NCBI GenBank assembly: GCA_021810205.1
Contig: JAJZJC010000002.1
Span: 1-64,000 of the forward strand
Length of the DNA: 64,000 nucleotides
DNA from: Actinomycetes bacterium
Lineage (GTDB): Bacteria; Actinomycetota; Acidimicrobiia; Acidimicrobiales; RAAP-2
Direction of reading: 5' to 3'
In this document: positions 1 through 64,000 of the stretch, piece by piece
How the letters are laid out: every line of letters begins with the position of its first letter
Position numbering within the stretch: position 1 is the stretch's first letter
The notes under the pieces: generated by a model
What the model saw: the letters and a program-made list of their open reading frames with translations, nothing else
The model's database searches: none
What the model was told of the DNA's origin: nothing
Position numbers and translations under genes: made by a program

Positions 1-921
1 TGCCGTCGCTTGCAGCCACCGCACCACGTCTGCCCGCGCGGCCGGCGGCCCCACGATCTCTGCGTGGTCGAGCATCCCGAGCACCCAGGACCGCAGCACG
101 CCAATGCTCGTCATGCCCAGGCGCAGCAGGACTCCGCCGTCCCGCTCGCGCTCGATGACCGCGCGTTCACCGACCTCTGTGATCACACGCGGCGCCTCCA
201 CGGCATCGACATGGACGAGGACGAAGTCGTCGTCGCCCTCGCCGGCTTCCCGATAGGGCTCGAGCGGCGCCTCGAACACCTCGGGGTCGAGCGGCGCCGG
301 TGGCGCACCGCTGTCCGGCGCCCCGACGCGGGGTGAGCCGCCGATCCGGTCGACGCGGAAGGTGCGCGCAGCAGCTCGTGTCTTGTCCCATCCCATGAGG
401 TACCAACGACCGCCGTGAAAGCGCAGCGTCACGGGCGCCACCGTGCGTGGCTCGCCGTGGTAGTCGAAGCGGACCTCACGGCGCGTCCGCACCGCGTCGA
501 ACAGCGTGGCGAGCGCGGGTGGCGGCGCGAGCGCGGCGACCGGGCGGGTCTCCGCCGCGCCGGTCGCACCCAGCTTGGCGAGCGCGTCCCGGCCACTAGG
601 ATCGCCGAAGTGAACGCCGGCGACGGCGAGGTGCAGGGCGGCCTGCTCGTCCGGCTCGAGGTCGAGGTGGGGAAGGTAGAAGGCGTCGGGATCGATCCGG
701 TACCCGTACTGATCGGGACCCTCGATCGGCTCGGTCACGACCGGGATGCCCTCGTCCCGAAGGATCCGCTTGTCGCGCTCGAACGCCTGGCGACGCGCAG
801 TCGGAGAGGACGGGTAGCCCGGCACCACGCGGGCGATCTCGTCGAGGGTCCGCGGCGCCGTGCTGTGCAGCAGCAGCAGCACGAGGTCGGTGAGGCGCTC
901 CAGTCGGTCGAGGGTCGCCAT
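1..921 (-). CDS. WYL-domain transcriptional regulator (PafB/PafC-like), 3' end truncated by window edge
   Basis: Minus-strand reading from ATG at 921: MATLDRLERLTDLVLLLLHSTAPRTLDEIARVVPGYPSSPTARRQAFERDKRILRDEGIPV...GYRIDPDAFYLPHLDLEPDEQAALHLA...RFHGGRWYLMGWD; HTH_11 + WYL pattern. Not listed as an ORF because it runs off the edge. Confidence 0.85.
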   Translation of the reverse strand, partial: MATLDRLERLTDLVLLLLHSTAPRTLDEIARVVPGYPSSPTARRQAFERDKRILRDEGIPVVTEPIEGPDQYGYRIDPDAFYLPHLDLEPDEQAALHLAVAGVHFGDPSGRDALAKLGATGAAETRPVAALAPPPALATLFDAVRTRREVRFDYHGEPRTVAPVTLRFHGGRWYLMGWDKTRAAARTFRVDRIGGSPRVGAPDSGAPPAPLDPEVFEAPLEPYREAGEGDDDFVLVHVDAVEAPRVITEVGERAVIERERDGGVLLRLGMTSIGVLRSWVLGMLDHAEIVGPPAARADVVRWLQATA

Positions 922-965
922 GGCGGCAAGCGTAGGGCCCGCGCGGGCATCTGAGCGGAGCCTCC

Positions 966-1892
966 GTGCACCTTCCCGCCTACTCCCTGCACCTCGCAGC
1001 GTGGGTCGGCCTGCTCGGCGTCGTGGCCGTGTACGCAGTCCTCATCCGTGTGCCGCGCTTCGCGGTGTCCAAGCGACAGGCCTGGTCGTTCCTCGGGGCG
1101 ATGGGCGTGCTCCTCGTGTCGCTCACCTGGCCGCTCGCGAACCTTGCCGCGCACTCGCTGCTCGTCGCGCTCGTGGTCCAACGGCTGCTCCTGTTGCTCG
1201 CCGTGCCGCCGCTGCTCTTCACTGGTCTGCCGGTCGGTCTCGTCGCCGCGATGACCCGCCCGTCCCTCCTCGACGCGGTCGCGCGCGTCTGCAGCCGTCC
1301 GGTGCCCGCTGCCGCCATCGTGACGGCGGTCTCCGTCGGCACGCTCACTGCCCCCGTGGTCAGCGCGCAGGCATCGTCCGCGTACGCCCGCGGCGGCCTC
1401 GACGGCCTCCTGCTCCTCGCAGGGTGCGTCCTGTGGCTGCCTGTCCTGCACCCCGTTCCCGGAACGGGCTCGATGTCCGCCCTCGCCACGGCTGGCTACC
1501 TCGTCGTCCAGTCGATCCTGCCGAGCTTCCTCTCGATCGTCTGGATCTTCGCCCGCCACCCTCTCTATGCCGTCTACGCGCACGGCCGGGTCCTCTTTCT
1601 GTCCCCTCTCGCGGACCAGGAGCTGTCGGGGTTCGTGGCGAAGCTCGGCACGATCTTCGTCCTGTGGGGCGTCGCGTTCGTGATCGTGGTCCGCTCCGAG
1701 CGCGTTGCCGAGGAGGGTGGCGACCCGAACCCGCTCACTTGGGCCGACGTCGAGCGCGAGCTCGAGCGGGCGGAACGCCGCGATCGCCACCGCGCCCGCG
1801 TGCCCGACGCACCGGGGCGCTCGCGCACGTTCGGAGACGCCGCGCGGCCCGACGACGACCCCGACGGCGGCTCCTCCTCGCCCAGCGACTGA
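966..1892 (+). CDS. CtaG/caa3-type cytochrome c oxidase assembly membrane protein
   Basis: 308 aa, multiple TM segments, HPLYAVYAHGRVLFLSPLADQELSGFVAKLGT CtaG-like pattern. Confidence 0.75.
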   Translation: MHLPAYSLHLAAWVGLLGVVAVYAVLIRVPRFAVSKRQAWSFLGAMGVLLVSLTWPLANLAAHSLLVALVVQRLLLLLAVPPLLFTGLPVGLVAAMTRPSLLDAVARVCSRPVPAAAIVTAVSVGTLTAPVVSAQASSAYARGGLDGLLLLAGCVLWLPVLHPVPGTGSMSALATAGYLVVQSILPSFLSIVWIFARHPLYAVYAHGRVLFLSPLADQELSGFVAKLGTIFVLWGVAFVIVVRSERVAEEGGDPNPLTWADVERELERAERRDRHRARVPDAPGRSRTFGDAARPDDDPDGGSSSPSD

Positions 1893-1946
1893 CCCACGGC
1901 CGCGCGCCGGGTCGGCCGATCCGGCGCGCGGCGGGGTCGGCGCCTG

Positions 1947-2441
1947 TCAGGCGCGCGGATGTCCGAAGGAGAACGGTGGCGTCTGCAGGAGGAACGTGCC
2001 GAGCAGTCGCCTTCCGGGATAGCCGAACTCGACGACTGCGTAGCGCCCTGACCGATCGCCTGCCGCATCCATCACACGGGCGGCCCTGAACCTTCCTTCG
2101 AAGTCGACCAGGCAGACCTCCGAGGGGTGGTGGGACGCAGCGCGCGCGGTTCGGTACAGGAGGGCCGAGTGCGGGCGGAGGGAGGCCACAGCGACCAGAC
2201 GGACACCGTGGAGCCGGCCCTCGTGGCGCACCGCGTGCAACGCGGACGCGACGTCCACGAAGCAGTTGCTGTCGGCAGTGCCGAGATCGCTGCGTACCGG
2301 CGCGCATCCCGCCAGCGTCCCCGCCGCGACCGCGACTGCGACCACACACGCACCGAGACGCGCGCCGCGCCGTGCTGCCCCGGTCACGACCGTCGCTCGG
2401 CATGCGGTGCCGGCATTCCACGCTGTCCCTCGCCTGGTCAT
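1947..2441 (-). CDS. putative lipoprotein, hypothetical
   Basis: 164 aa with signal-like segment and LAGC lipobox. Confidence 0.5.
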   Translation of the reverse strand: MTRRGTAWNAGTACRATVVTGAARRGARLGACVVAVAVAAGTLAGCAPVRSDLGTADSNCFVDVASALHAVRHEGRLHGVRLVAVASLRPHSALLYRTARAASHHPSEVCLVDFEGRFRAARVMDAAGDRSGRYAVVEFGYPGRRLLGTFLLQTPPFSFGHPRA

Positions 2442-2448
2442 CGCCGTC

Positions 2449-3927
2449 TCATCGCGCGAGCCGCTCTCCTTCGTCCCCTGCGTTGCTAGCAGGCCTCGGG
2501 GCCGACTGCATCGGAGGAGACATCAGGGGCAAGGGCGGGTCGAGGGCCGCGCCCGTCTCGACGGCGATGACCTGCGGCTCGACGGGCGCGGACAGGGCGC
2601 TGCGCGGCCATCGCCCGCGTCGCACCCCGAGCGCCAGCCCACCCCACGACGACCACCCGACGCCGAGCACGAGCCAGAAGCTGATCAGACGGTAGACGAG
2701 GACGGCCGCGATATCGGCGGTCGTGCCACCACCGAAGTACGACAGGGCGATCGTGATGCTGCCCTCGACCGCCCCGAGGCCGCCTGGGGTGATCGGCAGG
2801 TTCGCCGCGAGCTGCCCTGCGCCGTACGCGAGGAGCAAGCCTTTCCAGGGTACGTTGCTCCCGATCGCCAGGAACGCGATCGCGAAGCATGCGCAGTCGA
2901 AGAACCAGTTCGAGAACGCCCACACCAAGACGTCGAACGCCTGCGCCGATTGCAGCCGGACGGCGGCGATCCGCTCGAGCAAGGCGACGATGTGCACCTC
3001 GCGGTCTCCGCGGGGCCGGCCGATGAGGCGGTGGGAGAACGCGAGGAGGTGGCGGGCGACGAGCGCGAGGGGGCGTTCGTAGACGAACAGCACGCCGAGC
3101 GCTGCCGTCACCGCCAGGATGCCGACGACCGCTGGCACGAGGTCCAGCGACGCGCCCTGCTCGTCCGCCAGCACCAGCCCGATACCGGCCAGCAGTGACA
3201 ACGACAACGCCGCGAAGACCGTCGTGCCGACAAGCGCCCAACCGGCGAGGGTGTCGTCGGCGCCCAGTCGCCGGTACCAGCGGAACCCGTAGACCGCGGC
3301 AACCGCGGGGCCGGCTGGCACGGAATTGCTCAGCGCCTGCGCCGCCAGCGTCACCCCGGCGAGCGGTCGCAGCTTCGCGCGCAGTCCACCGGCCCGAAGC
3401 AGCCGTGCCTGCATGCGCACGAAGGAGAGCTCCGACGCGGCTTCGGCCGCCATCGCCACCGGCACCCACCACCACCGGAGCTTTGCGAGCACCGCGCCGA
3501 TGCCTGTGAGCTCCCCTTTGTGGCCGGCGAGGACGTCGACCGCCACCGCGAGGAGGGCGAGCCCCACGAACCATCGAGCCACCGGCCATGCTCGCTTGGC
3601 GTGGGGCCACACCCGCCGGAGGGCGACGGGGACCCGGCGGGTCCGAGCGCGGGGATCGGGCTCCTCCGCTGGGGCTCGAGTCTCCGTCGTGGCTCCCGCG
3701 TCCTGTGGCGGCAGTTGGCCGCACGTGAGTGAACTCGCTGGGTCGGTCCGCAGCTTACGGCCCGGCGCCTCGACGCGCCGGTCGCCCGAGCGCGCCGAGC
3801 CACCACTTCCGAGGCCTACTGGGCCGAGTCGGTGGATGGTCGCATCGTCGATGTCAGACGTATCGGCACAGCTGGGCCCCGAGTGCACCAGCACCGCCGC
3901 CGAGGACGCGGGCCGTGTCCGGCGCAA
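2449..3927 (-). CDS. YbhN/UPF0104 family (lysylphosphatidylglycerol synthase TM region) membrane protein
   Basis: Multiple TM helices, LSNSVPAGPAVAAVYGFRWYRRLGAD...ANLPITPGGLGAVEG motif; start uncertain. Confidence 0.75.
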   Translation of the reverse strand: MRRTRPASSAAVLVHSGPSCADTSDIDDATIHRLGPVGLGSGGSARSGDRRVEAPGRKLRTDPASSLTCGQLPPQDAGATTETRAPAEEPDPRARTRRVPVALRRVWPHAKRAWPVARWFVGLALLAVAVDVLAGHKGELTGIGAVLAKLRWWWVPVAMAAEAASELSFVRMQARLLRAGGLRAKLRPLAGVTLAAQALSNSVPAGPAVAAVYGFRWYRRLGADDTLAGWALVGTTVFAALSLSLLAGIGLVLADEQGASLDLVPAVVGILAVTAALGVLFVYERPLALVARHLLAFSHRLIGRPRGDREVHIVALLERIAAVRLQSAQAFDVLVWAFSNWFFDCACFAIAFLAIGSNVPWKGLLLAYGAGQLAANLPITPGGLGAVEGSITIALSYFGGGTTADIAAVLVYRLISFWLVLGVGWSSWGGLALGVRRGRWPRSALSAPVEPQVIAVETGAALDPPLPLMSPPMQSAPRPASNAGDEGERLAR

Positions 3928-4100
3928 GGAGCGCGGGTCGTGGCCGAGCGAGCCCGGAGCCGGTGCCGACCCATGCCGCCGCGATCCTCACGGCGGCCGT
4001 CTGTGTGCTGGGCGGGGAATGCCACGTCGGGGCAGCCAGCTCGAGCACCTTTCGTCTGGCGGCCATTGGCCGCCCGGCCTTCTACCGACTGCAGCCCAGC

Positions 4101-4427
4101 TCAGCTCAGCGCGGCCGCGCGCAACTCGTCGATCGAGAGCTCCGCGGTGGCTTCGCCCCCGCACTGGGGGCATCGCTCGACGTGGCGCCAGGAGCGCAGC
4201 AGGCGAGTACCCTCCGCGTTCAGCAGCACGACGAAGGTCTCGGACTCGGGATCGAGCTCGAGCCCGTAGTACGGCCGCCAGGCCGTCGACGCCTGCCGGG
4301 CGTCGAGATCCAGACCCTTCAGGATCCGGCGGAAGCGCATCCGCTCGGTATCGAAGATCCACGTGCTGTGGCACGACTCGAAAACAAGCGGTGCATCAGG
4401 GGTGGTTGCGCTCACAGAGCTCATCAT
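4101..4427 (-). CDS. hypothetical protein with CPxCG zinc-ribbon-like motif
   Basis: 108 aa, VERCPQCGGEA. Confidence 0.5.
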   Translation of the reverse strand: MMSSVSATTPDAPLVFESCHSTWIFDTERMRFRRILKGLDLDARQASTAWRPYYGLELDPESETFVVLLNAEGTRLLRSWRHVERCPQCGGEATAELSIDELRAAALS

Positions 4428-4535
4428 GCCCAGGAGGGGTGAGGATTAGATATGCCCGACATTGCAGTTCGGTGACGATGCTCGGGGCCGCCGCACACAC
4501 AGCTCGTTGTCGCAGGCCAAAGCCTATGACAGAGC

Positions 4536-5891
4536 CTATAAGGGGCCACCGTCGTGCTTGCGACCTCGAAGCACCTCGCGTTTGGTCACCAAGAGATCCA
4601 GTCCGGCGGCGAGCTTCGCCCGAGTCTCGGCAGGATCGATGACCGCGTCGACGAACCCACGCTCGGCGGCCTCCCACGGAGTGAGATACCGTTCGCGGTA
4701 CTCGACCTCACGCGCCGCTCGTTCATCCGCGCTCGCCCTGCGATGCAGGATCTGGACCGCACCTGACGCGCCCATCACCGCGACCTGCGCCTGGGGCCAG
4801 GCGAAGCACAAGTCGTTGCCCAGTCCCTTGGAGTCCATGACGATGTAGGCGCCACCGAACGCCTTGCGCACGATGACGCACAGCCGCGGCACCGTTGCCT
4901 CGCCGTACGCGAACGCGAGCTCTGCACCGTGGCGGATCATGCCGCGCCATTCGAGGTCCTTTCCCGGCAGGAATCCCGGCGTGTCGACCAGCGTGATGAT
5001 CGGAAGGTTGAACGCGTCGCACAGGCGGACGAACCGGGCGCCCTTCTGCGACGCGGAGATGTCGAGGGTTCCGGCCAACGACTTCGGCTGGTTCCCCACC
5101 ACCCCGACGGCGTGACCACCGAGGCGAGCGAAGGCGGTGACGAGCTGGGGAGCCCAACGACCCCATAGCTCGCACAGCTCGCCGTCGTCCATGACGCTGC
5201 GCGCCACATCACGCACGTCGTACGAGGCTCGCTCTTGGACCGGCACGATGTCATGCAGCCCCGCTGTGTGGCGCGAGACAGGATCGTCGGTCGGCACGAA
5301 CGGTGGCTCGGCATCGGTGTGGTCAGGTAGGTAGCCGATGAGCATCTCCATTGCGTCGACGGCATCGTCGGCTTCGAGTGCGCACAGCCCGCTGGTCGTG
5401 GCATGGACGCCCGGTCCCCCGAGGTCGCGCGGGCCGAGGCGAACACCGGTGAACGCCTCGACCATGGAGGGGCCCGACACGAAGGCGACAGCGTCAGGCG
5501 TCAACACGACGAGATCGCTCAAGCCGAGGAGCAACGCCGGACCCGAGACGACGGGACCTACCGCCGCGGTCACGACGGGGACGACCCCCGAGCACCGTGC
5601 GATGGCCGCGGCCGCATTGCCCCAGCCGTGGAGCGCGTCGAGGCCGACAGCGATATCTGCGCCGCTCGAGCTCAGCTCCAAGCACAACGGGACGCGCAGG
5701 TGCAGCGCGAGATCGGCGGCTCGCACCAGGCTCTCCCCGTCCTCGCGCGCCAGCGCGCCTCGCCGACGGTCCGACGACGTTCTCGCCATCACGACCCTGC
5801 GATCGCCGATCTTGTCGACCGCGACGCTGATCGTCCCATCGAGACCGCCGCGTACCGAGACGCCAGGGACTGTGCGAACGGTCGACACCAC
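4536..5891 (-). CDS. acyl-CoA carboxylase carboxyltransferase (biotin-dependent, beta-subunit-like)
   Basis: ITLVDTPGFLPGKDLEWRGMIRHGAELAFAYGEATVPRLCVIVRKAFGGAYIVMDSKGLG. Confidence 0.85.
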   Translation of the reverse strand: MVSTVRTVPGVSVRGGLDGTISVAVDKIGDRRVVMARTSSDRRRGALAREDGESLVRAADLALHLRVPLCLELSSSGADIAVGLDALHGWGNAAAAIARCSGVVPVVTAAVGPVVSGPALLLGLSDLVVLTPDAVAFVSGPSMVEAFTGVRLGPRDLGGPGVHATTSGLCALEADDAVDAMEMLIGYLPDHTDAEPPFVPTDDPVSRHTAGLHDIVPVQERASYDVRDVARSVMDDGELCELWGRWAPQLVTAFARLGGHAVGVVGNQPKSLAGTLDISASQKGARFVRLCDAFNLPIITLVDTPGFLPGKDLEWRGMIRHGAELAFAYGEATVPRLCVIVRKAFGGAYIVMDSKGLGNDLCFAWPQAQVAVMGASGAVQILHRRASADERAAREVEYRERYLTPWEAAERGFVDAVIDPAETRAKLAAGLDLLVTKREVLRGRKHDGGPL

Positions 5892-5955
5892 CAGGCGGCG
5901 ATCCTACGTGCAGCGGCCCCCGGGCAGGGGACCAAGCCTCGTATCGGTGCCAGAA

Positions 5956-6011
5956 CGGGCTTCACGCAGCGGGCTTCGCGCAGCGGGCTTCGCGCAGCGG
6001 GCTTCGCGCAC
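5956..6011. repeat. Four tandem copies of a 14-bp unit (cgggcttcgcgcag)
   Basis: Direct reading; first copy has 1 mismatch, last ends cac. Confidence 0.9.
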
Positions 6012-6327
6012 GAAGGCGTCGACGCGCGGCCGAGTGATGACCTACGTTTGACAGCGCCGCCTGTACAGGCTGGTCGAAGAACGGCGGCGGGCGGTCGCGG
6101 AGGGACGCCCGCCGCCCCACGCAGTACTGGTCGCGCAGCGCACCCGGTGCACGACGCCCCGTAGACACCCGAAGCTCGATCCCCTCTCGCCCCCGCATCA
6201 GACCAGTCCCGGCCGGCACTACTATTCGACCAGGGTCGCCGGGATCGAACGGCACCCTGACCCACGGTCGACGGCCGGGCCACAACGTTCCCCGGTTCGG
6301 GGAGTTGCGACGGCACAGGGGGCTGCG

Positions 6328-7086
6328 ATGGTCACTGGGAACTCCCAGAGAAGCGACGAGCACGACGAGGTGTCAGTGCTCGTCCGCTCGCTCGCGCTTT
6401 CGACCGCGAAGCTCTGGGACGAGCTCTTCGAACGGATGGACAGGCTAGAGGCCATGCAGCGCGACCTGCGCACCCTCGTCACGCGAATCGGACAGGTTCT
6501 CCCCGACGCTGCGGACGAGCTTCGCGCCGAAGTCGCCGCATTGGAGGAGGCCGCGGGTCCGAAGATGGATCCGCAAGGTCCCGTGGAGGACAGGAAAGGG
6601 GCGGCGGCGCGCCATGCCACCGTCGACGCTGCGCCCGAGCTCGAGCTCCCCGGCGCGCACGACGCGACAAGCGGTCTGCCGCCCGTGTGGACACCTGCGC
6701 CGCTCGCCCACATGGCGCGCACGGACGCCGCCACCACCGACATCGGCCCCGCGTGCAGTAAGGACCGTCCCGCACTCCACGATGTCGCGCCTCTCCTCGA
6801 CCCGCCCCCGACACCGGCGGACCCGCCCGCCCGGCCACTGGCCGTGCCGCCCCCACCGGCGGGCTATGTCGTGTTCCGAGTGCCGTCCGCAGCTGCCATC
6901 TCGTCGATCACACCCGATCGTGTTCCCCCGGGCGCAGCGCCGGTTCCCGCGCGCACACGCGTGCAGGTGTTCGAGGGGCCACGGCCCCACGCGTCTCCGA
7001 CGTGCGAGGAGATCGAAGACGGCAGAGAGAACGGCCCTACCATCGCCCCGAACTTCTCCGCGAGGGCAGTCCGCCGCCGGCACTGA
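6328..7086 (+). CDS. hypothetical Pro-rich protein with N-terminal coiled-coil-like segment
   Basis: 252 aa ORF with plausible coding composition. Confidence 0.5.
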   Translation: MVTGNSQRSDEHDEVSVLVRSLALSTAKLWDELFERMDRLEAMQRDLRTLVTRIGQVLPDAADELRAEVAALEEAAGPKMDPQGPVEDRKGAAARHATVDAAPELELPGAHDATSGLPPVWTPAPLAHMARTDAATTDIGPACSKDRPALHDVAPLLDPPPTPADPPARPLAVPPPPAGYVVFRVPSAAAISSITPDRVPPGAAPVPARTRVQVFEGPRPHASPTCEEIEDGRENGPTIAPNFSARAVRRRH

Positions 7087-7113
7087 CACACGCCGGCCGC
7101 GCGCCGGCCTGGG

Positions 7114-7617
7114 TCAGCGCGACCGCGAGTCCGATCCGAGATCGCTACGCCGCCAAGGCCCCGAGCGACCGCCGGACTTCTCCCACAAGGCGACGTCGGC
7201 GATCGTCATCGAGCGGTCCGACGACTTGCACATGTCGTAGACGGTCAGCGCGGCGACGGTGCAGGCCGTCAGTGCCTCCATTTCCACGCCGGTGCGGTCG
7301 ACGGTCTCCACCTGGGCTTCGACTTCGACATAGTCGTCGCCGATCGAGAAATTGACGGCAACGGAACCGACCAGGACCGGATGGCACATCGGGATCAGCT
7401 CCGCAGTGCGCTTGGCTGCCTGGATGCCGGCGATGCGGGCCGCCGCCAAGACGTCCCCCTTCGTGATGGCGTTGTTGGCGACCTTGGTCGTCGTCTCGGG
7501 GAGCATCCAGACTCGGCAGCGGGCGAGCGCACGTCGGTGGGTCGGCTCCCTGGGGCTGACATCGACCATGCGGGCACCGCCGAGGGGATCTAGATGCGTC
7601 AAGCTGCGGTCGGCCAC
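7114..7617 (-). CDS. moaC: cyclic pyranopterin monophosphate synthase
   Basis: LTHLDPLGGARMVDVS...KGDVLAAARIAGIQAAKRTAELIPMCHPV...VEMEALTACTVAALTVYDMCKS; GTG start at 7617. Confidence 0.95.
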   Translation of the reverse strand: MADRSLTHLDPLGGARMVDVSPREPTHRRALARCRVWMLPETTTKVANNAITKGDVLAAARIAGIQAAKRTAELIPMCHPVLVGSVAVNFSIGDDYVEVEAQVETVDRTGVEMEALTACTVAALTVYDMCKSSDRSMTIADVALWEKSGGRSGPWRRSDLGSDSRSR

Positions 7618-7697
7618 GGCGGGAAGTCTAGGGCGACCGGCGGCACCCTCGATGCCCCGAAGCCGACGGCCGAACCAGCCGCCGCCATCGGCTAGGA

Positions 7698-7724
7698 TTG
7701 GCACTCGACGGTTGAGAGTGCCAA
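7698..7724 (+). promoter_or_regulatory. CIRCE-type operator TTGGCACTC-N9-GAGTGCCAA
   Basis: Perfect 9-bp inverted repeat with 9-nt spacer matching TTAGCACTC-N9-GAGTGCTAA; 54 bp upstream of the fmdB-like start. Confidence 0.88.
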
Positions 7725-7778
7725 CGGTGGGCAGCGGTCGTCCCCCGGGCACCGCCATGTGAGCCAAGGAGACGGTCG

Positions 7779-8132
7779 ATGCCAACGTACGAGTACGCCT
7801 GCTCGAGCTGCGGCGAGCACGTCGAGGTGGTCCAGTCGTTCTCCGACGACCCGTTGACGACGTGCCCCCACTGCGGCGGCCACTTGCGCAAGGTGTTCGG
7901 CTCGGTCGGGATCGTACTGAAGGGCAGCGGCTTCTACCGGACCGACAGCCGATCGTCCTCGAACGGCTCACGCCCGGCGCCCAAGAGCAGCAAGGACTCA
8001 GGGGCCTCCCCTGGTGGGTCGGCCGAGTCGGGCTCTTCGTCGGCCGAGTCGGGCTCTTCGTCGGCCGAAAAAGGCGGCGGCGACAAGAGCGCCGCGTCGA
8101 GCTCGTCATCGGCCAGTGCGGCCGCGAGCTGA
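7779..8132 (+). CDS. FmdB-family zinc-ribbon protein
   Basis: MPTYEYACSSCGEHVEVVQSFSDDPLTTCPHCGGHLRKVFGSVGIVLKGSGFYRTD. Confidence 0.93.
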   Translation: MPTYEYACSSCGEHVEVVQSFSDDPLTTCPHCGGHLRKVFGSVGIVLKGSGFYRTDSRSSSNGSRPAPKSSKDSGASPGGSAESGSSSAESGSSSAEKGGGDKSAASSSSSASAAAS

Positions 8133-8189
8133 GCTCGCCGCCCGGCATCGCCCGGCGGCGAAGACGATGCGATGCTCGGGCCTCGAACG

Positions 8190-9548
8190 CTACGCCCCGC
8201 TGAGCTGCATGTCGGCGACCGCGAGCGTCTGACCCGCGGCCGTGCCCGGAAGCCACTCGATGTCCGCGCCGACGTGGCGGATCGATAAGAGCATGCGCTG
8301 GAGCGTCGAGGCGACCGTCGCCTCTCGCACCGGCTCCGCGAGCTCACCTGTGCGCACCATCAGCCCCTCTGCGCCGACGGAGAAGTCGCCGCTCACCGGG
8401 TTCACTCCCGAATGGACGCCCGTCACCGACTGCACGTAGATGCCTGTGCCCACGTCGCTCAGGATCGCCCCTTGGTCGAGCGTGCCGGGCGAGAGCACGA
8501 CGGCTCTGCATCCAGCCCCCGGCGTACCGGCGAACCCGCCGCGAACCGCCGATCCCGTCGACACCGCCCCGGCCCGGCGGGCGGAGACCGTGTCGTAGAC
8601 GAACCCCTTCAAGACCCCGGCGTCGATCAGCAGGTTCCGCCGGCACGCCAGTCCCTCGCCGTCGAAACGCGCCGCCCCGAACGCCCGTGCGTCCGTCGGG
8701 TCGTCCACGAGCGTCACCGCCTGCGCGGCCACCTCCTCGCCCAGCCGGCCCGCGAAGATCGAGCGACCTTTCACCACGGTGTCACCCGACAGGGCGCCGG
8801 CGACGATCGAGAGGATGGTGGACACGACGCGGGGGTCGAAGACGGCGGTGATGCGCCCAGAGCGAGGCTTTCGTGCGCCGAGGAGTCGCACGGCGCGGGC
8901 TACCGCATCGTCGGCCGCGCGCTCGGCATCGAGCTCGGCGGCCGCCCTGCCGACGCTGAAGCCGTTCCCGGTCTGTGTCCCCTTCCCGTCGCTCGCGATC
9001 GCGGACACTGAGAGGAAGGCCGAAGTCCGGCGAGAGGTGGCAGCGATCCCGGTGGTCGACGCGATCGCCATCTCGACGCTCGCGTCGCCGTAGTCGGCGG
9101 AGTCGACCTGGCGGACGCGCGGGTCGGCGTGCCGGACCATTCGCTCGAGCTCGAGCGCCAGCTCCACCTTCCGGTCGGTGCTCGTCTCGGCAAAGCCGGG
9201 ATGCCACAAGTCGAGCGCCGCCACGGGCACACCGTCGGGCTCGGCCAGCACGACGTCGGGATCCGGCGTCGCAAAGGCGGCATTGTCACGCGCGTCCCGT
9301 AGCACTTCGTCGACCACCGATGGCTCGAGCGACCCGGCCCACGCGAACCCGACGCGATTCCCCTCACCACCAGCGGGAACGACGACTCGGATGCCCACCC
9401 CCGCGGAGCTGGCAGTCGCGAGCTGCTCGATCTCGCCGTCGTACGCGCGCACCTCGGTGTCCTTGCCGCGCGCGACATAGACCTCCACCCCTTCGCCGGG
9501 AAGGGCACGGCCGACGACTGCGTGGGCGAGGTCGAGCAGCTCGGTCAC
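8190..9548 (-). CDS. TldD/PmbA family metalloprotease-like subunit (TldE/PmbA)
   Basis: 452 aa; PmbA-like C-terminal ...GDFSVGAEGLMVRTGEL; adjacent to TldD. Confidence 0.85.
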   Translation of the reverse strand: MTELLDLAHAVVGRALPGEGVEVYVARGKDTEVRAYDGEIEQLATASSAGVGIRVVVPAGGEGNRVGFAWAGSLEPSVVDEVLRDARDNAAFATPDPDVVLAEPDGVPVAALDLWHPGFAETSTDRKVELALELERMVRHADPRVRQVDSADYGDASVEMAIASTTGIAATSRRTSAFLSVSAIASDGKGTQTGNGFSVGRAAAELDAERAADDAVARAVRLLGARKPRSGRITAVFDPRVVSTILSIVAGALSGDTVVKGRSIFAGRLGEEVAAQAVTLVDDPTDARAFGAARFDGEGLACRRNLLIDAGVLKGFVYDTVSARRAGAVSTGSAVRGGFAGTPGAGCRAVVLSPGTLDQGAILSDVGTGIYVQSVTGVHSGVNPVSGDFSVGAEGLMVRTGELAEPVREATVASTLQRMLLSIRHVGADIEWLPGTAAGQTLAVADMQLSGA

Positions 9549-10975
9549 GCCGCCGTGCCACCGATGGTCACGCCGGTGATGCGCATCGTTGCCTGGCCGC
9601 AGCCCACCGGGACGCTCTGGCCGTCTTTGCCACAGGTCCCCGGCGTCATCGAGAAGTCGCCGGCGACCGCGTCGATCCGGCGCAGGACCTCGGGGCCATT
9701 GCCGATCAGGTTGGCGTCACGCAACGGCTCGGTGATGTGACCGCCCTCGATGAGATAGGCCTCCGTCGTCCCGAACACGAAGTCGCCGGTCGTGGTGTTC
9801 ACCTGGCCGCCGCCGAGCTTCGCGACGTAGACGCCGGTTGGCGTCTGGGCGACGATCTCTTCGGGATCGTCGGGACCGGCCAAAAGGAACGTGTTGGTCA
9901 TGCGGACCATCGGCAGGTGCTGGTAGCTCTGCCGGCGACCGTTCCCCGACGACGCCCGCCCAACTTTGCGCGCTCGGAGCCAGTCCCACATGTAGTCGGT
10001 GAGGACCCCGTGGTCGATGAGCACGTTGCGCGCGGCGGGGCGGCCCTCGTCGTCGACGGCGAAGTTTCCCCACTCGGCGCCGATCGTGCCGTCGTCGACA
10101 AGGGTGACGAGGGGGCTAGCGACCTGCTCGCCGAGGCGCCCGGTGTACACCGACGCCTCCTTCACGATGTGGTCCGCCTCGAGGCCGTGCCCACACGCCT
10201 CGTGGAACAAGATGCCACCGCTCCCCCCTGCGAGGACGATCGGGACCTCGCCAGACGGCGCCGGGCGGGCGGAGAGCTTCGAGAGCGCCCGGCGCGCCGC
10301 GGTGCGCGCGAGCTCGTCCACGTCAAGGGTGTCGAACAGCTCGAAGCCGACGGTGCGAGCAACGCTCTCGTACCCCGTCTGCATCCCCGTGTCGCCGGTG
10401 GCGACGCACACGACGTTCAGGCGGGTCCGCACCTGGTCGTCCTCGGCGAGGACCCCGTCGGTGCTCGCCACGAGGATCCGTCGGCGCGAGTCGCCGTAGC
10501 CGACCTGGACCTGGGAGATGGCACCACCCGACGAGCGCGCGACGTCATCGGCGCGGGTGAGCAGCTCGAGCTTGCGTGCCTTGGGAACGCTCGCCGGCAA
10601 CACCTCAGCGTGGCGCAAGGCGCTCCGGCGTGCGGGTAGAGCGACAGTGCGCACACCGCCACCGCCCTCACGCGCGACCGCGGCAGCGGCCTCCGCAGCG
10701 GCAAGCAGCCCCTGCTCGCTCAGGTCGGCGGTGTGGGCAAAACCGGTCGTCTCGCCGACGACGACCCGGATCCCTGCGCCCCGCTCGCGTCCCGAGGAGA
10801 GCTCCTCGATCTTCCGGTCGTCGAGCGATGCCCCAGACGTCTGGCGATCCTCCGCGAACACTTCGGCCATGTCCCCCCCGCGCCGCAACGCGGCACGAAG
10901 GGTCCGTTCGAGGACGGACGGTTCGATCAGGGGCGCGTCGGCGGACGCGCCAGCGCTCTGAGAGGCCTCGGACAC
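9545..10975 (-). CDS. tldD: TldD family metalloprotease
   Basis: HEACGHGLEAD metal motif; GRRQSYQHLPMVRMTNTF. Confidence 0.9.
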   Translation of the reverse strand: MSEASQSAGASADAPLIEPSVLERTLRAALRRGGDMAEVFAEDRQTSGASLDDRKIEELSSGRERGAGIRVVVGETTGFAHTADLSEQGLLAAAEAAAAVAREGGGGVRTVALPARRSALRHAEVLPASVPKARKLELLTRADDVARSSGGAISQVQVGYGDSRRRILVASTDGVLAEDDQVRTRLNVVCVATGDTGMQTGYESVARTVGFELFDTLDVDELARTAARRALSKLSARPAPSGEVPIVLAGGSGGILFHEACGHGLEADHIVKEASVYTGRLGEQVASPLVTLVDDGTIGAEWGNFAVDDEGRPAARNVLIDHGVLTDYMWDWLRARKVGRASSGNGRRQSYQHLPMVRMTNTFLLAGPDDPEEIVAQTPTGVYVAKLGGGQVNTTTGDFVFGTTEAYLIEGGHITEPLRDANLIGNGPEVLRRIDAVAGDFSMTPGTCGKDGQSVPVGCGQATMRITGVTIGGTAA

Positions 10976-10995
10976 CGGGCGGTATCGTAGTGTCG

Positions 10996-11454
10996 ATGGC
11001 CCACGGTCGAACGCAGGCAGCTTCGGCGCACGCCAACCTCGCCGCGGGGCTGTCTGCCTCAGTGCACATGACCGTGGCCGACACGGACACCGCGGAGCAC
11101 CTGCGCTCGGGAGACGTCCCCGTCCTCGGGACGCCCCGCCTCGTCGCGCTGTGCGAAGAAGCGAGCTGCCGTGCGATCGATGGACGGCTCGGCGCTGCGC
11201 GCACGAGCGTGGCCTCGCGCCTGCAGTTCGACCACCTCGCGCCGGTGCCGATCGGCGCGAGGGTGACGGCGGAAGCGACGCTCGAGAAGGTGGAGGGCCG
11301 TCGGCTCGTCTTCACCCTGTCGGTTACCCTCGACGCCGACGACCGGGCGGGGCTCGTCGCTGCCGGCAGGCTTACCCGGGTCCTGGTGGACCGCCCCGCC
11401 TTCCTGGCGAAGGCAGGTTGCGTCGATCGCGCTGCGCCTCGAGCACAGGGGTAA
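10996..11454 (+). CDS. hotdog thioesterase (fluoroacetyl-CoA thioesterase-like)
   Basis: VADTDTAEHLRSGDVPVLGTPRLVALCEEASCRAI...HLAPVPIGARVTAEATLEKVEGRRLVFTL. Confidence 0.8.
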   Translation: MAHGRTQAASAHANLAAGLSASVHMTVADTDTAEHLRSGDVPVLGTPRLVALCEEASCRAIDGRLGAARTSVASRLQFDHLAPVPIGARVTAEATLEKVEGRRLVFTLSVTLDADDRAGLVAAGRLTRVLVDRPAFLAKAGCVDRAAPRAQG

Positions 11455-11599
11455 TGGAGCGCGTCTCGATCGGACGTTCGTTCGGATCCGACGATCGATA
11501 CCGCACCCTCTCGGCGCACCGTCGCGCGCGTGCAGAACAGGTAGCGTGGTCATGCGAACCAGTTGCCCGCCCGCGGGCAGTGGCCCCGCTGAGCCTGCC

Positions 11600-13672
11600 A
11601 TGACACTCCTTCCACGTATCGAGACTCCCGCGGATCTTCGCTCGCTCGGGGCCGAAGAGCTCGCCGTCCTCGCCGAGGAGATCCGCGCCTTCATCGTCGA
11701 GTCGGTCACGACCACCGGCGGCCATCTCGGCTCCAACCTGGGTGTCGTCGAGCTGACGCTCGCCTTGCACCGTGTCTTCGAGTCGCCTCGTGACGCCGTG
11801 CTGTGGGACACGGGCCACCAGGCCTACATCCACAAGCTCTTGACCGGTCGCCGCTACGGGTTCGCGAAGCTGCGTCAGAGGGGCGGGCTCTCGGGCTACC
11901 CGAGCCGCGCTGAGTCGGACCACGACTGGATCGAGAACAGCCACGCGTCGACGGTGCTCTCCTACGCGCACGGACTGGCGACCGCCTGGGCACTCGAAGG
12001 CCAGCTGATCGGCTCGGGCGGCGATCGGCGCGTCGTGGCGGTCGTCGGCGACGGTGCGCTGACCGGGGGAATGGCGTACGAGGCGTTGAACAACCTCGGC
12101 CACTCTGGCCGCCGGGTGCTCGTGGTGCTGAACGACAACGGTCGCTCGTACGCGCCGACCGTCTCGCTGCTCTCCAAGAGCGTCACCTCGCTGCGCCTCC
12201 ACCCGGCCTACGTCCAGACCCGCGAGCGCTTGCGCACGATGCTGCGCGAGCTTCCCGGCGTGGGCGACCTTGCCTACTCGGGCGTGCACGGCGTCACGAG
12301 CGCGCTGCGCGAGGTGGTTTCGCCCCATACCTTCTTCGAGGCACTGGGCGTCCGCTATGCCGGCCCGATCGACGGCCACGACGTGGCGCAGACCGAGCAG
12401 GCGCTGGCCAACGCGGCCGAGTGGGACGGCCCGATCGCGGTGCATGTCCTCACCCAGAAGGGGCGCGGGTACGCGCCGGCCGAAGAGGACGAGGTGCAGT
12501 GCCTGCACGATGTGAAGGGCAAGGTGGTGCTCGGCGCGCCGCCGTCGTCCCCCCGCCCGACCGGCGAAGTCGACCGGGCGCGCCACCGCGGCGGCGAGCA
12601 CCCTGCGCCTGAACCGATCCCCCGCGCCACTGAAGAGGTGGACGCAGCGGCACACGCCGGCACCGACCGGCGCGCCTTGTCGGCGACCGAGGGGCACGAA
12701 CAGATGGTGACGATGCCCGTCGCCACCTATACCGACGCGTTCAGCCGGGCGCTCGTGCGCATAGCGGAGCGTCGGCCCGAGGTGGTCGCGCTCACCGCGG
12801 CGATGCCGGGTCCGACCGGCCTGCTCGCCTTCCAGGCGCGTTTTCCCGACCGGTTCTTCGACGTGGGTATCGCCGAACAGCACGAGACGACCGCCGCAGC
12901 AGGCATGGCCATGGGCGGTTTGCGACCGGTCGTCGCGGTCTATTCCACGTTCTTGTCGCGTGCGTTCGACCAGATGAACCTCGACGTCGGGCTGCACCAC
13001 CTTCCGGTCGTCTTCGCCCTGGACCGCGCGGGCATCACGGGCGACAACGGCCCGAGCCACCACGGGATCTTCGACCTCGTCCTCTCACTCGCCGTCCCCG
13101 GCATGACCGTGTTCGCTCCTTCGAGCGCCGAGGACCTCGAGGTCATGCTCGAGACCGCGCTCGAGCTCCCAGGGCCTTCTACGATCCGCTTCCCTTCCAC
13201 GCCCGCGCGCCATGGCACCGCCGGCCGAGACCTCGAGGCCCGCATCGTGCGCGAGGGCGACGGCTCGGTATGCCTCGTGGGCGTCGGGAAGCTGCTCGCC
13301 GCGTGCGAGGCCGCGGCAACAGAGCTCGCAGAACGCACAGGCATCGAGGCGACGGTCTGGGACCCGCGAGTCGTGAGCCCACCTGACCAGGCCATGCTCG
13401 CCCACGCGGCTCGCCATCGTGTCGTCGTGACCGCAGAGGACGGGCTCCGCACCGGAGGAGCGGGCACGTGGCTCGGCGACGCGATCGCCCAGGTCTGCCA
13501 TGAGATGGACAAGCAGGCGCCGCCCGTCACGACCCTCGGGATCCCGCGCACCTTCGTCCCCCACGACCGGCCGGACTCGATCCTGGCGGGCCTCGGGCTC
13601 GACGGTGCCGGCATCGCAGCCAGCGTGCGCCGGGTGCTGCGCTCGGGCGATCAGGCCTTGTTCGCCCCGTAG
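11600..13672 (+). CDS. dxs: 1-deoxy-D-xylulose-5-phosphate synthase
   Basis: GGHLGSNLGVVELTLALHRVF...DTGHQAYIHKLLTGR...FDVGIAEQH; start at ATG 11600. Confidence 0.95.
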   Translation: MTLLPRIETPADLRSLGAEELAVLAEEIRAFIVESVTTTGGHLGSNLGVVELTLALHRVFESPRDAVLWDTGHQAYIHKLLTGRRYGFAKLRQRGGLSGYPSRAESDHDWIENSHASTVLSYAHGLATAWALEGQLIGSGGDRRVVAVVGDGALTGGMAYEALNNLGHSGRRVLVVLNDNGRSYAPTVSLLSKSVTSLRLHPAYVQTRERLRTMLRELPGVGDLAYSGVHGVTSALREVVSPHTFFEALGVRYAGPIDGHDVAQTEQALANAAEWDGPIAVHVLTQKGRGYAPAEEDEVQCLHDVKGKVVLGAPPSSPRPTGEVDRARHRGGEHPAPEPIPRATEEVDAAAHAGTDRRALSATEGHEQMVTMPVATYTDAFSRALVRIAERRPEVVALTAAMPGPTGLLAFQARFPDRFFDVGIAEQHETTAAAGMAMGGLRPVVAVYSTFLSRAFDQMNLDVGLHHLPVVFALDRAGITGDNGPSHHGIFDLVLSLAVPGMTVFAPSSAEDLEVMLETALELPGPSTIRFPSTPARHGTAGRDLEARIVREGDGSVCLVGVGKLLAACEAAATELAERTGIEATVWDPRVVSPPDQAMLAHAARHRVVVTAEDGLRTGGAGTWLGDAIAQVCHEMDKQAPPVTTLGIPRTFVPHDRPDSILAGLGLDGAGIAASVRRVLRSGDQALFAP

Positions 13673-14394
13673 CTGCGCACGAAGTCGTTCACCGCGTAGT
13701 ACGCGTCGATCGACTCGCCAGCGTCGCCCCAGAAGCCGTCGAGGACGTCGTAGCGCATCGTCTTTTGGCGGACATAGTGGTTGTTCACGTCGGTGATCTC
13801 GAGCTCCCCTCGACCCGACGGCGCCAGCCGCTTGATGACGTCGAACACGCCCGCGTCGTAGCAGTAAATGCCAGTGACGCCGAAGTTGGACGGCGGCTCT
13901 TCTGGCTTCTCCAAGATCCGCACCACCCGCCCCTCGGCATCGATCTCGGGAACACCCAAGTGGCGCAGGTGCTCGGGCTCGCGAACCTCGGTCAGAAGGA
14001 TCCTCGCACCGGTCGGATCCTTCTCGAAGGCGTCCACCATCGGCCGGATGGAGCGCTCGACGACGTTGTCGGCCAGCATGACGATGATGGCCTCTCCGTC
14101 CGCGAAGCGCTCCGCGAGGCCGAGGGCCTCCGCGATGCCACCCGGGTGCTCCTGGTACCCGTAGCTCAGCCGGTCGATCCCGAACTCGTGGCCGTTGCCG
14201 AGCAGGCGGAGGAACTCACCCGCGTGCGTCCCACCGGTGACCAGCATCAGCTCGGTGACACCCGCGTTCACGAGTGCCTCGATCGACCACTGGACCATCG
14301 GCCTGTCGTAGATCGGAAGGAGGTGCTTGTTCGTGATCCGGGTGAGCGGCCAAAGTCGGGACCCGGTCCCACCTGCAAGCAGAACGCCTCTCAC
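13651..14394 (-). CDS. sugar-phosphate nucleotidyltransferase (glucose-1-phosphate thymidylyl/uridylyltransferase-like)
   Basis: MRGVLLAGGTGSRLWPLTRITNKHLLPIYDRPMVQWSIEAL. Confidence 0.92.
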   Translation of the reverse strand: MRGVLLAGGTGSRLWPLTRITNKHLLPIYDRPMVQWSIEALVNAGVTELMLVTGGTHAGEFLRLLGNGHEFGIDRLSYGYQEHPGGIAEALGLAERFADGEAIIVMLADNVVERSIRPMVDAFEKDPTGARILLTEVREPEHLRHLGVPEIDAEGRVVRILEKPEEPPSNFGVTGIYCYDAGVFDVIKRLAPSGRGELEITDVNNHYVRQKTMRYDVLDGFWGDAGESIDAYYAVNDFVRSYGANKA

Positions 14395-14616
14395 CCGACC
14401 ACCCTACGCGGCGCGCGTGGCGCGCGCCCACTGTCCGTCGAAGCACCCGGGGGCCGGCGTCCCGTGCTGCAGCGGGGTCGGCGTTGTGCCGGCGGGGTCG
14501 GAGAGGTGAACCAGGTTCTCTGTCCGCGACGCCGTTCACGCATCTGACCGAGACCAGATCGGCGGCAGGCACCACCGCCGTCGCACCGGTCACGAGGTGC
14601 GGGTAGCGTCGCCACG

Positions 14617-16857
14617 ATGCCCTCCGAGGATGTCGCCAGGCTGCTCGCCGACGTGGCGGCGTCGCTGCCCAGCGGTGGCGAGGACCGCCCCGGGCAGCGC
14701 GCGATGGCGACGGCGGTCGCACGGGCGATCGGATCTCACCGCCACCTCGTCGTCCAAGCCGGGACCGGCACCGGCAAGTCCCTCGCGTACCTCGTCCCTG
14801 CCATCGCCTCGGGTGCGACGGTCGTAGTGGCGACCGCCACCAAGGCGCTCCAGGACCAGCTCGCGCACAAGGACCTCCCGGCTGTGGCCGCGGCGCTGGA
14901 CCGTCCGGTCTCCTTCGCGATCTTGAAGGGGCGGAGCAACTACCTGTGCCTCCAGCGTGCCGCCGAGATGACGGGCCGAGGGGTCCAACACGAGCTGGTC
15001 AGCATCCCGGCCGACGGCTCTCCCCCGGACCGGTCGGCCAGCGATGTTGCCGTGGACACCGACGCCGACGGGGGACGTGCCGGCGCCATCCCCCCCGACC
15101 AGCTCGTCGAGCAGCTACGCGCGCTCCTCGCCTGGGCAGCGCGCTCGGAGACGGGTGACCGCGCCGATCTCGCCTTCGAGCCTCACCCTCGCGCGTGGGC
15201 GATGCTCAGCGTCGGGCCGCGCGAGTGCCCCGGCGCGCATCGCTGCCCTGCTGGCGGCCAGTGCTTCGCCGAGCGGGCTCGAACGAAGGCGGCCGAGGCC
15301 GATGTCGTGGTGGTGAACACGCACCTCTACGGTGCGCATCTCGCGAGCGGCGGTGCCGTCCTCCCGCCCCACGACGTGGTGATCTTCGACGAAGCGCACG
15401 AGGTCGAGGCGATCATGACCGCGAGCCTTGGCGTCGAGATCACCCCTGGCCGGCTGCGAGCGCTGCACAGCACGACGAGAGGGTTCGTCGAAAAGAAGGA
15501 CGCGAGCGCGACCGATCTCGCGGAGGTCGCCGAGCGGCTCCACGACCTCCTTCGGGCACGACTCGGCACGCGGGTGCTGCAGGACGCACCGCTGGACTCA
15601 GCGCGCAACGGTGCGCGCCCGGCGCGCGTGCCGAGCGAACGCCCGGCGCGCTCCGGCGGCCCGGTCCCTCTTGGGCGCGAGCGGGCGTTCTTCGGGCTCG
15701 ACGGCGACGCGGCATCCCCGTCACAGGTTCCGAGCCTCCCGGATCGTGACGCGGCACCGTCGCCCCCTCGCTTCGACGACGACGAGCTGGCCGCGGTCCT
15801 CGAGCTCGCCAGCTCGCGCCTCGAGCGTCTCCGCTCGTGCATCTCCCCACCGGCGCACGAGGTGGGACACGACCGTACCGGCGAGCGGGCAGCCCGACCA
15901 TCGATCGGCTCGGGCCGAGCCGGCAACGGCGCGGGCAGGGACGAGGACGGCCAACGCGTGCGGGCGCTCACTGCCGCTGGCAACCTCGCAGAGGACCTCC
16001 GGCGTCTCGGAGCACCGGGCGACGGCCACGTCGCCTGGGTCGACGGTACGCCGCGCGCGCCGGTGCTCCGCCTCTCCCCCATCGACGTTGCCCCGGCGCT
16101 CTCGGCCACGTTGTGGAGCTCGGTAACGGCCGTCCTCACGAGCGCGACCGTCCCGAGCAGGGTCGAAGTACAGCTCGGTCTCGACGCCTTCGACGTGGAC
16201 CGCCTCGACGTCGGCAGCCCGTTCGACTTCCGCTCGCACGGCCTCCTCTACGTGGCGCGACACCTTCCCGACCGGCGCAGCCCGGCGGCCGAGCCCGCCA
16301 TCTTCGAAGAGCTGGCCGCGCTGATCGACGCCGCAGGCGGACGAACCCTCGCACTGTTCACGAGCCATCGAGCGATGAACGCGGCAAGAGAGGCGCTCGC
16401 AGATCGCCTCCCCTATCGCCTGCTTCTCCAGGGCGAACTGCCCAAGGGCCGGCTGCTCGAGACGTTCAGCACCCAAGAGTCGTCGTGCCTCTTCGCCACC
16501 CTCGGATTCTGGCAGGGCGTGGACGTCCCGGGCCGCTCGTGCAGTCTGGTGACCCTGGACCGGCTTCCCTTTGGCCGTCCGGACGATCCGCTGCTCGAGG
16601 CCCGCCGCGAGCTCGCCGGTGACGCAGCGTTCTCGCTCGTGGACCTCCCGCGCGCGGCGAGCCTTCTCGCCCAAGGTGTGGGGCGGCTCATCCGCTCCTC
16701 GACGGACTACGGCGTCGTCGCGGTGCTGGATCCGCGCCTGGCGACCGCCAGCTACCGACGCGTCCTGCTCGCGGCGCTGCCCCCGCTCCGGCGCACCGTA
16801 GAACGCCAAGCCGTCGTCGACTTCCTCGGAGAGGTACTCGCGCTTCCCGCGGCTTGA
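14617..16857 (+). CDS. DinG/XPD-type ATP-dependent DNA helicase
   Basis: QAGTGTGKSLAYLVPAI, DEAH box (FDEAHEVEA), four Cys consistent with a 4Fe-4S cluster, FWQGVDVPG. Confidence 0.92.
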   Translation: MPSEDVARLLADVAASLPSGGEDRPGQRAMATAVARAIGSHRHLVVQAGTGTGKSLAYLVPAIASGATVVVATATKALQDQLAHKDLPAVAAALDRPVSFAILKGRSNYLCLQRAAEMTGRGVQHELVSIPADGSPPDRSASDVAVDTDADGGRAGAIPPDQLVEQLRALLAWAARSETGDRADLAFEPHPRAWAMLSVGPRECPGAHRCPAGGQCFAERARTKAAEADVVVVNTHLYGAHLASGGAVLPPHDVVIFDEAHEVEAIMTASLGVEITPGRLRALHSTTRGFVEKKDASATDLAEVAERLHDLLRARLGTRVLQDAPLDSARNGARPARVPSERPARSGGPVPLGRERAFFGLDGDAASPSQVPSLPDRDAAPSPPRFDDDELAAVLELASSRLERLRSCISPPAHEVGHDRTGERAARPSIGSGRAGNGAGRDEDGQRVRALTAAGNLAEDLRRLGAPGDGHVAWVDGTPRAPVLRLSPIDVAPALSATLWSSVTAVLTSATVPSRVEVQLGLDAFDVDRLDVGSPFDFRSHGLLYVARHLPDRRSPAAEPAIFEELAALIDAAGGRTLALFTSHRAMNAAREALADRLPYRLLLQGELPKGRLLETFSTQESSCLFATLGFWQGVDVPGRSCSLVTLDRLPFGRPDDPLLEARRELAGDAAFSLVDLPRAASLLAQGVGRLIRSSTDYGVVAVLDPRLATASYRRVLLAALPPLRRTVERQAVVDFLGEVLALPAA

Positions 16858-16992
16858 GGACCCTTTCAACAGCGACGGGGGCGCGCCAACGCCTGCGGAG
16901 TGGCATCAGCCGACGTTGGCAGTCGCGTGGGCGCCTCCGTGCGCGAATCGCGCGCGGCAATCGGGCCCCGAGCCGAGCCCAACCGTTCCACA

Positions 16993-17865
16993 TCAGTAGC
17001 CGAGACGGTCGAGCGCGTCCGGGCGCTGCTGCCAACGCTTCTCGACTCGGACGTACAGCTCGAGGTAGACACCTGGCGGAAGCTGTCGGCGGACCGCGGT
17101 CCCGACTTCCTTCAGCACCTCGCCACCGCGGCCGATGACGATGCCCTTCTGCGAGTCTCGCTCGACGACGATCTCACAGCGGATCCTGGGCCACTCCCAC
17201 TCGGTCACCCGGCACGCGATCGAGTGCGGCAGCTCCTCGCGCGCGCGACGCAGCAGCTGCTCACGCACCAGCTCGGCGACGCGCACCGCCTCCGGCGTGT
17301 CGGTGACCGTACCGTCGGGGTAGTAAGGGGGACCGTCGGGCAGCCGGCGTACGATCGCCTCGACCAGCTCGTCCACACCCTCACCGGTTCTCGCAGAGAC
17401 CGCAAAGTACTCGGCCCGTTCACCTCCGCCGAGCTCCTCGACCGTCGCCGCGACGCTCGCCAGCCGGGTGACCACATCCGCACGACTCGCCCGATCGACC
17501 TTGTTCACCACCACCGCGATGCCACCCTCGCTGCGCGCGGCGATCGATCTCGCCAGCACCATCCGGTCGCCGGGGCCGATCGCGGCGGTGGCGTCCACGA
17601 CAGGTACCACTACGTCGACATCTTGCAGTGACGCGCCCGCGGTCTCGACGAGACGCTCGCCGAGCATGGTGCGCGGTCGGTGCAAGCCCGGGGTGTCGAC
17701 GAACACCGCCTGGGAGCCTGGGAGATGAAGCACACCCCGGACGCTGTGGCGCGTGGTGTTCGGCCTCGACGAGGTGATGGACACCTTCGTGCCCACCATG
17801 TGGTTCACGAGCGTCGACTTGCCGACGTTCGGCCGCCCCACCACGGTCACGAACCCGGACTTCAC
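16993..17865 (-). CDS. era: GTPase Era
   Basis: GRPNVGKSTLVNHMVGTKVSITSSRPNTTRH...DTPGLHRPR...GRGGEVLKEVG. Confidence 0.95.
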   Translation of the reverse strand: MKSGFVTVVGRPNVGKSTLVNHMVGTKVSITSSRPNTTRHSVRGVLHLPGSQAVFVDTPGLHRPRTMLGERLVETAGASLQDVDVVVPVVDATAAIGPGDRMVLARSIAARSEGGIAVVVNKVDRASRADVVTRLASVAATVEELGGGERAEYFAVSARTGEGVDELVEAIVRRLPDGPPYYPDGTVTDTPEAVRVAELVREQLLRRAREELPHSIACRVTEWEWPRIRCEIVVERDSQKGIVIGRGGEVLKEVGTAVRRQLPPGVYLELYVRVEKRWQQRPDALDRLGY

Positions 17866-17871
17866 GCGGCC

Positions 17872-19188
17872 TCAGTCCGCGTCGTCGGGTGCGCCGACGG
17901 ACGCGGTGCGCTCGATCCGCACCCTGCTGATTCGCCGCCCCTGCACGCGCTGCGCGACGAGCCGGACGCCGTCGACCTCTACCGACTCCCCTTCTTGGGG
18001 GACGTGTCCGCTCACGGCCAGCATCAAGCCACCGACCGTGTCCCAACCTTCTTGTGGAAGCTCCGTGCCGAGTAGGTCGTCGACGTCGTCGATCGCCATG
18101 CGCGCCGTCACCACGACGCTGCCATCGGGAAGCGTCTCGACCACCGGCTCCTCTACGTCGAACTCGTCGACGATCTCGCCGACGAGCTCTTCGATCAGGT
18201 CCTCCAAGGTGACGAGACCGACGGTGCTCCCGTACTCGTCGACCACGATCGACATGTGGAACTTGGCGGCCTGCATCTCGCGCAGCAACGCGGTGAGCCG
18301 CTTGGTCTCGGGAACGTAGTGCGCCGGACGCAGATGTGCGCGGATCTGGCTGTCTCCCAGTCCGTCGTGCTCTGCGCGCATGAGGTCCTTCGCGTACGCG
18401 ATGCCCACCACGTCGTCGACGTCGCCGCGGTGGACCGGTACCCGACTTCGCCCCTCGGTGAGCACCCGATCGAGGGCTTCGCGGACCGTGACGCTCTCTT
18501 CGAGGGTGAACATGTCGAGGCGCGGCACCATGACCTCGCGTACGACGGCATCGCCGAAGTCGATGATCGAGTGGATGAGCGTCCGCTCCTGCAGCTCGAT
18601 CACGTGCTCGGCTTGGGCCACGTCGGCCATGGCGAGGAGCTCTGCCTCGGTCACTCGCGGTGGCGGGACGTTGGCGGCACCGCGCCGGCCGATGAAGAGG
18701 TTCGCGAGGCCGATGAGGACCCTCGACACCATCCGGATCGGCGGGAAGCGCACGAGGGCGGCCACGATCGGCGCGGTGAACAGTGCCGCGCGCTCGGGAT
18801 TGTGGACGGCCCAGTTCTTGGGTACCGCCTCGAAGAGCACGAAGATGACGATGACCTCGAAGACCGTCCCGGCGAAGACTCCCCATGCACCGAGCCACTC
18901 GGAGGCGAGCACCCCGACGAGGGTCGCGGAGACGAGCTGGCAGATGAGGACGAGCAGCAGGACCGGGTTCAAAAAGCGCTCGGGGTGCTCGACGAGCCGG
19001 ACCAGCGGGCGAGCGCCCCGGCGACGCTCGTCGAGAAGGGCCTTCGCCTTTACCCTGCTCGTGCGCACGAGGCTCGTCTCGGCGAGCGCCAGGAGCCCCG
19101 AGGCCGCGAGCAGCACCACCACGACGACGATGAGCACCCAGTCGGTGACGCCGAAGTGGGACGAGGCCACGAGCGGGGCGGGGGTCAT
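17872..19188 (-). CDS. HlyC/CorC family CBS-domain transporter-like protein
   Basis: DUF21 TM region, CBS pair, CorC_HlyC C-terminus. Confidence 0.9.
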   Translation of the reverse strand: MTPAPLVASSHFGVTDWVLIVVVVVLLAASGLLALAETSLVRTSRVKAKALLDERRRGARPLVRLVEHPERFLNPVLLLVLICQLVSATLVGVLASEWLGAWGVFAGTVFEVIVIFVLFEAVPKNWAVHNPERAALFTAPIVAALVRFPPIRMVSRVLIGLANLFIGRRGAANVPPPRVTEAELLAMADVAQAEHVIELQERTLIHSIIDFGDAVVREVMVPRLDMFTLEESVTVREALDRVLTEGRSRVPVHRGDVDDVVGIAYAKDLMRAEHDGLGDSQIRAHLRPAHYVPETKRLTALLREMQAAKFHMSIVVDEYGSTVGLVTLEDLIEELVGEIVDEFDVEEPVVETLPDGSVVVTARMAIDDVDDLLGTELPQEGWDTVGGLMLAVSGHVPQEGESVEVDGVRLVAQRVQGRRISRVRIERTASVGAPDDAD

Positions 19189-19694
19189 GGCGAGGTTCGG
19201 CCCTCGTGGTAGCGGGCGAGCAGCTCGCGCTCGAGGGCCTCCATCACTTCGGCCTCGTCGGACTCCTCGTGGTCCATCCCGAGCAGGTGGAGCAACCCGT
19301 GGACGACGAGGAGCGCCAGCTCGTCATCGACGCGCACCTCGTGGGAGACGGCGTTGCGCGCGGCGACGGACGGGCAGATGACGACGTCGCCCAAGAGCAT
19401 GATGGGATCTTCGCCTGGCTCGATCCCTGGGCCGCTCCCGCCCGAGTCCGGCGAGCGCCCCGGTGGCAGCGGCTCGTCCTCGATGGGGAAGGAGAGGACG
19501 TCGGTCGGGCCCTCCTTCGACAAGAACTGGTGGTTCAGCGCCGCGATGGCGGCCTCGTCGACGAAGAGGAGCGACACCTCCACGTCGCCAGGGAGGTGAC
19601 GGTCTTCGAGGACGTCGCGCGCGAGCCGCGCCCACCGGTCGAGGTCGACCTCATGGTCTGCCTGCTCGTCGGCGACGTAGACGTCAATCGCCAT
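19185..19694 (-). CDS. ybeY: endoribonuclease YbeY
   Basis: VVHGLLHLLGMDHE signature. Confidence 0.95.
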   Translation of the reverse strand: MAIDVYVADEQADHEVDLDRWARLARDVLEDRHLPGDVEVSLLFVDEAAIAALNHQFLSKEGPTDVLSFPIEDEPLPPGRSPDSGGSGPGIEPGEDPIMLLGDVVICPSVAARNAVSHEVRVDDELALLVVHGLLHLLGMDHEESDEAEVMEALERELLARYHEGRTSP

Positions 19695-20619
19695 GGCTGG
19701 CGCGCTCGGCCTCCTCGTACGCCGAGATGATGTCGGCCACGATCTGGTGACGGACGACGTCGCGCCGCGTCAGGTGCACGAAGGCGATGTCGGGCACCTC
19801 GCCCAGCACGTCTTGAAGCCCCACAAGGCCCGATCGTCCCCCCGCCACGTCGATCTGCGTCACGTCACCGGTCACCACGCACTTGGATCCGAAGCCGATG
19901 CGCGTGAGGAACATCTTCATCTGCTCGGGCGTCGTGTTCTGCGCCTCGTCCAAGATGATGAAGGAATTGTTCAGGGTGCGGCCTCGCATGAACGCGAGCG
20001 GCGCGACCTCGATGGTGCCGCGGTCCAAGAGCCGCTGGGCGCCTTCTGGCTCCAAGAGGTCGTAGAGGGCGTCGTAGAGCGGCCGAAGATAGGGGTCGAC
20101 CTTGGCCATGAGGTCGCCCGGCAAGAACCCCAGACGCTCACCAGCCTCGACGGCGGGCCGCGTGAGGATGATCCGGTTCACCGCCCGTGACTGCAGGGTC
20201 TGAACCGCGAGCGCGACCGCGAGGTACGACTTGCCCGTCCCCGCGGGCCCGATGCCGAAGGTCACCGTGTTCGCGGCGATGGCGTCGGTGTAGCGTTTCT
20301 GGCCCGACGTATAGGGGCGAACCGAGCGCCCCCGCGCCGCGCGGACGACCTCGGCATTGAGGACTTCAGATGGCCGGACGTCCTCGTGCACCATGTCGAT
20401 GGTCCTGCGAATCTTGGACGCGTCCAGCGACTGTCCTGACTCGAGCACGAGCACGAGCTCGTCGAAGAGCCTCGCGAGCTGCTCGGCATGGGGGCCCTCA
20501 AGCGCGATGCGGTTGCCCTGCACGGCGATTCGATCTTCGGGGAACGCCTGCTCGACGAGACGCAGGAGCTCGTCGTGGGTCCCGAGAAGGCTGGCCATGA
20601 GATGGGTGTTGGGGACCAT
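19684..20619 (-). CDS. PhoH family ATPase
   Basis: GPAGTGKSYLAVALAVQTLQ...EAGERLGFLPGDLMAKVDPYLRPLYDAL; start chosen at ATG 20619, longer ORF to 20769. Confidence 0.93.
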   Translation of the reverse strand: MVPNTHLMASLLGTHDELLRLVEQAFPEDRIAVQGNRIALEGPHAEQLARLFDELVLVLESGQSLDASKIRRTIDMVHEDVRPSEVLNAEVVRAARGRSVRPYTSGQKRYTDAIAANTVTFGIGPAGTGKSYLAVALAVQTLQSRAVNRIILTRPAVEAGERLGFLPGDLMAKVDPYLRPLYDALYDLLEPEGAQRLLDRGTIEVAPLAFMRGRTLNNSFIILDEAQNTTPEQMKMFLTRIGFGSKCVVTGDVTQIDVAGGRSGLVGLQDVLGEVPDIAFVHLTRRDVVRHQIVADIISAYEEAERASHGD

Positions 20620-20753
20620 CGTCTCGCGCCGCGTCGCCAGCTCCGCGCCGTCGACCCCGATCGACGGCGCCGGATCGCCCTCGAGCCTGCCCGAGCCGGC
20701 GGGGATCGCCGTGCCGGACGCGCTGCGCCACGTCGCGCCGCGATCCGCCGTCG

Positions 20754-21092
20754 TCACCCGGGAGGCCACGTCATCGGACGTCCGCCGATCACGTGGAGAT
20801 GGAGATGGGGCACCGAGTTCTCTGCGTCCTTCCCGACGTTGAAGACAAGACGGTAGCCGCGCGACGGGTCGGCGATACCTTCCTGCTCGGCCACCGCCCT
20901 TGCAGTCGCGAACATGTCGGACAGGTCCGCGGCATGCGTGTCGTCGAGCGCGCCGGCATGCTCGACGTGCACGCGGGGGACGACGAGGACGTGCACCGGC
21001 GCCTGCGGGGCGATGTCCCGGAACGCCACAGTGCGGGCGGACGTGCGCACGACATCGGCCGGCACCTCACCGGAGACGATCCGGCAGAACAA
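20754..21092 (-). CDS. HIT family protein
   Basis: NSVPHLHLHVIGGRPM histidine triad. Confidence 0.93.
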   Translation of the reverse strand: MFCRIVSGEVPADVVRTSARTVAFRDIAPQAPVHVLVVPRVHVEHAGALDDTHAADLSDMFATARAVAEQEGIADPSRGYRLVFNVGKDAENSVPHLHLHVIGGRPMTWPPG

Positions 21093-21106
21093 GCAGTCGA
21101 GGTCGC

Positions 21107-21343
21107 TCAGGGTTCCTGTCCATCCTGGGTGCGGCGCGGTGGCAAGAGGTGCTCGAGCGCGCCTGGCGCGATGCGACAGGACTCGATGAAGCGGTCCACG
21201 TCGTCTTCTTTCAATCGGATCACCCGGCCGAACTTATATGCCGCGAGCTCGCCGCCGTCGATGAAGCGGTAGAGGCTGCGCAAGGTCACCCCCAACCGTT
21301 CCGACGCGTCTTTGGTGCTCATCCACCGCACCTGCTCCGCCAT
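21107..21343 (-). CDS. excisionase-family (MerR-like) helix-turn-helix protein
   Basis: MAEQVRWMSTKDASERLGVTLRSLYRFIDGGELAAYKFGRVIRLKEDDVDRFIES. Confidence 0.9.
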   Translation of the reverse strand: MAEQVRWMSTKDASERLGVTLRSLYRFIDGGELAAYKFGRVIRLKEDDVDRFIESCRIAPGALEHLLPPRRTQDGQEP

Positions 21344-21381
21344 GGCCTCGATTCTCCCATTGCTGGCACCAATCGGGGCGC

Positions 21382-22143
21382 TCATCCAGCGCCCAGGCAC
21401 ACGGTACCGGCGCGCTGGGCGCCGAGCAGCACCCCGGCCGCGATCGCCGCGGTCTCTGCCCGCAGGACGTTCGGCCCAAGCCCCACGATCTGCCGAGCGC
21501 CGTCGCCCGCCAGCTCGTCGGACGTCCATCCGCCCTCGGGTCCCACCGCGACCGTGGTCACCGCCGCGCCGAGCGGTCCTCCCCCGGGTTCGGCGAGCGC
21601 GAGCCCGGAGGGCTCGAGCGCGTCGAGGGTGAGCACCCCCCTGATCTCGGGAACCCACACTCGGCGCGACTGGGCAGCGGCCTCGACCGCGACCCTGCGG
21701 AGCCGCCCGAGCGCGGCGTCGGCCCGTGCCCCTTCCCACCGCACGACGGCCCTTGCCGTCGAGAGCACCACGATGCAGTCGATCTCGAGCTCGGTCAGCT
21801 TCTGCACCACCCACTCGGGCCGCTCCCCCTTCACTGGGGCGAAGGCGACGGTGAGCCGTGGAGCGGGGGCGCGCTCGGCCACTACCTCGCCTGCCGGTTC
21901 CAACGCGCGGCGACCGTCGTAACGGCAGGGGACCCAGTGCCCCCGCCCGTCGGCGGCCACGACGACTTCGCCCGGGCGCAGTCGCAGCACACGGGCCAGG
22001 TGGTGCGACACGTCGTCGTCGAGCGCCGGGTGCGCCACATCGTCGACGAACACCTGTGCCGCAGCACGCCGGCGCGTCACCTGCCCGGCCACCGGACCGC
22101 TGCCACCAGGGCATCTGCCATCGGCGTGGGCAGGGGTCGTCAC
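21382..22143 (-). CDS. rsmE: 16S rRNA (uracil1498-N3)-methyltransferase
   Basis: FAPVKGERPEWVVQKLTELEIDCIVVL...VGPEGGWTSDEL...LGPNVLRAETAA. Confidence 0.93.
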   Translation of the reverse strand: MTTPAHADGRCPGGSGPVAGQVTRRRAAAQVFVDDVAHPALDDDVSHHLARVLRLRPGEVVVAADGRGHWVPCRYDGRRALEPAGEVVAERAPAPRLTVAFAPVKGERPEWVVQKLTELEIDCIVVLSTARAVVRWEGARADAALGRLRRVAVEAAAQSRRVWVPEIRGVLTLDALEPSGLALAEPGGGPLGAAVTTVAVGPEGGWTSDELAGDGARQIVGLGPNVLRAETAAIAAGVLLGAQRAGTVCLGAG

Positions 22144-22191
22144 CGCGGGGCTCTCACCGTCGAGCCATCACCACCACGTTCGCCCGGGGGC

Positions 22192-23313
22192 TCATCCGAG
22201 CGCCGAGCGGATCCGCGAGAGGACGCCGTCGTGCCCGTGAACCTCCTCGCCCCGCTCGGCAGCGAGCTCGGTGAGCAGCTCGCGCTGGCGGGGGGTGAGC
22301 TCCGTCGGCGTGTCGACCGCCATGTGGACGTAGAGATCACCGCGTCCGCGCCCACGCAGGTGAGGCACGCCGAGGCCACGAAGCCGCACGACCGTGCCGT
22401 GCTGGGTGCCCGGGGCGACGGTGACGTCCCGAGATTCGTCGAGCGTCTCGACCTGGAGGGTCGTCCCGAGCGCCGCCTGCGCCATCCCGACGTGCAAGGT
22501 GGTGTGCAGGTCGTCGCCCGCGCGTTCGAAGCGCTCATCGGGCGTGACCGACAGGTGGACGAAGAGCGACCCGTTCGGCCCACCACGGGGCCCGGCCGGG
22601 CCGCGGTCGGCGAGACGCAGGGTCGACCCGTCGTCGACGCCTGCAGGCACCTCGACGGTCAGCTCCCGGTCCTCCATGCGACGACCTTCCCCGCGACAGC
22701 CCGGACACGGGTCGGTGACGACCTCCCCCATCCCCTGACAACGACCGCACGGCGTCGCCGTCACCACCTGACCGAGGAGGGACTGGCGGACCCGGCGAAC
22801 TTCGCCGGTGCCCTGGCAGTCGGGGCACACGATCGGCGACGTCCCGGGACGGGCGCCACGCCCTCCGCAGTCGGGGCAGGTGACCGGGAGACGCACCGAC
22901 AGCTGCTTCTGGGCACCGAACACTGCTTCGTCGAAGTCCAGCTCCAGCATCACCTCGGCATCGGACCCCGCCTGCGGGCCGCGGCGCCGCCCGCGCACGC
23001 CCGTGCCGGCCATGGTGCCGAAGAACGCTTCGAAGAGGTCTCCGAGCCCGCCGTCGAAGTCGAAGCCCATGCCGCCAGACCCCGCCGCACCGGCACCGAA
23101 GCTCGCCGGCCCGAAACGGTCGTAGCGCGCGCGCCGTTCGGGGTCCCGCAGCACCTCGTAGGCGAAGGAGACCTCTTTGAACTTCGCCTCTGCTTCTGGG
23201 TCCCCCCCGTTCGCGTCGGGGTGCAGCTCGCGAGCCTTGCGCCGGTAGGCGCGCTTGATCTCTTCGTCGGTGGCGCCCGGGTGCACACCGAGCAGCTCGT
23301 AGAGGTCGCCCAT
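22192..23313 (-). CDS. dnaJ: chaperone DnaJ
   Basis: J domain with HPD (LHPDANGG), four CxxCxGxG-type zinc motifs. Confidence 0.95.
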   Translation of the reverse strand: MGDLYELLGVHPGATDEEIKRAYRRKARELHPDANGGDPEAEAKFKEVSFAYEVLRDPERRARYDRFGPASFGAGAAGSGGMGFDFDGGLGDLFEAFFGTMAGTGVRGRRRGPQAGSDAEVMLELDFDEAVFGAQKQLSVRLPVTCPDCGGRGARPGTSPIVCPDCQGTGEVRRVRQSLLGQVVTATPCGRCQGMGEVVTDPCPGCRGEGRRMEDRELTVEVPAGVDDGSTLRLADRGPAGPRGGPNGSLFVHLSVTPDERFERAGDDLHTTLHVGMAQAALGTTLQVETLDESRDVTVAPGTQHGTVVRLRGLGVPHLRGRGRGDLYVHMAVDTPTELTPRQRELLTELAAERGEEVHGHDGVLSRIRSALG

Positions 23314-23317
23314 CGCC

Positions 23318-24415
23318 TCAGCTCCTGCCATGTGCACCTCTCCTCTTGGTCACGCGATCCTCGGCCGTCCTTCCGTCGACACGCCCGGGCGGCGCTTCGG
23401 TCCCCCCGCCAAGCCGCTCACCGAGCCGGGCGCTCACCACGCGCGCGGCGGCGAGTGCCTGGGGATAGTTCATACGCGTCGGGCCGAGCAACCCGACAGC
23501 ACCCGCTTCGTGCCCGTCAACCGACAGCGGAGCCACGACCACCGCGCACGACGCCAGCGGCTCGTAGCCGTGCTCGGTGCCGATCGCGACCGAGAGGCCG
23601 CGCTCGAGGACGTCGCGCAGGAGCGAGACGACGACCAGCTGCTGCTCGAGGGTCGAAAGTACCGAGCGGACGGTCTCCACCGCGTCGAAGGCCGCTGCGA
23701 GGCGGGAGGACCCCCCGACGATCACCCGGTCGTCCTCGGCGGTCGCAAGATCCTTCATCGCGTCCAGGGCAAGGCCGACCACCTCGTCGAGGACGCGGTC
23801 CTTGGTCATCGTGCGCTCGTCGGTCGCTCCGAGTGGACGCGCAGCGGTCATGGCCTGCACCCTCGCGCCGGCGGCGGCAAGCACATCGTCACCGATCTCG
23901 TCGGGCAGGTCGATCGTCCGCTTCTCGACGGCCCCGTCGGCGAGGACGACCACCAACAGGGCGAGCCGGGGCGCGAGACCCACGAGCTGGACCGAGCGCA
24001 CCGGCGCGGACTCGTGGCTCGGCGGCAGCACGACGGACGCGTACGAGGTCAGCTCGGACAACAGCCCCGAGGTCCGCTCGAGCATGTCCTCCATCTCGCC
24101 ATGGACCTGCTCGAAGAACTTGGCGACCTTGTGGCGCTGGGCAGGGCCGAGGATCCCGGGCTCGGTCAGCTGGTCCACGAAGAACCGGTATCCCTTGTCG
24201 GTAGGGATGCGGCCGGCGCTCGTGTGCGGCTGGACGAGGAAGCCCTCGCGCTCGAGGGCCACCATCTCGGCACGTACCGTGGCGGACGACACGCTGATGC
24301 CGGCGGTGCGGGCGACGTGCTGTGAGCCGACGGGCTGCGCGGTGCCGATGTACTCGGAGACGATCGCCTCCAAGATGGCGGCCTTGCGCGGGTCGAGGTC
24401 CTGGGTGTCGGGCAT
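23318..24415 (-). CDS. hrcA: heat-inducible transcription repressor HrcA
   Basis: EYIGTAQPVGSQHVARTAGISVSSATVRAEMVALEREGFLVQPHTSAGRIPTDKGYRFFVD. Confidence 0.96.
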   Translation of the reverse strand: MPDTQDLDPRKAAILEAIVSEYIGTAQPVGSQHVARTAGISVSSATVRAEMVALEREGFLVQPHTSAGRIPTDKGYRFFVDQLTEPGILGPAQRHKVAKFFEQVHGEMEDMLERTSGLLSELTSYASVVLPPSHESAPVRSVQLVGLAPRLALLVVVLADGAVEKRTIDLPDEIGDDVLAAAGARVQAMTAARPLGATDERTMTKDRVLDEVVGLALDAMKDLATAEDDRVIVGGSSRLAAAFDAVETVRSVLSTLEQQLVVVSLLRDVLERGLSVAIGTEHGYEPLASCAVVVAPLSVDGHEAGAVGLLGPTRMNYPQALAAARVVSARLGERLGGGTEAPPGRVDGRTAEDRVTKRRGAHGRS

Positions 24416-24441
24416 GGCGGTTCTCCGGCGACTTCCTCGTG

Positions 24442-24468
24442 CTGGCACTCGATTCTACCGAGTGCCAG
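24442..24468 (-). promoter_or_regulatory. CIRCE operator CTGGCACTC-N9-GAGTGCCAG
   Basis: Perfect inverted repeat with 9-nt spacer immediately upstream of hrcA. Confidence 0.9.
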
Positions 24469-24498
24469 CACTCCTTCGTCGACCGGCCATTCGGCCGG

Positions 24499-26349
24499 TC
24501 AATCGTCCAAGCGGAGCGCCGAGATGAAGGCTTCTTGGGGCACCTCCACGCGGCCGATGTTCTTCATGCGCTTCTTCCCCTCCTTCTGGCGCTCGATCAG
24601 CTTGCGCTTGCGGGTGATGTCGCCGCCGTAGCACTTGGCCAGGACGTCCTTGCGCCGGGCCCTCACGGTCTCACGGGCGACCACGCGCCCGCCGATCGCC
24701 GCCTGGATGGGCACGTCGAAGAGCTGACGAGGGATCAGCTCGCGCAGCTTGTCCACCATGCGCCGGCCGTAGGCATCCGCCTGGGAGCGGTGGACAATGG
24801 TCGAAAAGGCGTCGACCGGCTCGTGATTGATGAGCATGTCCACCCGCACGAGGTTCGCCGTCGCGTACCCCGCCGGTTCGTAGTCCAAGCTGGCGTACCC
24901 CTTGGTGCGGCTCTTCAGCTGGTCGAAGAAGTCGACCACCACCTCGGCGAGCGGGATCGTATAGACGAACTCCACCCGTTCGGGTGACAGGTACTCCATC
25001 CGCTGCATCTCGCCACGCCGGCTCTGGCACAGGTCCATGACGGTGCCCGTGTACTCGGCGGGCGTGAGCACGGTCGCCCTCAGCATCGGCTCGTCGATGT
25101 GGTCCAAGCGGCTCGGATCGGGGAGGTCGGTGGGGTTGTCCACCTCCACGACGTTCCCGTCGCTCAGATGGGCGCGGTACTCGACCGACGGCGCCGTCGC
25201 GATGAGCGAGAGGTCGAATTCGCGTTCGAGGCGCTCGCGGATGATCTCCATGTGCAACAGTCCGAGGAAGCCGCAGCGGAAACCGAAGCCGAGCGCATGG
25301 GAGGACTCGGGCTCATAGGTGAAGCTGGCGTCGTTCAGCTTCAGCTTGTCGAGGGCGTCGCGAAGGTCCGGCAGCTCGTCGCCGTCGATGGGATAGAGCC
25401 CGCAGAACACCATGGGCTTGGGGTCTCGGTAGCCGGCGAGCGGCTCGGCGGCGGGCGCGGCAGCGTCCGTGACCGTCTCGCCGGAGCGGGCTTCACCCAC
25501 ATCTTTGATGCCGGCAACGAGGTAGCCCACCTCCCCGGGCCCGAGCCTCGAGGAGCGGAGCGGCTCGGGCGTGCGCACGCCGAGCTCTTCGACGTCGTGG
25601 ACGGCGCCGGCCTGAACGAAACGCAGGCGGCTCCTCTCGTCGAGGACGCCGTCGACCACGCGCACCGAGGAGACCACCCCCCGGTACTGGTCGTAGGCGG
25701 AGTCGAAGATCAGCGCGCGCAGCGGCGCGGTGCGGTCCCCTTTCGGTGGCGGGACGCGCTCGACGACCGCATCGAGCAGCGCCGCCACTCCTTGCCCCGT
25801 CTTGGCCGAGATCTCCAAGATGTCGGTGGTCGGGATGCCGAGGACCTGCTCGATCTCTTTCGCGCACCGCTTCGGATCGGCGGCGGGAAGGTCGATCTTG
25901 TTCAGCACCGGCACGATCTCGAGGTCGTGCTCGATCGCCTGATAGCAGTTGGCGAGCGTCTGGGCCTGGATGCCCTGCGAGGCGTCCACGAGGAGGACGG
26001 CGCCCTCGCAGGCAGCCAGCGAGCGACTCACTTCGTAGCCGAAGTCCACATGGCCGGGGGTATCGATCAGGTGGAGCACGTAGCCACGGTGCACGACCCG
26101 GACGTTCTGCGCCTTTATGGTGATCCCGCGCTCGCGCTCGATGTCCATCGAATCGAGGTACTGCTCGCGCATGAGCCGTGGATCGACGGCGCCGGTGAGC
26201 TCGAGGATGCGGTCGGACAGCGTCGACTTGCCGTGGTCGACGTGGCTGATGATGGAGAAGTTGCGGATCCGCTCGACGGGGACGTCTCCGGGAACGAGAG
26301 CCGCGCCCGACGTCCGCGCCTGGTTGCCGGGAGAAACGGACGGAGACAC
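24499..26349 (-). CDS. lepA: elongation factor 4
   Basis: [25 protein letters not shown]...; C-terminal [26 protein letters not shown]. Confidence 0.96.
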
Positions 26350-26555
26350 GATGTGCCGATCGTACCTGGGCTGCCGTGCCGGCCCGGTGCGGCGGGCCCC
26401 AGCGCCCGGTGCCCAGTGCCCCGCGCCCCAGTGCCCCCGGCGCCGGCTGCTACAGTGGTGGTCCGCTCTCACCGGCCCCTACCGGTGCGGCGTGCCCGAG
26501 CTGCGCTGGGGTCCGCCCGGAGCACACGTACGAGACACCATCCGAGGACCGCACC

Positions 26556-26816
26556 GTGGCGAACATCAAGAGCCAGATCAAGCGCAACCGGCAGAACGAG
26601 CGCCGGCGTCTGCGCAACAAGTCCGTCCGCTCCGAGTTGCGCACCCGCAGCAAGTTGGCCGTCATCGCCGCCGAGTCCGGCGCTCCTGACCCCGCTGCGC
26701 TGCGCCTTGCAGTCAAGCGGATCGACAAGGCTGCCGCCCAGGGCGTCATCCACAAGAACCAGGCGGCGAACCGCAAGTCCCGCCTGATGCGCCGGGTCGC
26801 AAAGGCATCTTCCTAG
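26556..26816 (+). CDS. rpsT: 30S ribosomal protein S20
   Basis: [30 protein letters not shown]...; GTG start 26556. Confidence 0.95.
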
Positions 26817-26847
26817 CCCGTCTTCCTGGCCCAGCAGCCTGCGTCCT

Positions 26848-27909
26848 CTAGCGTCGGGACCTCTGTGATGGGCTGCGCCCGGCAGTCGAGGAGCGGGCCC
26901 TCGCAAGACGAGCCAGGCGGGCAACGAGGATCTCGACGACCAGGTCGCCAGGGAGCGCCGTGCGTCCCTTGAGGTCGATGTCGGCCTCCGCGATGTAGCT
27001 CACGGCCTGGCCGATGCGCTCACTGCCGAGATCCCGGGCTCGGCCAAGGGCCTTTCTCGCCACGAATTCGCTCCGCGTCCCGAGCAGCGCGGCAGCCTCC
27101 GACGCGGAGGTGACCGCGGCACCATCGAGGCGTAGCAGGTTCGAGAAGTGCCCCTGGATCGACGCCATCACCGCGAGCGGATGACGCCCACCAGCGGTCA
27201 GCATCCGCCGGAGGCTCCGCAGCGCCCCGGCCACGTCGCCAGCGTCGATCGCGTCCGTCAGCTCCCATGGCGGCACTGCGCCCGCCTCGCCCAGGAACGG
27301 TGCGAGATCCTGCGCGGAGATCGTGGCTCCAGCTCCGAAGCTGGCGGCCAGGGTCTCGAGCACACCGGCCAGTCGCCCCAGATCCTCACCAAGGTGCGAC
27401 TCGAGCCGCCGGGTGGCGGCGGCGTCGAGCACCACCGGGCCGCCGCGGATCTGGTCTGCGACCCAGCGGTCGCGATCTCGGCCTCGTCCGGCTGAGGTCT
27501 CCAGGACCCCGCCCACGGCCCCGACGGCCTTCACCAGGGTCTGGGGGATCGTGCCACCGCCGGCCACGAGCACGAGATGCACCTCCGGCAGCGGGGTCCG
27601 GAAGACCTCCTCGAGTCGGGCCGCGTCCGCCGCGTGCAGTCGTCCGGCGTCGCGCACGACGACGACCCGCCGGTCGACGAGGAGCGGTGGCGTCGTACAG
27701 GCATCGACCACCGCCCCGACGTCCAGCTCCTCGGTGGTGCCGTGCTCCTCGACGACCAACGCGGGGTCTCGTCCAGCGACCAGGCGGTCGACGAGCGCCC
27801 GGACCGCCTGCGCCACGAGCGACGGATCATCTCCGCGTACGAGGTGCACCCGGCAGTCGTCGCGCGCTACGCCGGGGTGGCGGGCCTCCGAAGCGCGCGA
27901 GGACGTCAC
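26848..27909 (-). CDS. holA: DNA polymerase III subunit delta
   Basis: HolA-like fold pattern and position next to rpsT; WELTDAIDAGDVAGALRSLRRML. Confidence 0.85.
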   Translation of the reverse strand: MTSSRASEARHPGVARDDCRVHLVRGDDPSLVAQAVRALVDRLVAGRDPALVVEEHGTTEELDVGAVVDACTTPPLLVDRRVVVVRDAGRLHAADAARLEEVFRTPLPEVHLVLVAGGGTIPQTLVKAVGAVGGVLETSAGRGRDRDRWVADQIRGGPVVLDAAATRRLESHLGEDLGRLAGVLETLAASFGAGATISAQDLAPFLGEAGAVPPWELTDAIDAGDVAGALRSLRRMLTAGGRHPLAVMASIQGHFSNLLRLDGAAVTSASEAAALLGTRSEFVARKALGRARDLGSERIGQAVSYIAEADIDLKGRTALPGDLVVEILVARLARLARARSSTAGRSPSQRSRR

Positions 27910-28895
27910 AGCTCGCCGTCCGCCGCGGTTCGTCGGTGCCGGTCGTGGCCCTCGCGCTGGCTCGCACCGTCATCGCCTTCTCGTGCCTCGAGCACGGCAG
28001 CGATCGCGTCTCGCACCCTCCGCGTCCCTGCCACATCGTGCACCCGCAGCACTCGGCAGCCGCGCGACACGCCGAGCGCAGCCGCGGCGAGAGATGCCGA
28101 GCGGCGCTCGCCGATCTCGAGGCCGAGGAGGACTCCCAAGAACGTCTTGTTCGACGCCGACAGCAAGAGCGGGTACCCGATCGCCGCCAGCGTGTCCGAG
28201 GCTCGCAGGAGTCTCTCAGACTGCACGGCGGTCTTGCCGAGATCGAGCCCCGCGTCGACCATGATGCGGTCAGCAGGAATCCCCGCGCCACGCGCGCGAC
28301 CCGCACGTGTACGCAGGAACGCCGCCACTGTCGCCACCACGTCGACATAGACGGGGTCGGGATCGGCGACGCGCGGCGCGAGCCGGATGTGCGTCGCGAC
28401 GACGGACGCACCCGCCGCCGCGGCTACCGGGAGGTAGTCTGGATCGCCGAAGCCGCTGATGTCGTTGCCGAGCACCGCGCCGGCGGCAAAGGCCTCGCGC
28501 GCGACGCTCGCGCGCCACGTGTCGACCGAGATCGGGACGTCGAAGCGGGCGTGCACCGCGACGACCGTCGTCAGCACCCGGTCGAGCTCCTCCGCCTCGC
28601 TCACCTCGGGGCCCGGGCCGGCCTTGACGCCGCCCACGTCGAACAGGTCGACGCCGTCGGCGACCATCTCGTCGGCGCGCCGCACCAACGCGTCGAGCGC
28701 AAAGGTCGCGCCACGGTCGTAGAAGGAGTCTGGGGTTCGGTTCAAGATGCCCATGACGAGCGCCCGCGTCGTGATGTCGTAGCTGCGGGCCCCAAGCACC
28801 AGCCGGCGCGCCGGCCGGTGCCTCGCCGGATCCGTCGTGACGGCTCGCGGTCCGGTGGGTGGCACCTGGGGCTCGACCGGGTGACTCGGCGTCAT
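27906..28895 (-). CDS. folP: dihydropteroate synthase-like protein
   Basis: MGILNRTPDSFYDRGATF...GADGVDLFDVGG-type motifs, PISVDTWRASVA. Confidence 0.88.
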   Translation of the reverse strand: MTPSHPVEPQVPPTGPRAVTTDPARHRPARRLVLGARSYDITTRALVMGILNRTPDSFYDRGATFALDALVRRADEMVADGVDLFDVGGVKAGPGPEVSEAEELDRVLTTVVAVHARFDVPISVDTWRASVAREAFAAGAVLGNDISGFGDPDYLPVAAAAGASVVATHIRLAPRVADPDPVYVDVVATVAAFLRTRAGRARGAGIPADRIMVDAGLDLGKTAVQSERLLRASDTLAAIGYPLLLSASNKTFLGVLLGLEIGERRSASLAAAALGVSRGCRVLRVHDVAGTRRVRDAIAAVLEAREGDDGASQREGHDRHRRTAADGEL

Positions 28896-29079
28896 TGGCC
28901 TGACGCTACCGAACGGGCCGACCGTGCCCACCCACTCCTCCATCCCCCACCCACTCCTCCATCCCTCAGCCACGCCCTGGCAACGTGGTGCACCGAGGCG
29001 ACATGGGCCCGCCAACTCCTCCTCTGAGGCTCTCAGACGGCGTCGTCGGCGTCTGTCCAGGAAACACGCGGGTTTCCTC

Positions 29080-29108
29080 TTGCGAAGCTCGCCGAGTGGG
29101 TGTAATCT
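29080..29108 (+). promoter_or_regulatory. Candidate sigma70-type promoter (TTGCGA-17-TAATCT) for the riboswitch transcript
   Basis: -35 TTGCGA 29080-29085, 17-nt spacer, -10 TAATCT 29103-29108. Confidence 0.5.
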
Positions 29109-29123
29109 TGCATCCACTCGGCG
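29090..29123. repeat. 10-bp perfect inverted repeat CGCCGAGTGG-N14-CCACTCGGCG
   Basis: Direct reading; flanks the candidate -10 element. Confidence 0.9.
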
Positions 29124-29138
29124 CGCTTGGACAGGTGC

Positions 29139-29213
29139 TGACGAAAAGGCAAACCCTCTGCGAGGAGGGGACGCAAAGTCACGGGGCTCTCAGAGCTAGC
29201 CGGACTGCCGAAT
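29139..29213 (+). ncRNA. Probable cyclic di-GMP-I riboswitch (GEMM aptamer)
   Basis: GGCAAACCCTCT-GCGA-GGAGGGGACGCAAAGTCACGGGGCTCTCAGAGCTAGCCGGACTGCC: conserved GGCAAACC, GNRA-capped stem, GGGACGCAAAG, CACGG, GCTAGCCGG, closing P1 TGCC. Confidence 0.85.
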
Positions 29214-29288
29214 CGGCTGCCGCTTGCGTGCAGCTCTCCCGGCAGACTCCGCAAGGTTCTGCAGCCCCCCGAGCAGAGGGAAGGTGCG

Positions 29289-29411
29289 ATGGGAGAGAGC
29301 CAGCCGCAGAGGAAGCGGTCGCGGCTGTCACTCGAGCTCCACGGAGCGGTCCCACGCGCTGCGTCGCGCAGCGGCCTCGCCGCTGCCGCCTCCCTCATGA
29401 GGTCGCCATAG
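29289..29411 (+). CDS. 40-aa small ORF downstream of the riboswitch (MGESQPQRKRSRLSLELHGAVPRAASRSGLAAAASLMRSP)
   Basis: ATG with upstream AGAGGG at 8-nt spacing; not in supplied track (below length cutoff). Confidence 0.4.
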   Translation: MGESQPQRKRSRLSLELHGAVPRAASRSGLAAAASLMRSP

Positions 29412-30555
29412 CGGATGGGGAGCCGAGCGGCGGAGCCCCCCGCCCCCCGCCAGGGGGCTCCGCCGCACCGGCCCTTCCGGGCAATTGCGCGATCGCCTGA
29501 CGCAGGAGCTCGTCGACGTCTCGCCGGTCGCCAGGCGCGGCCACCGCGTGCGTGGTGCGCACCGTCGACAGCTCATGCAACGACGATCGGGCCGCGCTGG
29601 CGAGGCGCGCTTCCACCGCGTCTGCGCATCCATGTCCAGGAACGAGCAGCATCGCCGCCGCGAAGAGGTCGCGATCGATGCGAGCGAGCGGGTCGGAGTA
29701 CCGCAGTTGCGCGCCGAGGGCGCGGGCCGCGGCCGGTGCTGCCCGCTCGCCGGGCACCTCGACGAGGACGAGCGCCAGGGAGCTCGTCGCCCGGATCTCC
29801 GCGGCAAGGAGCCGTCCGACCTGACTGCAGAATTGCGCGACGCTCGGGAGCCCGGTGACCACGTCGTGGACCAGCCACCACTGACCTACCCTGTGGGGAT
29901 CCCACCGATGCGATTGCGCCGCGTCCGGGTGCGCGGCTGCGGACCCCCGTGGTGCCCCTGCTCGCAACGTGCCTGCATTCCGAGAGCCGTGCTCACCCAC
30001 TAGAGACTTGGGCGCCGCGACGACCGGCTCGCCTGCGGGTCGGCTCCCTCGAAGGAGGTCGAGCTGACAGAGGGCCAGTGCGTGACAGCCGAAGCGCTGC
30101 GCGAGCTGCGCAACCAGCTCAACTTGACGCTCGTCGAGGACCTGGTCGACCCCGCAAAGCACACCGCACATGGCGTGCGGGCCATCGTCGCTCGCCGCGT
30201 CGCATCCGGTGTTGGCGCGCGCGCCGGCGTCGGCGTCCGGCACGCCATGTGCGGCACCACCCCTGTGGGCGACTCGTGCCGGAGCGACGACGAGGGTCGA
30301 CGGCGTGCCGACGTGTACCGTGCGCACAAGCACCCTGGCGTGAGGAAACTCCGGATCGGTGGAAGCCTGGTGCACGAGCTCGTCGAGCGCCTCTCGACTC
30401 GAGATCCCCGCCTCTCCCAATGACGGTACCAAGAACGTGTGCGTCTCTCCTGCGTGCGGACCCAGCACGACGAAGGCGAGCATCGCACCGCACTCACGGC
30501 GCAACCAACGCAGGAGGTTCTCCACCGCCGGTCCGCCGGGCTTCACGAGAGCCAC
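29395..30555 (-). CDS. degenerate GGDEF-domain protein with N-terminal GAF-like region
   Basis: HDVVTGLPSVAQFCSQVGRLLA...LRYSDPLARIDRDLF; GTG start 30555 inside longer ORF. Confidence 0.75.
   Translation of the reverse strand: MALVKPGGPAVENLLRWLRRECGAMLAFVVLGPHAGETHTFLVPSLGEAGISSREALDELVHQASTDPEFPHARVLVRTVHVGTPSTLVVAPARVAHRGGAAHGVPDADAGARANTGCDAASDDGPHAMCGVLCGVDQVLDERQVELVAQLAQRFGCHALALCQLDLLRGSRPAGEPVVAAPKSLVGEHGSRNAGTLRAGAPRGSAAAHPDAAQSHRWDPHRVGQWWLVHDVVTGLPSVAQFCSQVGRLLAAEIRATSSLALVLVEVPGERAAPAAARALGAQLRYSDPLARIDRDLFAAAMLLVPGHGCADAVEARLASAARSSLHELSTVRTTHAVAAPGDRRDVDELLRQAIAQLPGRAGAAEPPGGGRGAPPLGSPSAMATS
29430..29463 (+). terminator. Strong GC hairpin GCGGAGCCCCC-N12-GGGGGCTCCGC, candidate end of riboswitch transcript
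   Basis: 11-bp perfect inverted repeat 18 nt after the sORF stop; no T-tract. Confidence 0.45.
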
Positions 30556-30568
30556 CGTCGCGGGGCGT

Positions 30569-32374
30569 TCATGGCCAGGAGCGCACGAGCGATGTGCGGT
30601 CAGGCTTGTGGCGTTGCATCGCATGGACCGCCTTCGCCAGCAGCGCATCAGGCCCGAGATCACCCCTGTCAGTGCTCGCCCATCCAACGGACGCCCCCAC
30701 GTCAAGTACGTGGTCTCGCACGCGAAACGGCGCGGACATCACCTTTCTCAGCCTCGACACCACGAGATCACCGTCAGGGAGCTTGTCGCTCAGATGCGCG
30801 ACGACAAAGCTGTCGCCACCGAGACGGGATACGACGTCGTCGCCACGAACCGACGCGCGCAGTCTCCGGGCGACCGCGCCGAGCACCTCGTCGCCGATGT
30901 CGTGGCCGCACTTGTCGTTGATGGGGCCCAAGTCGTCCAAGTCAAGGCAGACAACGACGACCGTCCCGTCACGCCGGCCCAGTCCATGGAGCATCCGATC
31001 GAGCTCCTCCAAGAAGAGGTCGTGATTGGCGAGTCCCGTCAGCGGATCGTAGAGAGCTCGGTGGGCGAGCCGCCGCATGCCGAGCCACTGCTCCGTGGTG
31101 TCGTGGAGGACTACCAGAACACCGTCGAAGCCGTCGTTCAAGACAGGGTGGGCCGACATCTCGACGTGCCGCTGGGCGTCGCCCTCCTCGCCGATGGTGA
31201 GGCTCGCGATGCAGGGAGCGCCGTCACGCAGCGTCCTCAGTCCTGGGTGGTCGTCACGAGCCAGTACCTTGCCGTCCTCGGTCCGCATGGCCGTCGTCAC
31301 GGGCAACGGGGCACCGACGAGGGTCTGCCCAGGCGGCATCCCGTGCATTGCGTCCGCCGCGGCATTCGCAAGCACGACGATGCCTGTGGCGTCGAGGCAG
31401 AGCAGGCCGTCATCGAGCTGCCCGATCAACTGGGCCACATCGACCCGCGCCGCCGCTGCGGCTGTAGGGTCCATGGGGGTGGGCCGCGCTTCGATGACGA
31501 CCCATTCGCCGCCCAGGCCATCACTGACGCGACGCTCGCTCATGGTGACGACGACCTCGTCGCCGCCGGCAGTGGCGAGCACCCGGCAAGAGCCAAGCGC
31601 TGCTGCGCCCGCTTTCGCCGGGCCCCCGGTGCCGCGGGCGCAGCCCGTCATGAATGAGCCCAGATCGGACCCGACGAGATCGGCTGGATGACGTCCGCAC
31701 AGCGCGACGAACGCGTCGTTCGCGGCCTCCACAGTGCCGTCCCGGCGCGTGACCACCACCGCGCCTGGCAACACTTGAAAGATCGACCGCCACGCGATGG
31801 GGTCGTCGACCACTTCCGTCACGTCGGCGGCCTCAGCCAACTCAGGTGCTCCAGAAGGTAGCAGCAGCGACCGCGCAGCCTCGCTCATCACGTCACCCTC
31901 GCCTACTACGTGCGCGCCATGTTGTCCAACGACCTGAGCTTCGCCACCGGCCTGACGTTCCGCGAGGACCTGTGGCAGTGATACAGCGAGGGAGTCCGCA
32001 AGCGAACGCAACCCGTCGCTCTGCTCTTCGTCGGGTTCGGGCAACCAGGTGTCGACCACGCCAAGGAGCCCCACGAGCGTGTCTTCCATCCACATCGGCA
32101 TGACGACACATGCCAGGGAACCGTCGGCCAATTCCGCATCTGTGCTCACTTCGGCGTTCCAGAACAGGTCGTGACCATGCGCGGCCGGATGCGTCAGGCA
32201 GCTTGACGCGAGTAGCTCGATGCGGCGCGCTCCGTCGTCGGGTGGCATCGCGGCCGATACGACGCTGCGCACTCTGCCTGTGATACCAGCGATGAACGCG
32301 CCGAGAGCGAGGCACAGGTCCAGCGCGAGATGCAACGACTCGTCGACCAGTGAACGCTCCCTGACGTCCGTCAT
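30569..32374 (-). CDS. GAF-PAS(-PAS)-GGDEF protein with variant GGDSF signature
   Basis: HRALYDPLTGLANHDLFLEELDRML...RGDDVVSRLGGDSFVVAHL. Confidence 0.85.
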   Translation of the reverse strand: MTDVRERSLVDESLHLALDLCLALGAFIAGITGRVRSVVSAAMPPDDGARRIELLASSCLTHPAAHGHDLFWNAEVSTDAELADGSLACVVMPMWMEDTLVGLLGVVDTWLPEPDEEQSDGLRSLADSLAVSLPQVLAERQAGGEAQVVGQHGAHVVGEGDVMSEAARSLLLPSGAPELAEAADVTEVVDDPIAWRSIFQVLPGAVVVTRRDGTVEAANDAFVALCGRHPADLVGSDLGSFMTGCARGTGGPAKAGAAALGSCRVLATAGGDEVVVTMSERRVSDGLGGEWVVIEARPTPMDPTAAAAARVDVAQLIGQLDDGLLCLDATGIVVLANAAADAMHGMPPGQTLVGAPLPVTTAMRTEDGKVLARDDHPGLRTLRDGAPCIASLTIGEEGDAQRHVEMSAHPVLNDGFDGVLVVLHDTTEQWLGMRRLAHRALYDPLTGLANHDLFLEELDRMLHGLGRRDGTVVVVCLDLDDLGPINDKCGHDIGDEVLGAVARRLRASVRGDDVVSRLGGDSFVVAHLSDKLPDGDLVVSRLRKVMSAPFRVRDHVLDVGASVGWASTDRGDLGPDALLAKAVHAMQRHKPDRTSLVRSWP

Positions 32375-32527
32375 ACCTTCTACCGTAGACCTGGGCCCGC
32401 TGCCCACATGGGATCAGCGCCAGCCGACGAGGATCCCGATCGCACCGGGCGAGGCACCCGCCACCGTGATACCCCGGCTGTGATGACGCGACATAGCCCA
32501 GCGCGAGACGCAGGTCCAGATTGGATC

Positions 32528-35500
32528 TCAGGAGCGATCGACGAGCTCGCGAAGGCGGCGCACCGCGGGCGACGGGGGCAAGCTGAGCCCCGCTAGCATA
32601 CGCTCCGCCCGCTCAAGGGCTTCGAAGGCCCGATGCCGGTTGCCGGCATGGAGGTGGATCTCGGCCGTGCGGAGATGGTGACGCTCGTCGAACGGGTCCA
32701 CTTCGACCAGCCGGTCGAGCAACACGATCGCCTCGGCGTGGCGACCGGCGGCAACCGCGTCGTCGACGAGCAGATCGAGGAGGCGCAGGTGCGTGCGCGC
32801 GAGCGACTCCCGCGCCGCCGTGGACCAGTCGGCATAACGGTCTCCGGGGAGCAGCTCACCGCGGTAAAGGGCAAGCGCCACTCGTGCCGTGTCGACAGCC
32901 TGCTCGGTGCTACCCCCGAGTAGGGCCTGCTCGGCCAACTCCCGGAACCGGGCCACGTCCGTGACGGCCTTGGGGGCAAGGCGTAGGAACTCTCCCTCGC
33001 GCAACAGCAAGTCGCCACAGGCCGAGCGGATCCGCCACAGGACGTTGCGCAGCCGACGGGCACCTACACCTGGCTCGGCTTCCTCCCAGAGATGCTCGAT
33101 CAGCTCGTCCACGGTGATGCGTGGCCAGAGGGCCACGATCTTGACCGCCTGGGTGGCCAAGCTGGCCGGCAGGGCGACCGGCGCGCCCAGATGGCGGATC
33201 GAGAAGCCGCCGAGCAGTGCGAGCTCCCAGTCGGGCGCCGGTCCAGGCACGACCACCCGTGCATCAGGCCGTGTCCCTGGCGGTGCAGACACGCGCGCTC
33301 GGTCGGCAGCCCCTTCCGGGATCGCGCTGCGCTCGTGCGCCGCCAGGAGAGCGAGCCCCGCCGCGCCGCTGTACCTCGCACGCTCTTCGACTGCTTCGAG
33401 CACGGACGCTGCCTCAGCCGTCCGACCGCAGTCTCCCAGTCGCACAGCCCGGCATACGTCGATGAGCGCTTGCTGGAGCGGCAGGGCTTGCGAGGCGGCG
33501 GCGGCACTCTCCAGCAACAGGCAGCCTTGTGCAGGGTCTGGCTCGAACAGTCCCTGCAGCCACTCTTTCCCCGCTGGACCTGCCGCAGGCACGCGAACGC
33601 GCTGGGCGCCCGCCGCGGCCCACTGCTCGAGCTCGCCTCGTGCGCGGGCCACCAAGAGCAGCGAGGCGGGCCAAGCAAACAGCTCCGGCTCCAACGCTCC
33701 CGCCTCGCGTGCCGGGTCGAAGATCCCGAGATCCTGCTCCAGGATCCGGATCCATGCGACTGCCGCGTGCGTGCGTCCGCGCTGGAGCTCGAGAAGGGAG
33801 AGGGCCGGTAGCAAGCGAAGCCGCGCCAACCCGCCGTGCTCGGTCCTTGCGAAGAGGGCAGCCGCCTCCGAGAAGCCCTGCTGGTACGCACCGGTTATCG
33901 AGTGGGCGTGGACGACAAGATGCGACGCCCAGGCAGCAACCGGGGCGCTCGCTCCCTCGCGGGCCATGAGCGCTGCATTGAAGAGGGTCTCCATCGCCTG
34001 CGTCACCTTGCCCTCCGTCAGGAGCAGGGAGCCGGCCAGAAGGGCCGAGACGGCGTCCAGGCCCACGTCCCCACTGCGCTCGGCACACCGGGCGATCCAC
34101 TGCGCCCACCGGCTCGCCTGATGACGCATCCCCTGGGTCTCCAGGCTCTGACCGATCACGAGCGCCACTTCGGGTGAGGATGGAAAACGCTCGGTCTGAC
34201 CGATGAGCAGCGCTACATCGCTTGGCAGCGCGACCTCGTCCACGATGCCGCACGCGAGCACGGCTGCGGTCCGCACCGCATGCGCGAGCACCTCGGAGTG
34301 GCTGCTCACCCCCCGGGCCAGGGCCACTGCTCGCGCGGCGACCTGCTCGGTTCCACCTGGCTGATTGGCCAGCAGGCGCCATGCCGCGGCGTCGACCAGC
34401 ATGGCCAGCGCTCTGTGTGGACGCTCGGCAACGCACGACTCTGCTGCCGCCACCATCCTGTCGGCTGCGCCACGTTCTCCAGGCCCGCTCACCAGCCGCG
34501 CCCGCTGGTAAGCAAGCTCGGCAACCACCGGCTCGCTCATGCCGGCGATCGAAACCGGCTCCACGCACTCACGTGCCCGCGCGATCTTTCCCGCTGCCAT
34601 CCAGTGACCACACGCGTCAGCGAGATGCTGTCCCACCGCGTCGGCGCTCGACGCGCACATGGCTGCGAGCTCCTCGTCACGCGCCGCGACCGCGGGATCT
34701 CCCCGATCGAGCGCGAGACGGGCCGCCTCGATCAGCCGACGCGACGCCGTCTCGTCCGACTTGTCGGCGTCAAGCGCCGCCTGATGGGCACTGGCTTCGA
34801 TCGCGTCCCGCTCGTCGAGCACCTCGCTCACGGCCCGTCGGACAGCGACACGCACCTCGCGCGGCTCACGGTAGAAGGCGGCGCTCCGCACCAGGGGGTG
34901 CCGGAAGTCGATCCTGGGACCACGCTCCTCGATGACTCCTGCCGCCACTGCCGGCGCCAGGTCGTCCATCTCGCTTCCGATGCGGGCAAGTGCCGCGGAC
35001 ATGACGTCGCGCGACACGCCACCGGCGGCGGTCAGCGCGAGCGCCCGGCGAGTGGGGGCGGGCAGGTGGCGCACGACGTCGAACGCCTCGACAAGCGACT
35101 CTCCGATCGGCAGAGGGTCGGGCAACGGATGCCAGCCGCTGAGCTGGGCGGGCGTCAGACGCCCGCACACATCGACCAGTGCCATCGGGTTCCCTCCGCT
35201 GCGCCCCACCAGCTCGACGAGCACCTCGCCATCGGGCAGCTGGTCGAAGTGCAACGCGAGCAGCTCCCGGGCTTGGGCGCTGGTCAGCCCTCCCAGCCGG
35301 TGTACCGGGACGCCGGCGCAGTCGATCTCGAAAGGTTCGAGAAGCGGGGTGTCTCGCCAGGCCAGGACGACGCTGATCGGCTCGTCGCGAAGCTCGGTGA
35401 TCACCGCGGCAGCAATGGCAGTGACGAGCACCTTCGGCAGCACGTGACAGTCGTCGATCGCAAGCAAGAGCGATCTGTCCGAGTGGGCCACGAGCCGGCG

Positions 35501-35932
35501 CAACGCGTTGGCGGCTGCCTCGACCATCGTCGGCGTCGGCACGGCAGCTTGTCCCCGGTCCCCCAGGGAAGCGAAACGCGCCAGCGGCGCTGCTGCTCGG
35601 CTCCCGTTCCAAGCGGTGCTGGCCAGCTCGACCAACGGCTCGGGCCACTCGGGCAAAGCGGAGGTGCGTTCAGGCTCGAGCGCCCATCCCCGGAGCTGGA
35701 CGGTGCGGAATTCGGTCGCGCGGGCCACTGCAGCTTCAACGAGCGAGCTCTTGCCAACGCCCGACTCCCCTCGCAGCCCGATCGCGCCACTCCTGCCCCG
35801 GCGAGCCTGCCAGAGCACCTGGTCGATGTGCGCGAGCTCGCGGCTGCGAGCCACGAGCCCTCCCTCCAGGAACCCGACCCCGAGCCGAGCCGGGTTGTCG
35901 TGTACTTCGAGCGCGCGACGGAACGGGGCCAT
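32528..35932 (-). CDS. large AAA-ATPase regulator with C-terminal SARP-like (HTH + BTAD) module
   Basis: LVARSRELAHIDQVL...GESGVGKSSLVEAAVA; C-terminal LLGGFSIRHLGAPVALP...WEEAEPGVGARRLRNVLWRIR...ALALYRGELLPGDRYADW...RTHLRLLDLLVDD. Confidence 0.85.
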   Translation of the reverse strand: MAPFRRALEVHDNPARLGVGFLEGGLVARSRELAHIDQVLWQARRGRSGAIGLRGESGVGKSSLVEAAVARATEFRTVQLRGWALEPERTSALPEWPEPLVELASTAWNGSRAAAPLARFASLGDRGQAAVPTPTMVEAAANALRRLVAHSDRSLLLAIDDCHVLPKVLVTAIAAAVITELRDEPISVVLAWRDTPLLEPFEIDCAGVPVHRLGGLTSAQARELLALHFDQLPDGEVLVELVGRSGGNPMALVDVCGRLTPAQLSGWHPLPDPLPIGESLVEAFDVVRHLPAPTRRALALTAAGGVSRDVMSAALARIGSEMDDLAPAVAAGVIEERGPRIDFRHPLVRSAAFYREPREVRVAVRRAVSEVLDERDAIEASAHQAALDADKSDETASRRLIEAARLALDRGDPAVAARDEELAAMCASSADAVGQHLADACGHWMAAGKIARARECVEPVSIAGMSEPVVAELAYQRARLVSGPGERGAADRMVAAAESCVAERPHRALAMLVDAAAWRLLANQPGGTEQVAARAVALARGVSSHSEVLAHAVRTAAVLACGIVDEVALPSDVALLIGQTERFPSSPEVALVIGQSLETQGMRHQASRWAQWIARCAERSGDVGLDAVSALLAGSLLLTEGKVTQAMETLFNAALMAREGASAPVAAWASHLVVHAHSITGAYQQGFSEAAALFARTEHGGLARLRLLPALSLLELQRGRTHAAVAWIRILEQDLGIFDPAREAGALEPELFAWPASLLLVARARGELEQWAAAGAQRVRVPAAGPAGKEWLQGLFEPDPAQGCLLLESAAAASQALPLQQALIDVCRAVRLGDCGRTAEAASVLEAVEERARYSGAAGLALLAAHERSAIPEGAADRARVSAPPGTRPDARVVVPGPAPDWELALLGGFSIRHLGAPVALPASLATQAVKIVALWPRITVDELIEHLWEEAEPGVGARRLRNVLWRIRSACGDLLLREGEFLRLAPKAVTDVARFRELAEQALLGGSTEQAVDTARVALALYRGELLPGDRYADWSTAARESLARTHLRLLDLLVDDAVAAGRHAEAIVLLDRLVEVDPFDERHHLRTAEIHLHAGNRHRAFEALERAERMLAGLSLPPSPAVRRLRELVDRS

Positions 35933-36242
35933 CACGGGACCCGCTGAACTGGCGCTAGTTCCACTTCCTGCAGTGCTCGCACCGGCGCTCCGCGACACCC
36001 GTGACAATGTTCCACGACCCGCGAAAGCCTACACGCCCGTTGACGCGGCGTCGACACGACGCATCGACACGCATCGACCAGTCCCTCTCCCTCCTCATGA
36101 CCGGCCTCCTGGCGTCCGCATGGAATGGCGCGTGCCGGCACAGTCCACCAATTCTCCCCACCCTCGGCATACGATGACCGCCGTCGCGATCGAGGGCGCC
36201 GGCAGCGGCTCTGCGGCGTCGTCATGCGATGGGTGAGGCGGC

Positions 36243-37865
36243 ATGAGCGAAAAGGTGGGACGCACAGAGCTAGAGGGGGTATCAGTGGTCGTGACATCAG
36301 TGTCACGAGACGAGATCTCGGCAGCATTGGTGACGATCGAGAAGGCGACAGGGATCGACTGGGCGTACGACCTTCTCGACGATGTGTGTGAGCGTCACGC
36401 GCTCCCCGACGCCTGGATGGTGCTGCACCCTGAGTCCTCGGCTGTCCAGATCTTCGGGCGCGGGCGGCACCCCGTTCCTCCGGATCGCGTGGCCGTCCTC
36501 GCCAACTGCACCTCCGGCATCTTCGACACCAACAGCATCTCCTCGGCTGCCGCCTGCGACGGAGCCGCAGCGGGCATCGACAGCGAGACGGGCACGGTGC
36601 TCGGCGCGCTGTGCGACGCGAAGTACAACGCGCTCCTCGCGCGGATGACGGCAGGTGTCGACCCAGTCACCGGCCTCCTGCACCGAGAAGCGATCGACGC
36701 GGCGCTCGCCAGAAGGGCGGCATGCGCTGCCCGCTACGGATGGTCCTCCACGGTCGTCGTCCTCTCGACGAGAGGAGACGCGCCCGCATCCCAGCGGTGG
36801 CGGGCACTCACCGCTGCGCTTCGCGGCGTGATCCGCATCGGCGACGAAGCCGGCGCGGTGGCCACCGGCACGGCACTTGTCATCTTGGGAAACGTCGGCA
36901 GCGATGAAGTACGGCCCTTCGTCGCGAGGGTGCGTGCGGCACTCAGCGCCACTGGCTCCGACATCGCCGACCTCTACGTGGCGACTGCGACCATGCCGCG
37001 AGAGTCGGTCAATCCCGCGGAGCTCCGCCGGCTGGCGCTCGAGCGCCTCGTGGAGACGGGAGCCGAGGCGCCATGCACCGACCGCTCCACCCTCGAGCTC
37101 GCAGTGCGCTCCGTGCCCGGCGTGGTATGGGTCGCGTGGGCGACAGCCGAACCTGCCCCCGTGGTGACGGTGGGCGCGTGGAGCGCCAGCACCGAAGAGA
37201 ACCTTGCCGAGCAGGTGACGAGCGTGGTCCACGAGCACCTCCCAGACGCCTCGGTCAGCATCGTCGACGTCGGGGAGGAGGTTCACGGCATCAGCGCGGT
37301 CGGCGCGCTTCCCGCCCCTGGCACCGTCCGATCCGGCCGCTCGAACGGCTACACGTTGGGCGCCACAGGCGCCTCGGCGTCACCCATCCACGGTTTGGCC
37401 GGCGATGCCCCAACGGCGGACGAGCCGGCACCGCTGATCGCTGCGGTCGCGCCAGGTGCCCATGAGCGTGAAGGCATCTCCGGCGCACCGCGCGTCTCAC
37501 TGCTCGGCGCCTCCTTCGACGCTGAGCGCGGCTCGACCGAGGTGACCGTCGAGCTCGGGGCGGTCCGGGGCACCGGTCGCGCGCCGGCCGGCGCGCTGAT
37601 CGGCGGCGCACAAGCCACCCTTGACGCGCTCCACGCGCTTGGCAAGGACGTGCCCTTCTACCTGGTTTCCGCCGAGCGGCCGCCAGGCATCCCCGGCGAG
37701 CCGGTGGTGGTCGTCCTCGCTGCGCGGCACGGCGGGACCAAGCGCCCGCTCGGAGGCACCGAGCGAATCGGCGTCTCCGGCGGCGATAGTGACCTTGACG
37801 CCGCGAGCCGTGCGACCCTCAGCGCACTGAACCGGTTCCTCTCTCGAACAATGCCAACGGCGTGA
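36243..37865 (+). CDS. degenerate GGDEF-domain protein
   Basis: DPVTGLLHREAIDAALARR...VIRIGDEAGAVATGTALVIL. Confidence 0.65.
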   Translation: MSEKVGRTELEGVSVVVTSVSRDEISAALVTIEKATGIDWAYDLLDDVCERHALPDAWMVLHPESSAVQIFGRGRHPVPPDRVAVLANCTSGIFDTNSISSAAACDGAAAGIDSETGTVLGALCDAKYNALLARMTAGVDPVTGLLHREAIDAALARRAACAARYGWSSTVVVLSTRGDAPASQRWRALTAALRGVIRIGDEAGAVATGTALVILGNVGSDEVRPFVARVRAALSATGSDIADLYVATATMPRESVNPAELRRLALERLVETGAEAPCTDRSTLELAVRSVPGVVWVAWATAEPAPVVTVGAWSASTEENLAEQVTSVVHEHLPDASVSIVDVGEEVHGISAVGALPAPGTVRSGRSNGYTLGATGASASPIHGLAGDAPTADEPAPLIAAVAPGAHEREGISGAPRVSLLGASFDAERGSTEVTVELGAVRGTGRAPAGALIGGAQATLDALHALGKDVPFYLVSAERPPGIPGEPVVVVLAARHGGTKRPLGGTERIGVSGGDSDLDAASRATLSALNRFLSRTMPTA

Positions 37866-40654
37866 GCAGCTTCCAGTACGGCGCGTGCTTCTTCGATCAG
37901 GCATCCGGCCTGCGGATCGAAGCCCACCATCCCCAGAGCCGACCGGATCGGTGGGCGGCGTACCTCGACGGGATGGTGCGCGCCTTCGCTCGGCACGACG
38001 TCGGCGTCCTGGCCGATCGGCGTTCGATCGAGCGAGCCCATGACGTCGCGCTCTTCTTCGTCGCCGTCAACCGCAGCGGAGAGGTCGTCGCTGGCGTCCG
38101 TTGCCACGGGCCGCTGGACGACCCCTCGGCCGCGCAGGCCCTCGCAGAGATGGCCGACTCGAGCGAGATCCACCGGCACAGGACTGCCATCGGAGCCCAG
38201 CACCCCTTCGGCGTGCTGGAGATGAAGGGCGGATGGCGCTCGGATGGTTACAAGGGCTTCTACGACCTGATTGCACGGTGCATCCTGATCGCCACCGAAT
38301 GGCTTGGCGGCGAGCTGACTCTGGCGGCCCCGGACGACCGATGGGCACCGGTGCTCGAAAGCTACGGCGCGGTCCTCATGGGCACCGAGGGCGTGCCGTA
38401 CCCCTCCGACCGCTACCGCACTGTGCTGCTGGGACTGCACCGAAGCCGCTACGAGCGCTCGCTGGACCCCGATAGGGCAAGGATCGTGCGGACGGACTTC
38501 GAGCAATTGCGCCGCCAACCGTGCACCGACACAGTCGGATGGAGACCGGTGGTGCTGGACGTGACCCGGCGAGTCGACCGCCAGGTGCTTGCCAACCTGC
38601 GAGCCGACGACACCATCTACACGCTGGACATGGTCGACCAGCAACGAGCCGAGCTGGCAAAGCTCCTCCCACCGGCGACATCGGAGCTCATCGACGAGCC
38701 GCCACGCTACGTCTACTTCCCTTGGCGACGAACGCTCGTGCACATGCTCGGGCCACGCGCCTTCGACACCGTCCGCCTGGACCGCAACCGCAACAGAGTG
38801 ACCCGCGCCGAGCAGGAGCGCTTGCGGCGCCAGCGCGTGGGCATCGTCGGCCTCAGCGTGGGGCACTCGGCGGCTACCGCCATCGCCCTCGAGGGAGGAT
38901 GCGGCCAGATGCGCCTGGCCGACTTCGACCACATCGAGCTCTCCAACTTGAACCGGGTCCCAGCGACCGTGCTCGACGTCGGCGTGAACAAGGCGATCGT
39001 GGCAGCGAGGAGGGTGGCCGAGATCGATCCCTACTTGCCGGTAGAGGTCGTGGCCGACGGCCTCACCGACGAGAACATCGACACCTTCGTCGGCGGGCTC
39101 GACGTGGTGGTCGAGGAGTGCGATTCCATCGACATGAAGCTGCGCGTGCGCGAGGTGGCGCGACGTCAGCGGGTCGCCGTCGTGATGGACACGAGTGACC
39201 GCGGGCTGCTCGACGTCGAACGGTTCGACTTGGAACCGGACCGGCCGATCTTCCACGGAATGCTCGAGGGCGTCAGCTCCTCGGCGCTCCGGTCGCTCTC
39301 CACTTACGACAAGGTTCCCTACGTCCTGCGTATCATCGACGCGGACGAGATCTCAGCGAAGCTGGCTGCCTCGCTGGTCGAGGTGGACCGCACGGTGACC
39401 ACCTGGCCCCAGCTCGGTTCCGACGTGACTCTCGGAGGCGCGTCGGTCGCCACCGCGGTCCGCCGGATCGGCCTGGGTGAGCACGTCCCATCCGGACGGG
39501 CACGCGTGGATCTCGACGCGGCCGTCGAGGCGATGGAGAGCCCGGCGGTACCGGCGGCTCCCGATTCCTTGGTACCGCCGCTCCCGCCTCGGCCGGCCGA
39601 CCCCCTGTTGGCCGTCTGCCACGCTGCCTCATTGGCACCGTCGGGTGGCAACGTCCAACCCTGGCATTTCGAGCTGTCGGCGGACTCGCTGGCCTTCGAG
39701 CTGGACCGGTCGAAGACCACCCGGATGGATGTCCGGTACCGTGGCAGCTACGTCGCACTCGGGGCCTCCGTGTTTAACGCCCGCGTGGCTGCAGCGTCGG
39801 CGGGTCGGCTGGGTTCGGTTCGGTACTTCCCCGACGGACCGTCATCGGACGTGGTCGCCAGCCTCGCCTTCGGCACAGAAGGCGACGGCGGGCTGGCTGA
39901 GCTCTACCCCGGCATGCTGGCCCGGTGCACCAATCGGCGCCACGGCACGCCCAGTCCATTCGACCTGTCGCTGGCTGCCGAGCTGACACGCCACGTCGCA
40001 GCCGAAGGCGCCCGCCTGCAGCTCGTCACGGAACGGACTCGCCTGGACGAGTGCGCCGAGATCCTGGCCCAATGCGAAAGGATCCGCTTTCTCACCCCCA
40101 TGCTGCATCGAGAGATGATGAGCGAGCTACGCTGGCCAGGCCAGGAGGCTGCGACGGGCATCGACGTCCGCACCCTGGAACTGCCTCCGTCCGACCTGGC
40201 AGCTCTCGACGTGATCCGGCGAACCGATGTGGTCGGGCTGCTTGGGAAGTGGAATGCCGGTGACGCTCTCGGCGACGGCAGTCGCAAGGCGGTGCGCTCG
40301 AGCTCCGCTCTCGCCGTAGTGACCGTCGACGCGGCGACACCGGTGGCCTACCTCCGAGGCGGAGCGGCCCTCGAGCGCCTGTGGATCGCCGCTCAGCAAG
40401 CCGGGCTCGGCGTGCAGCCGGTCTCCCCGGTCTTCATGTTCGCTGTCCAACACAGCGACTTCCAAGCCCTCGGCGGGGAGCAATGGGGCTCAGCGCTCGT
40501 CGACCTCTCTCTCCGATTCCGCGAGCTCGTCGGGATCGATCCCGCCACATCGCTCGTCCTCGTGCTGCGCCTGAGCCACGCACCCCCGCCGTCGCTCCGC
40601 AGCACCAGATTGCCCCTCGAGACCGTCATGAATCGCCGGGGAACGATTCGATAA
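37862..40654 (+). CDS. Rv1355c-family protein: GNAT-like N-terminus, ThiF/E1-like domain, nitroreductase-like C-terminus
   Basis: VGIVGLSVGHSAATAIALEGGCGQMRLADFDHIELSNLNR (E1) and HAASLAPSGGNVQPWHFEL (nitroreductase). Confidence 0.85.
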   Translation: MSSFQYGACFFDQASGLRIEAHHPQSRPDRWAAYLDGMVRAFARHDVGVLADRRSIERAHDVALFFVAVNRSGEVVAGVRCHGPLDDPSAAQALAEMADSSEIHRHRTAIGAQHPFGVLEMKGGWRSDGYKGFYDLIARCILIATEWLGGELTLAAPDDRWAPVLESYGAVLMGTEGVPYPSDRYRTVLLGLHRSRYERSLDPDRARIVRTDFEQLRRQPCTDTVGWRPVVLDVTRRVDRQVLANLRADDTIYTLDMVDQQRAELAKLLPPATSELIDEPPRYVYFPWRRTLVHMLGPRAFDTVRLDRNRNRVTRAEQERLRRQRVGIVGLSVGHSAATAIALEGGCGQMRLADFDHIELSNLNRVPATVLDVGVNKAIVAARRVAEIDPYLPVEVVADGLTDENIDTFVGGLDVVVEECDSIDMKLRVREVARRQRVAVVMDTSDRGLLDVERFDLEPDRPIFHGMLEGVSSSALRSLSTYDKVPYVLRIIDADEISAKLAASLVEVDRTVTTWPQLGSDVTLGGASVATAVRRIGLGEHVPSGRARVDLDAAVEAMESPAVPAAPDSLVPPLPPRPADPLLAVCHAASLAPSGGNVQPWHFELSADSLAFELDRSKTTRMDVRYRGSYVALGASVFNARVAAASAGRLGSVRYFPDGPSSDVVASLAFGTEGDGGLAELYPGMLARCTNRRHGTPSPFDLSLAAELTRHVAAEGARLQLVTERTRLDECAEILAQCERIRFLTPMLHREMMSELRWPGQEAATGIDVRTLELPPSDLAALDVIRRTDVVGLLGKWNAGDALGDGSRKAVRSSSALAVVTVDAATPVAYLRGGAALERLWIAAQQAGLGVQPVSPVFMFAVQHSDFQALGGEQWGSALVDLSLRFRELVGIDPATSLVLVLRLSHAPPPSLRSTRLPLETVMNRRGTIR

Positions 40655-40693
40655 CCCCAGGGTGCTTCGGCAAGGTAAAGTGTGTGACGATGC

Positions 40694-42970
40694 GTGGGGA
40701 TGAGGTCTATGGATTCAGCAGGATACTCAAACATGCGGGGTGGTCACCAGCACATTGGTGATGTGCTCAGGACGTTGGCTCGGGTCATACCCGGGACCGT
40801 CGCCGTGATGTTCATCCCAAATGTGACCGATGCCAGCCCAGTTGCTTTCGCAGCCGTTCCACACGCCGAGCTGACCAACGACCTCTTCAAGCTCGGGACT
40901 TTGCGACTGGCATCAGGAGGACCGTGGGGCCCGTTCATCGACGAGATGTTGAGCGGGTGGGTGGAGCCTGTCCTCACCGATGACGACAGGCTCATCGGCG
41001 CGATCGTGCTGGACCTACGCGACCATGTAGATCTGAGCGAGGAGGACCGTCGGTCGCTTCGGCTGTTTGCCGACGTGTGCGCGAACCTCCCTCGCGGAGG
41101 CGCCGTAGAGCTGGAGATGGCCTCCCAGCGACGAGTGGACGAGTTCGTGCTCCTCATCAGCGAGCGGCTGATGTCCGCCACGGCGCCCACGCTGCAGGAC
41201 TCCCTCGACTGGGTGATGGAATCGCTGAGTGGTTTCCTCCGCGCCGATGTCGCATATCTACGTCGCCACGACCACGCTGCCGGCACCAGCACGATGATCG
41301 CCGAGTACCCATCTCGCGGTCTCGCGTTGTCTGAAGATCCGCTGGGGATCGTCCCCTTCGCTTCCGACCCGATCTTTGCCGTCAGCGAGCACCTGAAGGT
41401 GCCGTTGATCCTTCCGGAGCACCTGGACGAGCACTACGAGAACCGGGTGGCCGAGGGAACCGGGGGACTTCGTGGATTCACCGGCGCTTGCGTTCCCCTT
41501 CTCCACGGCGAGGTTACGGAGGGGGTCCTCGGATTCATCTATTTGCACGACCCGAGCTGGTCGGAGCACGAGGTGCGGGCGTTGCGGGCGGTGGCCGCCG
41601 CGCTGGCCCAGGTCCTTTACCGGATCGACGCGGAGGAGCACCTGCGCTACGCTGCGCTCACCGACGACCTCACCGGCCTTGCCAACCGCCGGGCGCTCTT
41701 GGACGAGGTGGAAAGGCGTCAGCACGACGCCGATGCCGGCTCGATCGCGTTGCTGCTCATCGACCTCGACCGGTTCAAGGTGATGAACGACCACCTGGGG
41801 CACAAAGCAGGCGACCAGGTGCTCCAAGTGATCGCCGATCGTATCCGGACCTCGCTACGGCCAGGAGACTTCGCGGCGCGATTCGGCGGAGACGAGTTCG
41901 TCGTGGTCCTCCACGACGAGGACGGCAGCCTCGGCGCGGTGGCCACCGCGAGCCGCCTGCTCGACTTGATCTCCCTGCCAATTGACGTGCTGGGGCAGCG
42001 GGTCGCCCACACCGCAAGTGTCGGGATCGCCCTGGGAGACCAATCGGGCCTGACGGCAACGGACCTCCTCGGGCGAGCGGATATCGCCGTGTACGAAGCG
42101 AAGTCGCAGGGCAGGAACCGGATCGCCGTCTTCGACAGCGCACTGGAGGGGCGAGTGGCGCAACGCTCGAGCATCGAGCTCCTCCTGCGCCAAGCACTCG
42201 ACGAGCACGCGCTGCGAGTGCTCTACCAGCCCGAGTTCGACCTGCGCGACGGTCGCATCCTCTCTGTCGAGGCTTTGGTTCGCTGGGTGCGCCCCGGCTA
42301 CGGGCTCGTCGAAGCCGCTGAGTTCGTGCCGATTGCGGAGGAGACCCACCTCATCAACAACATCGACCGATGGGTGCTGCAGACGGCGTGCATGCAGGCG
42401 GCCGAATGGCACCGGGCTGCGCCCGACATGGGACTGGTCACGCGGGTGAACCTGTCTGCGGGCCAGCTCGCGCTCGCGGGCGTCGTCCGCTCGGTGGCCG
42501 ACTCGTTGCGGCATTCGGGGCTGCCACCACACCTGCTGTGCCTCGAGATCACCGAGCAGGCCGTGATCGCCGACGTGGACCAGGCGGTGAGGGTGCTGCG
42601 CGATGTCCGCGCGATGGGCGTGAAGCTCGCGATCGACGACTTCGGGACGGGCTTCAGCTCCATGAGCCAACTTCGGAACCTGCCGGTCGACACGCTCAAG
42701 ATCGACCGGGTGTTCGTCGACGGCATCGCCCACGACCCCACGAACCAGGCGATCGTGGAGACGATCATCCACCTCGCCCGCGCATTCAAGCTCGACGTGG
42801 TCGGCGAAGGCGTCGAACGGACCGAGGATCTCGAGACTTTGGTGAGGATCGGATGCCTGCGAGCACAAGGCTACCTCCTCGCACGACCGCTTCTCCCCGA
42901 ACAACTCCGTCCGATCCTCGAGCGTGGCGGTATCGACTTGACAGAGATCGTCAGAGCCGGTGCGACCTGA
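40694..42970 (+). CDS. GAF-GGDEF-EAL bifunctional c-di-GMP cyclase/phosphodiesterase
   Basis: RPGDFAARFGGDEFVVVL; VEALVRWVRPGYG; IDDFGTGFSSMSQLRNLPVDTLKID. Confidence 0.95.
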   Translation: MGMRSMDSAGYSNMRGGHQHIGDVLRTLARVIPGTVAVMFIPNVTDASPVAFAAVPHAELTNDLFKLGTLRLASGGPWGPFIDEMLSGWVEPVLTDDDRLIGAIVLDLRDHVDLSEEDRRSLRLFADVCANLPRGGAVELEMASQRRVDEFVLLISERLMSATAPTLQDSLDWVMESLSGFLRADVAYLRRHDHAAGTSTMIAEYPSRGLALSEDPLGIVPFASDPIFAVSEHLKVPLILPEHLDEHYENRVAEGTGGLRGFTGACVPLLHGEVTEGVLGFIYLHDPSWSEHEVRALRAVAAALAQVLYRIDAEEHLRYAALTDDLTGLANRRALLDEVERRQHDADAGSIALLLIDLDRFKVMNDHLGHKAGDQVLQVIADRIRTSLRPGDFAARFGGDEFVVVLHDEDGSLGAVATASRLLDLISLPIDVLGQRVAHTASVGIALGDQSGLTATDLLGRADIAVYEAKSQGRNRIAVFDSALEGRVAQRSSIELLLRQALDEHALRVLYQPEFDLRDGRILSVEALVRWVRPGYGLVEAAEFVPIAEETHLINNIDRWVLQTACMQAAEWHRAAPDMGLVTRVNLSAGQLALAGVVRSVADSLRHSGLPPHLLCLEITEQAVIADVDQAVRVLRDVRAMGVKLAIDDFGTGFSSMSQLRNLPVDTLKIDRVFVDGIAHDPTNQAIVETIIHLARAFKLDVVGEGVERTEDLETLVRIGCLRAQGYLLARPLLPEQLRPILERGGIDLTEIVRAGAT

Positions 42971-43138
42971 GCAGCAGCCCGATCCCCACAAGCTCAGGCG
43001 GCACTGCTGCCTTCATTCTCATGCACATGATCTTGCCAACTTGACACGCTGTGCGTTTCTCTCCTGCGGATTTTCGCCACGAGCGACGCTGCGCGCCCTG
43101 GACCCTTCCCCGAGTGCCCGCGGAACGACGTCTGCGCT

Positions 43139-44065
43139 TTAGACCGCGCCCCACACGACGAGGTGTGACCTGAACGCGGTGGCGTCCCAGTCGCGCACCA
43201 TCCATCTCGGCAACTGCAGCCGGTCGTTCAACCGGGTCACCCTTCCGCCAAGCGTGGTGCACGCGGTGGCGAAGCCGCAGCGCCGGGCCGCATCGACCGA
43301 GTCGCGATCGAACGACGACGGGTCGCCGTAAGGGTAGGCGAGGTCGCGCACCGGGCGTCCGAGCAGCTCTTCGAGCGCGAGGGCCGAGCCGTGCATTTGC
43401 GCTTCCTGGGCGGCGGGTGGGAGTCCTGCGAGCAGTCGATGATCGACCGTGTGGGCGCCCACCGTCACCAAGGGACTGGATGCCAGCTTCTGGAGCTCCT
43501 CGTGGCGGAGCACCCGCGAGGAGCGCGGCTCGGGCACGTCCGTGCCGAGCTGGATCGCGATCGTCACCAGTGCGGCGTCAACGACCTCCATGTCAACCAG
43601 TCGAAGGCGCGAGTGGAGCGCGACCAGCGCGTCGGTCGCCGCTCTCGCCCCGTGGAGCGACACCCGGAGCGGCGACCCACTGAGGTCGAGCTCGAGCTCG
43701 ACTTCGGTGCGCCCACCGAGCAGCAGTGCGAGCCGGTCCCACCAGAACCCGCTCCGGTCCCCGAGGGCGCCGGTCACGACGAAGAAAGTGGCCGGCACGT
43801 CGCAGGCCTCGAGCGCCGGGAGCACGTGCTCGAGGTTGTCGGCGTAGCCGTCGTCGAAGGTGAGCGCGACCTGTGGGCGACCGCGGCGCCAGAGGCAGCG
43901 AACGGGTCGCCTGGCAGCCACGAGGTCCGCGAGCGGCACGACGTCGGCCAGGTCGACGAGCACGCCGAGCTGGGCCTCGAACCGCTCGGGATCGACGCAG
44001 AGCCCGTACGGGTCCGCCGGATCGTCGGCCACCCGGTGGTACATGAGGATGGTCCGGCGGGTCAT
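43139..44065 (-). CDS. polysaccharide deacetylase
   Basis: [16 protein letters not shown]...[34 protein letters not shown]; start 44065 overlaps upstream stop. Confidence 0.92.
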
Positions 44066-45756
44066 GGCGCATTCTGTCCCGCGACCGCGCTCGCCTGGGC
44101 GCAGTTGACCCCTCGTGGTTTGTCGACCCGAGCCATCAGCCGCCCGTCCCCGAGCAACGCCCGAACCGCTGCCAGGGGTGCCCGGCGATCCCATGGAAGC
44201 GCACCGAGGAGGTCCGCATCCGACCAGACCCGCCCAGGGTCGGGTGCGGAGACCACGAGCAGCGTACCGCCGGGCCGCAGTGCCTCCCAGAGGTTGGCGA
44301 GAGTATCCCTCCGACATGAGGGAGGCCATGCCGACTCTACGGCGAGCACGCCGTCATACAGGGCGCGCCCGAGCGCCTCTGGATGCGACAGATCTGCCAC
44401 CACCGACGAGTCCAAGCGGCGTACGTTGCGGTCCCAGCGCGCCCAGCGCTCCACGTCCGGCGCAGGCCCGACCGGAGGTTCCGCGCCGACAAGGAGGACC
44501 TGACCGCGCAGCGCCCCTGGATGGGCAGTCGCGACCTGGTCGGCGAGCGTAGGGCGGGGGCTCGGCCGCGCGCGGACTGCACCGGCTGCGCGAGCTGCGC
44601 GGACCGCTCGACGGCGTAGCTCGGGCGGTACCGCGTGCGCCAGGCCGCGCACCCGCCGTGCGGGCGTCGGGCGTTGCGCGACCCCGGTGTAGAGCTCTTC
44701 GTAGGCAGCGACCATCGCGTCGAGGCGGAACCGCTCGGCAACCCGAGCCCAGCCGGCCGCGCCCATCGCCTCCCGGCGGGGACGGTCGGCGAGAAGGGTG
44801 CCGATCGCGACCGCCAGCGCCGCGGGGTCGTCGGGAGCGACGAGCAACCCCGTGACCGCATCGACCACGATCTCGGGCGTCCCTCCCACGCGCGTCGCGA
44901 CCACGGGGATCCCGGCACGCATCGCCTCGAGCGCCACGACGCTCAGCGCCTCGAACCGGGAAGGCACGACCACGACCTGTGGGCGGTAGCGCGCCGTCCA
45001 TCCCTCGACCCACCCGTCGAACCGCACGCGCCCGGTCACGCCCGGTCGCGACGCCAGGGCTTCGACCCTCGGACGTTCCGGGCCGTCGCCAACCACAACT
45101 GCAGTGGTACCGGGGACGGCAGCCATTGCGCGCATGAGGACGTCGGCGCCCTTCTCGTGAGCAAGGCGGCCGACGTACAGCACCGGCACCGGCTCGGGGC
45201 TCGAGCCGCCAGGTCGGCCGAGTCCGGCCGCCGATGGCGGTGCGAAGCCGTTGTAGATGGTGGTTACCCGCTCGGAGGGCATGCGCAGTTGGCGGCGGAC
45301 CTCCCGGGTGACGTAGTCCGCCACCCCCACGTAGCGCTGCGCGAGGCGGGCGGTAGCCACGGTGAACACTCGCTGGGAGATGGACGATGCGGGCAGGACG
45401 CCGTGGACCACCGAGAGCGCGGGGATCCCCGCCCAGGATGCAGCGAGAAGCCCGTACTGCCCCGACCACAGGTGGCGGTTGACGTGCACAAGGTCGACGT
45501 CGAGCTCCCAGAACGCCGCCGCATGGGCAGCGACCGTGCGAAGGTCCGTGCGGCCGGCCACCTTATCCAGCACCCTCGTGGCGGCACCCTCACGGCCAGA
45601 CGCGATGTGCACTACCACGCCGGGGTCGACCCCGGCTATCACTGGTTGGAACCGCGGACCGAGCGAGGCCACGAGCGAGCGGGCGACGTTCTCCGCGCCA
45701 CCAACGACGGGGGAGTCGGTGTAAAAGAGGACCCGGAGGGGAATCGGCGGAGTCAT
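44062..45756 (-). CDS. GT4-type glycosyltransferase with extra C-terminal methyltransferase-like region
   Basis: [20 protein letters not shown]...[36 protein letters not shown]-terminus [20 protein letters not shown]. Confidence 0.88.
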
Positions 45757-46805
45757 CGGGCCGTTGCGTGCACCCGGCGTGGCCGTTCGGCGCGGGCGGA
45801 AGGACGGGACTGGTTGTCGCTATCGGGCCGGGGCATGAGCTCGGTGTCTCTGCCCTGCATGGCGAGCGTCGCGCCGGCGCACAGCGCGATCCTGCGTGCG
45901 AAGCGGAAGACCAGCACCTGGCCACGCGGCCAGCGCACCAGCAGGTCGCCGATCCGTCCCGCGACGATCGCCGACGGCACGCCAAGCCCTGCCATCGAGA
46001 GCACCTTTGCGACGACCCGCGCCGCCACGGGCATGCCATCGAGCACCGAGTCGGGTTCGAACGGTCCGAGCACCTCGGGATGGGCGCGGTGCAGCTGCCA
46101 ACGGCTCGCCCCCTGCATCTTGGAGTACCACACAAACGACGTGGCATCCCGGCCGTGCCGGTGCTCGGCATGGAGCGAGCGGTCGAACCGCCCGACGAGG
46201 CCCGCCTCGAGGCAGCGGATCCCGAGCTCCTGGTCCTCGTGCCCGAAGTAGCGGAAGTCGAGCCCGACCCGCCGGCAGTGTTCCGTGCGGATCGAGACGT
46301 TGCCGCCCCACAGCTGGCACAGCACGGTGGCCGGGTCGGCCTCGTAGCGCCGGCAGTGGCGCTCGTACTCCTCGGCGTAGAGCGCGCTCAACGCCGCGAT
46401 GTCGCCCTCGTCGGGGTCGGGAACCGTCGGCATGTAGCCCACGACGACCAAATTCGCAGCGTCGCGGTGGTGGCGCGCGTGGCCGGTGACGAGCCCGGGC
46501 CCGGCCACCACGTCCTGGTCGAAGAGGAGGGTCACCTCCCCGCTCACGAGCGCGAGGCCGGCGCCCAGTGCAGCGGACTTCCCAGCGTGCGCCACGAGCA
46601 CCGGTACCACCCGGCCGTCCTCCTCGTGCAGCGCCTCGAGCACCTCGAGGGTCCCGTCCCGGCAGCCATCGACGACCACGACCACCTCGGTCGTCGCCGG
46701 ATCGACGAGCAGGGCGCGTACCGTGCGGCTGATCTTCGACGAGTATCGGTAGCTCGGCACCAGCACCGACACGGTCGGTAGCGCGCGTACTACCTGCCCT
46801 ACCAC
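45753..46805 (-). CDS. family 2 glycosyltransferase
   Basis: [46 protein letters not shown]...[16 protein letters not shown]. Confidence 0.92.
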
Positions 46806-47515
46806 GTGGCCTCCCACGGCTCGACGCGCACGACACCGGGACTGTCACGCACATGGTCCCACTGCGCGGCGTAGAAGACCCGGTCGGGGGCCCTCCACTT
46901 CTCTGCATACTGTTCGTCGAGGTATGACGGCAGGTCTGCCGCGCACAACCACGTCGTCCCGTAGAGCGGCGGCACCGTCGGGATCTTGTCTTGGAACCTG
47001 ACTGCGGTCTCCACCTCCACCTCGCGTGGAGCGAGCGGAGAGCGCCGGTCGACAGCGTAAGTGATCCAGTACTCCTTGTCGTCCCGGCGGAAGCAGCGCA
47101 CGAGGTCGATCCATACCCCGTCACGGCGGAGCCGCATTTCGGTGAGGGTGCCCGCGCTGTCCTCGAGACGGTGGACCAGCGCGAAGCCGTTCGCGACGAG
47201 ATGTGGCAGTGCGCACATCATCGCCTCATGGTCCGCGTCGGCGTAGCCGAGGTCCACGTCTGTCAAGTCGTTGTCGAGGGCCCGGCCGTTCCGCGCATAG
47301 CCGATCGCGATCCCGCCCATGAGCCACAGCCTGCATGCCATCTGCGTCTCATCGAGCGTGGCGGCGAGCTGCCTGAGGACCCTGCGGAGCATCAGCGCCC
47401 GCACGGGTCGGCTGTGCGCCGCCTTCGGCGGGAAGAGCTTCCTCATAACGAAGTACCCCGCGCGCTGCCCGGCTGAAGGCCGCGCGAGCGCGATGGGCCG
47501 CTTGGCCGTGCTCAC
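46799..47515 (-). CDS. nucleotidyltransferase/LicD-like protein
   Basis: CRLWLMGGIAIGYARNGRALDNDLTDVDLGYADADHEAM. Confidence 0.6.
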   Translation of the reverse strand: MSTAKRPIALARPSAGQRAGYFVMRKLFPPKAAHSRPVRALMLRRVLRQLAATLDETQMACRLWLMGGIAIGYARNGRALDNDLTDVDLGYADADHEAMMCALPHLVANGFALVHRLEDSAGTLTEMRLRRDGVWIDLVRCFRRDDKEYWITYAVDRRSPLAPREVEVETAVRFQDKIPTVPPLYGTTWLCAADLPSYLDEQYAEKWRAPDRVFYAAQWDHVRDSPGVVRVEPWEATW

Positions 47516-47599
47516 AAGGACCTGCCGGCGACGAGAGGTCGGCGCGGTTCGATCCTCTCCCCGTTCGGCTCCAGGCCCGGGCCGGGGCCGTGCACATGC

Positions 47600-48060
47600 G
47601 GCCAGCCGGCCGGATCGGCCGGCTGCGCAGCGCCTGGCGTACCGTGACGCAGGGGGCGAGGCGATGGGCGATGGGCGAGAAGAGCTCGAGCTCGGCGAAG
47701 CCGAAAGCCTTCGTCTCCGGGTCGGACGCCCCGAGGTGCCGCCCTAGTGCAATGGCCAATGCACCCGGGGAGGCCGTAGCGATAGCCAGCCGGCGAGGCG
47801 AGGCGACGGGGGCCGTGCGCGCCGAACCGCTCGGTGCCGAGCAGCGCCCTGCCCCGTACGACGCCGACATCAATCCAAAGCCGGCGCACGAGGGTGTCGA
47901 CAACGTCCGCCCCGAGCGACGTCTCGTCACCGGCGCCGGGACAGCCAGCGCCGTCGGGCGCGTCGCCGACCGCGGGAGCGACGAAGTGGACCGCGCACTG
48001 GCAGCCCGTCCTTGCCAGCCCGCAAAGGTACGAGACCTCTTGGCTCACGCTCTCGCTCAT
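47600..48060 (-). pseudogene. frameshifted GAF-domain gene (paralog of the 62162-63376 N-terminus)
   Basis: N-terminal homology in one frame (SYLCGLARTGCQ...RRLWIDVGVVRGRALLG), C-terminal homology in another (RRLAIATASPG...LGRHLGASDPETKAFGFAELELFSPIAHRL); switch near 47815. Confidence 0.6.
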
Positions 48061-48221
48061 CGTCGACCGCTCCTCGACCCTGGTCGCCATGGTGCTCCTC
48101 GCTGGCCACCCCCGCAGCGGCGCAGGACCAGGCTACGAACATCCCGTCCCTGGCCCGTCCGCCGCGCGTCCCACGACCACGGAGCTCGCTGAGCTACTCG
48201 TCCAGGTAAGCGGGACCGTCG

Positions 48222-49034
48222 TCAGCCAAGGGCGACGATGGCAGCGCAGTTGTCGATTGGATTGCCTCCGAGATATCTCATCCATTCTCTCGGCCTGGAG
48301 CCGGCCCTCCATACGCGTTCGTCGAAGAGGATCGGCTGGTCGACCCCATTTCGCTCACGGTCGGCTCCGAGCACTCGCCACCCGTGGGAAAGCACGAACT
48401 GCTCTCCATGCGGCGCTGTACCGCCATTGGTGAACGACGCAAGGACGAGGTCGGGAGCGCGCCCAACCGGGGCAGCGGTCGTCACCGAACTTTGCGTGGT
48501 GTAGTCGGACGGCGTCGGCCCGTTAGTCGAGCCACCGCGGGCGATCACTTCGAGGTGCCGGGGAACCCCCGCCAGCTCCGCCAGGACGACGGTCACCCAC
48601 GCCACCGTCCCCACGGGAACCCTTCCGATCCGAATGGATCGGACCCCCCCGGGATTGTCCGCATCGAACAAGATCATCGACTGCAGGCCACCGGTCGCCG
48701 GTCGCCCTGTTGTCGCCAGCTGGCCACCGATCATCCCAGCGCCACGCCGCCATCCTGGAATCGACCATCGTGGCTGGCTCATGCCACTGCTCTTGACGCC
48801 GTCGATCACTGCCGCGACGAGCAACGTGCCTGGCCTCGTCCGACGGCGGAATCGGGCATGCAGGGTCCGGGGGCCGTCGATCCCAGCGGTCGCGACGCGG
48901 CCGTTCAAGGCGACCGTCCGAGACTGCACCACCACCGGGTGGAGCATCGCGCTCGACGGGCTGGCCCCGGCCACCGACGATCCCCGGCCGGCGGAAACGA
49001 CCATGGGGGATATCACCAGCAGTGAGCACATCAT
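48222..49034 (-). CDS. putative secreted protein, hypothetical
   Basis: Signal-peptide-like N-terminus MMCSLLVISPMVVSAG then Gly/Thr-rich domain; only the 3' part of ORF 48222..50096. Confidence 0.6.
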   Translation of the reverse strand: MMCSLLVISPMVVSAGRGSSVAGASPSSAMLHPVVVQSRTVALNGRVATAGIDGPRTLHARFRRRTRPGTLLVAAVIDGVKSSGMSQPRWSIPGWRRGAGMIGGQLATTGRPATGGLQSMILFDADNPGGVRSIRIGRVPVGTVAWVTVVLAELAGVPRHLEVIARGGSTNGPTPSDYTTQSSVTTAAPVGRAPDLVLASFTNGGTAPHGEQFVLSHGWRVLGADRERNGVDQPILFDERVWRAGSRPREWMRYLGGNPIDNCAAIVALG

Positions 49035-49076
49035 CAGTGACACCAGTGAGCTGACAAGTACGCTCCTCCACCGCAG

Positions 49077-50297
49077 ATGGATGTACGACTCACGCGGTTG
49101 GGGGAGGTCACCCAAGCCCAAGAGCGCAAGTGGCGCGCCTTGGCGGCGCGCGCCTTGGAACCCAACCCGGTGCTCGAACCCGAAGCGCTGCTCGGGGCCG
49201 CGAGGCACCTCCCCACGTGGAGCCGACTGCCCCTGCTGGAGGTCACCGACGGCGATGACGTGCTGCTCTGCGCGCTCGCCCGCCCGATCGATCGCTGGCG
49301 AAAGCTCCCCTTGCCCACCCTGACCAGTCGCCCCGAGGACGAGGCAGTCCCGGTCTTCGTGGTGCTTGGCACCCCTCTCGTCGATCCCGCGCGTGCGCAT
49401 CAAGCCGTCACCGCGCTCTTGTCTGCGTTGAAGAGCGGCGACGTCCGCCCGCATGGCAGCCGGAAGGCTGCGCTCATCACCGTCGATCGCTGGCAGGCGG
49501 GTGGGGGTGTCGCCAAGGCGTGGGAGAACGCATGCGCTGACCTCTCCCTCCCCGTCGCCACGTCGAGCAGGTGGGATCGCCCGGTCCTCCTGCGAGAAGA
49601 GGCACTTCGCGACCGCTGGCCCGCGCAGATCAGCCGAGGCCGCCGGCGCGAAGCGGAACGCTGCCGCCGACGGCTCGCCGAGGAGCTCGACGGCCTCGTG
49701 GAGTGCCACGATCGAAGCGCCGACCCTGCAGCCATCGACAAGCTCCTCCAGCTGGAGGCAGAGGGGTGGAAGGGAAGGGCCCGCAGCGCGCTCAACGCCG
49801 ACGCCGCACGCGCCGACGCGTTCGCCGACGCCTGCCGGGCTTGGGCGCTCGACGGGCGCCTCCTCCTGCTGACGTTGGAGGCCGGTGCGACGCTGCTCGC
49901 AGCCGTCTGCTGCGTCCGATCGGGTGCGGGACTCTTCGGGCTCAAGACCGCATATGACGAACGGTATGCGCGCTTCGGTCCCGGTCTCCTCCTCCACCTG
50001 GCGGCGGCGGCGCACTTTCTGTCCAACACGGATGCGTCGTGGATGGACTCTTGCACCGCGCCGTCCAACACCTTCTTCTCGACGCTCTTCCCTCATCGAG
50101 TGGCGGTCGTCTCCACGACGACCGGGCTCGACTGGGTGGGCAGTGCCGCGCTGAGGTCACTGCCGCTCGTCGAGACGGCGGCGACCTTCCTGCGCCGGAG
50201 TACACGCCGAGCCCCCGTGACCCCGACGAGCACGAGCCGGTCCGCCATGTTGCCCGTTGCGATGACCGTGGAAGAGACCGTCCGCCGATCGGGATAG
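49077..50297 (+). CDS. GNAT/BioF2 (FemAB-like fold) acyltransferase
   Basis: CHDRSADPAAIDKLLQLEAEGWKGRARSAL...; paralog of next gene. Confidence 0.75.
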   Translation: MDVRLTRLGEVTQAQERKWRALAARALEPNPVLEPEALLGAARHLPTWSRLPLLEVTDGDDVLLCALARPIDRWRKLPLPTLTSRPEDEAVPVFVVLGTPLVDPARAHQAVTALLSALKSGDVRPHGSRKAALITVDRWQAGGGVAKAWENACADLSLPVATSSRWDRPVLLREEALRDRWPAQISRGRRREAERCRRRLAEELDGLVECHDRSADPAAIDKLLQLEAEGWKGRARSALNADAARADAFADACRAWALDGRLLLLTLEAGATLLAAVCCVRSGAGLFGLKTAYDERYARFGPGLLLHLAAAAHFLSNTDASWMDSCTAPSNTFFSTLFPHRVAVVSTTTGLDWVGSAALRSLPLVETAATFLRRSTRRAPVTPTSTSRSAMLPVAMTVEETVRRSG

Positions 50298-51271
50298 ACC
50301 CACAGAAGCGTCTGATTGTCCTCGTAGGTGCAGCTGTCGATCCATGCTGCGTCGGTCGTGCGGCAGAGGTGTTCGATCGTGTCGAAGTGGAGCTGGATCC
50401 CCGGCGAGTACCTTGCCATCGCCTCGTCGAAGGTGAGCTTGCACAAGAACATGCCCGCGCCACCTCGGAGAAACAGCTGAGCGGCGACGACACGATCCCC
50501 TGCCTCGAGCGTATGGAGATGGAGTCGCCCGGCAACCCGGAACCGCTCGCACATCTCACGGAACCACTCGGGCTCGCCCACTTGGGTGAGGATGGCGACG
50601 CCATTTCGCCCCTTGTACCCGGACGCCTCCATTTGGAGCACGGCCTCCACCGCCGCTGGGTCCGCGCTGCGGTCGTGAAACCGAACCTCGGCGCCAAGAT
50701 GGCGTCCGAGCAGTCGCCGTTTGCGGGCGATCGTCGCAATGGTCTTCTTCGAGTGGTGCGCCGAGTGCTCACTTGCGGACCGCGTCCGCACCACCGGTCG
50801 CTCCCACCGGTGGTAGACACGCCGGGTCAATCCAAGACGGCCTGCCGCGTCTGCAAGCGCTTCTGCGACGGGGCCGTCGTCCAGCCAGTTGAAAACCAGC
50901 AATCCGGGCAACCGATCATCAGCCGCAGCACGTAGCACGTGCAGGACCGCCCGCCAGGCATCGGATGCGCGGCGCTGATCCACGAGCGGCGTCGCGTCGT
51001 AGTCCATACGGCGCACCTTGGTCATGAGCAGCGGGCGGCGCAGCGCCCGCCATGACGGCTCCGCCTGCACGGGAAAGCAGGCATGCCACACTCCCTCGTC
51101 CTCGGCAACGACGAGCTGCATCCGTGAACCGTTCGACAGGTGCCCGGCCGCTGGGAGGAGGCAATCTGGCTCGAAGAGGGGGTTCGGCTGGACGGCGCGC
51201 TCAGCGAGGTCGCGCCACGCGGCAATGTCCTTTTCACCCAGGCTCAGGATCGGGCGAATGTGACCGTTCAT
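50093..51271 (-). CDS. GNAT/BioF2 (FemAB-like fold) acyltransferase
   Basis: FHDRSADPAAVEAVLQMEASGYKGRNGVAILTQ...FREMCERFRVAGRLHLHTLEAGDRVVAAQLFL. Confidence 0.8.
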   Translation of the reverse strand: MNGHIRPILSLGEKDIAAWRDLAERAVQPNPLFEPDCLLPAAGHLSNGSRMQLVVAEDEGVWHACFPVQAEPSWRALRRPLLMTKVRRMDYDATPLVDQRRASDAWRAVLHVLRAAADDRLPGLLVFNWLDDGPVAEALADAAGRLGLTRRVYHRWERPVVRTRSASEHSAHHSKKTIATIARKRRLLGRHLGAEVRFHDRSADPAAVEAVLQMEASGYKGRNGVAILTQVGEPEWFREMCERFRVAGRLHLHTLEAGDRVVAAQLFLRGGAGMFLCKLTFDEAMARYSPGIQLHFDTIEHLCRTTDAAWIDSCTYEDNQTLLWVYPDRRTVSSTVIATGNMADRLVLVGVTGARRVLRRRKVAAVSTSGSDLSAALPTQSSPVVVETTATR

Positions 51272-51311
51272 CAGCTGTGCGCCTCCACTTGGTGGACCGT
51301 CATGTTCCTCG

Positions 51312-53222
51312 TTACCCTTCGCGACCGGGGCGTGCCGGCACCGCGCAGCCGAAATCCCGTTCGCTTCGCACACCTGCCATCGCCAGCACGGCGCGGGTGA
51401 CACGCTCGATCACCGCGTCACGCTGCGAGGCGACGACAAGGCCATGGTCGAGACCGGGCAGCACGTCGATGTGGAACCGTTCGTCGGTGCCATCATCGAG
51501 GCCGGCGTCGGCGAGCTGACCGGCTTCGGCTTCGCCGCACACGCAGTAGATCCGGACCCCGGCCGCGGCGAGCTCGGCGGTCCATGTGACGCGCCGCCGT
51601 CTCTTCGTCCGTGCGCCATCGAGCAGCCGCCGGACGGTCGCCAGCATCCTGCTGAGCCGGTCAGGTAGCACGCGCCGGGCGCCCGCGACCCATACCGGCC
51701 GGGGCTGGCAGAGCCGGCGCCGTGACGAGACGGGGCCTCCCTCGGCAAGCTCGGGCGGCGTGAACCGCAGCAACGGGTTGATGCCGATCACGCCGAGTGG
51801 CTTCAGCACCAGCGCGCTTTCCAGCGCCTGGTACGCGCCGGAGCAGAGGCCTGCGAGCACGGTCCTCTCGGGACCGCCGACGGCGTCGACGAGGTCAGCT
51901 ACGTCGTCGAACGCCTCGATCGCACGGATGACGCCCTCGGGCCGCCCCGGGCGAGGCGGGCTCTCGCCCAGACCGCTCAAGTCCACCCGCACAGAGCGAA
52001 TCCCGTGGGCGGCGAGCCGCCGAGCCAGCAGGACCCACAGCCGGACAGGGCCGACATGCGACTCATTGCCGCTGGAGAGGAACAGCACGGTCGCCGGCGC
52101 TGCCACTTCGGGCGCCGCACCACCACAGCATCCGTCCTCACCCGACGCCCAGCTGCGACCGTGCGGGACCGTCTCGATGCCGAACAAGCCTCGGGCTCCC
52201 AGGGCACGCACCCGTTCGAGGACGGCCACCTCTTCCTTCACGGCGGGGGGCACGACCATCGGCTCTGAGGCTCGGGCCATGCGCAGCGACTTCTCGGCCT
52301 CTGCGCGTCGGTCGACGTCCTCGGCAGCGGTCACCCCACATCGATCTCGGTCACGGCCAAGCTCACCCAACGCGCTCGAGACCCAGTCGACGACCAAGCT
52401 CGCGGTCGCCTCAGGTACCTGCTGGCGCAGCGGGTCGACCTCAAAGCAGTCCTCCTGCTCGCTCCCGACAGCGGTGAGGACGTCTGCCGAGTCGCCCGGC
52501 GTGGAGTCCCCATACGACTCGATCAGTGGCAGCCCAGCGCTCGTGGAGGAGGCGCGCACGACGTACAGCGCTCTTCGCGCCGAGAGAGTTCCGGGCAGCT
52601 CGAGCCGATCGATCGCCTCAACGGTCGCTGGATCCAGCTCGAACCCCGGAACCTCGACGCCTCTCGACGGATCGGGCCGCGGCACTCGGATCGCCTGTAG
52701 CGCGCGCTGACCCCGGAGGAACACTCGGCCGCTTGACGAGGGATCCCAGATCACCAGTGCGTCGACGTCCTGGCGCAGCACCGCCGACTGCGCGGCAACG
52801 AGGGCGCCCGAACGCACTCCCAAGAGCGCGAGCGGTCCCGCACAGCGAGCGCGCGCAAGCATGACCGCCTGGTCCACCCCCTCGAACCAGGCCGTGGCGC
52901 TCCGAGAGCCAGCCAGTGCCCCTCCGGAGTCACCCGTGCCGCGGTAGTCGAATCGCACAGCGACCAAGCCCCTGCGCGCCACGGCGCGCGCGACCACGCG
53001 GTAGAGGGCGAACGCAGCCGCCTGCTCCCCGAGCAGCGGGGGGACGAGCACGACCGCACCCCGCGGGGCCGACGCCGGTTCGTGCAGCCACGCGAAGATC
53101 GGCCATCGGCCCTGCTCGAGCCATACCGGCGTCTCGTCGGACACCTCTCGCCCTCTCACCCGCACTCTGCTGCGTCCGAGGAGATCGGCATCGGTCGTTC
53201 GCCGTTCCACCATGTCGATCAT
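51312..53222 (-). CDS. tandem alpha/beta-hydrolase didomain protein
   Basis: Two hydrolase halves: VRFDYRGTGDSGG and VRVDLSGLGESPPR...AGLCSGAYQAL. Confidence 0.75.
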   Translation of the reverse strand: MIDMVERRTTDADLLGRSRVRVRGREVSDETPVWLEQGRWPIFAWLHEPASAPRGAVVLVPPLLGEQAAAFALYRVVARAVARRGLVAVRFDYRGTGDSGGALAGSRSATAWFEGVDQAVMLARARCAGPLALLGVRSGALVAAQSAVLRQDVDALVIWDPSSSGRVFLRGQRALQAIRVPRPDPSRGVEVPGFELDPATVEAIDRLELPGTLSARRALYVVRASSTSAGLPLIESYGDSTPGDSADVLTAVGSEQEDCFEVDPLRQQVPEATASLVVDWVSSALGELGRDRDRCGVTAAEDVDRRAEAEKSLRMARASEPMVVPPAVKEEVAVLERVRALGARGLFGIETVPHGRSWASGEDGCCGGAAPEVAAPATVLFLSSGNESHVGPVRLWVLLARRLAAHGIRSVRVDLSGLGESPPRPGRPEGVIRAIEAFDDVADLVDAVGGPERTVLAGLCSGAYQALESALVLKPLGVIGINPLLRFTPPELAEGGPVSSRRRLCQPRPVWVAGARRVLPDRLSRMLATVRRLLDGARTKRRRRVTWTAELAAAGVRIYCVCGEAEAGQLADAGLDDGTDERFHIDVLPGLDHGLVVASQRDAVIERVTRAVLAMAGVRSERDFGCAVPARPGREG

Positions 53223-55759
53223 CGTCGTTGCACCACGATGGGGACGTGGTCCGGGGAGTTCAGCGCCTGGACCGTCCCCCGGGGAACCAGCATGGCGTCG
53301 CCCGCCGAGCCCTCTTCCTGCCAAAGCTCGACGGTCCGTCGACGGCCTGGCGGGAGGTGGAACCAGGAGTCCGCCGGAATGAAGCCCTCCACCCGGAGGC
53401 TGACCCACTGGGCAAGGCGCTCGGACTGGACGTCCACCCGCCAACACCCGTCCGAGCCCTGATGGGCGGACGCCCGAAGCCCCAGGTCCCGTTCGAAGGT
53501 ACGGGCCTGCCCCAGCGGCAGGTAGACGACCTGCGCGAGGGGGGTGTCTGCATTGGGGCCGGTGCCGTCGACCCCTGCACGGGGCAACAGCGTCGCCACC
53601 ACCGCGTCGTACGCGGGCGGAGCGAACCGATAGGCGTACGTGACGTCGCGCCACGCGCCCAGGACCTCCTCGGCGCCGATCGAGAAGCTGCCGCGCCCCG
53701 CTACGTCCACGGCGACGTCGGCCCGCTCCACCAACACCGCGCCGGGAGCCACGAGCGCCACCTCGAGGAGGGCCGCGACGGGCTGCGGACCGTCGTTCAC
53801 GACGTGGAGGGCGAGCCCGTTCAATCCTTCGTCCACCGCGAGGAGCGCAAGCGGCGCCAGCACGCGCCGCAAGGCGTACCAGGGCGCTTTCGGCCGGCCG
53901 GCACTGTCGACGAGACCCCAGCCGGCCCCGGCCCGCAGATCGGACAGCGCCAGCACGAGGCCGCCGTCGCACGGCGACCCTGGGCGCCGCCACTCGGTGA
54001 ACACAGCCTCCATCAACACGGCGTTCGCAGCCCGTCCCAGCTCGAGCGCCCGCTCGGGGTCGGCGTAGCGGACCTGGAACGGATCGACGCCGAAGAGAGA
54101 GCCGACGTAGTGGGACCGCACGTCCTCCATGTCCCAGCTGCGGCCGGCGTCGTGGTGGACGGCCCGCTTCCATTCGGGGTCGTGACCGGCACGAGTGGCG
54201 CCGCCGCACAGCTCCTCCACAGTCTGGGGCTCAGGCGGAGTCGCGAGTGCCAGGCACTCGGCGGCAAAGCGAACCGAGGCGCGCCGGACGTCGTCAAGGG
54301 GCCGGAGGTACCCCCCGACCCCGAAGTACTGGCTCACCCCCTGGTCCATGCGGAATGGCGGTTCTCCGCCAGACGGGTTGGAGGCCACGTAGGGAATGCC
54401 GGGCAGCACCTCGGCGACCACGTCGGCCAGGAGCTCGTCGAAGAGCGGCGTGGCTCGACGTTCCGCTGGGAGACCGAACATCGCCGCGACCTCCTCCACC
54501 TCCTGATTCCCGCACACGACCGCGAGACTCGGATGACCGTCGAGGGCGACCAACGATTCGCGCGTCTCGGCCACCATCTCGGCCCGGAAACACTCGTCGT
54601 CAGGGGGGTCCATGAACGCGAACATGCAGTCCTGCCAGACAAGCATGCCAAGCTCGTCGCACTGTTCGACGAAGGAAGGAGTGGGCAGCACAGTGGTCCC
54701 CGGTACCCGGACCATGTTCATCCCGGCCGCCTTGGCAAGCTCCAGCAAATGGCGCTCGGGCCGTCCGGCTGCGCCCGGCGACAGCGGGTCGGGCGGGAAC
54801 CACACCGCCCCCCGGCAGAATATCCGGACGTCGTTCACCTGCAGCTCGAAGCCGCCGTCGGCACGCTCGAGACCCAGGGTGCGGAAGCCGACCGACCCGA
54901 GAACACAGGCACGATCGCCCAGCTCCGCCACAACTTGGTACCGGGGTTGTGGACCATGGGTGTGGGGCCACCATCGCTCGGCGTCCGAGAGGGTGACCGA
55001 CCCGGCACACAAGAGCTCACCATCTGACTCGCGCCACTCGAGCGGCGCCGTCGCGCCACCAACGACGAGACGGCCCGGCCCTTGTCCAACACGCGCGGCC
55101 GCTGCTGCTCTTGGCAGACAGAAGTGCGCCTCGACCGCGCCGCCGCCGTCTGGGAGGCAGCTCGTGCGCAGCCACACGTCGGTCACGCTCGACCCGTCGA
55201 GCGCGATGAGCTCGACCGGTCTCCACAGCCCGACAACCGGCGGGACCTCCGCCCATCCCGGCATGCGGCCGAGCAGGCTGGTACGAATCCAACGCAGCTG
55301 CTGGTGCTCGACGAGATAGGTCTTCCAGCGCGGCCGTGGCCGCCGATCACGTAGGACCGGGCCGAGTGCCGCACACCGGACAACCAGCTCGCAGTCACCC
55401 AGAAGATCACCGACATCGACGGTTGCCGCACGGTGCATCGTCGATGACGTCAGCACATGCTCACCGTTCAGCCAGACGTCCGCCAACGTGGCGATGCCCT
55501 CGAACCGGACGCGATAGGGACCACCGGGCCCCTTGAAGCGGCAACGGAACCACCAGTCGGACTCGTCCAACGCCTCATGGTGCAGTGGTCGCCCGGCGGC
55601 GCGCAGGGCGGAAGCCACGGTGCCCGGCACCTGGGCCGGGAACCAGTCCACGTGCTCTGTGAGCATCCCGACGCTCGCCATCGCCCCTGCGTCGCCCTGG
55701 GCGCATTCCCATCCAGCCTCGAGGCGCACCGGCCTGCCCCTCACCGGTCCGCCTCTCAC
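53219..55759 (-). CDS. glycoside hydrolase family 2 (beta-mannosidase-like)
   Basis: WFPAQVPGTVASALRAAGR...DESDWWFRCRFKGPGGPYRVRFEGIATLADVWLNG; GTG start 55759 overlaps upstream stop (GTGA). Confidence 0.88.
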   Translation of the reverse strand: MRGGPVRGRPVRLEAGWECAQGDAGAMASVGMLTEHVDWFPAQVPGTVASALRAAGRPLHHEALDESDWWFRCRFKGPGGPYRVRFEGIATLADVWLNGEHVLTSSTMHRAATVDVGDLLGDCELVVRCAALGPVLRDRRPRPRWKTYLVEHQQLRWIRTSLLGRMPGWAEVPPVVGLWRPVELIALDGSSVTDVWLRTSCLPDGGGAVEAHFCLPRAAAAARVGQGPGRLVVGGATAPLEWRESDGELLCAGSVTLSDAERWWPHTHGPQPRYQVVAELGDRACVLGSVGFRTLGLERADGGFELQVNDVRIFCRGAVWFPPDPLSPGAAGRPERHLLELAKAAGMNMVRVPGTTVLPTPSFVEQCDELGMLVWQDCMFAFMDPPDDECFRAEMVAETRESLVALDGHPSLAVVCGNQEVEEVAAMFGLPAERRATPLFDELLADVVAEVLPGIPYVASNPSGGEPPFRMDQGVSQYFGVGGYLRPLDDVRRASVRFAAECLALATPPEPQTVEELCGGATRAGHDPEWKRAVHHDAGRSWDMEDVRSHYVGSLFGVDPFQVRYADPERALELGRAANAVLMEAVFTEWRRPGSPCDGGLVLALSDLRAGAGWGLVDSAGRPKAPWYALRRVLAPLALLAVDEGLNGLALHVVNDGPQPVAALLEVALVAPGAVLVERADVAVDVAGRGSFSIGAEEVLGAWRDVTYAYRFAPPAYDAVVATLLPRAGVDGTGPNADTPLAQVVYLPLGQARTFERDLGLRASAHQGSDGCWRVDVQSERLAQWVSLRVEGFIPADSWFHLPPGRRRTVELWQEEGSAGDAMLVPRGTVQALNSPDHVPIVVQRR

Positions 55760-56832
55760 CGGTCCGCCTTCGACGAGTTCGACGGCTCGAAGGGCCACCG
55801 CGTGGCGCGCTCGTCGCCGCCACGTCGGGGTCGCCCACGGCGGCTGGTGCCCGCCGCGCCGACAGCAGCCGACACCGCGTCGCTCACCGCCCCGATCCCC
55901 GCCGCCCAGCTGGCTGCGAGTGGAGCGAAGAGCACGTCCACGTCGACGGCACGACCGCGGACCGCGCGCGCCATGGCCATCTGCGCCGCCTTCGCCTCGA
56001 TGGCCACGGTCTCGAGCGCCGCAGCGCCATCCGAGGCGCCGGCCACACCTGCCGCCTCGAGCCACGTGGCGAAGGAAGCGGCCAGCTCGGCATTGGCCCC
56101 GCACTGTCGCAGGGTGCCGAAGGCCCAGCGGTGGAAGGCGTCAAGCCCCTCCCGCTGAAGCCGGTCTAGGTCGTGGAGCACCCGCTCCGCCATCTGGATG
56201 ACCGGATTACCCTGGGCGCGACGGCTGAGATGTGCGGCAGCAAGCCTGATCGCCACGGCAGGGTCGGTGGCCCCGGGCGGTCGGCGCCTGCCCAGGCGGA
56301 CCTGGAGCGTGTATGGCGGCAGCACGTCTGGTGCCGGCGTTTCGGGCAGCAGGGTCTCGAAGTCCTCGCCGCGGAGCTCGTAGCAGCCGGCGTTGTGCAG
56401 GTACCGCAGGGATCGCCGCTCGGTATCGATGGACGTCACCATGAGCGTCGTCTTCTGATGGACCCGTCGATACGTGAGGCCCGCGGTGTCAGGAAGGCAC
56501 CATGCGTCTGCGTCGAACGCCACGAGGTTGCCCAGCGCGAGCTGCTCGACGACGTGCTCCCGCAACGGCCGCCAGACGTTCAGCTCGTCCGCCTCGATCC
56601 CATAGAGCGACGAGAGGGTCTCCTGGGGGTAGGTGAACATTCTCCACTGGTCCCCATCGAAGCCCGAGGCAAGCGTGAAGGAGAGCCCTGCAACCGGGTC
56701 GTAGCCGAGCGCGTGGAGCGCCTCGATCCACAGATCGGCGGCGCAGTTCGTCTCCGACCAGATGCGGTCCACGCCGTGCAGCCGGTGGGGTCGGTATCGA
56801 ACAGGGTCGAGACCGAAGACATCAGCTCGCAT
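55756..56832 (-). CDS. DUF1839/BtrH-N-like protein
   Basis: MRADVFGLDPVRYRPHRLHGVDRIWSETNCAADLWIEALHALGYDPVAGLSFTLASGFDGDQWRMFTYP; family known beside aa:CP ligases. Confidence 0.75.
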   Translation of the reverse strand: MRADVFGLDPVRYRPHRLHGVDRIWSETNCAADLWIEALHALGYDPVAGLSFTLASGFDGDQWRMFTYPQETLSSLYGIEADELNVWRPLREHVVEQLALGNLVAFDADAWCLPDTAGLTYRRVHQKTTLMVTSIDTERRSLRYLHNAGCYELRGEDFETLLPETPAPDVLPPYTLQVRLGRRRPPGATDPAVAIRLAAAHLSRRAQGNPVIQMAERVLHDLDRLQREGLDAFHRWAFGTLRQCGANAELAASFATWLEAAGVAGASDGAAALETVAIEAKAAQMAMARAVRGRAVDVDVLFAPLAASWAAGIGAVSDAVSAAVGAAGTSRRGRPRRGGDERATRWPFEPSNSSKADR

Positions 56833-56850
56833 GCCGGTGATCTCCCTGTG

Positions 56851-57864
56851 TCAGGCTTGCGGGCCGGCCAGCCCGAGCTGGGCCCGCACGTAGAAGGGCC
56901 ACGATGCCGGGTCCAAGCCGTGGACGGCCAACATCGCGACCACGATGCGGTCGATGCCGAAGGCCACGCACGCGCTGTGCGCCACCTCTCCCGCAGCGGA
57001 ATGGATACCGAAGGACTTGCCGAAATGGTCCCGGTGACTGTTGGCGGACATGACCGCGGTCTCACCCTCGGTCCCCGGGATGGGAGTGACGCCCTCAATC
57101 TTCAACTGCTCCTCCAGCTGTCCGGCAGCGAGCACATTGCCCACGCGCCCGAAGAACGGGTCGGACGCCGGGACGGCCCGCATCGAGAGTCCGAGGCCCT
57201 CGAGCATGCGCAGGCCGCAAGCCAGCCCCTCCTCCCTGTGGTTCCACGCGCTCTCGGCACTCCCCACATGGACGATCTCGTGCATCACGAACGACTGCAG
57301 GCGAGCCGCGTTCACGCTCGGCTCGTGACGGAAACATGAGCTCTGGACGTCGAAGATCCTGCCGCCTTCGGGCAGTGTCCCGGTGCACAAGGGGTAGACG
57401 CCGTGGCACGCGGCGGAGCACAAGACGACGTCCGCCGGCTCGAGCAGGGCGGGCCAGTCCCCGTCGGACGCCACCCGCTGCAGGAGCTGCTTGTGCTCGG
57501 CATCACCGCCAGTGAAGACGTGCACCGACCCCATCAGGTCGGGGAACGACTCGAGGTAGTTGGTGTGGAGGAAGGTGGAGCGTGCCAGGACCGGGGGCAG
57601 GTGGACCCGCTGCGCCCCAAGATCCTGGCCCCACCGGCGCACCATGAGGCCGACACCGTCGGCCACGTCCTGGTAGACGCCGGAGCGTCCGTAGAGCCCG
57701 AGGACCCCGGTCGGCACGAGCAGGCCGGCTTTCAGCATCTTGTCGACGAGCGAGGAGTGCCCCGCGACCGGGGCTCGGGGGTCGGAAGGTGCGACCAGCG
57801 TGCCGGGGTACCCGGTCGTGGCCTCCTCGGCGTAGTGCACGTGGGTCTGGACCATTACTGTCAC
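56851..57864 (-). CDS. amino acid--[acyl-carrier-protein] ligase (truncated class-II SerRS-like)
   Basis: SCFRHEPSVNAARLQSFVMHEIVHVGS (motif 2), SACVAFGIDRIVVAMLAVHG (motif 3); no tRNA-binding domain. Confidence 0.85.
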   Translation of the reverse strand: MTVMVQTHVHYAEEATTGYPGTLVAPSDPRAPVAGHSSLVDKMLKAGLLVPTGVLGLYGRSGVYQDVADGVGLMVRRWGQDLGAQRVHLPPVLARSTFLHTNYLESFPDLMGSVHVFTGGDAEHKQLLQRVASDGDWPALLEPADVVLCSAACHGVYPLCTGTLPEGGRIFDVQSSCFRHEPSVNAARLQSFVMHEIVHVGSAESAWNHREEGLACGLRMLEGLGLSMRAVPASDPFFGRVGNVLAAGQLEEQLKIEGVTPIPGTEGETAVMSANSHRDHFGKSFGIHSAAGEVAHSACVAFGIDRIVVAMLAVHGLDPASWPFYVRAQLGLAGPQA

Positions 57865-59093
57865 GGCTTTCCTTCATGTCGGTCGTTCTCGATTGGATCC
57901 CTGGAGAGGAGGAGCAGCTGGGCGTTGTCTCCGAGAATGCGGTCGTTGCTCACCATGAGCTCGGCACTATGGGCGTCGCGAAGCTGCCGACCCAGGCTGA
58001 ACGGGGTCCCTTCGCGATACCCGTCCATGCCGCAAACGGCCAGCGCGCCGCTCACCACTTCGACGACCAGCTTCGACGCCCCGAGCTTGAGGGCGTTCAG
58101 GGTGACCGCATCACCGACGCCCTCCGCCCGACGCCCTCCCGCGTCCTCGTCGTAGCGGGCGAGAGTCGCGGACACGAGCCCGTCGAGCTGGTGGAAGACC
58201 ACGTCGAGCTCGGCGAGCCGACGAGCCCCCGGCGGCACGGTGCCTGGTTCGTGGCGTGCCTTTCTTCGAACGAACGCACTGGCCTTGGACACCGCGGCGT
58301 CGGCGATCCCGAGCCAGACGTGGCTCCACAGGATGTGGGAGTACGGCAGCATCGTCTCGGCTGCCACATCGGCGAACGGGTCGTCGACGATCATTGTCAA
58401 CGGGCCGGCGGCACGGAGCATGAAACCGGGGCTGCACGTGCCCCGCAGTCCCAGCGTGTCCCACTGGCCCGTCTGCTCGAGCAGGACGTCCGGCCGAACG
58501 CACGCCGCGAGCACCTGGTCTCCTGGAGCACTTTCGGGCGTGCGTCGAGCCGTGACCAGCACCGCATCGGCGGACGCCCCGTAGGAGACCACCGGCGCCC
58601 GCTTCTCCAGCACGAAGCGTCCGTTCTCGGCGTGCACGGCGCAGCTGCTCTCGCGCAGCCTCCCACCGCTGCCGGCCTCGGTGGTCGCCGAGGCCAGAAG
58701 GAGCTGACGGCCCGCGACGTCGGCCAGAAAGCGAAGCAAGCCAGGCGATCGGCCGTGACGCACGAGGCACGCCACCTGAAGGTGATGCATCGCCAGGATC
58801 ATGGCACTCGACGCGCAGTAGCGAGCCAGCGCACGCACGCCTGCGCCGGCCTCGCCGAGCGTCGCGCCCCTCCCTCCAAGCCCCTCGGGGACAAGAGCCC
58901 CGAGGACGCCGGCTTCTTTCAGCGCGTCGAAGGCCTCGATCGGGAACCGGGCGGACCGGTCGACGTCGTCGGCGTGGGCAGCAGCCACGTCACGTCCGAT
59001 CCTCCTCACGGACTGCAGGAGGGTAGGAGCTTGGACCTCCGCGGCGACCGACGTGGCATCTGCCGCTGCGTCCTGCACGACTGAGACGGTCAT
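57861..59093 (-). CDS. acyl-CoA dehydrogenase family protein
   Basis: LASATTEAGSGG..., GLGGRGATLGEAGAGVRALARYCASSAMILAMHH. Confidence 0.85.
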   Translation of the reverse strand: MTVSVVQDAAADATSVAAEVQAPTLLQSVRRIGRDVAAAHADDVDRSARFPIEAFDALKEAGVLGALVPEGLGGRGATLGEAGAGVRALARYCASSAMILAMHHLQVACLVRHGRSPGLLRFLADVAGRQLLLASATTEAGSGGRLRESSCAVHAENGRFVLEKRAPVVSYGASADAVLVTARRTPESAPGDQVLAACVRPDVLLEQTGQWDTLGLRGTCSPGFMLRAAGPLTMIVDDPFADVAAETMLPYSHILWSHVWLGIADAAVSKASAFVRRKARHEPGTVPPGARRLAELDVVFHQLDGLVSATLARYDEDAGGRRAEGVGDAVTLNALKLGASKLVVEVVSGALAVCGMDGYREGTPFSLGRQLRDAHSAELMVSNDRILGDNAQLLLLSRDPIENDRHEGKP

Positions 59094-59359
59094 GCCGGTA
59101 CTTCCATCGTCTCGAGCGCGCCGAGCGCTCGCCGAAGCGCGCTGATCGACGAGAACGTGCTCTTTCGCAGCATCGCCTCTGGAAACTCCACGTCGAAGGC
59201 GTCCTCCAGTGCGAGCATGACGTTCACGCTGGCATGGGAGGTCATCCCCGCCTGGAACAGGTCGTCGTCGTCGGAAAGGCGCTCCACGTGCACCGGCAGG
59301 CGGCCATGCTCGGCCAGTACGCCACGTATGCGTTGCGTCAGCTCGTCCGTCTTGCTCAT
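59090..59359 (-). CDS. candidate independently translated carrier protein (internal start of the AcpS-ACP ORF)
   Basis: ATG at 59359 preceded by GAGGAG with 7-nt spacer (gaggagcacatcgATG). Confidence 0.6.
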   Translation of the reverse strand: MSKTDELTQRIRGVLAEHGRLPVHVERLSDDDDLFQAGMTSHASVNVMLALEDAFDVEFPEAMLRKSTFSSISALRRALGALETMEVPA

Positions 59360-59854
59360 CGATGTGCTCCTCGGGTGTTGGTTCGATCGATCGTGAGGGG
59401 AGGTCTCAGGAGCTCCTGGGCATGCCTTCTTCGCTGGCCGGTCGCAGACGGCCACCACCACGGCGAGCGCGATCCCTGATTCATGGCTGAGGCTCACGCT
59501 CATGCGGCCGGTCCCGCGTCGGGCGGCGAGCGAGGCAGCCCGGTCGTGCAGGCGTATGCGGCAGGCGCCGTTGGATCGACGCACCACCTCGATGTCGCGC
59601 CATTGTGGCCGGGCCCCATGCGGCTCGAGCACCTTCAGGACCGCTTCTTTGGCCGCGAAGCGAGCCGCCAGTGACGCGGCAGCGCCAGGACCGTGGCCGC
59701 AGCTTGCAATCTCCTGCTTGGTGAACAGGCGCTCGACATAGCGATCCCCGAACAGTGCGACGGACTTGGCGACGTCCGTGACCGCCGTGACGTCGACGCC
59801 GACCCTGACGTCGCCGAGCGTGCCGTCGGTGGCCCGAAGACCGAGCTCAGGCAT
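59090..59854 (-). CDS. holo-ACP synthase (AcpS-like) fused in frame to acyl carrier protein
   Basis: VGVDVTAVTDV...FTKQEIASC...LAARFAAKEAVLK...VSLSHESGIALAVVVAV followed without stop by MSKTDELTQRIRGVLAEHG...AGMTSHASVNVMLALEDAFDVEFPE. Confidence 0.85.
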   Translation of the reverse strand: MPELGLRATDGTLGDVRVGVDVTAVTDVAKSVALFGDRYVERLFTKQEIASCGHGPGAAASLAARFAAKEAVLKVLEPHGARPQWRDIEVVRRSNGACRIRLHDRAASLAARRGTGRMSVSLSHESGIALAVVVAVCDRPAKKACPGAPETSPHDRSNQHPRSTSMSKTDELTQRIRGVLAEHGRLPVHVERLSDDDDLFQAGMTSHASVNVMLALEDAFDVEFPEAMLRKSTFSSISALRRALGALETMEVPA

Positions 59855-62144
59855 CCAGGCCTCCCAGTACCCGTCGGAGCAGATCGTCGGCGTTCTGATC
59901 GCACGGAAGAGACACGACCAGGTGCTCGGCTCGTGCGGTCCATGGGGTGGACCCCACGGGGATTCCCTCATCTGCCAAGGCGGCGAGCGCCGCTCCCTCG
60001 AGGTGCGCTGCCACTCGAGCACCGTCTTCAGCGGGGTCGGCGAACACCACCACCACCGCCACGAAGAGCGACGACCCGACGCGTGCGAGCAGGTCGTCGA
60101 ACCGCAGCTCGGCTCGGAGCCTCTTCGCCACCGTCGCCAAGAGCTCCTCGGGCGCGCTAGCTGCGCGCCCATGAACGGCCGTCGCACCGCGCCGAACCTC
60201 GATGCCGACCAGCGCCACGGACCAGCCCGGTTGGTGCACCGCCCCGAGCAGTCGCCCAATCCGCGCCAGCAGCACCGCACCGGTCGCGAGCCCCGTGACC
60301 GGATCGGTGTCGGCCAGGAATCGCGCGGCCGCGTCGTGGCTCCTCGCGTCGCGAGGGATGGGGCCGACGCCGGCTCCCATCTGCGTCCATGACGCCCTTG
60401 GAGCGCCCGGGAGGCCGGAGGATGGCTCTCCAGAGGCATGCCCCAAGAGCGTGGCGGCGCGCTCGGCTGCGCGAGAGCTTGCAGAGTCAGCGACGACGCC
60501 GGACCGCACATCGAGCGCGTCGAGCAATGAGAACCTCTGCACGGTCGCAGTACGGGGGGCGATCGCTCCATTCGCCGCCATCTCAGCGCCTCGGATCCGA
60601 GGTCCGCTGATCGCGAGGACGACTTGCGCCGGTGTGAGCACCGGTTGCGGGGCGACCGAGCCCCTGTCGGGCGCAGGCGTGCCCTTCTCGCGCGATCGCC
60701 GAACGATGGTTGTCCAGGCTGTCGATATCAGGCGCCACAGCTCTGCTCGCGTCGAACGGACGGCAAACAGCGCGAGCGTCGGGGCGAGCAGCAGGAAGCC
60801 CCACCGGATCGGGACGAGAGGAATGAACATGGGAGACGCGAGTGCGACAAGTGGAAGGATGAGCCGCCGGTATTCGAGCGGGATCAGTCGCTGCGCCGCG
60901 ACGTGCGTATTGATCGTGGAGGCCACGGCAGCGAGCGCGGCGATCCCGTACCCGATGAGCCCAAGCTCTCGCACAGCCACCAGCGCGACGAGGCTCACGA
61001 TCACCAGCTCGAGCACACTCGTGATGGCGGGCGCGCCGTTCCTTCCGTAGGCATACAGAACGGTCCGCTGGGCCGTGGCCGGGACTCTGAGCGTCGCCCA
61101 GAGGGCCAGCAGCACGTACAGGGGCAGCGCGGGGAGCCAGACGCGCCCGAAGCCAACGAGGATGGCCCAGTGCGCGAACAGGCCGAAGACGACGAACGGG
61201 AGTGCCGAGATAACCAGCAGTAGCAGCGTGCCCTCTTCCAGCGCCGCCGCGAGACGACCCGACTTGGACTCGCTCGCCCGCGAGATGGCCGCCAGCCCGA
61301 TGCGATGCACGCCCCGGTCGGTGAAGTTCATCGTCAAGACGAGCCGTTGGGCGAAGTTCACCAAGCCGACGCCAGCTGCGCCCGCGAAGGTGCCGACGAT
61401 CATCGTGAGGATTGCCGAACGTACCCCCGCCACCCACGTCGTGACGGAGAAGGTCCTCCCGTGCACGATCAGTTCGCGCGCCGTGCGGTTCGACCACGCA
61501 AGCCGGGGCCAGAGCCCCGAGAGCGCCATGCTCCCGACGAGGAGCCAGCTCTGCCAGGCGAAGAAGCCCGCGATCAGCGACCAAGGTCCTGCCCCCATCA
61601 CGGCGAGGGGCACCGCCGTGCCGTACAGCACCACATCTCCGCCGAGCTCCAGGAGGCCCAACTGCCGAAATGCGAACCTTCGCTCGAGACGCGCCTGCAT
61701 CGGCGCCCAGAGAATGTTGACGGGCACGCTCAAGAGCAGCACCCGCATCGGAGGCACGACGCCATGGGGTCGGAGCAGCGGGCCGACGAGGTACGAGATG
61801 CCCATTCCCGCAGCCACGACAACGCCAGAGGCAACGAGCAACGTCGTGAACACCTCGTCGTAGCGTCGCCGCGGCAGGGGTCCTGGCTGGCGGATGAGGA
61901 AGACCTCTGCGCCCATCTGCGCGAGGGTCGCGGGGAGCACGACGTATGCAGCTGCCGCGCTGTAGAGCCCGAAGTCCGACGGTCCGATCCTCCGCATCAC
62001 AAGCACCAGGCCGAGCAGTCGGATGCCGACCCCCAGCACTTCGCGCCCCGTCAGGTACGCCGCGCTGCGGATAGCCGTCTCCCGCAAGGAGCTGGGCGTC
62101 TCCAGCTCCCTTCCTCTCCCACCACCACGCGCTCGGCCCAACAT
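59847..62144 (-). CDS. Wzx/MATE-type polysaccharide flippase with C-terminal degenerate GGDEF domain
   Basis: N-terminal YLTGREVLGVGIRLLGLVLVMRRIGPSDFGLYSAAAAYVVLPATLAQMG; C-terminal DPVTGLATGAVLLARIGRLLG...LRFDDLLARVGSSLFVAVVV. Confidence 0.88.
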   Translation of the reverse strand: MLGRARGGGRGRELETPSSLRETAIRSAAYLTGREVLGVGIRLLGLVLVMRRIGPSDFGLYSAAAAYVVLPATLAQMGAEVFLIRQPGPLPRRRYDEVFTTLLVASGVVVAAGMGISYLVGPLLRPHGVVPPMRVLLLSVPVNILWAPMQARLERRFAFRQLGLLELGGDVVLYGTAVPLAVMGAGPWSLIAGFFAWQSWLLVGSMALSGLWPRLAWSNRTARELIVHGRTFSVTTWVAGVRSAILTMIVGTFAGAAGVGLVNFAQRLVLTMNFTDRGVHRIGLAAISRASESKSGRLAAALEEGTLLLLVISALPFVVFGLFAHWAILVGFGRVWLPALPLYVLLALWATLRVPATAQRTVLYAYGRNGAPAITSVLELVIVSLVALVAVRELGLIGYGIAALAAVASTINTHVAAQRLIPLEYRRLILPLVALASPMFIPLVPIRWGFLLLAPTLALFAVRSTRAELWRLISTAWTTIVRRSREKGTPAPDRGSVAPQPVLTPAQVVLAISGPRIRGAEMAANGAIAPRTATVQRFSLLDALDVRSGVVADSASSRAAERAATLLGHASGEPSSGLPGAPRASWTQMGAGVGPIPRDARSHDAAARFLADTDPVTGLATGAVLLARIGRLLGAVHQPGWSVALVGIEVRRGATAVHGRAASAPEELLATVAKRLRAELRFDDLLARVGSSLFVAVVVVFADPAEDGARVAAHLEGAALAALADEGIPVGSTPWTARAEHLVVSLPCDQNADDLLRRVLGGLDA

Positions 62145-62161
62145 CTCGACCCTGCTCCGGT

Positions 62162-63376
62162 TCAGCCCGCACGAAGCTTCACCACCGCGGCACGAAGCAG
62201 CTCGTCTGCGTCCTGCCCGCCGTTGAGCGGCGCGACAGCATGCGCCGCGTGGACGCGCGCACCGGCGATCCTCGCGACCGCAGCCCGCGCCTGCCCAGAC
62301 ACATGATCCTCCACCTGCGCCGCGGTCGCGCCTCCGGGGGCGAGCGGCACCACGGCGACGAACGACAGCTCGCCGATGCGCGCCACTGGATCGTCGAAGC
62401 GCAGGCCTGTCCGTATCGACCGAACCACGTCGGTGACGCGATCCGCCGACGGATCCTCCACTCCCTCGATCTCCACGGCCACCGCGGCAAGGGAGCCGCT
62501 CATCGACGACCCTGCGCCGAGCAGCCTGCCAGCTCTCCCGAGAAGGGCACCGAGCGGGACCAGCCCGTCGATCTCCTCCTCTTCGACCAGGAGGGAACGA
62601 AAGGAGTCCTCTTGACGCGCGCGCGCGGGCTCGTCGTGTCCCGGCGCTCTGTCGCCGGCCTGCAAATCGACGGCGCGAAGGCTCGCTGATCGGCGATCAC
62701 CGGTGCTGCCTTTGCTGCCTTCCCGCACCGGGAACGCCGGGAACGCACCGGCGCCCGCGGGCAACCCGTCACGCCACCGTGCGACCGCGGCGCCGGGGAC
62801 GTCGCCGCCGATCGCCGCTGAAGCGGGCCGGGATCCGGCGTCGTCCTCGGATGCTCCCTCACCCCGAGGCGCAGGCTCCTGCGGCATCGGCATTGCGTCG
62901 AGTGCCGGCTCCGACGCCGTCTTGGTGTCGGTCTCAGTCGCGCGAATCAGCCGGTTGCGCACCGCGCGACGCGCCTGGACGTACGAGGTCATCCGCCGAG
63001 CGATCCTGGAGAGCAGCTCGAGCTCGGGCATCCCGAACGTCCTGCCGCTCGGATCGACGGCGCCCAAGATTCCCGCGAGTTGATCCTGCCCATTGACCGC
63101 GACAGGCACAGCGACGACCGCCAAGCGCTCATCGCCGATCTGCATGGTGCGCACGACGGCCTTGCCACGCCCGAGGCCAGGATCATGCCAGAGCTGGCGG
63201 ATGAGGCAGTCCACCGTCGACTCTTCTACTGCGCCCGGCTCGGCGGAGACGGGGTAAACAAGAGAAGCAAACGAGTCGGCGGACTGCGCGAGTGCCACGA
63301 ACGACGAGGCACTCTGGCAACCGCTCCGCGCAATCCGGAGCAGGTTGATCGTCCCCCCACTCAGTCGCTGTTCCAT
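62162..63376 (-). CDS. GAF + degenerate GGDEF-domain protein
   Basis: MEQRLSGGTINLLRIARSGCQ...LAGILGAVDPSGRTFGMPELELLSRIARRM; LRFDDPVARIGELSFVAVVPL; ATG 63376. Confidence 0.8.
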   Translation of the reverse strand: MEQRLSGGTINLLRIARSGCQSASSFVALAQSADSFASLVYPVSAEPGAVEESTVDCLIRQLWHDPGLGRGKAVVRTMQIGDERLAVVAVPVAVNGQDQLAGILGAVDPSGRTFGMPELELLSRIARRMTSYVQARRAVRNRLIRATETDTKTASEPALDAMPMPQEPAPRGEGASEDDAGSRPASAAIGGDVPGAAVARWRDGLPAGAGAFPAFPVREGSKGSTGDRRSASLRAVDLQAGDRAPGHDEPARARQEDSFRSLLVEEEEIDGLVPLGALLGRAGRLLGAGSSMSGSLAAVAVEIEGVEDPSADRVTDVVRSIRTGLRFDDPVARIGELSFVAVVPLAPGGATAAQVEDHVSGQARAAVARIAGARVHAAHAVAPLNGGQDADELLRAAVVKLRAG

Positions 63377-63492
63377 CTCTTCGTGCTCCCCGCTCCCTCG
63401 TTTGGCTACTCCGTCGTTCGGCCACCCTCTCGTTGGGGTGGCCTTTGCCAGAGCTCGTCCGACTACCGGGTCAACGATACGAAACGGCCGTC

Positions 63493-64000
63493 TCAGTGCC
63501 GTTTGCACCGCGTCCCACGCCGCTGCCAACGTGCGATCGAGCCGCCCCCATCAGGCGCCCAGGACGCACCACCCACCCGCTGACCGACAAGACCCCCTGG
63601 CGTCAAGACCTTCTGACCGGCAAGAAGGTCCTGGCGGAGCACTGCGGCAGCACGCGGGAACGTCCCGCCAGTCAGTGCCAGTGCCTGGTAGTCCCAAAGC
63701 ATGCACATGACGAGGTGCTCGCTCACCGCCCATCGCAGCATCTGCGAGACGAACCTGGCATCGTCGCCTGCACCCCCGAGCGACGACGGGATCTCGCCCC
63801 ACATGGCGATAGCCATCGGTTTGTGGTGAGCAGCAGCAAAAGAGGCCATCCACGCGGGTCCGAAGCGCTCGTGGAGCACGGTCGACCAGTGCCCGGCTGT
63901 CGATGGGTCATCGGCGACGAAATCGAACGCGTCGGTGCCGACGATGCCGACGGCCTTGTTGCCCGGGTACATAGCGGCCGGGCTCACCGGTGAAGTGCCT
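63493..64000 (-). CDS. glycosyl hydrolase (GH26-like) C-terminal part, 5' end beyond window
   Basis: MYPGNKAVGIVGTDAFDF...FAAAHHKPMAIAMWGEIPSSLGGAGDDARFVSQML; frame open to window end. Confidence 0.6.
   Translation of the reverse strand, partial: GTSPVSPAAMYPGNKAVGIVGTDAFDFVADDPSTAGHWSTVLHERFGPAWMASFAAAHHKPMAIAMWGEIPSSLGGAGDDARFVSQMLRWAVSEHLVMCMLWDYQALALTGGTFPRAAAVLRQDLLAGQKVLTPGGLVGQRVGGASWAPDGGGSIARWQRRGTRCKRH

Follow-up and report, generated by a model that had tools for sequence, protein, structure and literature searches.

A recurring aminoacyl-carrier-protein operon with a putative carrier-to-amine acyltransferase adjoins a Wzx flippase gene in an acidimicrobial genome

Introduction

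What becomes of an amino acid once a stand-alone ligase has loaded it onto a carrier protein? The structures of amino acid:[carrier protein] (aa:CP) ligases were solved more than ten years ago. Their biological role was called unknown in a 2022 review (PMC9437257), and in a Bradyrhizobium proteome the ligase Bll0957 and its neighbouring acyl-CoA-dehydrogenase-fold protein (ACAD), Bll0958, shift together (PMC10888616). Our literature search found nothing direct that connects the ligase with the operon described here, with exopolysaccharide (EPS) or with the function of the exosortase-A (XrtA) hydrolases, and no biochemistry was found for the downstream enzymes of the module.

The question is raised again by a surface-polysaccharide locus of contig JAJZJC010000002.1, of which the first 64,000 nucleotides were analysed (the window; all coordinates refer to it). 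The host genome is a 3.0 Mb metagenome-assembled genome (MAG), 72% complete, and its named relatives are Acidimicrobiaceae. The host is a soil actinobacterium. The answer we prefer, with a probability of roughly one half, is that the operon encodes a cytosolic aminoacyl-carrier pathway which amidates or acylates an amine, and that the product is, in this genome, built into a surface polysaccharide before export by Wzx.

Results

Gene order and extent of the operon

The genes form a run on the minus strand in the order Wzx, AcpS, carrier protein, ACAD, aa:CP ligase, DUF1839, GH2, twin alpha/beta hydrolase (ABH) and FemAB-like protein. The features of the window were the following.

62162..63529, minus strand: protein matching no Pfam or NCBIfam model, GAF/GGDEF-like by eye; HMM matches in 19 loci, upstream of Wzx in relatives
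59847..62144, minus strand: Wzx-type flippase (PF13440, 103.6 bits)
59360..59854, minus strand: AcpS-type phosphopantetheinyl transferase (PF01648, 53.6 bits)
59090..59359, minus strand: aminoacyl carrier protein, attachment Ser41 (NF005480, 97 bits)
57861..59093, minus strand: acyl-CoA-dehydrogenase-fold flavoenzyme, ACAD (family match)
56851..57864, minus strand: amino acid:[carrier protein] ligase, SerRS-like catalytic core (NF005479, 369.5 bits)
55756..56832, minus strand: DUF1839 papain-like protein, C30/T129/H146 (PF08893, 325 bits)
53219..55759, minus strand: GH2, beta-mannosidase-like (profile match, no signal peptide; start uncertain, 55759 or 55744)
51312..53222, minus strand: twin alpha/beta hydrolase, ABH (TIGR03101 and TIGR03100 matches; GxRxG half, then GxCxG half)
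50093..51271, minus strand: FemAB/GNAT-like acyltransferase (PF13480, 79.6 bits; in 6 loci)
45753..46817, minus strand: GT2 glycosyltransferase, EpsD-like (family match)
44062..45756, minus strand: GT4 glycosyltransferase (top NCBIfam match the XrtA-system model TIGR03088, under its cut-off)
43139..44065, minus strand: polysaccharide deacetylase, PgaB-like (PgaB match under its cut-off)

Overlaps of 4-8 bp join the genes from Wzx through ABH, the sole exception being an 18-bp gap before DUF1839; the AcpS start and the Wzx stop overlap by 8 bp. A single open frame covers both AcpS and the carrier protein, but the latter can start from an ATG of its own at 59359, which is served by a strong Shine-Dalgarno sequence, CCGAGGAGCACATCG. 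The C-terminus of Wzx is a degenerate GGDEF-like domain (GGDEF 20.7 bits, under the cut-off). A sequence-only reading of the window had described a complete module at 56851-59854. The ligase, carrier, ACAD and AcpS genes do lie there on the minus strand, with DUF1839 just outside the interval; the module extends further, since GH2 (53219 to about 55759) and the twin hydrolase (51312-53222) also belong to it.

The ligase and its carrier protein

The assignment of the ligase and carrier as an aa:CP module held, both proteins scoring over curated cut-offs and matching solved relatives. The ligase (337 aa) scored 369.5 bits against the 357-bit cut-off of NF005479 (amino acid--[acyl-carrier-protein] ligase; PRK07080), and its closest solved structure was Bll0957 (3mey/4h2w, E about 1e-69), to which residues 48-333 align. 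Only the SerRS-like class II core domain was matched, without a tRNA-binding domain, as in Bll0957. C153, E196 and C299 align with C131/E176/C279 of Bll0957, which we take to be its Zn ligands; across 22 sequences the aligned Cys pair never varied, and conservation of the Glu was 90% or more. The carrier protein scored 97 bits against a 72-bit cut-off, and its closest solved structures were 4h2w chain C and 2jq4 (Atu2571). Its attachment Ser41 was invariant (102/102), and the surrounding motif, earlier regarded as atypical, proved to be the norm in its family (T-S-H/L/F-A-S/T-V).

At the level of family, the predicted loading of the carrier is solid. AcpS would convert the carrier to its holo form, and the ligase would activate a small amino acid and load it. 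The analogy with Bll0957 makes Gly or Ala the probable substrate. The module thus shares the ligase and carrier families with the Bll0957/Atu2571 systems (PDB 3mey, 4h2s-y, 2jq4) of Bradyrhizobium and Agrobacterium. It differs from them in that the published work found there concerns the ligase and carrier only and not the downstream DUF1839, GH2 and hydrolase.

Recurrence of the gene set

About 100 ligase loci, drawn from plasmids, relatives and named genomes and being those nearest to the query, were read. The order ACP-ACAD-LIG-DUF1839-GH2-ABH recurred among them as an operon, kept in Actinomycetota, Pseudomonadota, Planctomycetota, Acidobacteriota, Chloroflexota, Myxococcota and others. 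Co-occurrence was counted in the 66 loci whose flanks reached 7 kb or more on either side of the ligase. Within 7 kb the carrier was present in 65/66, ACAD in 54/66, ABH in 44/66 and AcpS in 36/66. DUF1839 and GH2 occupied the identical 49 of the 66 loci and were never separate (49/0/0/17, p=4e-16). DUF1839 was found in 10 of 16 ligase-positive genomes vs 0 of 45 ligase-negative relatives (Fisher 9e-8), and it adjoined the ligase in 34/34 genomes. The presence of the ligase/carrier module is far beyond chance. Annotated examples of the operon include Azospirillum lipoferum, Mycetohabitans rhizoxinica and Shinella, the last without ABH.

DUF1839 as a putative carrier-to-amine acyltransferase

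In the homologue alignment C30 (76/76), T129 (72/75) and H146 (75/75) of the DUF1839 protein were conserved. An earlier account described the family as papain-like, with C(T/S)H as the predicted triad, and surmised that it processes glycans in an acyl-CoA-dependent way (PMC10318531). The predicted triad is conserved in the protein of the window; beyond that account, the present data link DUF1839 with an aminoacyl-carrier ligase and GH2, and its fold matches that of amide synthases. The AlphaFold2 model (pLDDT 91.8) was compared with the PDB using Foldseek, and the best matches were AziU3 (E 1.9e-8), CtaG (1.4e-5) and CcbD (1.1e-4), with the papain-like protease AvrRpt2 far behind (E 0.09). The match to CcbD had a probability of 1.00 and a TM of about 0.55, the TM values to CcbD and CtaG being modest (about 0.5-0.6) and the triad of DUF1839 being C-T-H rather than C-H-E/D. 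The DUF1839 profile gave zero matches among PDB chains up to E=1.

CcbD acts in lincosamide biosynthesis, and CtaG (closthioamide) and AziU3 (azinomycin) are also enzymes of natural-product pathways. The latter two were the top fold matches, and CtaG has a catalytic-type Cys; they differ from DUF1839 in substrates and pathways, and identity is low (10-18%). CcbD takes carrier-tethered proline onto its own Cys and then couples it to an amino sugar at the amine group (PMC12945683). Like the module, CcbD/LmbD (PDB 7yn1, 7yn2, 9dkr), whose fold the DUF1839 model shares, use a carrier-tethered amino acid, a single carrier and a stand-alone activating enzyme. The activating enzyme is an NRPS A-domain in those systems and a SerRS-like ligase in the module; sequence similarity to DUF1839 was not detected, and of the triads (C-H-E vs C30-T129-H146) the Cys is conserved while the order differs. 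DUF1839 would act like CcbD, yet we do not file it as a member of the CcbD family.

The sequence-only reading had called the protein BtrH-like. Membership of BtrH_N (PF14399) was rejected, this domain being undetected and PF08893 the sole match at E<=0.01. The functional part of the claim stood, since the fold match to CcbD/CtaG/AziU3 makes it very probable that DUF1839 moves an acyl group from a carrier protein to an amine. Because of this fold match and the chemistry of CcbD, aminoacyl transfer from carrier to amine is the best-supported reaction for DUF1839. Transfer to an amine is likely, and an amino sugar is plausible as the acceptor.

GH2 and the ACAD-fold enzyme

GH2 had been regarded as one of the EPS glycosidases around the module. 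It is instead a module member, the obligate partner of DUF1839 (present together in 49/49 loci and absent together in 17/17). It gave a full-length beta-mannosidase profile match (5n6u, E=1e-103, 780 residues); the acid/base E420 and the nucleophile E501 were conserved, and the Asn usually preceding the acid/base was not. A Ser-Glu motif had led us to suspect an exo-beta-glucosaminidase (CsxA-like), and this was rejected because beta-mannosidases matched the profile far better. The enzyme would process a glycoside that is the substrate or the product of the DUF1839 step.

In the ACAD the canonical catalytic Glu at the MCAD position is replaced (IYEGT to LMVSN), the aligned residue being Val, and the LMVNND consensus of 37 homologues contains no Glu. 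The absence of this Glu weakens the case for a standard acyl-CoA dehydrogenase. The amino-sugar N-oxygenases DnmZ and KijD3 were among the nearest solved structures, and were no better matches than ordinary ACADs. Since the Glu is missing and these N-oxygenases are no closer, no reaction is claimed for the enzyme; it may oxidise the carrier-bound aminoacyl group. Could the aminoacyl-carrier then be a mere source of an oxidised acyl group (e.g. imino- or keto-acyl), released by the hydrolase with no transfer to an amine? The frequency of ACAD and hydrolase beside the ligase (54/66 and 44/66 loci) speaks for such a route. Against it stand the lost Glu, the loci of the 66-locus set that hold ligase, carrier and hydrolase only, without ACAD, and the DUF1839-GH2 pair, which it leaves unaccounted for, and we consider it quite improbable.

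The twin hydrolase and its likeness to exosortase-A loci

ABH is a fusion of a 'hydrolase 2'-like (TIGR03101) and a 'hydrolase 1'-like (TIGR03100) protein, families of the exosortase-A polysaccharide loci, whose models name no reaction. Both halves scored under the XrtA cut-offs (TIGR03100 63.5 vs 168.45; TIGR03101 84.1 vs 202.75). At the nucleophile elbow an Arg stands in the first half (GxRxG) and a Cys in the second (GxCxG, 65/66), which also has a conserved His. The true XrtA hydrolases likewise have the Arg, and the Cys in 5/6 loci. The AlphaFold2 model of ABH (pLDDT 76) matched only generic alpha/beta-hydrolase structures.

In the XrtA loci L142, L143 and L145-L147 an ACP, hydrolase 2 and hydrolase 1 are adjacent, and in L146 TIGR03098 and TIGR03099 were confirmed beside the hydrolases. 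The module resembles these loci in having a carrier protein and the hydrolase 2/1 pair in one operon together with EPS genes, and in its elbow residues, Arg and Cys. It differs in the fusion of the halves, in their scores and in its SerRS-like ligase, where XrtA loci have an AMP-forming ligase (TIGR03098) and a decarboxylase (TIGR03099). Exosortase (PF09721) was not found in the 72% complete host MAG, and was over the cut-off in 1 of 16 ligase-bearing genomes. The hydrolase pair also adjoins an NRPS in L135 and, in L134, a PKS/NRPS accompanied by sugar-nucleotide and GT4 genes. Since it is seen in XrtA, PKS/NRPS and NRPS loci, it travels with several sources of carrier-bound thioesters. From its residues and this context, ABH could be a second Cys-dependent off-loading enzyme, or a proof-reading one, working by transfer or by hydrolysis.

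The acceptor-side enzyme might alternatively be the FemAB/GNAT-like protein, with aminoacyl-carrier replacing aminoacyl-tRNA, and not DUF1839 or the hydrolase. In the window, as in loci L034 and L038, the twin hydrolase is indeed followed by a PF13480 protein. As PF13480 occurs in just 6 of about 100 loci, and the ligase linkage of DUF1839 and the hydrolase is far wider, this assignment is very unlikely.

Association with polysaccharide genes

The initial sugar transferase PF02397 lay within 20 kb of the ligase in 14/41 genomes (0.8 expected) and the Wzx family PF13440 in 11/41 (0.5 expected), either one in 16/41; the markers are thus 17-23 times commoner than chance by a Poisson test that ignores shared ancestry, the positives including Actinomycetota and several proteobacteria. 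Both were absent within 20 kb in the other 25/41 genomes, some on short contigs. The Rhizobium gallicum copy, which has no ABH, adjoins nifHDKENX/fdxB, and the A. lipoferum and M. rhizoxinica operons have no adjacent glycosyltransferases. The association expected by the sequence-only reading was therefore only half borne out: the enrichment stood, and the 25 marker-free genomes together with the nif-side and Azospirillum copies did not agree with it.

ABH presence went with glycosyltransferase/Wzx genes weakly (p=0.02, one of five tests) and so did AcpS presence (p=0.0006), while DUF1839 presence was not associated (p=0.55). Salinibacterium (G069) carries two ligase operons. One has DUF1839 beside the ligase (and GH2, in locus L064), with PF02397 and Wzx absent nearby; in the other, the twin hydrolase is matched downstream and PF02397 lies at a distance of 8.6 kb. 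Because ABH and not DUF1839 tracks the markers, and because of these two operons, the EPS link may belong to the hydrolase branch.

The same data bear on whether the product is instead a soluble small molecule, such as an aminoacylated amino sugar or amine serving as signal, osmolyte or antimetabolite, the EPS locus being one context of many. This is a tentative alternative that deserves weight. It is favoured by the genomes without markers, by the copies in R. gallicum, Azospirillum and Mycetohabitans, by the DUF1839-side operon of Salinibacterium, by the probably cytosolic nature of all the enzymes and by the small-molecule pathways that the structural relatives of DUF1839 serve. The polysaccharide is favoured instead by the strong over-representation of both markers in the neighbourhood of the ligase, by the occurrence of hydrolase 1/2 in XrtA and PKS/NRPS polysaccharide loci and by the overlap of the operon with Wzx in the window.

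By hydropathy, no signal peptide or transmembrane helix was found in the module proteins tested from the window or in annotated homologues; therefore the chemistry is most likely cytosolic. This bears on the original proposal, in which a surface polysaccharide already deacetylated by the deacetylase of the locus receives the carrier-bound amino acid on its free amines. A PgaB-like deacetylase is indeed in the same gene run, and deacetylase HMM matches occur in XrtA loci with ACP-hydrolases. Since the tested proteins lack export signals, decoration of an exported, deacetylated polymer is doubtful; deacetylase matches occurred in 4/103 loci only, DUF1839 is not associated with glycosyltransferases, and we hold the proposal to be unlikely. 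A cytosolic precursor would be the more plausible acceptor, judged from the protein sequences.

Discussion

The preferred pathway would run as follows. The amino acid, loaded on the holo carrier and perhaps oxidised there, would be accepted by the Cys of DUF1839 and passed to an amine, probably that of an amino sugar, in the manner of CcbD, as the fold and the conserved Cys/Thr/His suggest; GH2 and ABH would act at the steps proposed above. In this genome the aminoacylated or amidated building block would most likely enter a surface polysaccharide and be exported by Wzx. A more specific version, which we offer only tentatively, is that an amino-sugar precursor receives, on its amine, the amino acids activated by aa:CP ligases, and that DUF1839, the Cys hydrolase pair or both form aminoacyl amides or esters destined for surface polysaccharides.

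The fixed gene set, the carrier-to-amine transferase fold and the obligate glycosidase give a testable pathway for the role of aa:CP ligases. If the pathway is true, enzymes derived from translation would be tied to the chemistry of surface glycans or amino sugars. In the more specific version, the SerRS-like ligase would be a third, independently recruited carrier-loading system for exopolysaccharide acylation, beside the AMP-forming ligase of XrtA loci and PKS/NRPS. The common Cys hydrolase pair would also hint at a function for the exosortase-A hydrolases TIGR03100 and TIGR03101.

Reading frame and neighbouring genes of the operon

In the window a single open frame (59090-59854) spans the genes of the phosphopantetheinyl transferase AcpS and of the carrier protein, and this common frame was present in the comparison locus L034 and absent in L033. 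Since both are encoded in one open frame, a self-phosphopantetheinylating AcpS-carrier fusion is possible, although the carrier protein in the window has its own start and its own Shine-Dalgarno sequence. The other genes considered in the window were as follows:

30569-32407, PAS-GGDEF gene
36243-40654, gene of a 540-aa protein, followed by that of a ThiF-nitroreductase protein (Rv1355c family, 945 bits)
40694-42970, GAF-GGDEF-EAL gene
48222-50096, 624-aa ORF between the glycosyltransferase genes and the FemAB-like gene
59847-62144, gene of a fusion between a Wzx-type flippase and a degenerate GGDEF-like domain

The 540-aa protein was without family matches, and the 624-aa ORF, which is also found in L034, had no match in Pfam or NCBIfam.

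Related loci in other genomes

The Rhizobium gallicum operon copy (L019:575-14473), from a nodule isolate, is carried on a conjugative plasmid directly 3' of nifHDKENX/fdxB, with an ACC deaminase gene after it; a role in symbiosis is possible. The ligase match of Ktedonobacter racemifer (L084) contains an in-frame TAG and is possibly a pseudogene or a sequencing error.

The hydrolase 2/1 pair adjoins a 2805-aa PKS/NRPS in L134 (8022-18962), where sugar-nucleotide and GT4 genes are present, and an NRPS in L135 (Rhizobacter). These two loci look like an NRPS-fed acylation system for a polysaccharide or glycoconjugate.

Wzx genes were again found at the equivalent position in Acidimicrobiaceae relatives. 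Since the window's Wzx carries a degenerate GGDEF-like domain and the GAF-GGDEF-EAL and PAS-GGDEF genes lie near it, c-di-GMP-linked control of export is suggested.

Follow-up and report, generated by a model that had tools for sequence, protein, structure and literature searches.

An AcpS-type phosphopantetheinyl transferase joined in frame to an aminoacyl carrier protein in an Acidimicrobiaceae amino acid:[carrier protein] ligase module

The fused reading frame and its operon

The stretch of DNA that has been analysed (the window, 64,000 nucleotides) belongs to the draft genome of an uncultured actinobacterium of the Acidimicrobiaceae and carries on its minus strand an operon that is, by its sequence matches, an amino acid:[carrier protein] (aa:CP) ligase module. 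Within this operon, a complete AcpS-type phosphopantetheinyl transferase (PPTase) is joined in frame to a complete aminoacyl carrier protein (CP), with about 27 codons between the two. The features of the locus are given below in the direction of transcription; G043 and G064, here and later, are two congeners, and those relatives that bear names are Acidimicrobiaceae metagenome assemblies.

59847..62144, minus strand: MOP-type polysaccharide flippase with a GGDEF-like C-terminal part, upstream; its 3' end overlaps the AcpS start (ATGCCTGA)
59860..59865, minus strand: GGGAGG, Shine-Dalgarno-like site of AcpS, 5 nt before ATG 59854
59090..59854, minus strand: single AcpS-linker-CP ORF, 254 aa plus stop TGA 59092-59090; one frame, stop-free
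59441..59854, minus strand: AcpS (group I phosphopantetheinyl transferase) part, residues 1-138, assigned by Pfam ACPS, 34 relatives and PDB AcpS relatives
59360..59440, minus strand: linker of 27 codons from the AcpS C-terminal tail, without a stop in the fused frame
59367..59372, minus strand: GAGGAG, Shine-Dalgarno-like site of CP, 7 nt before ATG 59359
59356..59358, minus strand: TGA of an ATGA overlap, out of frame in the window; the AcpS stop in congener G064
59093..59359, minus strand: aminoacyl carrier protein, 89 aa, with its own ATG; assigned by Pfam PP-binding, NF005480 and PDB 4h2w
57861..59093, minus strand: acyl-CoA-dehydrogenase-like enzyme, in ATGA overlap with the CP stop
56851..57864, minus strand: amino acid:[carrier protein] ligase (SerRS-like), in GTGA overlap with the preceding gene
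55756..56832, minus strand: DUF1839 protein of the aa:CP module (Pfam PF08893, 5.7e-97)

The initial annotation had described 59854-59090 as one minus-strand ORF in which AcpS is read into CP without a stop, and both the coordinates, with a start at ATG 59854, and the two Pfam domains agree with this. Likewise, the sequence has borne out the separate CP start at ATG 59359 with GAGGAG at 7 nt (59372-59367), and the proposed products of roughly 27 and 10 kDa compare with computed masses of 27.3 kDa for the fusion (254 aa) and 9.8 kDa for the free CP (89 aa). The proposed module identity has held up as well, as the ligase passes the curated NCBIfam NF005479 cut-off (369.5 bits vs 357). At three other junctions of the operon the genes meet in short overlaps (ATGCCTGA, ATGA and GTGA), and among these junctions a stop has been lost solely between AcpS and CP.

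The AcpS part (Pfam ACPS at fusion residues 17-115, 8e-15) clearly exceeds the Pfam cut-off (55.2 bits vs 25) and lies just over that of TIGR00516 (60.1 bits vs 59.8). It contains the GxD and KExxxK motifs, with D21, E70 and K74 invariant in 34 relatives and H124 also conserved alongside them (invariant or nearly invariant in the same set), and among its closest solved relatives are the PPT domains of fungal fatty acid synthase (FAS), 7bc4 and 2was. The CP part (Pfam PP-binding at fusion residues 186-239, 3e-7) scores above the NF005480 cut-off and has the aminoacyl carrier protein 4h2w_C as its best PDB match (4e-17 with the protein, 5e-25 with the profile); 4h2s, another aminoacyl carrier protein structure, has been matched too. 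The predicted phosphopantetheine serine, S41 of CP and residue 206 of the fusion, is invariant in the CP alignment. A second acpS, the housekeeping copy, has been found in the window genome between glmS and nnrD, and because of this separate gene the fused AcpS would be free to specialise.

Modules of this type, aa:CP ligase modules, are known (Mocibob et al., 2010), and the neighbourhoods of their SerRS-like ligases have been described by authors who suggest that a cell-surface sugar receives the amino acid (PMC2922099). The window locus resembles these modules in its ligase, which passes NF005479, and in its CP, which matches the solved 4h2w and 4h2s. As judged from its gene content, the neighbourhood also fits that description, having in common a dehydrogenase-like enzyme, a conserved uncharacterised protein, a glycosidase and polysaccharide genes: beyond DUF1839 follow an ORF of the glycoside hydrolase 2 family and exosortase-associated hydrolases.

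Some further features of the neighbourhood have been recorded. One ORF at 51312-53204 (minus strand) matches TIGR03101 (residues 28-211) and TIGR03100 (residues 367-479), both of them exosortase-A-associated hydrolase models and both below cut-off; it may thus be another in-frame fusion within this operon. In G064 and G043 a second copy of the GGDEF-like part of the flippase is situated directly upstream. The ORF at 62162-63529 (minus strand) has given no Pfam or NCBIfam match, and its end resembles, by eye, the GGDEF-like part of the next gene.

Distribution and origin of the open frame

Strong matches to the query have been obtained in 40 of the 172 Acidimicrobiaceae genomes searched, and a single uninterrupted match over AcpS and CP has been seen in this family only in the window genome and in G043; when 396 genomes of the phylum were scanned in addition, no other match spanning both was returned. 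The cluster is present in three genomes of the genus, fused in the window species and G043 and divided into separate genes in G064, where the AcpS stop lies in the ATGA overlap with the CP start. An equivalent (GGAGG) of the window's GGGAGG site of AcpS is present in both congeners. Over residues 15-254 the G043 fusion is 70% identical to that of the window and likewise stop-free. The sampling of adjacent AcpS-CP pairs extended across several phyla (from Acidimicrobiaceae to Burkholderiales, Myxococcales and Rhodococcus). Of the 76 distinct pairs obtained, these two are the only fused ones and the stop is kept in the other 74; unlike those separate genes, the window AcpS precedes CP in one frame. 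The comparison with relatives that the initial annotation had relied on for confirmation or refutation has thus come out divided, with G043 sharing the fused frame and nearly all orthologs, G064 included, having separate genes with a stop. Because of the latter, the fusion characterises, within this sampling, a lineage rather than the aa:CP module as such.

Taken alone, the absent stop is not striking, because shuffled versions of the 81-nt window linker with its composition kept have been stop-free in 54% of cases (60% for the G043 linker). The chance of a linker both in frame and open amounts to ~1/3 x 0.54 = 0.18 for the window and to 18-20% per event over both species. The fusion rises above this chance level because 74 of the 76 pairs keep the stop while a 70%-identical congener shares the fused frame. 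A long open frame as such has been rejected as proof of fusion: at locus L140, a frame of 570 codons, as GC-rich DNA can yield, is open upstream of a CP without any AcpS.

With the fusion seen in two draft assemblies only, an assembly or sequencing error has to be weighed, in which a 1-nt error would mask the normal AcpS stop, e.g., the TGA in ctcctgagacc (59408-59406) or the ATGA at 59358 (TGA 59358-59356), both of which are in other frames than the fusion. The window genome is indeed a draft metagenome-type assembly (3.0 Mb, 177 contigs, 72% complete), alternative stops do lie one frame off, and G064 has the normal separate arrangement. We nevertheless regard such an error as improbable. The identical fused frame has been found in G043, an independent assembly of another species, and for the same error to have struck both assemblies is unlikely, given how far apart the two species are (third codon positions of CP are 57% identical between them). 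The window assembly does not appear prone to indels either, because about 2,700 neighbouring codons, in the flippase, the acyl-CoA-dehydrogenase-like gene, the ligase, DUF1839 and GH2, align with G064 without any frame break, and inspection of the window linker has revealed no long homopolymer run. These alignments are therefore better read as a genuine change of frame in the AcpS tail.

The trace of such a change may still be read at the CP start: CP begins with ATGA in all three congeners, and the sequence thus still contains the former stop, shifted by one frame. The 25 nt that immediately precede the CP ATG align between the window and G064 without gaps (20/25 identical; 0 of 2000 shuffles), whereas the upstream rest of the window linker has shown no alignment to G064 or G043 beyond chance, and neither GC3 (0.59) nor alignment has given a clear signal of coding constraint in the linker. 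Because these last 25 nt are ungapped, the frame-shifting indel most likely lies further upstream, in the part of the variable AcpS tail that is more than 25 nt away from the CP ATG. An indel in the non-conserved tail of the dedicated AcpS would thus have shifted the frame, either in the ancestor of the genus or in two lineages within it. Ribosomes would then pass the old ATGA-type stop and continue into the CP gene behind. The module tree groups the window species with the non-fused G064, if weakly (68% bootstrap), and therefore would imply that the fusion was gained twice or was gained once and lost once.

The G043 linker (L136 9052-9109, minus strand) contains a tandem duplication with a 33-nt period (gtggccgcactgtgcgacacgcccg repeated), a multiple of three by which the frame is kept.

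Internal start and proposed working of the fusion

In the window species and in G043, AcpS would be obtainable only as a fusion, because no stop separates the two parts. Free CP would in turn depend on internal initiation at ATG 59359, and CP may also start alone from this old ATG and its Shine-Dalgarno-like site. The duplex energy of that site (-6.4) equals the median of 76 CP leaders, and 24% of positions within AcpS reach or surpass this strength; in G043 the site is strong (-10.1). No RNA structure has been detected at the AcpS/CP junction (z 0.96), and no promoter or terminator has been found inside the fusion ORF. That only the free CP works, with internal initiation at 59359 furnishing nearly all CP and the fusion amounting to a low-level AcpS with a passenger that acts as enzyme only, would account for the retained CP start and leader and would suit carrier-protein systems, which need CP in excess of its modifying enzyme. 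We consider it very improbable: loss of the ATGA overlap removes translational coupling, start sites within a translated gene are often weakly used, and the Shine-Dalgarno-like site of the window CP is of median strength.

A self-modifying enzyme-carrier chain is the natural reading of the fused protein, because the catalytic residues D21, E70, K74 and H124 as well as S206 are intact, and self-phosphopantetheinylation of the fusion is plausible on these grounds. AcpS enzymes are trimers with active sites between the subunits. The fused AcpS units would trimerise as usual, each with a CP tethered by some 35 flexible residues, and at their active sites phosphopantetheine could be transferred to these CPs as well as to free CP. 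Once in the holo form, CP would be charged with an amino acid by the aa:CP ligase, and the dehydrogenase-like and DUF1839 enzymes may then modify this amino acid or hand it over, the probable acceptor being a cell-surface sugar. What we infer here comprises expression, trimerisation, self-modification and internal initiation, together with the pathway product and any benefit of the fusion. Still more tentatively, and as a rather doubtful extension, the fusion might constitute a minimal self-activating carrier, in which CP is modified in cis or within the trimer, the trimer acts as a three-armed aminoacyl hub, and the internal start sets the ratio of tethered to free CP.

The main rival to such a working is a neutral fusion, in which the stop was lost by drift and the fused protein is made without benefit; tethering would add nothing, as AcpS and CP meet anyway, and proteases may cut the linker into two normal proteins. 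This is a serious possibility, if short of an even chance. The length of the AcpS tail varies widely in relatives, so that extra C-terminal sequence is evidently tolerated, an indel at random would leave the linker open and in frame in the above 18-20% of events, the linker is not conserved between the window species and G043, and the closest congener, G064, manages without the fusion. Against drift, however, stands the retention of the stop in 74 of 76 pairs, by which the separate state is normally favoured, and the fused state has either been preserved in two distant congeners or originated on two occasions. Taken as a whole, a real, lineage-specific gene fusion that probably arms itself and is accompanied by some free CP, working as proposed, is with moderate confidence the best explanation.

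Relation to known single-chain systems

The alpha subunit of fungal type I FAS combines ACP and a C-terminal PPT domain on one chain, where the PPT acts in cis (PMC3909215). The window fusion is similar in having a PPTase and its carrier on one chain, yet differs in architecture, as the fungal PPT domain is C-terminal in a huge multi-enzyme, whereas the window AcpS is N-terminal and directly precedes one CP, without synthase domains. A built-in PPTase domain is also found in the enediyne PKSs CalE8 and SgcE (PMC3107222). These likewise hold a carrier and its activating enzyme within one polypeptide but are, unlike the window fusion, multi-domain PKSs. Their PPTase domain is of a different kind from AcpS. 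The PUFA synthase of Pseudoalteromonas sp. DS-12, with a PPTase domain inside PfaC, provides a parallel, as it shows how, within a single lineage, a synthase gene can take up a PPTase gene that was formerly separate (PMC3098273); its ACPs reside on another protein, PfaA, so that, in contrast to the window fusion, it is not a PPTase-carrier pair.

The initial annotation had known of no AcpS-ACP fusion in aa:CP modules, and the open-access literature, to which our search was directed, concurs: no report of a plain AcpS-CP gene fusion has been found there, while other single-chain proteins of PPTase and carrier are well known. Accordingly, the bare AcpS-CP pair adds a small new twist to an arrangement already known. 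With both states extant in one genus, it can be seen there how overlapping but separate genes give way to a fused pair of enzyme and substrate. If self-modifying, the fusion would be, to our knowledge, the smallest natural PPTase-carrier protein, and would offer a ready-made tool to load carriers without added PPTase.

In aa:CP modules the CP gene is commonly preceded at once by a dedicated AcpS, across several phyla (loci L046-L125) and beyond this family, and this recurrence may be taken as a clue to the pathway.

Follow-up and report, generated by a model that had tools for sequence, protein, structure and literature searches.

A predicted c-di-GMP-responsive Wzx/Wzy exopolysaccharide locus with a receptor-bearing flippase in an acidimicrobial family

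The analysis of a 64,000-nucleotide window, by which we mean the whole stretch of DNA examined, reveals a series of minus-strand genes around an open frame that joins a polysaccharide flippase to a degenerate GGDEF domain. The features that bear on this frame are as follows.

63550-64000, minus strand: C-terminal part of a glycoside-hydrolase-like gene, a conserved upstream neighbour (GH26-like by eye only; no Pfam match)
62162-63376, minus strand: GAF plus degenerate GGDEF receptor gene P0002, 404 aa from the ATG at 63376 (Pfam matches of homologues, model)
62390-62401, minus strand: RFDD I-site of P0002, followed by GELSF in place of GGDEF (motif alignment)
59847-62144, minus strand: fusion gene P0001, flippase plus degenerate GGDEF, 765 aa (ORF, Pfam, AlphaFold, orthologues)
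60684-62087, minus strand: Wzx/MOP flippase part, aa 20-487 (Pfam PF13440/PF01943, Foldseek)
60315-60683, minus strand: predicted disordered linker, aa 488-610 (AlphaFold pLDDT under 50)
59850-60314, minus strand: degenerate GGDEF domain, aa 611-765 (Pfam GGDEF, family profile to PDB GGDEFs)
60093-60104, minus strand: RFDD I-site motif, aa 681-684 of P0001 (motif alignment)
60063-60077, minus strand: GSSLF replacing GGDEF, aa 690-694 of P0001 (motif alignment)
60003-60005, minus strand: H714 of P0001, third I-site position (equated by spacing with PelD_Bc R395, PMC7112168)
59090-59854, minus strand: AcpS-type phosphopantetheinyl transferase plus acyl carrier protein, one open frame (Pfam)
57861-59093, minus strand: acyl-CoA dehydrogenase (Pfam)
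56851-57864, minus strand: amino acid--[acyl-carrier-protein] ligase (NCBIfam PRK07080, above cut-off)
55756-56832, minus strand: DUF1839 protein (Pfam)
53219-55660, minus strand: GH2-type glycosidase (beta-mannosidase-like)
51312-53225, minus strand: alpha/beta hydrolase, a conserved neighbour
44062-46817, minus strand: GT4 and GT2 glycosyltransferases, with homologues next to the paralogous flippase of contig C12

Positions 59847-62144 form one open frame on the minus strand (read from 62144 to 59847), and the plus reading contains stops. The first-pass annotation had given these coordinates and an uninterrupted 765-aa frame, correctly and without naming the strand, and the DPVTGL, RFDD and GSSLF motifs that it quoted are all present. 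Pfam matched aa 51-340 of P0001 to Polysacc_synt_3 (PF13440, E 1.5e-29) and aa 26-271 to Polysacc_synt (PF01943, E 6e-10), with no match to the PelG profile, and Foldseek matched the membrane part to MurJ (6nc6, TMt 0.70) and WzxE (9g9p, TMt 0.79). The GGDEF match at aa 611-703 (E 4e-4, 20.7 bits) lies slightly below the curated cut-off of 23.8. It is not a chance assignment, since GGDEF was matched independently in 7 of 9 fusion-family members (best E 3e-6), the family profile matched diguanylate cyclases of known structure (E 1e-11) along these C-terminal residues, and AlphaFold modelled this domain with an alpha/beta fold at a pLDDT mostly of 80-95. The AlphaFold model, which had been proposed as a check along with the first annotation, consists of a helical membrane part, the disordered linker at aa 488-610 and the alpha/beta C-terminal domain; together with Pfam, the family profile and Foldseek, it bears out the original reading of a flippase joined to a GGDEF-like domain. 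A simple hydropathy plot of the membrane part showed 13 peaks, which do not fix the topology, and the C-terminus is predicted to be cytosolic from the positively charged tail (aa 468-487) and the homology to MurJ and WzxE. Judged from its sequence, P0001 is a Wzx/MurJ-type flippase with a predicted catalytically dead GGDEF domain that has an intact I-site motif. A reading as an active diguanylate cyclase, of which GG(D/E)EF, a metal Asp and an FKxxND loop are expected, was rejected, as GSSLF replaces the signature motif, the catalytic residues are lost and the GTP loop (FKxxND) is not conserved.

The neighbouring gene P0002 lies 17 bp upstream of P0001. The first-pass annotation had overlooked this gene and, with it, the larger system to which it belongs, including the cyclase, Wzz and Wzy genes that relatives carry in one operon. 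A Pfam scan of P0002 itself was empty; among its homologues GGDEF was matched in 8 of 12 and GAF_2 in 4 of 12, and AlphaFold modelled P0002 as a GAF plus a GGDEF domain, the model beginning at the GAF domain with no membrane helices predicted ahead of it. P0002 and its 11 homologues share a GAF followed by a degenerate GGDEF domain with RxxD, as in PelD, and RxxD is kept in all 12 (R326 and D329 in P0002). No PelD family match for the receptor was obtained in Pfam or NCBIfam, and orthology to PelG or PelD was dropped on these profile tests. Wherever a fused locus has sufficient flank, a gene of this receptor type stands next to the flippase; such a gene also lies upstream of an unfused flippase in four loci (L028, L032, L094, L095) and downstream of one, with one gene between, in two more (L038, L039). 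Several relatives of the flippase have no fused domain and two (L025, L034) have no receptor anywhere in the flank, so the proposed control would not be universal.

Further genes for c-di-GMP turnover or sensing occur in the window and the genome. A BTAD/AAA regulator, a PAS-GGDEF cyclase and a GAF plus degenerate GGDEF gene (RYSD...DRDLF) lie at 29395-36007 on the minus strand, with no flippase, and the same flippase-free context was found in five genomes of the genus (G001, G005, G007, G008, G012). Inside the polysaccharide cluster, 47349-48090 (minus strand) carries a GAF remnant of the same receptor family in two frames and with no GGDEF part, a decayed or frameshifted receptor copy. At the edge of that cluster and transcribed in the opposite direction, 40694-42967 (plus strand) encodes a GAF-GGDEF-EAL protein with an intact GGDEF motif. 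Positions 37862-40651 (plus strand) encode an Rv1355c-family ThiF plus nitroreductase protein that scores far over its NCBIfam cut-off. The genome, a fragmented draft of 177 contigs that is 72% complete, holds 12 other, intact-type GGDEF matches, 10 EAL matches and one PilZ match, which points to an ample c-di-GMP network; PilZ is nearly absent in the genus.

Ten proteins carry the fusion; they come from 9 genomes of a single acidimicrobial family, and one of them is a second fused copy in the genome of P0001 (C12:26009-28072). Among 100 relatives, a full-length match to P0001 was found in three genomes (G003, G004, G019) and a flippase with a C-terminal extension in four (G018, G037, G048, G055). 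A contig search yielded 18 loci of acidimicrobial or actinomycete MAGs, plus a distant Bacteroidales flippase. Fused genes are present in eight, among them L026, a contig identical with G102:C55. The fused part of L026 and L027 comprises a GAF plus a degenerate GGDEF domain, the entire architecture of the neighbouring receptor. The fused proteins are 38-61% identical to P0001, with invariant motif residues. Within the family, 21 of 151 genomes (5 of 21 genera) have the receptor, which also occurs in three genomes from two further families of the order. Outside the family, 396 genomes of the class and 398 of the phylum yielded no fused protein, with the two best candidates per genome scored, and in the sequences retrieved the fusion is limited to part of one family. 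An assembly artefact or a functionless relic is scarcely credible. The draft is fragmented, and the first-pass annotation had itself named a missed stop between the domains as a way in which its reading could fail; the recurrence of divergent fused proteins with unchanged motif residues in nine genomes refutes this explanation and excludes a missed stop or a chimaeric contig as a general one.

The gene order around the flippase was examined in its relatives. Complete loci (L023, L024, L027, L028, L032 and this genome's own C12, which is L042) run in the order PAS-GGDEF cyclase, Wzz-like, Wzy, GH-like, GAF plus degenerate GGDEF, and flippase with or without the fused domain; Pfam matched Wzy_C in L023, L032 and L038, an intact GGDEF cyclase in L023 and, weakly, Wzz in L042. 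The cyclase, Wzz and Wzy genes are not seen beside P0001 because the contig ends at 65,558. The genomic link to Wzy, Wzz and glycosyltransferases expected of a Wzx flippase was seen in the relatives and in the genome's own paralogue, and within the window for glycosyltransferases only. Downstream of the flippase, most loci carry AcpS, ACP, in some cases an acyl-CoA dehydrogenase, an amino acid--ACP ligase, in some cases DUF1839 and GH2 genes, and an alpha/beta hydrolase; in C12 the flippase is followed by GT2, GT4 and deacetylase genes. The AcpS-to-DUF1839 set (55756-59854, minus strand), which travels with the flippase in most relatives, may perhaps specify an amino-acid-derived modification of the glycan. 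Its AcpS and ACP are encoded in a single frame here and by separate genes in relatives, and the start of that frame overlaps the flippase stop by 8 nt. Other fusions occur in the same flippase family: at L038 (7448-11485) and L039 (7604-11479) the flippase is joined to Wzy and a nucleotidyltransferase-like domain, and at L040 (1926-5981) to these and additionally to a GH-like domain.

The conservation of the I-site was assessed in an alignment of 27 degenerate and 44 active GGDEF domains of the same lineage, split by the A-site motif, so that loss of this motif in the degenerate set is by construction. The split is independently backed by a tree that places all 27 degenerate domains in a single clade (100/100), separate from the cyclases. 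In the active set 26 columns are conserved at 90% or more, and of these R681 and D684 alone are kept in all 27 degenerate domains, the next best being D614 and F694 at 24 of 27 each; the chance that two random survivors among 26 columns would be the I-site pair is 1/325, a figure that ignores relatedness. The RxxD motif, RFDD in P0001, sits five residues ahead of the A-site, and at the third I-site position 18 of the degenerate domains have R and 9 have H, including H714 of P0001. The GTP-binding loop is deleted in most of the 27. RxxD was also found in all 44 active domains sampled, which makes this a case of retention and not of acquisition, and RFDD alone was dropped as proof of a receptor. 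The first-pass annotation, which took RFDD as a receptor sign, is borne out insofar as R and D are retained throughout the degenerate set, but the motif by itself weighs less than was implied. The weight of the predicted c-di-GMP binding lies in the retention of RxxD while everything catalytic is lost.

The history of the fusion was read from the domain tree. The fused domains fall in three groups within the clade of standalone receptors, and a topology forcing them into one clade was rejected (p-AU 2e-8). They appear to derive from the neighbouring receptor. A single fusion origin was ruled out by the AU test, and the absence of a single fused clade indicates repeated fusion, although gene conversion between fused and standalone copies could yield the same tree. 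The tree is accounted for either by more than one fusion of the receptor to the flippase or by sequence exchange between fused and standalone copies, and both suggest a close functional partnership. The fusion looks like the covalent capture of a receptor already acting on the flippase in trans.

Holdfast is made by a Wzx/Wzy-type pathway. In Caulobacter, HfsK acts on this polysaccharide adhesin as a post-translational c-di-GMP effector (PMC5362036), in which it resembles the system proposed here; it differs as a GNAT acyltransferase without a GGDEF domain, an unrelated protein. Two FemAB-like GNAT (Acetyltransf_6) genes, the class to which HfsK belongs (PMC5362036), lie at 49077-51403 of the window. 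A likeness in architecture is provided by PelD, which combines a GAF and a degenerate GGDEF domain with an RxxD I-site and whose polysaccharide locus also encodes a MOP-type exporter (PMC8461298, PMC7112168). PelD_Bc binds c-di-GMP with a KD of 103 nM via RxxD and R395 (PMC7112168), and PelD forms complexes with PelE and PelG (PMC8461298). P0002 differs in having neither a Pfam PelD match nor predicted N-terminal membrane helices, the flippase here matches Polysacc_synt_3 and not PelG, the presence of Wzy and Wzz marks the locus as Wzx/Wzy and not Pel, and one receptor copy is covalently attached to the flippase. BcsE and PopA have likewise lost catalysis and kept I-site binding (PMC8461298, PMC12564702), which here is predicted, but they serve cellulose secretion and cell-cycle control and not flippases. 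WzxE, MurJ and TuaB share the fold and family of the N-terminal part of P0001 and carry no signalling domain.

Considering these lines together, we infer, with a probability of about 0.62, that this Wzx/Wzy exopolysaccharide locus responds to c-di-GMP and that the flippase is the point at which the messenger acts. The local PAS-GGDEF cyclase of the operon would produce c-di-GMP, which would bind the I-sites of the soluble receptor and of the flippase-borne domain; association of these through their GGDEF folds, as homodimers or heterodimers, would switch either the flippase or the Wzx-Wzz-Wzy assembly, such that lipid-linked repeat units would be exported only at high c-di-GMP. By analogy with PelD, the effect on export would more likely be activating than inhibiting. 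Control at the flippase is suggested by the RxxD pair and a basic third residue in 27 of 27 domains while the catalytic columns decay, by the adjoining receptor gene, by the operon order, by the nesting of the fused domains among standalone receptors, by the c-di-GMP network of the genome and by the PelD precedent; H in place of R at the third I-site residue of P0001, the presence of RxxD in all active domains sampled, the flippase relatives that lack a fused domain or a receptor, the fragmented draft and the truncation of the contig ahead of any cyclase count against it. The narrower claim that the Wzx flippase is itself the c-di-GMP receptor, with the messenger directly gating the flipping of undecaprenyl-linked repeat units, is tentative, a little short of even odds. 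The first-pass annotation had put forward such direct gating, which is still the most economical reading of the domains and the I-site and is kept here as a prediction.

GGDEF enzymes function as dimers, which lends some weight to a different role, in which the dead GGDEF domains would be partners or tethers of the PAS-GGDEF cyclase, heterodimerising with it, placing it at the export complex and tuning its product inhibition, with the flippase ungated and c-di-GMP directed to another target. In the BTAD context, where no flippase is present (five genomes and the window at 29.4-36 kb), a PAS-GGDEF cyclase is again followed by the receptor gene, as such a role would have it; the repeated fusion to the flippase and the position of the receptor beside unfused Wzx are left unexplained, and we regard this role as unlikely. 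Nor is it probable, and here the odds are decidedly poor, that the C-terminal domain has given up nucleotide binding and serves in assembly or dimerisation, with R and D kept as fold stabilisers. The overall sequence is only loosely conserved, and since RxxD is ancestral in all sampled active GGDEF domains, its retention could partly be structural; against this, every other highly conserved column drifts while R and D stay at 27 of 27 with an always basic third site, and loss of RxxD is common in degenerate GGDEF domains without c-di-GMP binding.

For polysaccharides made by synthase-dependent routes, c-di-GMP control at the post-translational level is well documented. A 2025 paper (PMC12802240) describes the post-translational regulation of Wzx/Wzy-dependent pathways as incompletely understood. 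Control of polysaccharide export by I-site receptors of the dead-GGDEF type is known already, and what appears new is that such a receptor sits on a Wzx flippase within a Wzx/Wzy operon. A literature search with most subscription papers outside its reach brought up no precedent for a flippase-GGDEF fusion or for a receptor on Wzx, and flippases are absent from a 2025 review of c-di-GMP effectors. The first annotation had allowed that the architecture might prove common and already characterised; its restriction to part of one family among the genomes searched and the lack of a paper in our search speak otherwise. The cyclase, the I-site receptor and the receptor-bearing flippase of one conserved operon offer a testable control point at Wzx, for which the soluble receptor and the small domains suit binding assays, and the repeated natural fusions point to a physical partnership. 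If the proposed control is true, Wzx/Wzy pathways would gain a c-di-GMP-controlled step comparable to that at BcsA or PelD in synthase-dependent pathways.
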